Shown: piece after piece, positions 1 to 38,635 of the stretch
Numbering within the stretch: the first letter of the stretch is position 1
Layout of the letters: every line of letters starts with the position of its first letter
Source of the DNA: Deltaproteobacteria bacterium
GTDB taxonomy: Bacteria > Desulfobacterota > GWC2-55-46
DNA length: 38,635 nt
Assembly: GCA_016234405.1 (NCBI GenBank)
Contig: JACRCC010000053.1
Location: 1-38,635 of the forward strand
Reading direction: 5' to 3'
Position numbers and translations under genes: made by a program
Notes under the pieces: generated by a model
Told to the model about the DNA's origin: nothing
The model's database searches: none
What the model saw: only the letters and a program-made list of their open reading frames with translations

Positions 1-80
1 TGCTGACGGATGTCGCTAACGGAGCCGTTTACGTCAATGGAGTAAGAGTGAAAAAGGTCGAAATGGAGATAGCCGCCTGA
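1..80 (+). CDS. 3' end of an unidentified gene (partial)
   Basis: An open frame runs in from the left edge (codons from base 3) and stops at TGA 78-80, giving about 25 residues that end VKKVEMEIAA. It lies 48 bp upstream of the broken RelE-type toxin on the same strand, where the antitoxin normally sits, so it could be the C-terminus of that antitoxin. The fragment is too short to assign to a family, and even its coding status rests only on the open frame and its position. Confidence 0.35.
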   Translation, partial: LTDVANGAVYVNGVRVKKVEMEIAA

Positions 81-128
81 TGCCTATTTACACACCTATT
101 GACAAGACCTCACAATTATTAAAATAGA

Positions 129-400
129 ATGTGGAAAGTTGAGTATACAAAACGGTTTCTTAATGAACTCGTCAAATTACCCAAAGAAATACAGACTAAG
201 GCTGAAAAGATAGTTTTTAATGAATTACCCTCATCCAATCCCTTTGAACTCGGATATATTGAACGTATGACAGGGTATCCGGACAAATATAAAATCCGTT
301 TGGGAAATTACAGAATAGGCATCGCAATAGATAAGAACAATCAATAGTTATCTGTCAACGCATCGCGCATCGTAAAGACATTTACAAAATATTTCCATAG
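129..400 (+). pseudogene. RelE/ParE-type toxin, frameshifted near the 3' end
   Basis: The frame starting at ATG 129 encodes a RelE-like protein (MWKVEYTKRFLNELVKLP..., then ...YKIRLGNYRIGIAID) but stops at TAG 345-347 after 72 residues, short of the usual 85-90. Reading on from base 344 in the -1 frame gives IVICQRIAHRKDIYKIFP and a stop at 398-400. This is the expected RelE C-terminal strand with the HRKDIY motif, which carries residues important for mRNA cleavage in the family. One base therefore appears to have been lost near 343-346. No canonical X-XXY-YYZ slippery heptamer is visible, so decay or a sequencing error is more likely than programmed frameshifting. The product as encoded should lack activity. 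The gene closes 17 bp before the next start. Confidence 0.8.
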
Positions 401-417
401 GTTCTAAGGAGTAGATT

Positions 418-966
418 TTGGCCGCAAAACTGCCGCAATCAACAAAACTCCCTGCCCTTCTCGTATCCGTGCTCTTTGCACTCGCTGGCTGCATGTTCGT
501 AAGGCACCCGGGAAACGTGCCCGATATCGGTCTTGACAAGGTCGGCGCTCTCGATGGTAAATACTCTGTGGCGCTCATAAACGCCCAACCTGATTCAAAC
601 CTTCAACAAAAAGAGTATTTGGCGGCCATCTTAGGCTACGCATACGTAAACTATAACGAATGGACGGAGTTCTTCGTAAACTACTACTCGAACGAACTTA
701 AAAAAAGGGGCGTCAACGTAACATCCGACAGCCCGAACAAAATACTCGTCAAGCTTGACGGCTTCACGAATATCTTGGAGTCCTTCAAGAAGAAAACCAT
801 CATACACTTCCGGTTTTCAACTGCGGACGGAAAGATAATCAAGGAGATGTACGAGACGGACACCTCTGGTTTGGACCCGGGTCACGCATACGCCGGCGTC
901 ATATACCATACCGTTGAAAAACTCCTCAATGACTCTGACGTCCTCGACAGAATGAAGGCATACTGA
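418..966 (+). CDS. Hypothetical lipoprotein
   Basis: A 182-residue protein with a TTG start at 418, chosen because AAGGAG lies 6 nt upstream (406-411). The N-terminus is a lipoprotein signal: positive residues, a hydrophobic stretch (about residues 11-21), and a lipobox LAGC with the acceptor Cys at residue 25. The mature part is soluble, with a pattern of short strands and helices and no motif I recognise. It includes a segment rich in Tyr/Asn (AYVNYNEWTEFFVNYYSNEL) and one that reads like a surface beta-domain. It probably sits on the periplasmic face of the inner or outer membrane. Function unknown. It is a lone gene between the broken toxin and the convergent diguanylate cyclase. Confidence 0.75.
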   Translation: MAAKLPQSTKLPALLVSVLFALAGCMFVRHPGNVPDIGLDKVGALDGKYSVALINAQPDSNLQQKEYLAAILGYAYVNYNEWTEFFVNYYSNELKKRGVNVTSDSPNKILVKLDGFTNILESFKKKTIIHFRFSTADGKIIKEMYETDTSGLDPGHAYAGVIYHTVEKLLNDSDVLDRMKAY

Positions 967-1083
967 GGCAAGGCGTTTGCTTCATACTGTGTGCGTTTTT
1001 TACCTGTGGCGGCGGGAGTTTCCTCCTGCCTGCACGTATAAGGGCTTAGCGTCCGTGACCGTGTAAAAACGAATTCCTTTACG

Positions 1084-1104
1084 ATTCACGCTTCACGTTT
1101 CACG
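1084..1104. repeat. Three tandem 7-bp TTCACG words in the 967-1113 gap
   Basis: ATTCACG, CTTCACG and TTTCACG follow each other exactly, then GCCGTT. The same word (CGTGAAY on the other strand) recurs at 5911-5968, 7146-7187, 10231-10256, 25069-25170 and 32797-32824. The rest of the 967-1113 gap, between two convergent genes, holds nothing else I can name and no clear intrinsic terminator. Confidence 0.7.
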
Positions 1105-1113
1105 GCCGTTATT

Positions 1114-2523
1114 TCAGTTCCCGCCCGGCACCGGCGCCACGTAGATGGCGTTCCTTGAAATGTCCTTTGCCCTGTACATGGCCTTGTCGGCCATCTGAAG
1201 GAGTTCCTTCTTGTCTCTTGTGTGTATCGGATAGGTGGCCACGCCTATCGAGGCCGTTATCCTTACGTTGAGGCCGTCCTCCTCGAGGAAGGTCTTGTCC
1301 TCGATGGAGCTTCGTATCCTCTCGGCCACGCGCAGTGACACGTCGTAGTCCGCGTCCACGAGCACCACCACGAACTCGTCCCCCCCGTATCTTATCACGG
1401 TGTCAACCTCGCGCACGGCCTTCAATATCACCCTTGAGACGTCCACGAGCACCTTGCTGCCGGCCAAGTGGTCGTTCCTGTCGTTCACCTGTTTGAAATT
1501 GTCGAGGTCCACGAAAAGAACGGTAAGCGGCATCAAGAGCCTGTCGGCCCTCTTCAACTCCTTGTCGAGCGCCGCGTCGAGATATTTGCTGTTGTAGAGA
1601 TTGGTGAGGCTGTCGAGGAAGGCGAGTCCCTTGGCCTCGGCGTATTGGCGAGCATTGTGGAAGGCCTGCGCCGCGTGCTCAGCGATGAACCCGGCGTTAT
1701 TTATCTCACGGACGCCGTACTCGTTTTTATTCCTCTTGCTGAGAAGGAAAAGAAAACCAGTGGGGGTCTGCCCATTTGTCCCCTCAGGAAGAATAAGCGG
1801 GGCGAGCAAAAACGAATTATACGCCATAGCCGCAGTGCCGGCCGACCGTTTGAGGTCGGCGCTCGGAACTACGGTTATGTTCCTGACGGCGCGCAGTTCG
1901 TTCTCGTAGCTCTTCCTGAAGACCTCGACTATCTCCTCGGCAGCGTCCGTGCCTATGTGGCGCGCGGCGGTTATCTCGAGCTTTTTCGCCTCGGCGTCGA
2001 AAAAAACGACTATCCCCGCGTCCGCCGGGACTATCTGTAAAAGCGCATCGAGGGAAATATTGTAGAGTTTGTTGATGTCAATGGTGGCGGTTATGACTTT
2101 ACTTACCTCGAAGAGTTTAAGAGACATCCTCATCTCGGTATTTTCCTCGAGGAGCTTTCTCTTCTCCATGCAGGCCGTAACGGTGTGGACGAGTTCTTCT
2201 TCGGTAAAGGGCTTTCTTACGTAGTCGTATGCCCCGTTTTTGAGCGCCTCTATCGCGGTCTCGATGGTGCCGTGACCCGTTATGACTATGACGTCTATGA
2301 GGGCGTTTATCTGTTTTGCGTTCCTGATAACGTCAAGGCCGTTCATGTCCGGCATCACGAGGTCGGTTATGACGATGTCAACTGTCTCGTTCTCGACGCG
2401 GTTGATAGCCTCGGCGCCGGACGCGGCGGTTTGGACGAAAAAACCGTTATTGGTGAGGACGTCGAGACAGAGCGTCCTGAAAAAAGCGTCGTCGTCCACT
2501 ACGAGGATATTGCCTTTGTGCAT
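1114..2523 (-). CDS. Response regulator-GAF-like-GGDEF diguanylate cyclase
   Basis: A 469-residue cytoplasmic signalling protein. Residues 1-120 are a receiver domain with the acidic pocket (VVDDD, residues 8-12), phospho-acceptor Asp54 (ITDLVMPDMNG), the conserved Thr (ITGHGT) and Lys (VRKPF). The middle (about 150-310) looks GAF-like. The C-terminus is a GGDEF domain with the GGDEF signature at 380-384, so it should make cyclic di-GMP from two GTP. An inhibitory I-site RxxD (REVD, 371-374) lies exactly five residues before GGDEF, predicting product feedback. The start at 2523 is preferred over an in-frame upstream one at 2589 because GGAG sits 5 nt before it and the receiver fold begins there. 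A TTGACA promoter lies just upstream. No partner histidine kinase is in the window. Confidence 0.93.
   Translation of the reverse strand: MHKGNILVVDDDAFFRTLCLDVLTNNGFFVQTAASGAEAINRVENETVDIVITDLVMPDMNGLDVIRNAKQINALIDVIVITGHGTIETAIEALKNGAYDYVRKPFTEEELVHTVTACMEKRKLLEENTEMRMSLKLFEVSKVITATIDINKLYNISLDALLQIVPADAGIVVFFDAEAKKLEITAARHIGTDAAEEIVEVFRKSYENELRAVRNITVVPSADLKRSAGTAAMAYNSFLLAPLILPEGTNGQTPTGFLFLLSKRNKNEYGVREINNAGFIAEHAAQAFHNARQYAEAKGLAFLDSLTNLYNSKYLDAALDKELKRADRLLMPLTVLFVDLDNFKQVNDRNDHLAGSKVLVDVSRVILKAVREVDTVIRYGGDEFVVVLVDADYDVSLRVAERIRSSIEDKTFLEEDGLNVRITASIGVATYPIHTRDKKELLQMADKAMYRAKDISRNAIYVAPVPGGN
1762..1783. repeat. REP-like imperfect palindrome inside the GGDEF gene
   Basis: GGGGGTCTGCCC-ATTTG-TCCCC resembles the widespread bacterial palindromes built on GGGGTCTG...GTCCCC. 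On the coding strand it gives PEGTNGQTPTG, a polar loop between predicted strands of the GAF-like domain. A single copy, and the resemblance is by eye only. Confidence 0.35.
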
Positions 2524-2560
2524 ACCGTCTCCGTCCGAGGAATACTTACACGGTTTACTT

Positions 2561-2589
2561 AAATTAGCAAAATACCGCTTTAATGTCAA
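2561..2589 (-). promoter_or_regulatory. Sigma-70-type promoter of the diguanylate cyclase gene
   Basis: On the minus strand, a perfect -35 TTGACA (2589-2584) is followed after 17 nt by TAATTT (2566-2561), a partial -10. Transcription would start near 2554 and leave a leader of about 30 nt carrying the GGAG ribosome site. Confidence 0.5.
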
Positions 2590-2641
2590 CCGTATGAGCG
2601 CTTAAGCCGTCCGGCTGCGTCCTTGACCCCAAAACCAGGCT

Positions 2642-4930
2642 ATGCTAAGGTTTTACCGGATGCAAAAATTCTTATTTATGGCGATGAAATCCCCGCAGGC
2701 GGAAGGTTTTTTGAAAAGACCGGTTTTCACGGCCTTCTTGACCTTATTCGCGGCTTTTTTCATACTCGCCCCTGTTGGCTGCTCGCCCAATAACCCATAC
2801 AGGTCAACGGATAAGGGTAAAGACATCTTCTACACCACGTTCAACGAGCCGCCCAAGCACCTCGACCCTGCGCGCTCCTACTCCTCCGACGAATACGACA
2901 TCATCGCCCTGATATACGAGCCTCCGCTTCAATACCATTACCTCAAAAGGCCCTACACGGTAATACCGCTTACCGCAGAAAAACTCCCAACTCCGGCCTA
3001 CTACGCCAAGACCGGGGCGCGGCTGCCCCAAGACGCTCCGCCGGAAAAGGTAGAAAAGGCCGTATATGAGATAAAGCTCAAAAAGGGTATCTTATACGAA
3101 CCCCATCCGGCCTTCGCAAAAAGACAGGATGGCGCGCCGTCCTACTCTTCGGTTTCGGACGCAACGCTCGAGGGAATATCCGAGGCGCGGGACTTCCCCT
3201 TAAAAGGCACGCGGGAACTCACGGCCGACGACTACATCTACCAAATAAAGCGTCTTGCAGACCCTCAATTGGAAAGCCCGATATTCTCCATTATCGAAAG
3301 ATACGTCCTTGGTTTGACCGAATACTCTCAAGCCCTCAAGGACGACTTGGACGCTGTGCGCAAAAAGAGAAAAGAGACCGCAGGGCCGTCCTATAACCGG
3401 GATACGGACGAAAAGGAAAACCCGATAATCCTCGACTACGGCAGGCACGAGCTGCCCGGGGTGGAAAAGGTGGACGCCTACACCTATAAGATTATCCTCA
3501 AGACAAAATACCCGCAGTTCATATACTGGCTGACGCTGCCGTTTTTCTCGCCCATGCCGATTGAGGCTGACCTCTTTTACAAACAGGCTGCCCTGATGAA
3601 AAAAAACATCACGCTCGACCGCTTCCCGGTGGGCACGGGCCCTTACAGGATGGGCGTCTTCAGACCCAACATGGAGATGGTTCTTGCTAAAAACGAAAAC
3701 TTCCATGAGGAGTTCTATCCGTCCGAGGGAGAACCTGAAGACGAAAAGGCTGGACTTTTAAGAGACGCGGGCAAAAGGCTGCCCTTCATGGAAAGGCTCG
3801 TCTTCAAGCTCGAAAAAGAGGCCATACCGAGGTGGAACAAATTTCTGCAGGGCTACTACGATAACTCTGGGCTAACGTCCGACAGCTTTGATCAGGCCAT
3901 CACCTTCGGAGCGGCAGGGAAGGCGGAGCTTACGGAATTTATGAAAGACAAGGGCATAAGGCTCCTCACCGCCGTGCGTCCGGCGACTTATTATTCCGGG
4001 TTTAACATGCTCGACGACGCGGTGGGCGGAGGGGGCGCTAAGAGGCAAAAGCTCCGTCAGGCCATATCCATCGCGCTGGACTTCGAGGAATACATAGAGA
4101 TATTCAACAACGGCAGGGGCATCCCGGCCATGTCCGTGGTGCCGTCCGGCATATTCGGCTACGACGGCGGCGCAATAAATCCCTACGTCTATACGTTGGA
4201 CACAGGCCGCAAAAGGCCGGTGAGAAGAACCATCGAATACGCAAAAAGGCTGCTAACCGAGGCCGGATACCCGGAAGGCCGGGACTCCAACGGGGCGCCC
4301 CTCATCGTCACATTCGACAACCCGTGGACAGGGGCTGACACGGCCCCGGTGATAAACTGGTATATAAAGAGGTTTAAACTCCTCGGCATCCAGTTGGAGA
4401 ACCGCACCACGGACTACAACAGATTTCAGGAAAAGATGCGCAAGGGCAACTTCCAGTTTTTTTCGTGGGGCTGGAACGCGGATTATCCCGACCCTGAGAA
4501 CTTTCTATTTCTCCTTGCGAGCGCAAACGGCAAGGTCAAATTCGGCGGGGAAAACGTCTCGAACTATACAAACCCGGACTACGACCGGCTCTTCAGGCAG
4601 ATGGAGAACATGGACAACGGGGCGGAACGCCTCAGGATAATAAAAGAGATGATTGCCATGATTCAGAAAGATTCGCCGTGGGTCTGGGGATACCACCCGG
4701 TGGTCTTCGGCCTTTTTCATCAGTGGGTGGAAAACGTAAAATTCAACCCGATGGCAAATAACGCGGTGAAGTACTTAAGACTCAACGCAGGGGCGCGCTC
4801 TTTGCTGCGCGGCGCATGGAACGGCCCGGTAGTCTGGCCGGTCTTCGCCCTCATAGCCGCTCTCGCGGTAATAACCCTGCCCGTCGTAATATCCGTAAGG
4901 AAACGCGCGGCGCGGAAAAGGAACGGATAG
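2642..4930 (+). CDS. Peptide ABC transporter substrate-binding protein (SBP family 5)
   Basis: A 762-residue extracellular solute-binding protein of the OppA/DppA type. It should capture peptides or similar ligands in the periplasm and deliver them to the permeases encoded next. The N-terminus has a hydrophobic signal ending in a loose lipobox (APVGC, about residue 47), so it is probably a lipoprotein. Family-typical segments are FNEPPKHLDPARSYSSDEY near the start, VGTGPYRMGVF in the middle, and WGWNADYPDPENFLF late in the chain. It is larger than the usual 520-600 residues, and its last 33 residues form a hydrophobic helix followed by RKRAARKR, so it may be anchored at both ends. The start is uncertain: ATGs at 2660, 2678 and 2684 are in frame, and 2660 has AAGG 11 nt upstream. 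It overlaps the next gene by 1 nt. Confidence 0.92.
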   Translation: MLRFYRMQKFLFMAMKSPQAEGFLKRPVFTAFLTLFAAFFILAPVGCSPNNPYRSTDKGKDIFYTTFNEPPKHLDPARSYSSDEYDIIALIYEPPLQYHYLKRPYTVIPLTAEKLPTPAYYAKTGARLPQDAPPEKVEKAVYEIKLKKGILYEPHPAFAKRQDGAPSYSSVSDATLEGISEARDFPLKGTRELTADDYIYQIKRLADPQLESPIFSIIERYVLGLTEYSQALKDDLDAVRKKRKETAGPSYNRDTDEKENPIILDYGRHELPGVEKVDAYTYKIILKTKYPQFIYWLTLPFFSPMPIEADLFYKQAALMKKNITLDRFPVGTGPYRMGVFRPNMEMVLAKNENFHEEFYPSEGEPEDEKAGLLRDAGKRLPFMERLVFKLEKEAIPRWNKFLQGYYDNSGLTSDSFDQAITFGAAGKAELTEFMKDKGIRLLTAVRPATYYSGFNMLDDAVGGGGAKRQKLRQAISIALDFEEYIEIFNNGRGIPAMSVVPSGIFGYDGGAINPYVYTLDTGRKRPVRRTIEYAKRLLTEAGYPEGRDSNGAPLIVTFDNPWTGADTAPVINWYIKRFKLLGIQLENRTTDYNRFQEKMRKGNFQFFSWGWNADYPDPENFLFLLASANGKVKFGGENVSNYTNPDYDRLFRQMENMDNGAERLRIIKEMIAMIQKDSPWVWGYHPVVFGLFHQWVENVKFNPMANNAVKYLRLNAGARSLLRGAWNGPVVWPVFALIAALAVITLPVVISVRKRAARKRNG

Positions 4931-5910
4931 TGCTCACATACGTCATAAGGCGCATACTATACGCGATACCCATCGTCATAGGCGTCAACGTGCTCACGGC
5001 CCTTCTTTTCTTTTACGTCAACACGCCGGACGACATGGCGCGGAAGATCCTCGGGGAAAAAAACGTAACGCCTGAGGCCGTTGCGAACTGGAAGGCGGAG
5101 CACGGATACAACCTGCCCTCTTTCATAAACGCGAAAGAGTCCGGCGCAAAGGTCTTGACCGAGACCGTCTTCTTCCAAAAATCCATCCCCCTTCTATGGC
5201 TCGACTTCGGACGCTCGGACAGGAATAACATTGACATAGGCACGGAGATAAAGTCGCGCATCTGGCCGTCGCTCGCCGTAAGCGTGCCCATGTTTATGGC
5301 CGGGCTGATTGTGGAGGTTTTTTTCGCCATGATGCTCGCCTACTACAGGGGCACGTATCTCGACGTCTGGGGGATGGTCATGAGCGTGGTGATGATGTCT
5401 GTGTCAACGCTGTTCTATATCATCGGCGGCCAGTTCCTGCTCGGAAAAGCGCTGCGGATATTCCCGATATCCGGCTACGACACCGGGGTCTATTCGCTTA
5501 AATTCCTCATCCTGCCGGTCATAATCGGCGTCATAGGCGGGGCCGGCGCAGGGGTGAGGTTTTATAGAACGGTTTTTCTCGAGGAGATGGGCAAAGACTA
5601 CATACGCACGGCGCGGGCAAAGGGCCTGCCTGAGGGCAAGGTCTTATTCAAACACGCGCTGAAAAACGCCATGATACCGGTGCTGACTAACGTCGTGGTG
5701 TCCATCCCGTTTCTCTTCTACGGGAGTCTCATAATGGAGACGTTTTTCTCCATACCGGGGCTGGGCAACTTCACGATAGACGCCATACAGTCGCAGGATT
5801 TCGCCATCGTAAGGTCAATGGTATACCTCGGCTCCATACTCTATATTGTCGGACTCATATTGACTGACATAAGCTACACGCTCGTTGATCCGAGGGTGAG
5901 GCTGAAATAA
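4930..5910 (+). CDS. Peptide ABC transporter permease, OppB/DppB type
   Basis: A 326-residue inner-membrane permease forming half of the peptide translocation channel. The N-terminus is the classic LTYVIRRILYAIPIVIGVNVLT helix of DppB/OppB proteins, and about five further hydrophobic segments follow. The cytoplasmic EAA loop that docks on the ATPase is visible (ARAKGLPEGKVLFKHALKNA), as is the PVLTNVV helix after it. I chose the GTG at 4930 because it shares its G with the TAG stop of the binding-protein gene and has AAGGAA 6 nt upstream. An open frame extends 114 bp further upstream, but that part lies inside the preceding gene. Co-transcribed with both neighbours. Confidence 0.93.
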   Translation: MLTYVIRRILYAIPIVIGVNVLTALLFFYVNTPDDMARKILGEKNVTPEAVANWKAEHGYNLPSFINAKESGAKVLTETVFFQKSIPLLWLDFGRSDRNNIDIGTEIKSRIWPSLAVSVPMFMAGLIVEVFFAMMLAYYRGTYLDVWGMVMSVVMMSVSTLFYIIGGQFLLGKALRIFPISGYDTGVYSLKFLILPVIIGVIGGAGAGVRFYRTVFLEEMGKDYIRTARAKGLPEGKVLFKHALKNAMIPVLTNVVVSIPFLFYGSLIMETFFSIPGLGNFTIDAIQSQDFAIVRSMVYLGSILYIVGLILTDISYTLVDPRVRLK

Positions 5911-5968
5911 CGGCCGTGAACCGTGAGACGTAACGGCCGTGAACCGATTCACGATAACGGTCTTTAAA
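5911..5968. repeat. CGTGAAC-word repeat between the two permease genes
   Basis: The 62-bp gap holds CCGTGAACCGTGA, then CCGTGAACC and GATTCACGAT, with CGGCCGTGAACC present twice (5911 and 5934). These are the same 7-8 nt words seen in other gaps. Inverted segments (GTGAACC against GATTCAC) allow a hairpin inside the transporter operon. Confidence 0.7.
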
Positions 5969-5972
5969 AACT

Positions 5973-7145
5973 ATGCCGGTAATACTCTCAACGGACCTTA
6001 TAGTCTACTTCGTCGTTTCCGCGGCGCTCTACTTCGGCCTCTCGGCCCGCAATGACGGCAGGGCGCGGGAGGTGTGGTTTGAGATACGAAAAAACAAACT
6101 CGCCCTGGCCTCCATGTGCGTCCTTTGCCTGTACGGGGCCGCGGCAATGGCCGACAGCATCCGCTTCCGTGACGCGCTTGTGGACGAAAAAGGCGCCCCG
6201 GTGGTCTCTTCCGACGGCGCCGTTCTTTACAGCCCCCAACCCCTCTCCCTCCTTGACAGGGCGCTGCCCGGCATGAGGGGCAACTCGGAGAAGACCTACT
6301 CCGCTCCGTTCTCCGATAGGCTTTTCGTAAAAGAGACGATGGAGACGCCTGACGGCAGAGTGGTAAGGGACTACCCGTTGTTAAAGCACCCTCACGACCA
6401 CGCTCTCGGCACGGACAGGATCGGCGCAGACATCCTATTTACGGCCTTGAAGGGTGTGCGCACGGCAATCGTAATCGGGACGGGCGCGACCGTGGTAATC
6501 ATCCCCTTTGCGATATTCTTCGGCGTAATAGCCGGGTACTTCGGCGGGTTCGCCGATGACGCGGTCCAGTACGTCTATACGACTTTGGCCTCCATCCCCG
6601 GCGTGCTTTTGATAGTCTCCTTCATGCTCCTCTTCGGCAGCCGGGGCTATCAGGGAGGCGTGGTCGCCGCTAAAGACGCGGTATTGGCGGTCTTTGTCCC
6701 CAACGACCGCCTCTTCTGGCTCTGCCTCATACTCGGCATAACCTCGTGGACGGATCTGTGCAGACTCATAAGAGGCGAGACCCTGAAACTCAGGGAAATG
6801 GATTACGTGCAGGCATCGCTGGCCTTCGGGTCGAGCCGCATGAGGGTCATCTACACCCATATAGTCCCCAACCTCATGCACCTTGTCCTTATAACGTTCG
6901 TATTGCAGTTCAGCGGACTCGTGCTCGCGGAATCGGTCTTAAGCTACATAGGCATCGGCGTAGGCCCGCAGACGGCAAGCTGGGGCAACATGATAAACGC
7001 CTCAAGGCTCGAGCTCTCCCGCGAACCAGTCGTCTGGTGGAACCTGCTCGGCGCGTTCGTCTTCATGTTCGCGCTCGTCCTGCCCGCCAACGTCTTCGGC
7101 GACGCGGTGAGAGACGCCCTTGACCCGAGGCTCAGGAACAGGTAA
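5973..7145 (+). CDS. Peptide ABC transporter permease, OppC/DppC type
   Basis: A 390-residue inner-membrane permease and partner of the preceding one. The first helix (LIVYFVVSAALYFGL, residues 8-22) precedes the usual OppC N-terminal motif (WFEIRKNKLALASMCVL). A periplasmic stretch of roughly 90 residues ends in HALGTDRIGADILFTALKGV, the hallmark HxLGTDxxGRD-like motif of DppC proteins. The transmembrane core and the EAA loop (ASLAFGSSRMRVIYTHIVPN) follow. The extra N-terminal helix makes it longer than the usual 300 residues. The ATG at 5973 has no strong ribosome site, so its translation may depend on coupling or on the upstream repeat structure. Confidence 0.92.
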   Translation: MPVILSTDLIVYFVVSAALYFGLSARNDGRAREVWFEIRKNKLALASMCVLCLYGAAAMADSIRFRDALVDEKGAPVVSSDGAVLYSPQPLSLLDRALPGMRGNSEKTYSAPFSDRLFVKETMETPDGRVVRDYPLLKHPHDHALGTDRIGADILFTALKGVRTAIVIGTGATVVIIPFAIFFGVIAGYFGGFADDAVQYVYTTLASIPGVLLIVSFMLLFGSRGYQGGVVAAKDAVLAVFVPNDRLFWLCLILGITSWTDLCRLIRGETLKLREMDYVQASLAFGSSRMRVIYTHIVPNLMHLVLITFVLQFSGLVLAESVLSYIGIGVGPQTASWGNMINASRLELSREPVVWWNLLGAFVFMFALVLPANVFGDAVRDALDPRLRNR

Positions 7146-7187
7146 CGATCGTGAGACGATTCACGGCCGTTACGACTCACGGCCGTA
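7146..7187. repeat. TCACGGCCGT-word repeat before the ATPase gene
   Basis: GATCGTGAGACGATTCACGGCCGTTACGACTCACGGCCGT has CACGGCCGT twice plus the inverted CGTGAG. An in-frame GTG at 7151 lies inside it, so the longer version of the ATPase frame is translated repeat and was rejected as the start. Confidence 0.65.
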
Positions 7188-7201
7188 TTGAGGTACAAAA
7201 A

Positions 7202-9100
7202 ATGTCCTCCCCAACCCTTGAAGTAAAAAACCTGCGGACATATTTCAGAACGCCGGCGGGCGCTGCCTTGGCCGTGGACCGCGTCTCCTTCTCCATAGAG
7301 AAAGGCGCTACCTTCGCCCTTGTGGGCGAATCGGGCTGCGGCAAGACCGCGGCCGCGCTCTCGATAATGCAGCTCCTGCCGCCCGCCGGATACCTTGCCG
7401 GAGGGGAGATTATGCTCAACGGAAGGAACCTGACGGAATTGTCCGAGGCCGAAAAAAGGGATGTGCGGGGAAAAAACGTCTCCATGATATTTCAAGAGCC
7501 GATGACCTCGTTGAACCCGGTCTTCACCATAGGGGAGCAGATAGTCGAGGCGATAAGACTGCATCGGAAAAAAGACTACAACGCCGCGAAAGAGGCCTCC
7601 ATCCGCATGCTCTCGGACGTGGGTCTGCCCGGCGGGGCCTCTTTATTCCACGAATACCCGCACCGACTCTCCGGCGGACAGAGGCAAAGGGTCATGATAG
7701 CCATGGCGCTTGCCTGCAAACCGGATCTCCTCATCGCGGACGAGCCGACCACCGCGCTCGACGTGACGATCCAAGACGAGATAATAAAACTCATCAACAA
7801 GATGAAGGCCTCCACCGGCGCATCCGTCCTCCTCATCACGCACAACATGGCGCTTGTCTACAGAAACGCCGATACGGCGGCCGTGATGTACGCGGGAAAG
7901 ATAGTCGAGTCGGCCCCAGCCAAGGGACTTTTCAGACGCCCCATGCACCCTTACACGATAAAACTGCTGCGCTCCATCCCGGCTCAGGAAAAACGCGGCG
8001 TCCCGCTCGACACGATAAAAGGCGTCGTCCCTCCGGCAACGTCTTACCCGGAGGGCTGCCGCTTCTCAGGCAGGTGTCCGAGGGAGATGACCGGATGCGC
8101 CGCAGTAGAGCCGCGCCTTTCGGAATACGACGCAGGGCACGTGGCCGCCTGCCACCTCTGGGACAAAGAGTTCATGGCAACCGGACAATCAAGACCATTA
8201 GAGACTATTACGGATGCGCTTGCGCCCATAACTTCCCCGGAAGGCTCCGACATAGACGAGGGAAAAACCCTCGAAGAGGGCAAAACCCTCCTTGAGGTAA
8301 GGGGTCTCAAGACCTATTATCCCGTGAGCGCCGGACTTTTCAAGAGGGCCGCCGGATACGTAAAGGCGGTTGACGGCATCGCCCTCATCGTAAAAAAAGG
8401 CGCAACCACGGCGCTTGTGGGTGAATCAGGCTGCGGCAAGACCACGGCCGGGAAAACCATCATCCGGCTCCGCGCCCCGGACGCAGGGGAGATTATTTTC
8501 AAAGGAACGGACGTGGCAAATTTCACCGGGGCGCAGCTCAAACCAATGAGGTCCAGCATGCAGATGATATTTCAAGACCCCTATTCCGCTCTTAACCCGA
8601 GGCTCACGATAAAGGCGACGATAGAAGAAGGGCTGAAGGTTTTAAGGCCGGATATGGACGCAAGCGCAAGGGTGAAGAAAATCTCCGCAACGCTTAAAAG
8701 GGTCGGGATTACCCCTGAAATGATGGAGAGATACCCTCACGAATTTTCAGGCGGGCAGCGCCAGAGGATAGGCATCGCGCGCGCGCTTTCGGTGGACCCG
8801 GAATTTATAATCTGCGACGAGGCAATAAGCTCCCAAGACGTCTCCATACAGGCGCAGATATTGAATCTCCTTAAATCCATCCAGCGCGACTCAGGGATAT
8901 CCTACCTCTTCATAACCCACGACCTCGGGGTGGTGGAATATATAGCCGATTACGTCTCGGTCATGTTCGCAGGTAAGATCGTCGAGGATGGGCCGGTAGA
9001 GGAGATATTCGCAAACCCTAAACACGAATACACGCGAAAACTGCTCAGCGCGGTGCCCAGGATTGACAAGGAGCTGCCGCCGCTCTGGACGCTGCCGTAG
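7202..9100 (+). CDS. Fused OppD-OppF-type peptide transporter ATPase
   Basis: A 632-residue protein with two ABC ATPase domains, supplying both nucleotide-binding halves of the importer on the cytoplasmic face. Domain 1: Walker A GESGCGKT (42-49), signature LSGGQ (156-160), Walker B with catalytic Glu181 (ADEPTTALD), H-loop ITHNM. A Cys-rich linker of the oligopeptide-transporter C-terminal type follows (EGCRFSGRCP...GC...ACHLW, from Cys286). Domain 2: Walker A (407-414), FSGGQ (515-519), Walker B with Glu540, H-loop FITHDL. The second D-loop region reads DEAISSQD rather than DEPxSALD, but the catalytic Glu is kept. Domain 2 has no Cys-rich tail. The ATG at 7202 has GAGG 8 nt upstream and begins at the family's usual start (LEVKNLRTYF). 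Last gene of the operon. Confidence 0.94.
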   Translation: MSSPTLEVKNLRTYFRTPAGAALAVDRVSFSIEKGATFALVGESGCGKTAAALSIMQLLPPAGYLAGGEIMLNGRNLTELSEAEKRDVRGKNVSMIFQEPMTSLNPVFTIGEQIVEAIRLHRKKDYNAAKEASIRMLSDVGLPGGASLFHEYPHRLSGGQRQRVMIAMALACKPDLLIADEPTTALDVTIQDEIIKLINKMKASTGASVLLITHNMALVYRNADTAAVMYAGKIVESAPAKGLFRRPMHPYTIKLLRSIPAQEKRGVPLDTIKGVVPPATSYPEGCRFSGRCPREMTGCAAVEPRLSEYDAGHVAACHLWDKEFMATGQSRPLETITDALAPITSPEGSDIDEGKTLEEGKTLLEVRGLKTYYPVSAGLFKRAAGYVKAVDGIALIVKKGATTALVGESGCGKTTAGKTIIRLRAPDAGEIIFKGTDVANFTGAQLKPMRSSMQMIFQDPYSALNPRLTIKATIEEGLKVLRPDMDASARVKKISATLKRVGITPEMMERYPHEFSGGQRQRIGIARALSVDPEFIICDEAISSQDVSIQAQILNLLKSIQRDSGISYLFITHDLGVVEYIADYVSVMFAGKIVEDGPVEEIFANPKHEYTRKLLSAVPRIDKELPPLWTLP

Positions 9101-9108
9101 AAAAAAAG

Positions 9109-9152
9109 ATGGGAGGCGGGATGTGGGGAGTGGGATGTGGTAAAGACTTTAC
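9109..9152. repeat. Purine-rich GGGATGTGG element with GTAAAGACTTTAC palindrome, copy 1
   Basis: GATGGGAGGCGGGATG, TGGGGAGTGGGATGTG and then the perfect palindrome GTAAAG-A-CTTTAC (9140-9152). Copies 2 and 3 lie at 10498-10555 (inverted) and 26371-26455. The rest of the 9101-9391 gap is A+T-richer and shows nothing else I can support. Confidence 0.75.
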
Positions 9153-9391
9153 TGCATTCCATAGGAGGCACATCGAGACCGTAGAGGAAGGCAAGAAACT
9201 CGTGCCGCAAAAAGCGGCTTAAACATCAAGACCGGAAAGGCGCTGACTCCGGCCAGATGTTGACTTTTACATTTTGTCATATCCCCTGCCTTAAATCATA
9301 CACCGCATATCCTTTCCAAAATTTATTATCAATGGCGTCTGTTGATACCCTATCTTCTTTGAACTCCCACATTCCTAAATTCAGAGACGCT

Positions 9392-9751
9392 TTAATTTTT
9401 TATCCTTAATCGCTCTCCCTGAAATACACAGAACCTGCCGTATAATTTATCCGCATAGTCGCTCGGTATCTTTTTCATAACTTTGACCTTATGAACGCCA
9501 TCTGCATCTTCAAGTCTTAATATCAACACACCGGAATGCAATTTCCCTGAATTGTAAACAAGTTCGCCAAAGTCCTTGTCCATTGTGATGACCATCCTGC
9601 CTTCCTTAACTGCCGGATGCAATATCTCGGAATCATCGGCAGTCGGGTTTATATCCCTCACGCATTTGGCATCATAGCCATTGTCCGCAAGCCGCTTCTC
9701 GACTTTCTTGCCGACTCCAACATCCACCAAAAATTTCAGTTTGGCAATCAT
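9392..9751 (-). CDS. DUF5615 PIN-like toxin
   Basis: A 119-residue protein of the DUF5615 (Mut7-C/PIN-like) family, the putative RNase of a type II toxin-antitoxin module. Family marks are the N-terminal LKFLVDVGVGKKVEKRL, an acidic segment around DSEILHPAVKEGRMVITMDKDFGEL that includes the characteristic TxDxDFG-like core, and a late GVLILRLED strand. The partner antitoxin gene lies immediately upstream with a 15-bp gap, the usual order. The start has no clear ribosome site, so translation probably couples to the antitoxin. The first Asp of the usual LxDEN-like motif is present, but the Glu is replaced (VDVGV), which may affect activity. Confidence 0.85.
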   Translation of the reverse strand: MIAKLKFLVDVGVGKKVEKRLADNGYDAKCVRDINPTADDSEILHPAVKEGRMVITMDKDFGELVYNSGKLHSGVLILRLEDADGVHKVKVMKKIPSDYADKLYGRFCVFQGERLRIKN

Positions 9752-9766
9752 AGGAAGGATGTTAAC

Positions 9767-10003
9767 TCAACTGACGGCAAAAACCTGTTCTTCGTTCACA
9801 AGTTCAAAGGCATAAAGAAGGACTGCCTGAATATCTTCTTTTTCAAGTTCGGGGAAATCTTCAAGAAGGTCATCTGCCGTTACTCCACCCGCAAGCGCCT
9901 TTAATATCTGCTCAACGGTAATCCTGAGCCCTCTGATCGTCGGCTTACCAACCGTAACTTTTGGATTAACGGTAATACGTTTTAAGAGATTTTCTTTTGT
10001 CAT
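9767..10003 (-). CDS. DUF433 antitoxin
   Basis: A 78-residue DUF433 family protein with a winged-helix DNA-binding fold, of the kind that pairs with DUF5615 toxins and neutralises and autoregulates them. Typical features are ITVNPKVTVGKPTIRGLRITVEQIL near the start, followed by LEDFPELEKEDIQAVLLYA. Length is normal for the family. The ATG at 10003 is preceded by an AAAGGGG ribosome site about 6 nt away. It is first in a two-gene operon; a promoter would lie in the repeat-rich gap above 10003. Confidence 0.88.
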   Translation of the reverse strand: MTKENLLKRITVNPKVTVGKPTIRGLRITVEQILKALAGGVTADDLLEDFPELEKEDIQAVLLYAFELVNEEQVFAVS

Positions 10004-10136
10004 CTTAAACCCCTTTCTGTTTGCCTTGGTTATACATTACCATGGGTTTTTGACCATAAAAAACAATCGAAGTAGCTGCTCCCTTTGTTGTGCTTCGAGG
10101 TTGAATGCGGGTTTCCTTCTCTATATGTATGTAAAT

Positions 10137-10273
10137 TACCTTACCACTTCCCACCCCCCTCCTCCCGCCTCCCGCCTCCCATTACGATACTCGGCCTTGC
10201 CCGTCGGGGGTTATCCCCCCGTCGGGTTTACCGCATCACGGTCACGCATCACGGCCTTGGGGTTATCCCCCCC
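10137..10273. repeat. Composite repeat block downstream of rpoZ
   Basis: The 10004-10262 gap separates the toxin-antitoxin pair from rpoZ. It ends in a mosaic: a pyrimidine-rich run (CCCACCCCCCTCCTCCCGCC from 10152) that complements the purine-rich elements; GGGGG-TTAT-CCCCCC at 10206-10220 flanked by CCGTCGGG on both sides; CATCACGGTCACGCATCACGG (10234-10254) of the CGTGA family; and a second GGGG-TTAT-CCCCCCC at 10259-10273 that contains the rpoZ stop. An open frame of 156 codons across this block on the plus strand looks spurious. Confidence 0.7.
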
Positions 10274-10475
10274 TCTTCCCCTTCTTACCTGTGGGCGCGA
10301 CCCTGACCTCTCCGGCGGCAACCTCACGGAGCGCGGTCACTACCGCCTTGTTGCCGGTCTTTACGAGCGCAGGGGCGCCTTTCATGAGAAGCCTGCCCCT
10401 CTGGGCAGCGAGATGCACGAGCCTGAAACGGCTCGGCACCTGCTTCAAACAGTCTTCGATGGTTATCCTTGCCAT
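10263..10475 (-). CDS. rpoZ: RNA polymerase omega subunit
   Basis: A 70-residue omega subunit, which clamps the beta' subunit and helps polymerase assembly. It matches the family along its length: MARITIEDCLKQVPSRFRLVHLAAQRGRLLM, then TGNKAVVTALREVAAGEV, with the conserved Lys/Ala helix. It follows gmk and yicC on the same strand, a common bacterial order, here with an ankyrin lipoprotein gene inserted between gmk and rpoZ. The final RGG and the TAA stop are encoded by a G-run/C-run palindrome (10259-10273), so the tail has been shaped by the repeat. Confidence 0.93.
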   Translation of the reverse strand: MARITIEDCLKQVPSRFRLVHLAAQRGRLLMKGAPALVKTGNKAVVTALREVAAGEVRVAPTGKKGKRGG

Positions 10476-10497
10476 ACGTCCCTCCTTATTATATAGG

Positions 10498-10555
10498 GAT
10501 AGGAGGTAGTAAAGTCTTTACCACATCCCGCCTCCCACTCCCGACATCCCATCCT
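10498..10555. repeat. Purine-rich element, copy 2 (inverted)
   Basis: GGAGGTA, then GTAAAG-T-CTTTAC (10509-10521), then CACATCCCGCCTCCCACTCC and CGACATCCCATCC. This is the reverse complement of the copies at 9109 and 26371. It fills the gap between rpoZ and the ankyrin gene. Confidence 0.75.
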
Positions 10556-10560
10556 TAAAA

Positions 10561-11031
10561 TCACCTTCTCATCTCAGGCGTTGCCCCGGCCTGATAAAGG
10601 GCGTCTGCGGCCTCTCCTTGCCCGTATTCGGCGGCGGAGCGCAAAGGCGTCCATCCGTCGCGGTCTTTGACGTTGACGTTAGCGCCCCTTTCGATGAGAA
10701 ATTTAACTACCGCCGTATGACCGTAGCCCGCGGCGTTGTGCAAAGGCGTCATGCCCCTTCTGTCCGTTGCGTTGACGTTAGCGCCTTTTGAGACGAGCAG
10801 CTTTGCCGCCTCAAGCCGCCCGCTCCCTGCGGCCGCGTGCAAGGGGGTAACGCCGTTGTTGTCGGCGCCGTTGACGTCCGCGCCTTTTGCGATAAGGTCT
10901 TCCATTCCTTTAACGTCGCCGTCCTCTGCCGCGCTTTTCAGTTGAAAAGACGCGCAGCCGGATACGGTGAACGCCAAGAGCGCGAGGCAAGTTGCAACAG
11001 TCTTCCGAGTATTAACCGGTCGTATGCCCAT
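10561..11031 (-). CDS. Ankyrin-repeat lipoprotein
   Basis: A 156-residue protein. The N-terminal signal (LALLAFTVSGCASF) ends in a lipobox VSGC with Cys at about residue 26. Roughly four ankyrin repeats follow with the regular GADVNxxDxxGxTPLHxAAxxGxxxxxKxLxxxGA pattern (repeats start near residues 30, 60, 93 and 126). Such domains bind other proteins; here the site would be the periplasm or outer-membrane face. The partner is unknown. It sits between gmk and rpoZ, an unusual place for it, and is bordered downstream by a repeat element, which fits a late insertion into the conserved set. Confidence 0.88.
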   Translation of the reverse strand: MGIRPVNTRKTVATCLALLAFTVSGCASFQLKSAAEDGDVKGMEDLIAKGADVNGADNNGVTPLHAAAGSGRLEAAKLLVSKGANVNATDRRGMTPLHNAAGYGHTAVVKFLIERGANVNVKDRDGWTPLRSAAEYGQGEAADALYQAGATPEMRR

Positions 11032-11056
11032 ACAGCCTCCTTTATCGGTTATCAGT

Positions 11057-11662
11057 TCACCGTCCTTCGAGTATCCCCTTAACCTTGTCCATCATCCGCG
11101 CCCTGCGCGCCCTTTCGGATACGACGATTGATTTGAGTTTTTCAAAGGCTGCGTTCAAATCATCGTTTATGATGATGTAGTCGTACTCCGAGGCCTTTTT
11201 CATCTCTTCAACGGCTATCGAGAGTCTTTTTCGTATATCCTTCGTGGTGTCCTTGCCGCGCCCTTTAAGCCTGTCTTCGCAAGCCTTGAGCGACGGGGGC
11301 AGGATGAAGACATAGACCCCGCCTTTCAAGAGGGACTTCACCGTCTCCCCTCCCTGAACGTCAATCTCGAGGAGCGCGTCCATTCCTGCGGAGCGGAGCC
11401 TGTCGAGGTCTTTTTTAGCCGTGCCGTAGCGTTTGCCGAACACCTCGGCGTGTTCGAGGAACTCCCCTCTTTCGATCATAGCATCGAAGGTCTCGTCGTC
11501 CACGAACCAATACTCCACGCCGTTGGTCTCACCCGGTCTCGAAGGTCTGGTGGTGTATGAAACAGAATGCCTCAAGTCCGGAAAGAAATCAACGGCCATG
11601 CTGCACAGCGTGGTCTTTCCCGCGCCTGACGGCGCTGAAACTATGAAGAGCATGCCTTTCAT
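11057..11662 (-). CDS. gmk: Guanylate kinase
   Basis: A 201-residue enzyme that phosphorylates GMP to GDP with ATP, in cytoplasmic purine nucleotide supply. The P-loop is SAPSGAGKTTL (residues 8-18), and the GMP-binding segment SVSYTTRPSRPGETNGVEY follows, with the Ser, Arg and Tyr ligands typical of the family. LLEIDVQGG and IFILPPS-like strands are also present. The start gives the normal length. The gap to yicC upstream is 3 bp, so the two are translationally linked. Later helices (DYIIINDDL) are as expected. Confidence 0.96.
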   Translation of the reverse strand: MKGMLFIVSAPSGAGKTTLCSMAVDFFPDLRHSVSYTTRPSRPGETNGVEYWFVDDETFDAMIERGEFLEHAEVFGKRYGTAKKDLDRLRSAGMDALLEIDVQGGETVKSLLKGGVYVFILPPSLKACEDRLKGRGKDTTKDIRKRLSIAVEEMKKASEYDYIIINDDLNAAFEKLKSIVVSERARRARMMDKVKGILEGR

Positions 11663-11665
11663 CTC

Positions 11666-12544
11666 CTACTCCACGTTCTGCGACTGCTCCCGCATCTTTT
11701 CAAGCTCGTTTTTCATCTCGATGACCGTGCGCGTAACCGAGACGTCCGCGGCCTTCGAGCCTATGGTGTTGATTTCCCTGCCTATCTCCTGACAGAGAAA
11801 ATCCAACTTCTTGCCGACCGGCTCCCCATGCTCGATTGAGTCGAGATAGCGCCTGAACGCCGCGACGTGGCTTTTGAGGCGCACGACCTCTTCCGTAACG
11901 TCCGACCTCTCGGCGCATATCGCGGCCTCGGTCAAAAGCCGGGTCTCGTCCACGCCCTGGCCCACGAGCCTTTCAATCGCCTCTTTAATCCTGTTAACGC
12001 ACCGCTCGTTTATATCCGGGGCCGCCTTTTCCACGGTCTCAAGATTGCGCTCAAGGTTTTTGAGCCTCGTGAGAAGGTCTGCCTTTAGCGCCATACCCTC
12101 CCTGCCCCTCCACTCGTCCACCTGAGCAAGGGCTGCGCCAAGCCCCTTTTGCATGGCTGCCCAATCCGAGTCCGCGTCCGGCGTTTTTTTGCCGGAGGTA
12201 AAAATGTCCTTGAGCCGTAAAAAAAATTCAACGTCCGTATCCCCGCTCACGCCGAGTTTCAATTTGAGGGTTTTTGCGGCATCGAGATATGTCTTTGCGA
12301 CCTCAAGGTTGAGGCTCTGATGCAGCGTCTCCCCTCCTGAGGCGGATATATAGATGGTGAAAGACCCCCTTGAAAAACGCCTTTTGACCTCTTCCCTAAT
12401 CCTATGCTCAAGGCCGAAAAAACGCTCCCCTGCCCTGATGTTTATGTCAATGTAACGGTTGTTGAGGGTCTTGACCTCGACGATAAAGGCGTCTTCGTTG
12501 ACTGTGAATTCCGCCCGGCCGTAGCCGGTCATGCTTTTTGCCAC
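11666..12544 (-). CDS. yicC: YicC/YloC family endoribonuclease
   Basis: A 292-residue member of the YicC/YloC family. E. coli YicC is reported to be an endoribonuclease that acts on small RNA. The N-terminus MAKSMTGYGRAEF is diagnostic. The late part also fits the family: LDFLCQEIGREINTIGSKA, with conserved Glu residues in the middle and at the end, and EKMREQSQNVE as the typical last residues. It lies 1 bp downstream of the DUF4416 gene and 3 bp upstream of gmk, consistent with co-expression. The central third looks coiled-coil-rich. Confidence 0.95.
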   Translation of the reverse strand: MAKSMTGYGRAEFTVNEDAFIVEVKTLNNRYIDINIRAGERFFGLEHRIREEVKRRFSRGSFTIYISASGGETLHQSLNLEVAKTYLDAAKTLKLKLGVSGDTDVEFFLRLKDIFTSGKKTPDADSDWAAMQKGLGAALAQVDEWRGREGMALKADLLTRLKNLERNLETVEKAAPDINERCVNRIKEAIERLVGQGVDETRLLTEAAICAERSDVTEEVVRLKSHVAAFRRYLDSIEHGEPVGKKLDFLCQEIGREINTIGSKAADVSVTRTVIEMKNELEKMREQSQNVE

Positions 12545-12545
12545 T

Positions 12546-13082
12546 CTATTGCCCCTTACTTATCTGCCGGGCGTATCTCGCCCTTATCTGCCTGAGCCAC
12601 GATTTCATAACGTCAACCCTGTAATCCGGGTACGTCCACGGAAGGTCTTTGAACCCCCTTGCCGTATATATGAGCGTCAAATCGGCCCAGACGCCGTCTT
12701 TCAAATAAATCCTGTGGGTAAAGTTCTTGCACGTTGCAAGGACGAATCTTTCAAGGGAGACAATGCCCGGGTCTATGTTTATGCGCCTTTTTCCTCCGGG
12801 CGCGAGGAACTCGTCCTCGACGCCGTTGGTAAAGAGTTTAATCTGTGCGAGTCCGCCCCCGTCCGGCGGCACGAGGTCTTCAAAGGAGACGAACCTCCTT
12901 TTAAGACCGCCTCCGAATTCTTCCTCGTAATAATCGGTTCGGTCAAACGGAGATGTCTCGCTCAAAAAATCCATCTGCCCGAAACGGGAGGAGAGCGCCT
13001 CTATCGCCCGCATAAAAAGCCCCTCATCGGCGGCTACGAGGCTTACCGCAAGTTTAACGTCCCGCGCCCTTTTCGGCCTCAT
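12546..13082 (-). CDS. DUF4416 family protein
   Basis: A 178-residue protein of the DUF4416 family, which has no assigned function and which I associate mainly with Desulfobacterota, Nitrospirota and related phyla. Recognisable features are KLAVSLVAADEGLFMRAIEAL near the start, PFDRTDYYEEEFG, the strand KRRINIDPGIVSLERFVLAT, and FTHRIYLKDGVWADLTLIY, a stretch conserved in the family; YPDY occurs near the end. No membrane helix or signal. It sits between the heptose kinase gene and yicC with 9-bp and 1-bp gaps. Confidence 0.85.
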   Translation of the reverse strand: MRPKRARDVKLAVSLVAADEGLFMRAIEALSSRFGQMDFLSETSPFDRTDYYEEEFGGGLKRRFVSFEDLVPPDGGGLAQIKLFTNGVEDEFLAPGGKRRINIDPGIVSLERFVLATCKNFTHRIYLKDGVWADLTLIYTARGFKDLPWTYPDYRVDVMKSWLRQIRARYARQISKGQ

Positions 13083-13091
13083 CTGGCCTCT

Positions 13092-14099
13092 TTATTTACC
13101 GGCGCCCTTTAGCCCGACGGTTATCGCCGACAACAGCTCCGCCGGACTGAGCGTGGCCGTGCCGACCTTGCCGACTACCACGCCTGCCGCAAAGTTCGCT
13201 GTCACGGCGGCCTCTTTGAACGTGGCGCCGGCGGCTAACGACAACGCGAGCGTTCCTATGACCGTATCACCCGCGCCGCTCACGTCAAAGACCTCTCTGG
13301 CTACGGTCGGAATATGCGTGTCGGAATCGTCTTCAAAGAGACTCATGCCGTTTTCCCCGCGCGTGATGAGCAGGGCCTTGCAGCCAAGCTTATTCAAAAG
13401 CACCTCTCCTGCCCTGTGCAGCGACGCTTGGTCCTCGATGTCAACGCCCGAGGCTTGCCCAGCCTCGATGTTATTCGGCGTCACTATCGCGGCCCCCTTG
13501 TAATAGTCGAAGTGCTCCACCTTAGGGTCTATCGCCGCTAATTTGTCGAGCCTTGCACAAAACGCGATGGTCTCGGCGGCGAGGGCCTCCGTAACGACCC
13601 CCTTGGCGTAATCGGATATCAAAACCACGTCCGCTTTTTTCAGCGCCTTCTTTATGTAGTCCAAGACCTGAGCGCCGGAGTCGGGATCGATGGCGTCTTT
13701 TTTTTCCCTGTCGAACCTCACGACCTGCTGGCTGTGAGCGATGACGCGGGTCTTTATCGTGGTGGGGCGTTTATTGTCCACGACGATGCCTTGCGTCTCT
13801 ATCCCCTTTTCCTTGAGCGCATTTATGAGTTTTTTTCCGTCCCAGTCGTTTCCCACAAGACCGGTTACGAGAGACCTTCCGCCGAGGCTGAAGATGTTAT
13901 TCACCACGTTAGCGCTCCCGCCGAGCATCGTGGATTCGGACGTAACCTCCACGACCGGCACCGGCGCCTCAGGGGAGATGCGCCTCACCTTGCCCCAGAT
14001 GAAGTGATCCATGATGAGATCGCCGATTACGAGCACCCGGCCGGCCGGAAACCTCTCGATGAGCGTCTTGGCCCTTTTCAGACTCAGATACCTTCTCAT
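13092..14099 (-). CDS. hldE: D-glycero-beta-D-manno-heptose-7-phosphate kinase
   Basis: A 335-residue PfkB-family sugar kinase that phosphorylates heptose 7-phosphate at position 1, the step before GmhB in ADP-heptose synthesis. Visible marks are VIGDLIMDHFIWGKVRRISPEAPVPVV at the start, GSANVVNNIFSLGG (substrate and oligomer contact), and GAGDTVIG near residue 275 with the catalytic base Asp. At 335 residues it holds the kinase half only; bifunctional HldE is about 475 residues and adds a cytidylyltransferase-like domain, so that activity (RfaE2) must be encoded elsewhere. The ATG overlaps the upstream GT4 stop (ATGA, 4 nt). Could equally be named rfaE1. Confidence 0.92.
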   Translation of the reverse strand: MRRYLSLKRAKTLIERFPAGRVLVIGDLIMDHFIWGKVRRISPEAPVPVVEVTSESTMLGGSANVVNNIFSLGGRSLVTGLVGNDWDGKKLINALKEKGIETQGIVVDNKRPTTIKTRVIAHSQQVVRFDREKKDAIDPDSGAQVLDYIKKALKKADVVLISDYAKGVVTEALAAETIAFCARLDKLAAIDPKVEHFDYYKGAAIVTPNNIEAGQASGVDIEDQASLHRAGEVLLNKLGCKALLITRGENGMSLFEDDSDTHIPTVAREVFDVSGAGDTVIGTLALSLAAGATFKEAAVTANFAAGVVVGKVGTATLSPAELLSAITVGLKGAGK

Positions 14100-15235
14100 A
14101 AGTTAAAACTCAAATCCCTTACGGCGTCTTCTATCACCTTGAGGAACTCAGCTGCGTTTTTCTTCATCGTGTGTTTAGAGGCTTCTCCCCGCGCGCCGGC
14201 AGAGGCCGCGCGTTGCACGTCAGGGTCGAGAAAAAGGGCAATCTTTCCGGCAAGGGACGGCGCGTCAAAAGGGTCGGCGATGACGCCGCCGTTAACCCCG
14301 TCCGTTATTATCTCGGAGGCGCCGTTTGACGCCGTGGTCACGACCGGAAGGCCCAAGGCCATTGCCTCAAGACACGAATTGCTGAAAGGCTCGTACATGG
14401 ACGGCAGGGCAAAGATATCCGCTGCCCTGTAGAATTCGGCTGCGTCTTTAACTGGCCCCGCAAATGTTACCCGCCCCGCTAACCCAAGCCTTGCGGCCTC
14501 CCTCAGATACGGCCCCTGCCTCCCCTTGCCAACGACCACGAGCCGTATGTCCCCCTTTTCTTTCAAAAGGCCGATGGCGCGGATAAGGGTCATCAGCCCT
14601 TTTCTCTCAAACCCGGAGCCTACGAAGAGAACCACAAAAACGCCGGGCGGGATGCCCATAGACTCCCTGATGCCGCGCCTTTTGTCCGCGTCAATCGCGG
14701 GATAGCGGGCAAGGTCAATCCCATTGTATATAACACATATCTTATCCTCAGGCAAACCATAATGCCGGATTATGTCGTCTTTCACCATCCTCGAATTGGC
14801 AACGACCTTTTTAAGCCGCGCGCTTTTGAACATCTCCTCCTCGAGGAATAGGTGCGTCATCTGGATGGGGCTAAACGCCAGCATCATGCGCCTCCACCAC
14901 GGCTGCGAGCGGGCGCGCAGGGCCAGCCACTCCCTGTGGCATCCGTCCCCTGCCCTGTAGACGTCAAGGCAGTGGAGCCGCTCAAAACTCAAGACCACGT
15001 CCGGCCTTACCTCCCGCAGCTTCTTCTCGACGTTCATCGCAAAGAATATCGGCCTTAGAAACGAAGGCCCGAAGGCCCTGACCTTGTGGATAGTAACCCC
15101 GTCGCGGGACTCCCATCCGGTTGTGAAGAGGTCCACCTTGTGCCCTTGCCTTACAATCTCTTCCATGAACCTGTCCAGAAAGACCTCTGCCCCGCCGTAC
15201 GGGGTGTAGCGCATCCTTATCAGCCCTATCCTCAA
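14096..15235 (-). CDS. GT4 glycosyltransferase, WaaG-like
   Basis: A 379-residue GT-B fold glycosyltransferase, probably adding a hexose to the LPS core. The start fits the family (IRMRYTPYGGAEVFLDRFM). YRAGDGCHREWLALRA closely resembles the segment after the acceptor region in WaaG (RfaG), LPS core glucosyltransferase I. The donor-binding half has FVGSGFERKGL and the Glu-rich EPFSNSCLEAMALGLPVV motif, whose Glu residues bind the nucleotide sugar. The TTG start overlaps the previous stop as TTGA and has GGGGGA just upstream. It is followed by the heptose kinase with a 4-nt overlap. Confidence 0.9.
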   Translation of the reverse strand: MRIGLIRMRYTPYGGAEVFLDRFMEEIVRQGHKVDLFTTGWESRDGVTIHKVRAFGPSFLRPIFFAMNVEKKLREVRPDVVLSFERLHCLDVYRAGDGCHREWLALRARSQPWWRRMMLAFSPIQMTHLFLEEEMFKSARLKKVVANSRMVKDDIIRHYGLPEDKICVIYNGIDLARYPAIDADKRRGIRESMGIPPGVFVVLFVGSGFERKGLMTLIRAIGLLKEKGDIRLVVVGKGRQGPYLREAARLGLAGRVTFAGPVKDAAEFYRAADIFALPSMYEPFSNSCLEAMALGLPVVTTASNGASEIITDGVNGGVIADPFDAPSLAGKIALFLDPDVQRAASAGARGEASKHTMKKNAAEFLKVIEDAVRDLSFNL

Positions 15236-16263
15236 TGGGAGTCCCCCATGATGAGACGATTGAACGCGGAGAACGCCTCAAGCGGCGTTACTGACGAAGC
15301 GTCCGCGCCGTTTTTAAGTATTACGTGCGCCGCGCCCCGCGGCGACCATCTCCTCGCGTCCGTTCCCCCCCACACCGTGAGTACGGGTTTCCCGAGGGCC
15401 GCGGCTATGTGCATGGCCCCACCGTCGCAGCAGACTACGACGGATGCCGCGGATAATGCCGCGATAAGACCTTTTAAGCCTTCAGTCCGGTAAGGGATGG
15501 GTTTATTTTTCATGGAGACGCAAAGCCTTTGCGCGTTTTCGTCGTCCCCCGGATGAAGCGGATTATCGCCTTTGCCCGGGGACCAGAGGAGCATTATCGG
15601 GAAACCGTGCTTCGCGCTTATCAAATCACCGAGGGCATGAAAACTCTCGATCGGCCACCTGTTTTGCGGACGCCTTGAACTTATGTGAAACGCGATTTGG
15701 TTTTTACGGTCTTTGACCCCTGCGGCCTCAAGCATCTTCAAGACCTTCGCCGCTTCAACGGCATCCGGTCTCACGCATGGCGCGGGCGCGGGGCCTGTAA
15801 CGCCGAGAGGCTCAATAAGCCGCATCATGGCCTCCACCTCATGTATGGGGGCATCAGGTTCCGGCACAGGACAATTGATGAAAAAAGTTTTTCTTCCGCC
15901 CGGCGTCGGGCATATTCGCGTCCTGCCTCCCGTAAAAAAAGCATATCTCGCAAGCCTTGCGGAGTAGACGCAGCCGCAGCCGATGGAGACGTCGAAGCGT
16001 TGCCGCCGTATCTCTCTTATCACATCGAGGTTCTCCATCCACACGCCGAGCCGTGTCCTGCCGGCCGAATGCTTCCACTTGCCGTAGACGTATATATCGT
16101 CCACGTCGGGATTATCGGCTATCACGTCCGCGTTGTAGGAATTCACAAGCACGGCTATCCGGCATTGCGGAAGATGCGTCCTCACCGCCCTGAACGCCGG
16201 CGTCGTGCAGACAAGGTCTCCGATGTTGTCCCTTCTTATGAAGATTACGCTCCTCGGATACAT
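15232..16263 (-). CDS. GT9 (heptosyltransferase family) glycosyltransferase A
   Basis: A 343-residue GT9 protein. The N-terminal FIRRDNIGDLVCTTPAFRAV is the family's first motif. The donor-binding part reads CDGGAMHIAAALGKPVLTVWG, the usual (D/N)SGxMHxAxAxG site with Asp-Gly-Gly replacing DSG. It differs from the other five GT9 proteins here in lacking the C-terminal four-Cys cluster. The sugar is unknown. The stop overlaps the downstream WaaG-like gene's TTG by 4 nt. Its ATG lies directly after the O-antigen ligase-type gene's... neighbour boundary, with no gap to the stop of the gene upstream (16264). Confidence 0.9.
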   Translation of the reverse strand: MYPRSVIFIRRDNIGDLVCTTPAFRAVRTHLPQCRIAVLVNSYNADVIADNPDVDDIYVYGKWKHSAGRTRLGVWMENLDVIREIRRQRFDVSIGCGCVYSARLARYAFFTGGRTRICPTPGGRKTFFINCPVPEPDAPIHEVEAMMRLIEPLGVTGPAPAPCVRPDAVEAAKVLKMLEAAGVKDRKNQIAFHISSRRPQNRWPIESFHALGDLISAKHGFPIMLLWSPGKGDNPLHPGDDENAQRLCVSMKNKPIPYRTEGLKGLIAALSAASVVVCCDGGAMHIAAALGKPVLTVWGGTDARRWSPRGAAHVILKNGADASSVTPLEAFSAFNRLIMGDSH

Positions 16264-17598
16264 TTAATCCTTTCCCGGTTCATAGACCCACACCTTCCTG
16301 TATGTCCGCGCCCCGGCCGCTTCCCTGTAGACCACGACGCAGATGGCGGCGAAGGCCGTCATCAAGACGCCATAAACCTCTTCCCAGAGGCCGTTTGTCA
16401 CGTTGATCATAAAATACGACAAGAGCACGGACGGCACGGCGAACTTCAAAAAATCAACTCCCGCCGAAGGGGGTAATCCCCTCCCGTTAGACCATCTGAA
16501 AACCGATATCGCCTTTGAGATTATGGTCACCCAGAAAAAGAGAAATGCGCCGAGTCCGAGAACGCCGGCTTCAAAGACTATCTGCAGCAAAAGATTGTGC
16601 GGGTTTGCGGCGCCGTAACCGAACCGGGTGAAGTAGAGCCGCGTCCTGCCGTCCTCCGGCCATCTCTCCAAATACCCTCCGTCTTTTGCAGCGTCTGCAA
16701 TCTTTTTCCATCCGTAACCCCAGCCGAGGACCGGACGGTCCGAGGCCATGTCGTAGACCCCGCTCCATACGCTCCACCTGTCGTTCCATCCCGCGGAATC
16801 ATTACTGACGAAATTACCCGGCTTGAGGAGCGTCTGATATCTCTCCATCGAGGCGGGCTTCATGATAAAGATAAAAAGGATTATCGTTGCGCCGAGGGCC
16901 GCGCCGGCCGCAAGAATTTTATATCTCTTCGCAATCAGCGCCACGGCCACGGTGGAAACGGCTATGGCCGCGGTCTGTGTCCTGTGATTGTTGAGCGCCG
17001 AGAGGGCAAAACCTAACGCAATGACGAAGGCTATCACCCATTTTATCCTTACCTCCTCTTTTGACGACAAAACAAACGCGGCCGCAAGCGGGATATAAAA
17101 CGCCGCGAACGTCGAGTAGCCGGATAGGAACGGGGCATTTTTGTTATCAAGCCAATTTAACAGCACGGAGGGCTTGTTGGCAGCGACGACTGCAAGGCTT
17201 AAAAGCGCGAACCCCCCGATGAGCGCGTAGATAAGGGGCTTTATGCCGTTAAACTCCTTATGCTCGCTTGTCACCGCAAAAAATACGACGGCCTGATAAA
17301 AGAGATTTTTCCTTACGGCGATCAAACTGTCCATCGGATACGGGCTTAAAAGCGCGCTTGCCGCGCAGACCGCGATGAGCAAAATAAACGCCTGCGTGGT
17401 CCTTTCCTTTATGTCGAGGCGCACTTGTCCGTTTATCAAGCGTATGGACAGGGCCGACGCCAAAAGCGCGAAAGCGATTTCCCTCACGGAGGTAAACGCC
17501 TTAAAAGGCTGAAGGAAGAGATAGACGGCAAGAAAGACCGTTATAAGCCTGTATCCGGATATATATTCATCGAGCCTTGCAAGTATTCCCTTTTTCAT
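16264..17598 (-). CDS. O-antigen ligase/polymerase family membrane protein (WaaL/Wzy-like)
   Basis: A 444-residue polytopic inner-membrane protein with about 10-12 hydrophobic segments. The large periplasmic loop and the motif NPHNLLLQIVFEAGVLGLG near the C-terminus (with His) are typical of the Wzy_C/WaaL family. This family joins polyprenyl-linked O-antigen to the lipid A core, or polymerises it. Assignment as ligase rather than polymerase is inference from the core-synthesis neighbours. The start at 17598 is preferred over 17619 because AAGGA lies 7 nt before it. A palindrome (16465-16486) encodes RGLPPS within a cytoplasmic loop near residue 372. Confidence 0.85.
   Translation of the reverse strand: MKKGILARLDEYISGYRLITVFLAVYLFLQPFKAFTSVREIAFALLASALSIRLINGQVRLDIKERTTQAFILLIAVCAASALLSPYPMDSLIAVRKNLFYQAVVFFAVTSEHKEFNGIKPLIYALIGGFALLSLAVVAANKPSVLLNWLDNKNAPFLSGYSTFAAFYIPLAAAFVLSSKEEVRIKWVIAFVIALGFALSALNNHRTQTAAIAVSTVAVALIAKRYKILAAGAALGATIILFIFIMKPASMERYQTLLKPGNFVSNDSAGWNDRWSVWSGVYDMASDRPVLGWGYGWKKIADAAKDGGYLERWPEDGRTRLYFTRFGYGAANPHNLLLQIVFEAGVLGLGAFLFFWVTIISKAISVFRWSNGRGLPPSAGVDFLKFAVPSVLLSYFMINVTNGLWEEVYGVLMTAFAAICVVVYREAAGARTYRKVWVYEPGKD
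16465..16486 (-). repeat. TAAT palindrome inside the O-antigen ligase gene
   Basis: CCGAAGGGGGTAATCCCCTCCC on the plus strand shares the frame CCGAAGA(T/G)GGTAATCCCCTCC with copies at 19298, 20029 and 24849. In frame it encodes RGLPPS, between predicted membrane segments. Confidence 0.65.
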
Positions 17599-17599
17599 A

Positions 17600-18730
17600 T
17601 TACGTCCTTTTTGCGCCATCAGGCCGGATGCCCTTTAAAACGGCCTTGAAGACCTCGTCCGGAGAGATGCCCGTTATGCAGCGCTTATCCCCGAACTTGC
17701 ACTCATACGGAGCCCTGAAGGTATGCGAGCACGGGATGCAGTCAAGGTCTATCCTCTGGATTATCCGGCTCGATTTTCCAAGCGGCCTCTGGTCGAACAT
17801 GTTGCAAGGCCCGTCTATGTCCACCACCGGCACCCCGAGCGCGTCCGCCATATAGATAAGCCCGGTGTCAACGCCTATAACGAGGGCGAGCCTTTTTATC
17901 GCCGAGGGCAGCTCCTCTAAGGTTATGGTCCCGCAGAGATTAACGACCCTTTTATTGGGGTTTACCGTCTGGGAGAGTTCCAAGCCAACGGATAGGTCCC
18001 TCTCGTAACCGAATAAGACTATACCCGCGCCCGTCTCATCCAATATCCTCCTTGCAAGCGCGAGGAAATTCGCCCTGCCCCATTCCTTGAAAGGGTTGCC
18101 CGCGCTGATGACGAGGCCGATGTTCTTGGCCCCTCCCGCGGGAAACACCCCCGCGAACTTCTCCTCCGCGTCGGGAGAGACATAGACCTCCTTATCGAGC
18201 CTGCCGCCTTTTATGCCGAGGTGCTTGAGACTTGAAAGATACGTCTCCATCGCCATCTTCGGGGCGATATGGTACTCGAAATCGGTGCAGAGGTTCAAGA
18301 TCTCTTTGAGCGTTCCTCCGATGAAGTCGGGATAAACGCATACGCGCTTGGGCGTCAAAGACCAGAAGGCCGCAAGTATGTTGGCGGTATTCGGCAGCAG
18401 TATGAGCGCCGTTGAATATCCCTTCTTGTAGAGCCTGTATGCGAAGGATACCTTGCCGAAAAACCCCTTCCTCTCCTCCCTTTTAAACGGGATGACTTCA
18501 TCCACGTAAGGGTTGTATTTCAAGAGCGGCAGCGTAACCGGGTCGGCCACCACGCCGAGCCTCACCCCGGCTTGTTTTTTTATCTCCCTGAAAACGGGCG
18601 TGGCGCATATCATGTCCCCTATCTTGGCGGTCTGGAATACGAGGACGGAACCGCCTTTACGCCCGCCAAAAAGCCGGGATGCGATGTAAACTAACGGATA
18701 CGAAATATATGCGAGTATTACGTAGAGCAA
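17600..18730 (-). CDS. GT9 (heptosyltransferase family) glycosyltransferase B
   Basis: A 376-residue GT9 protein. The first motif appears as VFQTAKIGDMICATPVFREI, and the donor site as GVDTGLIYMADALGVPVVDIDGP. The C-terminal cysteines CIPCSHTFRAPYEC...C (C-x2-C-x9-C-x6-C) belong to the cluster shared by five GT9s here. An N-terminal hydrophobic stretch (LYVILAYISYPLVYIASRLF, from residue 2) could be a membrane anchor, which is unusual for GT9. The start is TTG at 18730 with AGGA 7 nt upstream. The next gene begins 1 bp after its stop. Confidence 0.88.
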   Translation of the reverse strand: MLYVILAYISYPLVYIASRLFGGRKGGSVLVFQTAKIGDMICATPVFREIKKQAGVRLGVVADPVTLPLLKYNPYVDEVIPFKREERKGFFGKVSFAYRLYKKGYSTALILLPNTANILAAFWSLTPKRVCVYPDFIGGTLKEILNLCTDFEYHIAPKMAMETYLSSLKHLGIKGGRLDKEVYVSPDAEEKFAGVFPAGGAKNIGLVISAGNPFKEWGRANFLALARRILDETGAGIVLFGYERDLSVGLELSQTVNPNKRVVNLCGTITLEELPSAIKRLALVIGVDTGLIYMADALGVPVVDIDGPCNMFDQRPLGKSSRIIQRIDLDCIPCSHTFRAPYECKFGDKRCITGISPDEVFKAVLKGIRPDGAKRT

Positions 18731-18740
18731 AACTTTTCCT

Positions 18741-19955
18741 TTATGACGCGCTCAAAACTTCCTCTAATACCGACGACACCCCTTCGACGTATTGGGCCAC
18801 CGTGAAATTATCAATAACCCTAACCCTACCGGCCTCTCCGTATCTTTTAATGAGCGCCTTGTCGGACGCAAACTTCAAGACCGCTGCCGCGAGCGCGGAC
18901 GCGCGCTCCTCTTTAACGATAATTCCGGTCTCTCCGTCCACAACCTGCTCTCTTATCCCGGCCACGTCGAAGGCCACGACCGGCTTGGCCATGAGCATGG
19001 CTTCGAGCACAACCCGCGCAAAACCCTCTTTTGACGAGGGAAGGACGAAGACGTCCATCGCGTTTATATAAGAAAGGGCGTCCGCAGAAAAACCGGTAAA
19101 GAACACCTTGTCTTTAACGCCGAGTCCGGCGGCCTTTTTCTTAAGGCTGGACATCTCCGGCCCGTCGCCGGCTATAATACACTTTATGACTTCGTTTTTA
19201 AGGAGCGCAACCGCCTCCAACAACAATTCAATCCTCTTTCTTTTTATCAAAGACCCTGCCGTGCCGATGACGAAACCGTCTCCGGCGCCGATTTCTTCCG
19301 AAGAGGGTAATTCCCTCCTTACTGCCCCGGACGTTTTGCCGGGCATCATGTCCGGGTCAATGCCGTTTGGGACCACGACGCATTTCCCCTCATCCACGCC
19401 GCTCTTGACGAGGCCGGCCTTAACGCCTTTTGAAACGCATATCACCCTGTCAACATGCTTGTTGACGGCCGCAGCCTCAACGGAATTCAGAGCCACCTCG
19501 ACCCGCGCGTGCTGTATGCACCGTACCCCGGCCTCTTCCGCGCCGAGGATGCCTTCGAGGTTGGAAGACGGCTGGTTGTTCATGTAGAGCAAGTCAAAGC
19601 CTTTGTCTCTCAAAATCGCGGCTATCCTTTTCGAGTCCGGGACGACCCTATAGTTGTAGTCTGCGAAAAAAATAAAATCTTTCTTAATCCCCTTTTTGTA
19701 GAAAAAAAACGCCCTTGCCGCCTCCTTCAGCGCCTTTGCGCGAAGCGGCGTTTTAACGCGCGGGAGCTGTAAGAATGGGCATCCGTATTTCTCAAGCTCG
19801 GTCTTTACGTCCGAGACACCGCCCTTTTTGTAGTTGTCGTAGAAAAGGGCGGTGAAAGAGTAACGCGACCTGTCCGCCCTCTTTACGAACTCCAAGAGGC
19901 TGTTCGTCCCGCCCCCCCACTCGCGCCCGGTATCGAGTATGAGTATCTTTTTCAT
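18741..19955 (-). CDS. GT4 glycosyltransferase (group 1)
   Basis: A 404-residue GT-B glycosyltransferase. The N-terminus ILILDTGREWGGGTNSLLEFV is the glycine-rich acceptor-side loop. The donor half contains IGTAGSLIKRKRIELLLEAVALL, and late SSKEGFARVVLEAMLMAKPVVAFDVAGIREQV has the two nucleotide-sugar-binding Glu residues (E-x7-E). Sugar and acceptor are unknown; location between GT9 genes implies LPS glycan assembly at the inner face of the inner membrane. An in-frame palindrome (19298-19318) encodes ELPSS near residue 215, in the linker ahead of the second Rossmann domain. Gap to the next gene 10 bp. Confidence 0.9.
   Translation of the reverse strand: MKKILILDTGREWGGGTNSLLEFVKRADRSRYSFTALFYDNYKKGGVSDVKTELEKYGCPFLQLPRVKTPLRAKALKEAARAFFFYKKGIKKDFIFFADYNYRVVPDSKRIAAILRDKGFDLLYMNNQPSSNLEGILGAEEAGVRCIQHARVEVALNSVEAAAVNKHVDRVICVSKGVKAGLVKSGVDEGKCVVVPNGIDPDMMPGKTSGAVRRELPSSEEIGAGDGFVIGTAGSLIKRKRIELLLEAVALLKNEVIKCIIAGDGPEMSSLKKKAAGLGVKDKVFFTGFSADALSYINAMDVFVLPSSKEGFARVVLEAMLMAKPVVAFDVAGIREQVVDGETGIIVKEERASALAAAVLKFASDKALIKRYGEAGRVRVIDNFTVAQYVEGVSSVLEEVLSAS
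19298..19318 (-). repeat. TAAT palindrome inside the GT4 gene
   Basis: CCGAAGAGGGTAATTCCCTCC, 21 bp. It shares the core (CCGAAGA.GGTAAT.CCCTCC) with three other copies in the window. In frame it encodes RRELPSSE, in the same reading frame as the RGLPPS copy of the ligase gene. Confidence 0.65.
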
Positions 19956-19962
19956 ATAGAGG

Positions 19963-20048
19963 CCGTGATGCGTGTTCGTGATGCGTTAAAAGACAAAACA
20001 CTTACAAAGGAATAATTTTTATCACTCATCGAAGATGATAATCCCCTC
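19963..20048. repeat. Repeat words in the gap between GT4 and CgeB-like genes
   Basis: The 105-bp gap holds GGCCGTGATGCGTG and TTCGTGATGCG (19963-19986), of the CGTGA family, and a degenerate TAAT palindrome TCGAAGATGATAATCCCCTC (20029-20048). No gene fits here, and I see no promoter I would defend. Confidence 0.55.
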
Positions 20049-20060
20049 TCGCCCCCATCC

Positions 20061-21128
20061 TTATCTCCTGATTGCTTCATTATACTTATCCGTTAATATG
20101 CCGGCCACATGACCGTAGGTGTAATTTGAAGAAACGTGTTTATACCCAGCCTCTGCTATCGCTTCCCGCTCCTTGCCGTTCTTGAGATAATAGGCGAGTT
20201 TTGAGGCGAACTCCTCCTCTCCCTCATAAAGTCCGAGATGCACTCCCGGCGTAACGACGGCCTCAATGTCCCTGCTTCCGTCGGTTAAGAGAAATGCCTT
20301 GCACGCCGGGACCTCGAGGACGCGCATATTAAGGCCGGTTCTGTCTTTACCGGGTCCCCAGTTGGTAACGTTCAAGACGACCTTTGACTCGTTATAGAGC
20401 TTTGTGAGCGGCTCACCTTCGATGTATCCGCCCTTGACGAGCCTTGATACCGCCATGTTAAAAAAATTCTTCTTCCTCCACTTTGGCCCGTATATCGCGC
20501 CGTTACCGGAGACCTCTTGCGCCTTCTCGATAAACCTCTGCCGCTTGGGCGACCAGCCTCCGACAAAACTCCAATCGTATCGCGTTTTGCGCACAAGCGG
20601 CATAAATGCCCGCGTATCAACCGCGTGGCGCAGGAGACTCACGTTATTAAAACCCCTCTTTTTCGCTTCCTCCACGCATGAGGAGTTCATGAAAAAATAA
20701 TGGTCAAAGAAATTTATCTCGGCAAACGCCTCCTCCATCCTCTCTTCCCTTTCAATCCACCAGCCCAACAACGCCGCGTTTTTTCCAATCTCTTTGAGCG
20801 CGTCTTCCTTGATGCGTATGCCCCTTATAAGTAAAACCATGTCCGGCGCAAACGCCTTGACCTTCTTGGCGAGCCTGCCGCTCCTGTAATTTAAATGACT
20901 CAACGGATGCGCGTCGAAAAAACCCTTGTCCTTAGGAAGCACGCGGAGGTTGTGGCACGCCTTATTGACATGGCGGATGACGAGCCTGTCAAACCAATGG
21001 TTTTCGTCCGCATAAAAGCCCTCTGCCTCGACGCCCCTTGCGGCAAATGCCTTTTTAAGATATTCGACGATAGGCGGCTTGGATGAATAGGCTGTCAAGA
21101 CTTTCCTCAATGGCCGCGATGACCTCAT
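20061..21128 (-). CDS. CgeB-like glycosyltransferase
   Basis: A 355-residue GT-B protein of the type annotated as spore maturation protein CgeB-like (group 1 family with a DUF3880-like N-terminal half). Characteristic parts are FFMNSSCVEEAKKRGFNNV, LLRHAVDTRAFMPL, YDWSFVGGWSPKRQRFIE, and the donor-site segment NMRVLEVPACKAFLLTDGSRDIE, where E-V-P-A-C replaces the usual ExxA pattern. It probably adds a sugar to the growing glycan; donor unknown. The start is set at 21128 (ATGA overlap with the upstream GT9 stop), because the longer frame to 21164 would run inside that gene. In an LPS locus the spore-linked name says nothing about function. Confidence 0.85.
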   Translation of the reverse strand: MRSSRPLRKVLTAYSSKPPIVEYLKKAFAARGVEAEGFYADENHWFDRLVIRHVNKACHNLRVLPKDKGFFDAHPLSHLNYRSGRLAKKVKAFAPDMVLLIRGIRIKEDALKEIGKNAALLGWWIEREERMEEAFAEINFFDHYFFMNSSCVEEAKKRGFNNVSLLRHAVDTRAFMPLVRKTRYDWSFVGGWSPKRQRFIEKAQEVSGNGAIYGPKWRKKNFFNMAVSRLVKGGYIEGEPLTKLYNESKVVLNVTNWGPGKDRTGLNMRVLEVPACKAFLLTDGSRDIEAVVTPGVHLGLYEGEEEFASKLAYYLKNGKEREAIAEAGYKHVSSNYTYGHVAGILTDKYNEAIRR

Positions 21129-22270
21129 CTCCGGCCCCCGATAGAGACATTCGAGGGCAGGCACAGCAATTCCTTGACGGCCTCGTCTACTTCGTCAACG
21201 GTTATGTATTCCATACATTTCTGATACTCGCACTTCTTGCTGACGCACGGGTCGCACGTCCTATCTTTTTTTATGACCCTATGCCTTTCTTGAGAATAAA
21301 ACGGCCCAGTACGTCCCGGGTCCGATACCGCATAGAGCGCGACAACCGGCGTGCCCGTGGTATAGGCTATGTGCATGGGGCCCGTGTCTCCGGTGACAAA
21401 TACGCTGAACCTTTTTATAAGCGAGGGCAGCCCCGTCAAATCAATCCTTCCTGCGGCACAGAGCGCGCCCGGGCCTATTCCTTCGGCTATACAATCGCAA
21501 AGCGGTTTTTCCGCCGGAGAGCCGGTGAGCGCAATACGGACGCCCGGGATGTCTTTAACGAGCCTTTTGCCGAGTTCAATAAACCTGTCCGCAAACCACA
21601 TCCTGCTCTTGGTCGAGGCCCCGGGCTGAAAACCGATAAGGGGCGCGCCGCCGATTACTCCCTCGCCTTTCAAAAACCCGTCAACCTCTTCTTCCAACTC
21701 GGCATGGACAAAAAGCTCCATCCTCGGGTCAATGGCCTTGCACCCGGCCAGGGCCGCGGTCTTGAGCCGCGCCTCTATCCCGTGTCCGAGGTCAACCCAA
21801 CCGAGAACTGGAGTCCTATTCGAGAGCAGAAAATTATACCTGCTGTCATTCGGGAGCTTGAAGATGAACCGCGCCCCTGAGAGATAGCAAAGGGGGGTGG
21901 CCTGCGGCTCGTTGCCGTGCAGTATGAGCGCGAGGTCGAACTTGAATTTTTTCAGCTCCTTTACGGCCGACCAAAACTTTTTGTATCCGCCGTGAAACGC
22001 AATCACACCGTCTATATGCGGGTTATTGGAAAACAACTCCATGTTGTCCTTGTTGAAGCACGCGATAATGAGCGACTTGGGGTATCTCCTCCTGACGGCC
22101 CTGACGGCTGGCGTTGAAAGGAGGGTGTCTCCCAAAGCGGTGGAGGACACGACGAGTATCTTTTTTACGGCGTCCGGGTTGAAACGCAAGACGTCTCTAT
22201 CGCGCTTGTCGAAGAACCTTATGGTCTTGAGCGCCGCGTAGAGGAGTCCCTCTATTGGATTAAAGCCCAC
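21125..22270 (-). CDS. GT9 (heptosyltransferase family) glycosyltransferase C
   Basis: A 381-residue GT9 protein. It has ILVVSSTALGDTLLSTPAVRAVRRRYP, the first GT9 motif preceded by a basic stretch, GFQPGASTKSRMWFADRFIELG in the middle, and VTGDTGPMHIAYTTGTPVVALY at the donor site (TGDTGPMH, family consensus). The C-terminal cysteines CDPCVSKKCEYQKC form the C-x2-C-x4-C-x4-C version of the shared cluster. The start is uncertain: GTG 22270 (MGFNPIEG) is preceded by a G-run rather than a normal ribosome site. Its stop overlaps the CgeB-like start by 4 nt. Confidence 0.9.
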   Translation of the reverse strand: MGFNPIEGLLYAALKTIRFFDKRDRDVLRFNPDAVKKILVVSSTALGDTLLSTPAVRAVRRRYPKSLIIACFNKDNMELFSNNPHIDGVIAFHGGYKKFWSAVKELKKFKFDLALILHGNEPQATPLCYLSGARFIFKLPNDSRYNFLLSNRTPVLGWVDLGHGIEARLKTAALAGCKAIDPRMELFVHAELEEEVDGFLKGEGVIGGAPLIGFQPGASTKSRMWFADRFIELGKRLVKDIPGVRIALTGSPAEKPLCDCIAEGIGPGALCAAGRIDLTGLPSLIKRFSVFVTGDTGPMHIAYTTGTPVVALYAVSDPGRTGPFYSQERHRVIKKDRTCDPCVSKKCEYQKCMEYITVDEVDEAVKELLCLPSNVSIGGRR

Positions 22271-22291
22271 TACCCCCCCCCTTGCCGTCAG

Positions 22292-22317
22292 CGTTCCCGC
22301 GCCGGAGCGTGGGAACG
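22292..22317. repeat. CGTTCCC...GGGAACG inverted repeat
   Basis: Arms CGTTCCCGCGC and GCGTGGGAACG pair with one mismatch around CGGA. The shape matches the CGTTCCCACGC...GCGTGGGAACG palindrome dispersed in many bacterial genomes; that match is from memory. It lies in the 122-bp gap between the deacetylase and GT9 C genes. Confidence 0.6.
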
Positions 22318-22331
22318 ATAAATTGGCGTCG

Positions 22332-22396
22332 AGCAGCGCAGACCTTTAGGTCTGCTGTCTTAACGGAATCATTTCAGGGCTAAAGCTCTGAGCTAC
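22332..22396. repeat. REP-like double hairpin, copy 1
   Basis: CAGACCTTTAGGTCTG (22339-22354) is a perfect hairpin identical to the one at 29558-29573. CAGGGCTAAAGCTCTG (22375-22390) differs by one base from the one at 29581-29596. GCAGC and GAGCTAC flank them. The deacetylase stop TAG (22393-22395) falls at its edge. Confidence 0.85.
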
Positions 22397-23202
22397 AGGC
22401 CCTTCATCTTAGAATAGATTTCCGCCATGAGCGGGTTCGTATAAATCTTCAACCTCGACTTGAACCAAGACAACCCCTCTTTTACGTCAATCCTTTTTAT
22501 GGCGAAGGGGCCGGAGCCTTTTTTCACGACCCCGTGTACCGTTGTGAAGACCCCCCTGTAGCCGGCCTCTTTAGCGGTCTCGACCGCGAGGGCGTTAAAT
22601 CTCCCCTTGGGCCAGCACAAGGCGCTGCACGGCCTTCCTATGTTAAGCTCTACGGTCTCTTTCGACAGTTCAAGCTCGCGCGCGAGGTCGTCTTTAGTAA
22701 TCGCGTCGCATAAGGCGTGCGTCGCGGTGTGTGAGTGAAATTCCACAAGCCCCGTGCCGTGCATCTCAACCGCCATGTCCCAGTTCATTACCGCCCTGTG
22801 AAAAAGCCCCTCGGCAATGAGGCTCTTGCAATAGTTGTGCGTGGGCGGCCTTTTTTTAAGCTCGTCGAGGCCGGAGAGTTTTTTTTCTTCGCTCTGGTTT
22901 GAGGCCGCGTCCATCCATCCGGTAACCGCAAAGACCGTCGCCTTTATGCCGTTGGCGCGCAGATGCGGATAGGCGTAGACGAAGTTGTCGAGATACCCGT
23001 CGTCAAAGGTTATCATTACGCTCTTTTCCCTTACCTCGGATTTTCCCTCCGCGTAATCTTGCAGTTCGTTCATACCGAGCGTCGTAAACCCCGCCTCCTT
23101 TAGATAGCGCATCTGTGCGCCAAACCCCTCCGGCGTTACCGTTATCATGTCGCCCTTATTTGGATTAACGTGGTGGTATGTAAAGACTGGCACGCAGGTC
23201 AT
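22393..23202 (-). CDS. Polysaccharide deacetylase family protein (NodB homology)
   Basis: A 269-residue carbohydrate esterase family 4 (NodB-like) protein, predicted to remove N- or O-acetyl groups from a sugar polymer or a lipid-linked sugar. Motif 1 is TFDDGYLDN (about residues 64-72; two Asp, metal and catalytic base), and motif 2 is EFHSHTATH (His-x3-His metal ligands with HSH). WPKGRFN and ALAVETAKEAGYRGVFTT cover motifs 3 and 4. No signal peptide is apparent, so it may act in the cytoplasm. The start overlaps the upstream GT4 stop by ATGA. Its last codons lie at the edge of a REP-like element. Confidence 0.9.
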   Translation of the reverse strand: MTCVPVFTYHHVNPNKGDMITVTPEGFGAQMRYLKEAGFTTLGMNELQDYAEGKSEVREKSVMITFDDGYLDNFVYAYPHLRANGIKATVFAVTGWMDAASNQSEEKKLSGLDELKKRPPTHNYCKSLIAEGLFHRAVMNWDMAVEMHGTGLVEFHSHTATHALCDAITKDDLARELELSKETVELNIGRPCSALCWPKGRFNALAVETAKEAGYRGVFTTVHGVVKKGSGPFAIKRIDVKEGLSWFKSRLKIYTNPLMAEIYSKMKGL

Positions 23203-24299
23203 GCCCTTTGACTCCTCGTTGAGACTAATTCACTATAAAGGGCAAACATCGCTTTGCCCATGCGCTCGGTCGTGTATTTTTCCTCTACCATGCGCCTGCC
23301 CGCTTCTCCCATGGTCTTGCGCGCGCCCCTGTCTTTGAGGAGCATGATTATTGCGGCGGCAAGGGCAGCGGGGTCTTCGGGCGGGACAAGGATCCCGGTC
23401 TTTCCGTTTACAATCGTCTCGGACACGCCCCCTGAGTTTGCCGCCACTACCGCCTTTTTCATGGCCGAGGCCTCGATGAGCGAGGTCCCCAGCGCCTCCT
23501 GCAAGGTTGGGAGCACGAATAAATCTATGCCCTTCAAGACAGTGGGCACGTCCTTTCTCAAGCCAAGAAGTCTCACGCTGCCTTTGACGCCGAGTTCTTC
23601 TGTCTTTTTTTCTATATTTTCCCTTTGCGGGCCGTCGCCCGCGAATAGGAATAGCGCGTCAGGCGCTTCCTTCAAAACAAGCGGTATCGCGTCAAGGAGC
23701 ACGTGGTGCCCCTTTTTTCTTCTGAGTATGGCTATTGTTCCCGCTACCGGAGTGTCCGGCGATATCCCAAGCTCGGGGCGCAGCGTATCAGGCGTCTTCT
23801 CAGGGTCGAACCTTTCCAAGTCAACGCCGGTGGGTATGGCGACGACCCTGTGCTCGGCGATGCCCTTATCCTCACAAAGGTAACGGCGCACATATTCGCT
23901 CACGGTCACGACCTTGTGGGCAAAGAGATAGGTAATCTTCGAGGTTATCGGCAGCGCGAGGTGCCGGGTGCGCACTATCGCGGGTTTTCTCCTTGAGAGC
24001 CTTCCGGCGATTGCGCCGATGAGACTGTCGTCCCCGCTGTGCGTGCTTATCACGTCAACGCCTTCATCTTTAACGAGCCTCAATATATATCGCAGGGCGG
24101 ACAAATCCCTGTTGGAGGCGAGCCTGTGGCTCCTTGTCTCGATGCCCGCGGCCTCAGCCCTTTCCTTAAGCCTTGCATCGGGCTTGCACAATACGATGGG
24201 CCGCGCACCGAGCCTTTTCAACCAGACGCACTCCTGCAGAGTTCTATTTTCCTGCCCGCCCCAACCAATGGAAGATTCCGTATGCAGTATCGTGAGCAT
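23199..24299 (-). CDS. GT4 glycosyltransferase (group 1)
   Basis: A 366-residue GT-B enzyme. The N-terminus LTILHTESSIGWGGQENRTLQECV is the acceptor-side loop typical of sequential LPS/capsule GT4s. The donor half shows AGTIAILRRKKGHHVLLDAIPLV (Arg-Lys phosphate contacts) and LPTLQEALGTSLIEASAMKKAVVAANSGG with the paired Glu residues. Acceptor and donor unknown. It begins 9 bp after the methyltransferase and its TGA overlaps the deacetylase ATG, which points to coordinated use with both. Confidence 0.9.
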   Translation of the reverse strand: MLTILHTESSIGWGGQENRTLQECVWLKRLGARPIVLCKPDARLKERAEAAGIETRSHRLASNRDLSALRYILRLVKDEGVDVISTHSGDDSLIGAIAGRLSRRKPAIVRTRHLALPITSKITYLFAHKVVTVSEYVRRYLCEDKGIAEHRVVAIPTGVDLERFDPEKTPDTLRPELGISPDTPVAGTIAILRRKKGHHVLLDAIPLVLKEAPDALFLFAGDGPQRENIEKKTEELGVKGSVRLLGLRKDVPTVLKGIDLFVLPTLQEALGTSLIEASAMKKAVVAANSGGVSETIVNGKTGILVPPEDPAALAAAIIMLLKDRGARKTMGEAGRRMVEEKYTTERMGKAMFALYSELVSTRSQRA

Positions 24300-24308
24300 C
24301 TTGACCAG

Positions 24309-25046
24309 TTATCGTCCTCCACCGGTCTTTTTTTCCATCAGCACAATGAGGTGGTCTCCCAAGAGCGCCGCATTTGAAGACAGTAACTTCAAAAGCTCTT
24401 TTTTTCTTTCTCCCCTTTCAAATAAAAGCCCTAAGGCATAATCGGCCTTGAGGCGCAAAAAATACATAAAACAGATAAGATTCTTTGCCTTGAACCTCGA
24501 GGCCGCCACCTTTTTTATCTCAAGCCCGAACCTTCTTCCGTAGGCATATATCTCCACGAGCGAGATTGGATTGTAGACCGCCGCGTCCCAGCCCTTGCTT
24601 GCGTCAACGGTTCTTACCGGCTTGAAAGACGGATAATAACCCCTCCTTAAAAAATAGACCCTTGACGACGCGCAAAGCACGTTAGGAATGCTTATTATAA
24701 GATGCCCACCTTTTGTAAGGACCCTCGCAAACTCTTTAAAGACAAGGGCGTGGTTATCCAGATATTGAAGCGATTCGCTGCACAAGACGTAGTCGAAGAC
24801 CGCGTCTGCAAAAGGGAGCGGCGCGTTCAAATCAGCCCTTATAAATCTCCGAAGATGGTAATCCCCTCCGCTTGACTTAGGCGTATCGTAGAGATCGAGG
24901 GAGACGACCGCAAAGCCCATTGCCCTCAAGACCCCGGCAATGGTATCCTTGCCTGAGCCAGCGTCAAGGAGTTTGCCGGGGGGGAGGGGGTTATCCCCCC
25001 GTAGGTCTTTAAATAATCCTATCGTCGCCGATTGATGTTCTTTCAT
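24309..25046 (-). CDS. Class I SAM-dependent methyltransferase
   Basis: A 245-residue Rossmann-fold methyltransferase. Motif I is LLDAGSGKDTIAGVL (residues 26-40; SAM binding), then AVVSLDLYD (acidic end of strand 2, Asp), RADLNAPLPFADAVFDYVLCSESLQYL (motif II/III with the FD-VL-SESLQ pattern), and GGHLIISIPNVLC. This is the Methyltransf_11 type; the substrate is probably a sugar or lipid-linked glycan, inferred from the surroundings. The ATG at 25046 is used because longer frames upstream translate the 25069-25170 repeat. Two palindromes lie within the N-terminal third (residues 16-24 and 58-66). No strong ribosome site is visible. Confidence 0.85.
   Translation of the reverse strand: MKEHQSATIGLFKDLRGDNPLPPGKLLDAGSGKDTIAGVLRAMGFAVVSLDLYDTPKSSGGDYHLRRFIRADLNAPLPFADAVFDYVLCSESLQYLDNHALVFKEFARVLTKGGHLIISIPNVLCASSRVYFLRRGYYPSFKPVRTVDASKGWDAAVYNPISLVEIYAYGRRFGLEIKKVAASRFKAKNLICFMYFLRLKADYALGLLFERGERKKELLKLLSSNAALLGDHLIVLMEKKTGGGR
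24849..24870 (-). repeat. TAAT palindrome inside the methyltransferase gene
   Basis: CCGAAGATGGTAATCCCCTCCG, the copy closest to the consensus of the TAAT group. It encodes GGDYHLR, between strands 2 and 3 of the fold. Confidence 0.65.
24986..25000 (-). repeat. TTAT palindrome inside the methyltransferase gene
   Basis: GGGGG-TTAT-CCCCCC, preceded by GGGGGGGA, encodes RGDNPLPPG just ahead of the SAM-binding loop. The same core occurs at 10206-10220 and 10259-10273. Confidence 0.65.
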
Positions 25047-25068
25047 TTTGAAAACGGGGTATTGCCGT

Positions 25069-25170
25069 GAAAAAATCGTGAACCGTGATTGCCGCGCTTT
25101 GCTCGCAACGTCCGCGTAAAAAACGATCCCTTTACGGTCACGATTCACGGTCACGGTTCACGATTTTTTC
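25069..25170. repeat. 102-bp element with perfect 20-bp terminal inverted repeats
   Basis: The left arm 25069-25088 (GAAAAAATCGTGAACCGTGA) is the exact reverse complement of 25151-25170. Inside are GTAAAAAACGATCCC and TCACGATTCACGG words. The GT9 D gene ends inside it: the last residues IVNRDRES and TGA (25138-25140) are repeat-encoded. Size and layout recall MITEs, but no transposase or target duplication is evident. Confidence 0.85.
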
Positions 25171-26358
25171 AATCGCAGCCATCACCGCTCCCAGCGCCAA
25201 ATCCTTGTCAAGCTCGTCGAGGCATCTGCTTTTTTTGCTTCCGTCGCAGCCGTCATGGCCGCACGGGATGCAATCCCAGTCTTTTTGTATGACGACGTTT
25301 TTGCCGAAACGCTGGACGCCGTTTCTCGAAGGATACGGTGAGTTCGCTTCAGGCGGGCGCTTCCATGTCCGCGCGCCGTCGTTATCCCACGGCCCCCAAT
25401 CGAACGCCCCGCTCGGCCCGAATATTGACACGACCCGCGCCCCCGTTGCCGCGGCTATGTGCATGGGCGCGGAATCCACGCCGAAAAACAATGTTGCCCT
25501 GCGGGATAGACACGCGAGGTGTTTCAGCTTGAACGCGCCCGTTAAATCGACCGGGGCAGTCTTCATGCGCGATATAATCGCCCGCGCCTTTTTAACCTCG
25601 GGCTCGGCCGGGCCAGTGGTGATGACCACCCTCATCCCGGTTTTTTGTATCGCGTCCAACACATGCGCCATGCCCTCATCCGTCCAGCACTTAAAGAGCC
25701 AACGCGAGGTCGGGTGCGCGTGCACGAAACCCGCTCCGGCAGCTATTCCGGCGTTTTTCAAAACCCCGTCCACGTAAACATCGTCTTCGGCGGAGGTGTA
25801 TATGTCAACGCTCAAGTCAGGGGTGTCAAACCCAAATTCTCTCACCACGCCGAGGTCTCTAAGCGCCGTGTGCGTCCTCTTGTCCGGCCTTTTTGCGAGG
25901 TGGGTATAGAGGAGCCTTTTCCCGGCAAAGCCCCTGCAATCAAGGGCGCATCCGACCCTGTATCTTGCGCCGCTAAGAAAGCCAATGATGGCCGCCCTGT
26001 CGCCCCCCGTAAGGTCAACGGTCATGTCAAAAGACCTTTTCCGTATTTCCCTTACGAAACTCAACTCGCCTGAGACGCGCCCGGCAATCCCTAAGGGGGT
26101 ATCTCCCCCCTCTCCCTTTATCCCCCGCTTGAACGGGATAACCTCGTCAACGAGCGGGTTCCCCGTAAGCATCTCTTCTGTGCCTGAATTGACGAGGACG
26201 GATACTGAAGGGGGGGTTGTGCCCCCGTAGGAAGTCTTCCCCGAAGCGGACAAGGGGGTAATTCCCCCCTTAAGCGCCCTTAGCGCGGGCACGGTGAGGA
26301 GCACGTCTCCGATGTGCCTTAGCTTTATGACGAGTATCTTTTTTACGTCTTTAAACAA
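25138..26358 (-). CDS. GT9 (heptosyltransferase family) glycosyltransferase D, with repeat-expanded loop
   Basis: A 406-residue GT9 protein if the TTG at 26358 is used (AGGGTGG 4-5 nt upstream; protein starts LFKDVKKILVIKLRHIGD, where the family begins). The frame to 26502 would translate an intergenic repeat. The donor site is FFGVDSAPMHIAAATGARVVSIFG. The C-terminal cysteines are CIPCGHDGC...C. Residues 30-51 (GGITPLSASGK... to ...GGTTPPS) lie between the first helix and strand 2, where relatives have a short turn; they are encoded by two palindromes. A third palindrome encodes GEGGDTPLG near residue 83. The C-terminus and stop come from the 102-bp repeat. Confidence 0.88.
   Translation of the reverse strand: MFKDVKKILVIKLRHIGDVLLTVPALRALKGGITPLSASGKTSYGGTTPPSVSVLVNSGTEEMLTGNPLVDEVIPFKRGIKGEGGDTPLGIAGRVSGELSFVREIRKRSFDMTVDLTGGDRAAIIGFLSGARYRVGCALDCRGFAGKRLLYTHLAKRPDKRTHTALRDLGVVREFGFDTPDLSVDIYTSAEDDVYVDGVLKNAGIAAGAGFVHAHPTSRWLFKCWTDEGMAHVLDAIQKTGMRVVITTGPAEPEVKKARAIISRMKTAPVDLTGAFKLKHLACLSRRATLFFGVDSAPMHIAAATGARVVSIFGPSGAFDWGPWDNDGARTWKRPPEANSPYPSRNGVQRFGKNVVIQKDWDCIPCGHDGCDGSKKSRCLDELDKDLALGAVMAAIEKIVNRDRES
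26095..26271 (-). repeat. Three palindromes within 177 bp of the GT9 D coding region
   Basis: GGGGG-TATCT-CCCCCC (26095-26110), G7-TTGTG-CCCCC (26210-26226) and AAGGGGG-TAATT-CCCCCCTT (26252-26271). All stay in frame with the enzyme and give Gly/Thr/Pro-rich stretches (GGDTPL, GGTTPPS, GGITPL). Confidence 0.8.
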
Positions 26359-26370
26359 TGCGCCACCCTG

Positions 26371-26455
26371 AATGGGAGGTAGGAGGTGGGATGTGGGATG
26401 TGGTAAAGACTTTACTACCTCCAACCCCCTACTCCCCGCTTCCCCATCCCCCCCG
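26371..26455. repeat. Purine-rich element, copy 3
   Basis: GGGAGGTAGGAGGTGGGATG, TGGGATGTG, GTAAAG-A-CTTTAC (26403-26415), then CTACCTCC and pyrimidine-rich DNA. GGAGGTAG and CTACCTCC can pair around the centre. The WaaE-like gene's last residues (MGRGGWGSGE) and TAG stop lie in its right part. Confidence 0.8.
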
Positions 26456-27208
26456 CCCCATCTCCCATAGTTTTGCGTATTTTGCGAGGGTGTAAGAGGC
26501 ATAGAGTATGGAAAGCGTTATGCCCGCGACGCCATCGAGAAATCCGAGCTTCAGGACGAACATCTTAAAAAACGTAAAAGGCGGCCTCAGGAGGATGTCG
26601 AGGACTCCGGCGGTCTTTCCTTCTTTCATCATCTCCTCAGCCGCAAGGGTGGAGTACCTCTCCATCCTCACCAAATAATCGGAGACGTCCCTGTATGTCT
26701 TGTGTATGAGCGGGTTTTTGAGATACCCCAACAAGAGGCTTCCCGCCTTTGTCCCGTCCATCACCACGGATTCGTGCACGCCCCTCTCTAAAAACCTGCC
26801 CGCGTCTTTTCTGTAGAGCCGCAAGGCGTAATCGGGATACCACCCGCAGCGCCTTATCCACTTCTGTCCAAAGTAATTTCTTCTCGGTATATAGTAACCT
26901 GCGCCGTCCCCGCTTCCGATTGCCCGCGTTATCTCGTCTTTCAACCCGGGCGTAACCCTCTCGTCCGCGTCAACGTTGAGTATCCAATTATTCGTTGCGC
27001 GGCCGGCGCAGAGGTTTTTCTGCCTCCCGAACCCCAACCACTCGTCTTTGAATATCTTTGCCCCGTAACCCTTGCATATCTCGACGGTCGCGTCCGTGCT
27101 TCCCGAATCGGACACGATGACCTCGTCTGCCCACCTAAAGCTCTCCAGACACTCCCTGATATTTCGTTCCTCGTTCAGGACTATGACGGTGACGGATATC
27201 TTTTCCAT
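26429..27208 (-). CDS. GT2 glycosyltransferase, WaaE/KdtX-like
   Basis: A 259-residue GT-A enzyme. It begins ISVTVIVLNEERNIRECLESF, followed by the nucleotide-binding SDSGSTDATVEIC and the metal-binding VDADERV motif (DxD-like). DEWLGFGRQKNLC and the later GWYPDYALRLYRKDAGRF and ERGVHESVV are characteristic of the WaaE/KdtX LPS-core glucosyltransferases. The start at 27208 (MEKISV) is chosen because the longer frame (27238) overlaps the Trm112-like gene. The C-terminus (residues about 250-259) is encoded by a purine-rich repeat, so its Gly/Trp tail is not native to the family. Confidence 0.88.
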   Translation of the reverse strand: MEKISVTVIVLNEERNIRECLESFRWADEVIVSDSGSTDATVEICKGYGAKIFKDEWLGFGRQKNLCAGRATNNWILNVDADERVTPGLKDEITRAIGSGDGAGYYIPRRNYFGQKWIRRCGWYPDYALRLYRKDAGRFLERGVHESVVMDGTKAGSLLLGYLKNPLIHKTYRDVSDYLVRMERYSTLAAEEMMKEGKTAGVLDILLRPPFTFFKMFVLKLGFLDGVAGITLSILYASYTLAKYAKLWEMGRGGWGSGE

Positions 27209-27215
27209 CCGGGCG

Positions 27216-27386
27216 TCAGACAAGCGGGGAAGCCTCATCCACGAGCATCACGGGGATACCCTCTTTTATCGGATAGACTATGCGGCACTTGTCGCACGCG
27301 AGGCCGTCTTTTTTTTCGTTGAGACGCACCCCCCCTTTGCACTTGGGGCACGCAAGTATCTCAAGAAGTTCCTTGTCAATAATCAT
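27216..27386 (-). CDS. Trm112-like zinc-ribbon protein (UPF0434/YcaR type)
   Basis: A 56-residue protein: MIIDKELLEILACPKCKGGV, then two CxxC pairs (CPKC and CDKC) for zinc, and IVYPIKEGIPVMLVDEA. It belongs to the Trm112/UPF0434 family. Eukaryotic and archaeal Trm112 activates methyltransferases; bacterial YcaR-type members have no settled role but often sit near LPS (lpxK/kdsB) genes, as here. The ATG at 27386 has a near-ideal GGAGGAGG ribosome site directly upstream; the longer frame to 27422 lacks one. Length is normal for the family. Confidence 0.88.
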   Translation of the reverse strand: MIIDKELLEILACPKCKGGVRLNEKKDGLACDKCRIVYPIKEGIPVMLVDEASPLV

Positions 27387-27408
27387 ACTCCTCCTCCATG
27401 CCGGTTTT

Positions 27409-28404
27409 TTACCGCGGTTCATTTGTGCCGGGGGTTCCGTGGGGGGTATCCGTTTCGTCCTCCATTTTGCGCCTCCCCCCGAGCCTCAAATATTCAAGGC
27501 CTCCGACGATGCTCACTATCGCCATTATCGCAAACCACATGAGCGACAGGGCTATGGCCTGCTCCTTGGCGGCCCCAACCCGCGTGAAGAGGAAGATGAA
27601 CGCCCCCTCCCTTATGCCGAGGCCGGATAACGATATGGGCAGCATCGAGATGACGGTCGTAAGCGGTATGAACAGAAAGAAATACCCTATACCGACTCTC
27701 ATCCCCAACTGTCTGCCGAGAAAATAATGACCCGCTATCACCCCCGTCTGCACGAAGACCGAGCAGATGAATATCTTCACGAGCACGTCAGGGTAATCCT
27801 TGTAGCCCATGAGCACGTTATAAAACGTGTCTATCTTTTTGTTGATGCCGTAAAAATGCACCTTCGCAAGTAGCCGCATGGCCCACGTATGGAGCGGGCC
27901 GACCCAGATGACAAGGGATGCGCAGACGAACCCTCCGAACAGAAGTATGAAAAAAGCCGCTAACCCCGTGCCCTTTATGAGCGCATACCCGGGGATGAGC
28001 GCGAGCGCGGTCACCGCCATGAGGGCCGTAAACCCCGAATATCTGTCCATGAATATCGAGGCGAACGAAATGTCCCCTCTTTGCGACGACTTATACAGAA
28101 AATATCCCTTTACGATATCCCCGCCGACCATGGTCGGAAGAAAATTATTGAAAAACATCCCGATAAAGTATATGGACAGCAGACGGAAATACGACACGTC
28201 CATGTCTTTTTTAAGTATGATAGACCACCTGAGCGTGGATACGCCCTGTGTGCCGATAAACAAAAACGCCACCGCGACGATTGCATACGGCGGAACCGAG
28301 GCAGCCGTATCCCAGAAGACCCGGAGGTCAATCTTGCTGAAAAGGGCATAGAGTATCACCGCGCTTACGGCAATCTTGACGAGCGTGGATATGACGCCTT
28401 TCAT
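27409..28404 (-). CDS. LPG-synthase-like (UPF0104/AglD) integral membrane protein
   Basis: A 331-residue inner-membrane protein with about seven or eight hydrophobic helices, of the lysylphosphatidylglycerol synthase transmembrane-region family. Family signs are STLRWSIILKKDMDVSYFRLL, FFNNFLPTMVGGDIVKGYFLY (GGD-x4-YF), FMDRYSGFTAL and LPISLSGLGIREGAFIFLF (SxxGxGxREGAF). No catalytic MprF domain is present. Members lie in glycan loci and are thought to handle lipid-linked substrates or lipid flipping; the function is not established. The last residues (DTPHGTPG) resemble half of a palindrome. ATG at 28404, weak ribosome site. Confidence 0.88.
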   Translation of the reverse strand: MKGVISTLVKIAVSAVILYALFSKIDLRVFWDTAASVPPYAIVAVAFLFIGTQGVSTLRWSIILKKDMDVSYFRLLSIYFIGMFFNNFLPTMVGGDIVKGYFLYKSSQRGDISFASIFMDRYSGFTALMAVTALALIPGYALIKGTGLAAFFILLFGGFVCASLVIWVGPLHTWAMRLLAKVHFYGINKKIDTFYNVLMGYKDYPDVLVKIFICSVFVQTGVIAGHYFLGRQLGMRVGIGYFFLFIPLTTVISMLPISLSGLGIREGAFIFLFTRVGAAKEQAIALSLMWFAIMAIVSIVGGLEYLRLGGRRKMEDETDTPHGTPGTNEPR

Positions 28405-28440
28405 CTTTTAGCCGCGCCCCCCTTTAATAAAAACTCAAAT

Positions 28441-28554
28441 CTCAAAACTCAAAAGTCAAAACTATAATGGTAGACACGCCCACCCTGTATATTGATTGCA
28501 GCTCAGGCCTTCAGGCCTGATTGTATCAATGAGATTTGACATTTGAGTTTTGAG
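28441..28554. repeat. 114-bp element with 23-bp inverted arms and central hairpin
   Basis: Arms 28441-28463 and 28532-28554 (CTCAAAACTCAAA words) are reverse complements with two mismatches. ATTGAT/ATCAAT (28491-28496, 28525-28530) and the hairpin CAGGCC-TTCA-GGCCTG (28504-28519) nest inside. The GT2 gene stop (28526-28528) and its last residues (PQNSNVKSH) lie within the right arm. Confidence 0.8.
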
Positions 28555-29500
28555 GTATCCCTTCACCGAGCACCTTTTTCACCGTATATATAGGCTTGCC
28601 CTGTGATTCGTGATAGACGCGCGCGAGCATCTCTCCCAAGAGACCCATTATGACAAGCTGAACCCCGAGTATTATGAACAGGATACCGAGGGAAAGAAGC
28701 GGTCTGCCGCCGATATTCTTCCCCATAAATAGCTTTTCGAAGGTCAGATAGGCCGATATCAAAAACCCGATAAAACCGAGCGCAAGTCCTGCCGCGCCGA
28801 AGGCGTGTATGGGCCGGGTGGAAAAACTCTGAAGGAATTTTACGGTTATGAGGTCGAGTATCACCCTCACGGTGCGCGATATGCCGTACTTGGACCTTCC
28901 GAACTTCCTGGCGTGATGCGTGGTCTCCACCTCGGTGATAGTCGCGCCCACCCAGCTCGCCATCGCGGGTATGAAGCGGTGCATCTCGCCGTATAGCCGG
29001 ACGTTCTTGATGACCTCCCTCCGATAGGCCTTGAGCGTGCACCCGTAATCGTGAAGATGGACGCCGGTAACCGACGATATGAGCCAGTTTGCGATAATCG
29101 AAGGCAGCCTCCTTGAGATGAACTTGTCTTGCCGGTTCTTCCTCCAGCCGCTCACCACGTCGCACCCCTTTATCTTTTCGAGGAGTTTGGGGATGTCATT
29201 GGGGTCGTTTTGCAAATCCGCGTCCATAGTTATAATAACGTCGCCCGAGGCGTGCTCGAACCCGGCCGCCATTGCGGCGGTCTGGCCGAAGTTGCGCCTG
29301 AAGGCGACCACCACGACGCCCGGGTCTTTTTTCTGTATCTCTTCGAGAACTTTAAAAGAGCCGTCCCTGCTGCCGTCGTCAACGAAAACAATCTCGTATT
29401 TATTCGGAAGAGCCGACATAACGCCGCTTACGCTGCCATAAAGATGCGCCAAACTCTCCTCTTCCTCGAATACCGGTATGACTATAGAGACTGAATCCAA
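28526..29500 (-). CDS. GT2 polyprenyl-phosphate sugar transferase (DPM1/ArnC-like)
   Basis: A 324-residue GT-A enzyme with two C-terminal membrane helices (about residues 226-300), the layout of dolichol-phosphate-mannose synthase-like and ArnC-like enzymes. They move a sugar from its nucleotide to polyprenyl phosphate at the cytoplasmic face. Motifs are VSIVIPVFEEEESLAHL, VDDGSRDGSFKVLEE, and DADLQNDPNDIPKLLEK (DxD metal site). TTG start at 29500 with AAGGAG 7 nt upstream. The C-terminal tail is repeat-encoded. With the ArnT-like protein encoded upstream it forms a likely donor-transferase pair for modifying lipid A or core. Confidence 0.9.
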   Translation of the reverse strand: MDSVSIVIPVFEEEESLAHLYGSVSGVMSALPNKYEIVFVDDGSRDGSFKVLEEIQKKDPGVVVVAFRRNFGQTAAMAAGFEHASGDVIITMDADLQNDPNDIPKLLEKIKGCDVVSGWRKNRQDKFISRRLPSIIANWLISSVTGVHLHDYGCTLKAYRREVIKNVRLYGEMHRFIPAMASWVGATITEVETTHHARKFGRSKYGISRTVRVILDLITVKFLQSFSTRPIHAFGAAGLALGFIGFLISAYLTFEKLFMGKNIGGRPLLSLGILFIILGVQLVIMGLLGEMLARVYHESQGKPIYTVKKVLGEGIPQNSNVKSH

Positions 29501-29520
29501 TGCACTGCTCCTTATAAAAA

Positions 29521-29626
29521 AAGGTTATCGGTGGACGGTTATCGGTTTATAGCAGCTCAGACCTTTAGGTCTGACTTTATCAGGGCTAAAGCCCTGAGCT
29601 ACTATAAACCGACTACCGATTACCTT
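29521..29626. repeat. 106-bp element with nested inverted repeats and REP-like double hairpin (copy 2)
   Basis: The outer arms AAGGTTATCGGT/ACCGATTACCTT are imperfect; CGGTTTATAG/CTATAAACCG (29543-29552, 29602-29611) are perfect, as are AGCTCAG/CTGAGCT. The core has two perfect hairpins, CAGACCTTTAGGTCTG (29558-29573) and CAGGGCTAAAGCCCTG (29581-29596). It fills the 128-bp gap between two transferase genes. Confidence 0.88.
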
Positions 29627-29628
29627 AT

Positions 29629-31200
29629 TTAATATGTTTTAGGACCCTGTGCCTTGCCCATGCCCTTAAATCCGTAACAGCGGAAGATTGTGAACTCCTT
29701 GATTACCCTTGACGCCGGGACGTTTCCACCGTAATGAATGGCAACTACCTCCCGCCCGCATCTCTCAAACGCGGGCACAACCTCACCCTTATCCACAACC
29801 CCGCCCTTTACGTATACGGCGTTATCCCCGGTCATGCCCGCGAACGACGGCCAGAAGTCGTACTGGTTCATCCTCCTTGTGCCGACTTCAACATTGAACG
29901 TAACCGGATTGCCCTTCATATAAAAAGCCAGCTCGCTCGCAATCTGATACGTGTCGCTCATTATGAATACGGGCTTGCCCTCCCTCTCCATCTCCGCCTT
30001 TACGTTAGAGACCTTCTCTCCAAGTTCGGTCCATCCCGTTACCCTGTTAAAGGGCGGCATTGTCAAGAGCCTTCCGCCTCCGAGCGGAAAAAGGACCTGC
30101 GGGAAGTGAACTAACAAGGTGATTATTGCCGCGAGCGCGACGCCGGCGACGGCAACGGCCTTTAATAAGCCCCTTTTATCGGCGCGGCGCTCATATAGAC
30201 TTTCAAACCCCCAGACCGAGGCCGGATACGCGGCAACGTAAGACGCCAATGCCCAGTTGGCCTGCACCTTGCCGCGAAAGGCCATAACTACGAAAAACGC
30301 AAATACAGGAGCGGATGCGAAAAAAGTCAATAGCGCGCCGCGTCTGCCGTCTCCGGTATCCTTAAACCCGGTCTTCGCGCAAAGCCATATCCCATAGACG
30401 ATGGCCGCGAAGAAAAACGGCGTTATGAGACCGATTTGCGAGACAATGAACTCAAGCGGCCCAATAATGGAAAATTCGCCCCCGTTGACGTGGGCCTGCC
30501 CCATCGTGTGCTTAATTGTAACCTGTCCGTGAAAAATATTCCAGTAAATTACGGGGGTTACGATAACAAGGCTTATAAGCGCGGAAAAATAAGGCTCTTT
30601 TCTCTTCAGCCAAAACCTGTCGTCCTTTGAAAAGATGAGATATAAAAGGATGCACGGCAAAAGGAGGACAATGGTATATTTGCTCAAAAAACCCGCGCCT
30701 ATTGCCGCGCCCGCCGCATACCACCATGAAGCGGAATTCTTTTTAAGCGCCGTGAATACGCAATAAAGCGCCAAACCCCAAAAAAAAAGGAGGAGCACGT
30801 CGGTCGTCATCAATACCGCGCCTGCCGCGAATATCGGGGTTATGTTAATGAGGACTGCGGCATAGAAACCGGCCTTCTCGCTGCCGAGCGCGTCTCTGCC
30901 GAGGAGAAATACCGTGTAAGAGGCAAGGGCTGAAAAGAGAACCGCCCCGAACCTGACGCCGAGTTCCGTAACCCCGAATATCCTCGTAAAGAACCATATC
31001 ACGTAGGCCACGCCAGGCCCCTTACTGTAGTACGAGAGGTCGGGGCGCCGGGACCACTCCCAGTAGTGGGCCTCGTCCGGCGACAAGTCAAACGGTCCCC
31101 ATGCGACGTATATGACGCGCAGCAGCGAAATGGCGAGCAGGAGTATCAGCAACAGAGGTTTTTTATTCTTCAACCACATCGGGTCTTGTCCGTTGCTCAT
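29629..31200 (-). CDS. ArnT/PMT-like polytopic glycosyltransferase (GT39/GT83 type)
   Basis: A 523-residue inner-membrane protein with about 11-12 helices, of the ArnT/PMT type that moves a sugar from a polyprenyl phosphate to a periplasmic acceptor such as lipid A or core. The family's first periplasmic loop is clear: WGPFDLSPDEAHYWEWSRRP, with DE as the catalytic acidic pair, then YYSKGPGVAYVIW. Long, less hydrophobic C-terminal segment from about residue 400. The start is set at 31200; 31179 is an alternative. It overlaps the PAP2 gene by 38 bp either way reduced to 17. Substrate unproven; lipid A aminoarabinose is only one option, as no arn pathway is visible. Confidence 0.87.
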   Translation of the reverse strand: MSNGQDPMWLKNKKPLLLILLLAISLLRVIYVAWGPFDLSPDEAHYWEWSRRPDLSYYSKGPGVAYVIWFFTRIFGVTELGVRFGAVLFSALASYTVFLLGRDALGSEKAGFYAAVLINITPIFAAGAVLMTTDVLLLFFWGLALYCVFTALKKNSASWWYAAGAAIGAGFLSKYTIVLLLPCILLYLIFSKDDRFWLKRKEPYFSALISLVIVTPVIYWNIFHGQVTIKHTMGQAHVNGGEFSIIGPLEFIVSQIGLITPFFFAAIVYGIWLCAKTGFKDTGDGRRGALLTFFASAPVFAFFVVMAFRGKVQANWALASYVAAYPASVWGFESLYERRADKRGLLKAVAVAGVALAAIITLLVHFPQVLFPLGGGRLLTMPPFNRVTGWTELGEKVSNVKAEMEREGKPVFIMSDTYQIASELAFYMKGNPVTFNVEVGTRRMNQYDFWPSFAGMTGDNAVYVKGGVVDKGEVVPAFERCGREVVAIHYGGNVPASRVIKEFTIFRCYGFKGMGKAQGPKTY

Positions 31201-31732
31201 AATATGCCATACCCTTTTTCTCGGCCCACGTAAAGGCAAACGCCGCGCCCGCGCCGAGCGCCCCCCCGGCGGCAACGTCAAACGGGTAGTGCACGCCCAC
31301 GTATACCCTTGAGAAAGCCACCAAAAAGGCGAAGGAGAGAAATAGAGGCGTGAACTTTTTATACCTGAGGCTTAAGAATACCATTGCCGCGAAGATGTTC
31401 GTGGCGTGCCCCGAGGGCAGCGAAAAAGAATTTGTGCACCCCACGAGCATACGGACGTCTGAAAGCGCGGCGCATGGCCGCGCCCGCATGATAAGGTGTT
31501 TTAGGACGTTGCAGATAAGATCCGCGGCGCCGACCGCAGCGACAAGGACTGCAAGCCCGATCCTGTCGGGCCTTCTTCCGAGGACGATAATGAACGTTGC
31601 GGCTATAATTATCGCGCCGAGGAAATTGAACTTGAGCGTTACGAACTGCATGACCGGGTCAAGCCAGTACGCGGTAATAGACTCGTTGATGAACCTGAAG
31701 AGCGCCGTGTCCAAACGCACAAAAGTTTCCAT
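31163..31732 (-). CDS. PAP2 superfamily membrane phosphatase
   Basis: A 189-residue inner-membrane phosphatase of the PAP2 family. All three signature motifs are present: KHLIMRARP (motif 1), SLPSGHATN (motif 2, catalytic His) and SRVYVGVHYPFDV (motif 3, catalytic His and Asp). About five to six membrane helices. Members dephosphorylate undecaprenyl pyrophosphate, lipid A 1-phosphate or related lipids on the periplasmic side; which one applies here is not visible. The ATG at 31732 shares its A with the waaC stop (TGATG); a TTG one codon earlier is the alternative. It overlaps the next gene's start. Confidence 0.9.
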   Translation of the reverse strand: METFVRLDTALFRFINESITAYWLDPVMQFVTLKFNFLGAIIIAATFIIVLGRRPDRIGLAVLVAAVGAADLICNVLKHLIMRARPCAALSDVRMLVGCTNSFSLPSGHATNIFAAMVFLSLRYKKFTPLFLSFAFLVAFSRVYVGVHYPFDVAAGGALGAGAAFAFTWAEKKGMAYYEQRTRPDVVEE

Positions 31733-32787
31733 CAACCTTGTCCCCCTTGTTTCGTTTCAGGGGATTTATTACGCTCCAAAACCATTTTTGCGGCCTCGAA
31801 GACCTCTTCAACCGGTATCCCGTCCATGCAGAGCAAATCCGCGCAGTTCTTTTTAAAGCAAGGCGAGCAGGGCAGCCCCTTTCGCGCCACTACCGCGCCC
31901 CTTCCGTAAGGCCCTGTCCTCCACGGTGCAGTTGGGCCGAACAGCGCGATAACGTCCGCGCCAACGGCCGCGGCTACGTGCATTGGCCCTGAATCCACCG
32001 TAACCACGAAGCAAGCAGCGCGCATCATCTCCGCAAGCTCTTTCAGGTCAGTCATCCCGGCCATGTTGAGCGCCATATTTCCGATGCCGGACTTTATTCC
32101 GTCGCAAACCGCCCTATCGGATGCGCTGCCTGCCATTACCGCGCATAGCCCGCTGACGTCCGTTACCCTTTTCCCTAATTCGGCAAACCGCTCGATGCTC
32201 CAAAGCTTTGTTGCCCACCTTGCCGCCGGAACTATAACGAAAAACCCCGCGCCCTTTAAACCGGCCTTCTTCAATTTTTCAAAGACGCTGATTTTAGCGG
32301 CCTCGTCAATCGGAAGCGTATACGCGGCCTCGCCGGCGGTAATCCCCCCCGCGAATTTCGCAAGGTCGAGATACCGCTCCACCGCGTGTTTGTCCGGGTC
32401 ATACGCCGGTGCCTTTGCGTTTAAAAAACCCGCGCTTAATTCCCTCGCGTTGGAAAAACCGGCCTTTTTCTTCGCGCCGCTCATGAAGACCCAGATGCCG
32501 CTCTTAAAAAGCCCCTGAAAATCTATAACCATGTCGTAGCTCTCGGCCTTCAACCTTCGGGAAACATCGAGATTCGCCTTCAGGTTTTTCAGCCACCCGC
32601 GCCTTGCCACAATCACGTTGTCAATCAGGGGATTGCCTTTCAATATTCCGCTTGCTGCCTCCTCCACGAGCCAATCAACGCGCACTGTCGCGTGTTTTTT
32701 TGATAGACCCATCCTGAGCGCGGCAACGGCCGGCAATGTGTGCGCCACGTCTCCGAGGGAGGAGAGTTTTATTATCAAGACCTTCAT
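31732..32787 (-). CDS. waaC: LPS heptosyltransferase I-like (GT9)
   Basis: A 351-residue GT9 protein. Its start MKVLIIKLSSLGDVAHTLPAV is the signature of WaaC, which adds the first heptose to Kdo of lipid A-Kdo2 using ADP-heptose. The donor site is VTVDSGPMHVAAAVGADVIALFGPT. The C-terminus has CSPCFKKNCADLLC (C-x2-C-x4-C-x4-C). The start at 32787 is chosen; the longer frame from GTG 32814 translates the CGTGAAT repeat. Its stop is tied to the PAP2 start. It follows gmhB in the heptose block of the locus. Confidence 0.9.
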   Translation of the reverse strand: MKVLIIKLSSLGDVAHTLPAVAALRMGLSKKHATVRVDWLVEEAASGILKGNPLIDNVIVARRGWLKNLKANLDVSRRLKAESYDMVIDFQGLFKSGIWVFMSGAKKKAGFSNARELSAGFLNAKAPAYDPDKHAVERYLDLAKFAGGITAGEAAYTLPIDEAAKISVFEKLKKAGLKGAGFFVIVPAARWATKLWSIERFAELGKRVTDVSGLCAVMAGSASDRAVCDGIKSGIGNMALNMAGMTDLKELAEMMRAACFVVTVDSGPMHVAAAVGADVIALFGPTAPWRTGPYGRGAVVARKGLPCSPCFKKNCADLLCMDGIPVEEVFEAAKMVLERNKSPETKQGGQG

Positions 32788-32796
32788 AGAGGCGGT

Positions 32797-32824
32797 TCCC
32801 GATTCACGACTCACGATTCACGGC
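32797..32824. repeat. GATTCACGACTCACGATTCACGG repeat between gmhB and waaC
   Basis: Three CACG words at 7-9 nt spacing. The gmhB stop (32804-32806) and its last codons NRES are encoded here, exactly as the GT9 D gene ends DRES in the 102-bp element. Confidence 0.75.
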
Positions 32825-33385
32825 CTTTCTGCGCCTTACATCCGCAATGAGCCACTCGATCGCCTGAAAAATATCGCTTGCCGTGAACTCAGGTTGAAAG
32901 GACAACCGCCCCCGCTCCGCCTCGCCGCTGCCGGTCAGCACGAGCGCGGCCTTTACGCTCGGCCCGAGGTTCCTCGCCAATTCAATATCCGAGGCCTTGT
33001 CCCCGACCACGTAAGAGCGGCCTACGTCAAGGCCGAGTTCCTTCGCGGCCTTGACGACGAGGCCCGTCTTGGGCTTTCTGCACCCGCAGCCGTCATCCGG
33101 GTGATGCGGGCAAAAATAAATCCCGTCGAGCCGCGCGCCCTCGGCGGCAAGAAGTTCGATGAGCTTTTTATTTACCGCCTCCGCGTCTTGGAGCGTGAAC
33201 TTGCCCCTTGCAACCCCCGACTGATTGGATACGACAACCGCCTTGACGCCCGCCTTATTAAGCCTCTTTATTGCGGCGGCGGCGCCTTCAATCAGCACAA
33301 CCCCTGACGGGTTTCCCACGTATCCCGAATCGTCGTTGAGCGTGCCGTCGCGGTCAATAAAAACGGAAAATGGAATAGAATTCAT
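32804..33385 (-). CDS. gmhB: D-glycero-D-manno-heptose 1,7-bisphosphate phosphatase
   Basis: A 193-residue HAD-family phosphatase that removes the 7-phosphate from heptose bisphosphate on the way to ADP-heptose. Catalytic motif DRDGT (Asp11 nucleophile, Asp13), SNQSG (motif II), and the zinc-binding loop FCPHHPDDGCGCRKP with its Cys/His ligands, which separates GmhB from other HADs. VVGDKASDIELARNLG is motif III/IV. The start overlaps the waaF stop as ATGA. The final RRRKAVNRES comes from the CGTGAAT repeat. Confidence 0.95.
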   Translation of the reverse strand: MNSIPFSVFIDRDGTLNDDSGYVGNPSGVVLIEGAAAAIKRLNKAGVKAVVVSNQSGVARGKFTLQDAEAVNKKLIELLAAEGARLDGIYFCPHHPDDGCGCRKPKTGLVVKAAKELGLDVGRSYVVGDKASDIELARNLGPSVKAALVLTGSGEAERGRLSFQPEFTASDIFQAIEWLIADVRRRKAVNRES

Positions 33386-34425
33386 GCGGCCCCCTTTGAG
33401 ATATAAACCCCTGCCGCGTCCATAACCTCTGCCGCGCTAATCCCGCTCAGGCACTTGTAGTGGCCGTAGCGGCAGACCCTGTCAAAGCACGGGCTGCAGA
33501 CGATTTTTTTTATGACGACCGCCGCCTTCTCGCCAACTGGGCCGGTAAGCGCAGGGTCGGTTGAGCCGAATATCGCCACGGTCGCGCCGCCCACTGCCGC
33601 GCTCAAGTGCATTGGCCCTGAGTCGTTAGTGATAAAAACCCGCAAGTGCGCCAACAAAGACATGAACTGACGGAGCGTCAACCTTGCGCACAAATTTATG
33701 CGCTGGGTCTTTATTAAGGACGAGACCGCCTCGCACTCGGCCTTGTCAACCGAAGAGCCGAATATGAGAGACACCGCGCCGTAGCCTAAAGACAATCCCG
33801 TCAACGCGGCCGCGAAATGGGCAGGCGCCCATCTCTTTGCCTGTCCGTAGCTCGCGCCCGGGGCCGCGCCAACGAGGACGCGGCCCTCAAGGCTATTTTC
33901 CTTCAAAAATCCCTTTGCCCATTGCTCCTCTTCCGCGCTCAGGTAGACCGCAGGGATGGACGGCGAAGGGGCATGGCCTCCCATTGCAACGACGATATTC
34001 AAGTAATACTGGATTTGATGCCTTGTTTTAATCTCAGGCGTAACGTCAATCGGGAGCGTGAGGAGCCTGCGTCTAAAATCCCTTGCATATCCCACGCGCG
34101 CGGGGATGCCCGCGATAAAAGAGAGAAACGCCGCGTCAAAGGCGTTTTGAAAAAGCACGGCCGCGTCAAAACCTTTTTCCTTTATTTCAGACGCGAGATT
34201 AAATCTGCCCAAGAGTCCCTTGTGCCGTCCGGCGTCGTCATAGACGATAACCGCGCTTACGTCCGGGTTATTGAAATATACCGGCGCGACCCGCGCCTTG
34301 GCCAAGACCGAGATTTCGGACGCCGGATAAAGCGCCTTTAAGGCCGACAAGGCCGGAAGACTCATGACCGCGTCCCCTATCCAGTTCGGCGCCCTTACGA
34401 GTATTTTTTTGAATCCCTTATCCAT
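33382..34425 (-). CDS. waaF: LPS heptosyltransferase II-like (GT9)
   Basis: A 347-residue GT9 protein whose start ILVRAPNWIGDAVMSLPAL is the WaaF signature; WaaF adds the second heptose of the inner core. VGAAPGASYGQAKRWAP and ITNDSGPMHLSAAVGGATVAIFGST (donor site) are also as in WaaF. The C-terminus has CSPCFDRVCRYGHYKC, close to the cluster in other WaaF proteins. The start is the ATG at 34425 (AGGG just upstream); the longer frame to 34527 crosses the promoter. First gene of the 24-kb minus-strand cluster. Confidence 0.94.
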   Translation of the reverse strand: MDKGFKKILVRAPNWIGDAVMSLPALSALKALYPASEISVLAKARVAPVYFNNPDVSAVIVYDDAGRHKGLLGRFNLASEIKEKGFDAAVLFQNAFDAAFLSFIAGIPARVGYARDFRRRLLTLPIDVTPEIKTRHQIQYYLNIVVAMGGHAPSPSIPAVYLSAEEEQWAKGFLKENSLEGRVLVGAAPGASYGQAKRWAPAHFAAALTGLSLGYGAVSLIFGSSVDKAECEAVSSLIKTQRINLCARLTLRQFMSLLAHLRVFITNDSGPMHLSAAVGGATVAIFGSTDPALTGPVGEKAAVVIKKIVCSPCFDRVCRYGHYKCLSGISAAEVMDAAGVYISKGAA

Positions 34426-34492
34426 TATCCCTGTCCCGTATTGGTAAAATCGTGAAATTACAACGCCTTGGCCAAAAAGACCATAGCATTTT

Positions 34493-34522
34493 ATTATATT
34501 ACAAAAAATAGGGGGGTTGCAA
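34493..34522 (-). promoter_or_regulatory. Promoter of the LPS cluster
   Basis: On the minus strand, TTGCAA (34522-34517), 18 nt, then a perfect TATAAT (34498-34493). Transcription would begin near 34486 with a leader of about 60 nt before waaF. The same TTGCAA serves the opposite promoter. Confidence 0.6.
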
Positions 34523-34545
34523 TTCAATTAAGCTGGCCGGATAAT
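34517..34545 (+). promoter_or_regulatory. Promoter of the P-ATPase gene
   Basis: TTGCAA (34517-34522), 17 nt, then GATAAT (34540-34545). Transcription would begin near 34552, about 40 nt before the ATG at 34593. Confidence 0.55.
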
Positions 34546-34592
34546 TCAATAGCCTTTTGGCGGTTTTTACATATAATTATCATTACGCGAAT

Positions 34593-37313
34593 ATGGACTG
34601 GTGCCAAAAAAACATCGCACGGGTCGTCGCGGACCTCAAGACAAACGCGCAGACCGGACTTTCTTCCGCAGAGGCACGGGCGCGGCTGTCCATACACGGC
34701 CAAAACAAGCTCCTTGAGGCCAAAAGGGAATCCCGCGTCGTAAAATTCCTGAAACACTTCACGGAATTCATCGTCATCGTCCTCATCGGCGCGGCGATAA
34801 TCGCGGGCATCCTCGGCGAATGGGTGGACGCGCTTGCGATAATGGCCATCGTCGTCATGAACGGCATGATAGGCTTCGTTCAGGACGAAAAGGCCGAGGC
34901 AGTGCTCGAGGCCCTCAAAAGGCTCTCGGCCCCGAGCGCAAAGGCGCTGCGCGACGGAAACCTCGCGGCGATTGAGGCATCGGGTTTGGCGCCCGGCGAC
35001 ATCATCGTCCTCGAGGCCGGGGACTCCGTGCCCGCGGATTGCCGCATCATCGAGGCGCATTGGTTTAAAATTGACGAATCCACCCTCACCGGGGAATCCC
35101 ACCCGATAAACAAAGACACGGTTGCCGTTGAAAGCGTCATGCCGCTTGCGGACAGGACGAACATGGCGTATCTCGGCACGCACGTGGTCTACGGAAGGGC
35201 GCGGGCAGCGGTCGTTGCAACGGGCATGTCAACCGAGATGGGTAAAATCGCAAAGCTCCTCTCGGAGGCTAAGACCGAACCCACGCCGCTGCAGAAAAGA
35301 CTCGACGAGTTCGGCAAAAAACTCGTCTACGCCGCCGGGTTCATCTGCGCCGTCATATTCGTCCTCGGGATCCTGCGTGGAGGCTCTACGCTCGACATGT
35401 TCCTTACCGCGGTGAGCCTCGCGGTGGCGGCCATCCCCGAGGGCCTGCCCGCGGTCGTGACCATAACCCTCGCGCTCGGGGTGCAGCGCATGGTCTGGCG
35501 CCACGCGCTCATAAAAAAACTCCCTTCCGTTGAAACGCTCGGCTCGGCATCCGTAATCGCCTCGGACAAGACCGGCACCCTGACGCAAAATCAGATGACG
35601 GTGAGGCGGATTTTTTTGGCGTCGGGTGAGGTTATAGGCGTCGCCGGCGCGGGGTACTCGTTAGAGGGAGGTTTCCATAAAGGCAGCGCCGGGGTCGCCC
35701 CAAACGAGAACCCCGGACTTTTGCTTATACTTAAAGCCGGCGCGCTCTGCAACGCCTCCGAGCTTAAAGACAACGGTAATAACGGGATGACCGTCTTGGG
35801 CGACCCCACCGAAGGGGCGCTCCTCGTGGCCGGAAGGAAGGCCGGGGTGAAAAGGGAAGACCTCTTAAACGGCCTCGAGTTCGTTTTAGAGATTCCCTTT
35901 GACGCCGGAAGAAAGATGATGACCTCCGTATATAAGGACTCAAACGGCTTTTATCACTCATTCACCAAAGGCGCGCCGGAGAGGATTGTGCCGCTGTGTT
36001 CAAGCGTCTTTAAAGACGATTCGCCCAGGACTATAACCCGGAAAGACGCGGACGCGGCCATGAAGGCTAACGCTGAGTTCTCGTCAAGCGCGCAGCGCGT
36101 CCTTGCCCTCGCCTGCCGCTCTTCCAGCGGGCCTTTTGCCGCGGAAGACGGGGGGGATTCCCCCTCCCCCCTCGAAAAAGACCTGACGTTTCTCGGTCTT
36201 ATGGGCATGAGCGACCCGCCGCGAGAGGAGGTCTTTGTGGCCGTTGAAAAGGCGCGCGCGGCAGGGATAACGCCCATAATGATAACCGGAGACCACTTGC
36301 TCACGGCCGTTGCCATAGCAAAAGAGCTTGATATTTTTAGAGACGGAAAAGGCGGCGACCGTGCCTTAACAGGAGAAGAACTCGACATGATGAGCGAAGC
36401 GGAATTTATGGAAAAACTCCCGCGCATAAAAGTCTACGCGAGGGTAAACCCGGAGCACAAGCTTAAAATCGTGAGGGCATGGAAAAAAAGAGGCGACGTA
36501 ATCGCCATGACCGGAGACGGGGTCAATGACGCCCCTGCGCTCAAAGAGGCGGACATCGGCGTTGCAATGGGCATAACCGGCTCGGACGTTACCAAAGAGG
36601 CCTCCGACATGGTGCTGACGGATGACAACTTCGCGTCCATCGTGGCCGCCGTCGAGGAAGGCAGAAACATATTCGGCAACATCAGGAAGGCCGTCCATTT
36701 TCTCCTCTCCTGCAACATCGGGGAGATACTCGTGCTTTTAATCGCCTCCATCGCCGGGATGCCTTTGCCGCTCCTGCCGGTTCAGATATTATGGACGAAC
36801 CTCGTTACCGACGGGCTTCCGGCCATCGGGCTTGCGATGGAGGGCGTGGAACCGGGCGTCATGGATAGACCTCCGAGGGACCCGTCCGAAGGCATCGTTG
36901 GGCGCCCGCTCCTTATAGTCATGACCCTTCAGGGGGCGTTCATCGCGTTTTGCACGCTCTTTGTCTTTGCCGCACAGCTGTATTGGTTCAAAGGAACGCT
37001 CATAAAGGCGCAGACCATGGCATTCACCGTACTCGTCTTTTGCCAGAAATTTCACGTATTCAACTGCCGGAGCGCGCTTACATCGGTCTTCAAGCTCGGC
37101 GTCTTTTCGAATAAAATGCTCAACTGGGCGGTCTTTACCATATTCGCAAGCCAGCTCCTTTTGATACATATCCCCGCGCTTCAGGCCATCTTCAAGGTTG
37201 TCCCCCTCAGCTTCCGTGATTGGGCGATAGTCTTTGCCGCATCGAGCATGCCGCTGGCGCTCATGGAAATCGTAAAGCTAATTAACGAGCGTCCGAGGAA
37301 GGGCATAGACTGA
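34593..37313 (+). CDS. Ca2+-type cation-transporting P-type ATPase (type IIA-like)
   Basis: A 906-residue inner-membrane pump that moves a cation, probably Ca2+, using ATP. Helix 4 has IPEGLP with Glu283. Phosphorylated Asp325 lies in DKTGT, and TGDGVND (640-646) is the hinge motif. The M5 motif SCNIGEILVLL and M6 NLVTDGLPA carry the Asn, Glu, Asn, Thr and Asp ligands of calcium site II of SERCA-type pumps. A TGES actuator motif lies near residue 165. Start: the ATG at 34593 (MDWCQKN) is favoured over TTG 34557, which lies downstream of a good promoter but has no ribosome site either. An in-frame repeat (36150-36176) encodes GGDSPSPL in the nucleotide-binding domain. Confidence 0.93.
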   Translation: MDWCQKNIARVVADLKTNAQTGLSSAEARARLSIHGQNKLLEAKRESRVVKFLKHFTEFIVIVLIGAAIIAGILGEWVDALAIMAIVVMNGMIGFVQDEKAEAVLEALKRLSAPSAKALRDGNLAAIEASGLAPGDIIVLEAGDSVPADCRIIEAHWFKIDESTLTGESHPINKDTVAVESVMPLADRTNMAYLGTHVVYGRARAAVVATGMSTEMGKIAKLLSEAKTEPTPLQKRLDEFGKKLVYAAGFICAVIFVLGILRGGSTLDMFLTAVSLAVAAIPEGLPAVVTITLALGVQRMVWRHALIKKLPSVETLGSASVIASDKTGTLTQNQMTVRRIFLASGEVIGVAGAGYSLEGGFHKGSAGVAPNENPGLLLILKAGALCNASELKDNGNNGMTVLGDPTEGALLVAGRKAGVKREDLLNGLEFVLEIPFDAGRKMMTSVYKDSNGFYHSFTKGAPERIVPLCSSVFKDDSPRTITRKDADAAMKANAEFSSSAQRVLALACRSSSGPFAAEDGGDSPSPLEKDLTFLGLMGMSDPPREEVFVAVEKARAAGITPIMITGDHLLTAVAIAKELDIFRDGKGGDRALTGEELDMMSEAEFMEKLPRIKVYARVNPEHKLKIVRAWKKRGDVIAMTGDGVNDAPALKEADIGVAMGITGSDVTKEASDMVLTDDNFASIVAAVEEGRNIFGNIRKAVHFLLSCNIGEILVLLIASIAGMPLPLLPVQILWTNLVTDGLPAIGLAMEGVEPGVMDRPPRDPSEGIVGRPLLIVMTLQGAFIAFCTLFVFAAQLYWFKGTLIKAQTMAFTVLVFCQKFHVFNCRSALTSVFKLGVFSNKMLNWAVFTIFASQLLLIHIPALQAIFKVVPLSFRDWAIVFAASSMPLALMEIVKLINERPRKGID
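36150..36176 (+). repeat. G-run/C-run palindrome inside the P-ATPase gene
   Basis: G7-ATT-C5-T-C7. With the methyltransferase copy (24986) it shares the layout G-run, AT-rich core, CCCCCTCCCCCC. It encodes GGDSPSPL (residues 520-527) just before the conserved DLTFLGLMGMSDPPR strand, where relatives have a short acidic loop. Confidence 0.65.
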
Positions 37314-37358
37314 GGGTTTATGCCGCCTAACCTTATTCCTCTGCCATTCTTTTTTTAC

Positions 37359-37387
37359 TTGCTCTTAAAAATTTTTGTTGATATGAT
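37359..37387 (+). promoter_or_regulatory. Candidate promoter for rpmE-thyX-prfA
   Basis: TTGCTC (37359-37364), 17 nt, then TATGAT (37382-37387). Start near 37394, leader of about 49 nt with a GGAGGAAGG ribosome site. The -35 box is weak. Confidence 0.45.
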
Positions 37388-37442
37388 AAGTTATTCAATT
37401 ACGCCCCGTCCTTACGGCCGGGAGATTTTGGAGGAAGGTCTT

Positions 37443-37649
37443 ATGAAAGAAGGCATACATCCGGTTTACGAAACCGCGAAGGCTCGCTGCGTGTGCGGTA
37501 ACGCGGTAACGACGCGCTCGACCACGAAGGATATCTCCGTGGAGATATGCTCCAACTGCCACCCGTTTTACACCGGTGAGCACAAACTCGTTGACACGGC
37601 CGGCAAGATAGAAAAGTTCAACAAGAAGTACGGCCGGGTAAAGGCATAG
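37443..37649 (+). CDS. rpmE: 50S ribosomal protein L31
   Basis: A 68-residue L31 of the zinc-binding (C+) type: [24 protein letters not shown], then [30 protein letters not shown], with the CxC and CxxC metal ligands intact. It sits at the bridge of the large ribosomal subunit. The ATG at 37443 is preceded by GGAGG; the long frame back to 37320 is untranslated leader and promoter. Followed after 18 bp by thyX. Zinc-type L31 is typically swapped for a C- form under zinc limitation; no C- copy is in the window. Confidence 0.96.
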
Positions 37650-37667
37650 TCGAGGATGGGGGGCGCC

Positions 37668-38369
37668 TTGCAGGTAACCCTACTCAAATTCACCCCCGAC
37701 CCGGAATTGACGGCGGCCCTGGCCGCCAGACTCTGCTACTCGGACTCTTCCATCGCCGGTCTGATTGACAAGTTTTCTTCCTCTGAGAAACCCGGCGTCC
37801 CAATAGAAAATCTCCTCGGCCGAATACTGAAGATGGGGCACACGTCCGTCCTCGAACACGCCTCTTTCACCTTGGGGATAGAGGGGATATCCCGGGCTAC
37901 GTCCCATCAGCTCGTCCGCCACCGCCTTGCGTCGTACTCCCAGCAGAGTCAGAGATACGTAAAGGCCTCGCGTCCCGACTACGTGACGCCGGAGACCATC
38001 GCAAAAGACCCTAAGAAAAAAAGGCGCTACGACGAGGCGGTGAAAGGCGTCTACGCCTTATATAAAGAACTCACGGACGCCGGGGTGCCGGCGGAAGACG
38101 CGAGATACATACTCCCGAACGCCGCGTGCACCAAGATAATAGTAACCATGAACGCGCGCGAACTCCTGCATTTTTTCAAACTCCGCTGCTGCGAGAGGGC
38201 GCAGTGGGAGATACGCGAGATGGCGGCCCGGATGCTCGCCCTCGTAAAAAAAGAAGCGCCCTTCATCTTCAAAAACGCCGGCCCGTCGTGCGTGGGGGCC
38301 GTCTGCTCCGAAGGGGATATGACCTGCGGAAAGGCAAAAGTGATACGCGAAAAATTCAGGAAGTTATAA
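37668..38369 (+). CDS. thyX: FAD-dependent thymidylate synthase
   Basis: A 233-residue ThyX, which makes dTMP from dUMP using methylene-tetrahydrofolate and reduced FAD. The ThyX motif RHRLASYSQQSQRY (RHRxxSxxxxSxR) is present. LEHASFTLGIEGISRATSHQLVRHR precedes it, and NARELLHFFKLRCCERAQWEIREMA is the late dUMP-binding helix. The TTG at 37668 gives MQVTLLKFTPDPE, the family's usual N-terminus; an ATG at 37656 adds MGGA and lacks spaced ribosome-site bases. Next to rpmE and prfA, as in several related genomes. Confidence 0.94.
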   Translation: MQVTLLKFTPDPELTAALAARLCYSDSSIAGLIDKFSSSEKPGVPIENLLGRILKMGHTSVLEHASFTLGIEGISRATSHQLVRHRLASYSQQSQRYVKASRPDYVTPETIAKDPKKKRRYDEAVKGVYALYKELTDAGVPAEDARYILPNAACTKIIVTMNARELLHFFKLRCCERAQWEIREMAARMLALVKKEAPFIFKNAGPSCVGAVCSEGDMTCGKAKVIREKFRKL

Positions 38370-38375
38370 TCAAAC

Positions 38376-38635
38376 ATGTTCAGAAACCGTCTCGATGAAA
38401 TAGAAAAGCGATTTAACGAGTTGTCAAACCTCCTTGCAAGCCCGGAGGTAACCGGAAACCCGGAGGTCTACCGGAAGTGCGCGAAGGAGCGGGCGTCCTT
38501 CGAGCCGACGGTCGCGCTCTACGCGGAATTGAAAAAGGCCGATAAGGAACTCGAAGACAATAAACTCATACTCGAAGGCAAAGACGAAGACATGCGCTCG
38601 CTTGCCAAGGAAGAAATTCCTCTCCTTCAGAAAAA
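38376..38635 (+). CDS. prfA: Peptide chain release factor 1 (5' part)
   Basis: The first 86 codons of RF1, cut by the window edge. MFRNRLDEIEKRFNELSNLLASPEV, then PEVYRKCAKERASFEPTVALYAELKKA, is the N-terminal coiled-coil domain of PrfA/PrfB; the spacing and wording fit RF1, which reads UAA and UAG. The catalytic GGQ lies beyond the edge. It follows thyX after 6 bp; AGGAAG lies 12-13 nt upstream, a wide spacing. Confidence 0.93.
   Translation, partial: MFRNRLDEIEKRFNELSNLLASPEVTGNPEVYRKCAKERASFEPTVALYAELKKADKELEDNKLILEGKDEDMRSLAKEEIPLLQK

Follow-up and report, generated by a model that had tools for sequence, protein, structure and literature searches.

In-frame insertion of a family of 18-bp palindromic hairpins in the genome of a Desulfobacterota-like bacterium

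Results

Hairpins in the analysed window

The window (the whole stretch of 38,635 nucleotides analysed) carries palindromic hairpins both in protein genes and between them. A tandem pair, GAGGG-AAAAA-CCCTC plus GAGGG-CAAAA-CCCTC (8258-8290, with copies at 8258 and 8276, spaced exactly 18 bp), was absent from the list of the initial annotation. The pair lies in frame in the gene of a fused oligopeptide ABC transporter ATPase (7151-9100, plus strand), where it encodes the inter-domain linker EGKTLEEGKTL; this linker is shorter in the closest PDB orthologue and too variable for placing a precise insertion. Two further copies, GGGGG-TTAT-CCCCC (10206-10220) and the degenerate TGGGGTTATCCCCCC (10258-10272, given earlier as 10259 and detected in the palindrome count), are intergenic as annotated, since the surrounding ORF, of 156 aa at 10206, is probably spurious.

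The remaining copies lie mostly in genes. An O-antigen-ligase-like gene (16264-17619, minus strand) contains a minus-strand copy at 16464-16484, with its hairpin at 16469-16483, which encodes GRGLPPS; its orthologue alignment was unusable. The minus-strand copy in a GT4 glycosyltransferase gene (18741-19955, minus strand) occupies 19298-19318 (hairpin 19303-19317) and encodes RRELPSSE. A 5-aa gap adjoins this site in two homologues of ~30% identity, which lends weak support to an insertion. A degenerate intergenic copy, TCGAAGATGATAATCCCCTCT, was recovered as a 21-mer match at 20029-20049 (minus strand). Two copies fall in a methyltransferase gene (24309-25154, minus strand), one at 24849-24869 (minus strand) encoding GGDYHLR and the other at 24984-24999 encoding RGDNPLPP. 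Six residues are missing at the former in the eight relatives shown, and six at the latter in the six relatives shown, with the gap shifted in one.

Three copies are found in a GT9 glycosyltransferase gene (25138-26502, minus strand), at 26095-26110 (minus strand, encoding EGGDTPL), 26211-26226 (YGGTTPP) and 26254-26269 (KGGITPL). At the first site exactly 6 residues are missing in 13 of 14 relatives and 7 in the remaining one; at the other two together, 14 residues are missing in 14/14. In the AlphaFold model (pLDDT 73.5, modest depth) all three inserts fall in coil or in loops of low confidence, the 26095 insert being in a disordered loop and the 26254 insert showing pLDDT below 50 at residues 81-85. 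Finally, a P-type ATPase gene (34557-37313, plus strand) carries a copy at 36150-36164 that encodes GGDSP; a net 4 residues are missing in 14/14 relatives, a less clean result than at the other copies.

The initial annotation had distinguished two groups. The CCGAAGA.GGTAATCCCCTCC-like copies at 19298, 20029, 24849 and 16464 (given there as 16465) are real and beyond chance, since shuffles expect 0.01 and none of 100 reached four. Their description as alike almost base for base holds in that all four stay within 0-3 mismatches, but the copies at 24849 and 20029 are imperfect, with stem mismatches. The GGGGGTTATCCCCC-type palindromes, thought to be related, are indeed enriched (20 matches, compared to 4.9 expected).

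Other repeats are present in the window. A different hairpin family, AGCTCAGACCTTTAGGTCTGA / CTCAGGGCTTTAGCCCTGAG, lies between genes at 22332-22354, 28497-28519 and 29536-29618; the two stems differ by apparently compensatory changes, and the sampled 705 kb contain about 56 matches to the CTCAG-hairpin pattern. A degenerate intergenic repeat, GGGAGGTGGGATGTGGGATGTGGTAAAGACTTTAC, is found in both orientations at 9105-9162, 10141-10182, 10496-10556 and 26372-26428, and heptamer-like repeats around CGTGAATCGTGA / ACGGCCGTGA are dispersed between genes at 1088-1117, 5902-5955, 7148-7182, 10227-10257, 19960-19990 and 25068-25171.

One hairpin family expanded in a single genome

Once the pattern is relaxed, the two groups merge into one genome-wide family of small hairpins. 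Its members have a GAGGG/CCCTC or GGGGG/CCCCC stem, an A/T-rich loop of 4-6 bases and usually a short TT(C/G) tail on one side only. As the initial annotation had anticipated, a consensus search of the source genome (2.04 Mb, 106 contigs, 97.8% complete) recovered many copies: the strict pattern, AAGRGGGNAWWNCCCYC, had 62 matches and its reversed control 0. The loose pattern matched 377 times, compared to 116 for its reversed control, and the 21-mer with up to 3 mismatches 24 times, compared to 0. Hairpins with perfect arms amounted on each strand to 136 (GGGGG) and 74 (GAGGG), some of them counted repeatedly where registers overlap. We estimate that there are at least 150 well-kept copies, in addition to degenerate ones.

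The strict pattern occurs 0-2 times per genome in 58 relatives, and no other genome in a phylum sample of ~395 has more than 5 matches. The relative G004, from the same family, has 13 copies in 1.43 Mb of genes. The exact 19-mer was found neither in the GTDB genome collection nor in IMG/VR, although absence elsewhere is not absolute, and a MutS search of GTDB found no closer relative (best match ~60% identical, Deltaproteobacteria bacterium GWB2_55_19). Among the genomes searched, the expansion is unique to the source genome. G004 (stretches L117-L196) has its own enriched palindrome arms, CTCTA-N5-TAGAG and AAAAT-N5-ATTTT, for which in-frame insertion was not seen.

Codon usage had been judged a poor explanation for the copies in genes, and this proved correct. 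The 588 ORFs of the sampled contigs contain 102 copies; shuffling synonymous codons leaves 8-20, and shuffling codon order 3-9. Note that these contigs were picked for holding matches, and thus the whole-genome counts are the unbiased figures.

Encoded residues are missing in relatives

We aligned the genes from 705 kb of the source genome to 1.6 Mb of G004. Gains of at least 4 residues coincide with 27 of the 33 hairpin sites in aligned regions, compared to 2.7% of random positions. The commonest gain is 6 residues (18 bp), and some sites show +4, +5, +7 or +8 aa. Across all aligned genes, six-residue insertions number 34 in the source lineage and 12 in the opposite direction, and the hairpin is carried by none of the 54 opposite-direction insertions. 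GlnD, PyrK, RnfC, MnmE and GcvPA likewise show gains relative to orthologues, for GcvPA as a gap against PDB homologues. MutS is longer by 10 residues (VRE-CDAPLGGNAPLDER-IVFL vs VKE-WDDK-IIFL), which are missing in 24/24 relatives aligned. As judged from these alignments, the copies are insertions relative to orthologues. The expectation that orthologues would lack the encoded residues was thus borne out for GT9, the methyltransferase and MutS, supporting the proposal of an undescribed in-frame palindromic family with many copies in the genome.

The insert in MutS (L083:12568-15243) adjoins the ATPase core and possibly comprises two adjacent units; another stretch, GGNAPLDE, lies near the C-terminus. 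In MnmE (L069:14754-16274) there are three insertion-like gains, of 8, 9 and 6 residues, of which at least the last is the 18-bp element.

Three aligned hairpins, in SecA, a UvrD-like gene and one other, show no gain. They have G/C-containing loops in stretches conserved in G004, that of SecA within a Walker-type motif, and look like chance matches. These three are what chance or codon usage in Gly/Pro-rich loops would produce. As the origin of the family, such chance, or an assembly artefact, has practically no probability: the whole-genome counts, the insertion test and the codon shuffles refute chance and codon usage, and in-frame gains on tens of contigs are unlike assembly errors.

The unit had been taken to be about 21 bp long. 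The net inserted unit is instead 18 bp, since the modal gain, the tandem spacing (exactly 18 bp in 5 of the 6 closest pairs) and the hairpin-plus-tail fit agree. The clean cases appear to fit either a 15-bp hairpin followed by TTN or a 16-bp hairpin followed by TT; the unit ends are uncertain by about 1-3 nt, the comparisons being at the protein level and with nearest relatives of the same family, none of the same genus. Nothing suggested that the loop is a target-site duplication, since loop and flank did not match in the clean cases that were looked at.

An alternative that needs no mobile element is repeated local origin of the copies, by foldback template switching or by quasi-palindrome repair. 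The variable loops of the palindromes, their G/C-run arms and the existence of imperfect copies would fit it. We consider this very improbable: the same two stems and the TT(C/G) tail are common to unrelated loci, all 18 bp are gained at sites that had no earlier G run, no other stem shows similar enrichment and relatives show none of it.

Conservation acts on the hairpin

The fourth stem pair covaries, with 64 A-T and 117 G-C pairs compared to 11 A-C and 20 G-T; no such pattern was seen in G004. Among the five-base loops, 112/121 contain at least three A/T, and the hairpin folds as single-stranded DNA with -4.4 to -5.5 kcal/mol. The copies are spread over the three reading frames (59/31/16) and over both orientations relative to the gene (32:25); 106 of 120 (88.3%) lie in coding sequence, which makes up 89.8% of the sequence. 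Orientation against GC skew is weakly biased (33:19), which is suggestive only.

With all frames and both orientations in use, peptide-level selection can be rejected, and the proportional coding share shows no avoidance of genes. As the stem covariation shows, it is the hairpin that is conserved and not the peptide. The Gly/Pro-rich loops pointed out in the initial annotation do follow from the translated G/C runs, but the frames, the orientations and the DNA-level covariation show that they are not what is selected. The loops of the hairpins are diverse, so the copies are not near-identical and give no sign of recent activity. The constancy of the stems, set against the drifting loops, makes it probable that the stem is recognised when a copy spreads, most simply as a single-stranded hairpin by an enzyme acting in trans.

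A kept stem with a free loop also resembles a dimeric binding site, and the hairpins could serve a function in DNA or RNA, for instance as sites for a nucleoid protein or a regulator, having spread or been selected because the cell needs them at many positions. This is very improbable, as the proteins have gained whole 18-bp units rather than substitutions, placement is random with respect to genes and orientation, and the copies form 18-bp tandems and are lineage-specific.

Discussion

Relation to known small repeats

To our knowledge, most documented cases of palindromes spreading in frame into proteins come from Rickettsia; elsewhere, intragenic REPs are scattered. As occurs with the Rickettsia palindromic elements (RPEs), to which the initial annotation had likened them, the hairpins behave as selfish palindromes, lying in frame inside unrelated conserved protein genes, missing in orthologues and leaving the host proteins open. 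The likeness in behaviour stands, but not that in size, since RPEs measure about 105-150 bp, with a conserved peptide specific to each family (PMC2229807, PMC10969869). The family described here has an 18-bp unit, uses three frames, encodes several peptides and lives in an unrelated host phylum, a contrast drawn from published descriptions of RPEs.

The closest known system in size and structure is that of the small dispersed repeats SDR1-8 of Nostoc, which Elhai et al. (cited in PMC3116915) reportedly described in 2008 as 21-27 nt long, with stems kept by compensatory change. They are said to be insertions, with tandem and nested copies, mostly in repeats and mini-transposons and not in conserved genes. 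A hairpin with compensatory stem change is seen in our family too, whose 18-bp unit is slightly smaller; it differs from the SDRs, as described, in sequence, phylum and the 88% of copies in genes.

REPs carry a GTAG or CGTC tag, are mostly extragenic and often form inverted doublets. As with REPs and REPINs, which reach hundreds of copies, our hairpins are short and bear a short tag at one foot; however, their flank is TT(C/G) or of CGAA type, close neighbours are mainly direct 18-bp tandems, and the family is genic in proportion to coding space. MITEs such as ERIC, RUP and NEMIS, also non-autonomous palindromic repeats, are 70-300 bp long, with terminal inverted repeats and target duplications, whereas the present unit measures 18 bp. 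Unlike DNA uptake sequences, which spread by substitution with no change in length, the 18-bp family brings length gains. We therefore file it under very small mobile palindromes, and not as a member of the RPEs, REPs or SDRs, the RPEs and SDRs being judged by description.

A possible mode of spread

The repeats very probably represent a new family of very small (~18 bp) mobile palindromic elements, whose insertion is seen in the alignments and whose mobilisation as a hairpin we infer. The unit reads G(A/G)GGG, ~5 A/T-rich bases, CCC(C/T)C and TT(C/G/A), or the reverse complement, and its insertions number well over a hundred in a single uncultured Desulfobacterota-like lineage. Copies may move as single-stranded hairpins that an enzyme reads in trans, seeing the stem and the short tail and ignoring the loop. 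Since 18 is divisible by three and most frames can be read through, each insertion lengthens the protein by six residues (GGNTPL, KGVLPPL, GGNYPLR and similar), which would be tolerated where they fall in a surface loop. The pattern would require no benefit to the host.

The best candidate for the single-stranded hairpin step is a transposase of the Y1/HUH type, although we propose it tentatively and with rather more doubt than confidence. The genome has one Y1/RAYT-type transposase gene (L198:3590-4162, 191 aa). Its flanks carry GTAGG(A/T)TGGGT-type repeats (GTAGGTTGGGTCAAGCG..., GATGGGTGCGCTGCGCTTCACCCATCCTAC), and not the 18-bp family. Since its own flanks carry this different, GTAG-type repeat, the gene is at best a candidate mover, and we rejected it as the obvious one.

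The same observations bear on whether the copies are simply REP-like singlets moved by a RAYT (Y1) transposase. The RAYT-like gene, the tag-plus-hairpin layout and the occasional intragenic REPs known in some genomes (PMC3733652) all speak for this. It nevertheless seems unlikely, because the repeats beside the RAYT gene are of another type, the hairpins lack a GTAG or CGTC tag, inverted doublets are absent and 88% of the copies are genic.

A small structured unit with compensatory stem change would also suit spread by way of RNA, a route that has been suggested for the cyanobacterial SDRs. No reverse transcriptase (PF00078) was found in the 97.8%-complete genome, which weakens this route, and we regard it as highly improbable.

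Implications

In this lineage, far from Rickettsia, palindromes have spread in frame at high copy number with an 18-bp unit, and the usual avoidance of genes is missing. For enzymes whose structures are known, among them MutS, PyrK, GlnD, MnmE, RnfC and GcvPA, the family also supplies dozens of natural insertions of a six-residue loop, and through it the mechanism of such small repeats can be tested directly. Should the unit be mobile, it would set a new lower bound on the size of a mobile element. It is about an even chance that the 18-bp hairpin itself transposes; it would then be the smallest mobile DNA described, a putative stem-reading enzyme would insert it regardless of genes, and the family would act as a general source of six-residue loops in conserved proteins, including MutS.
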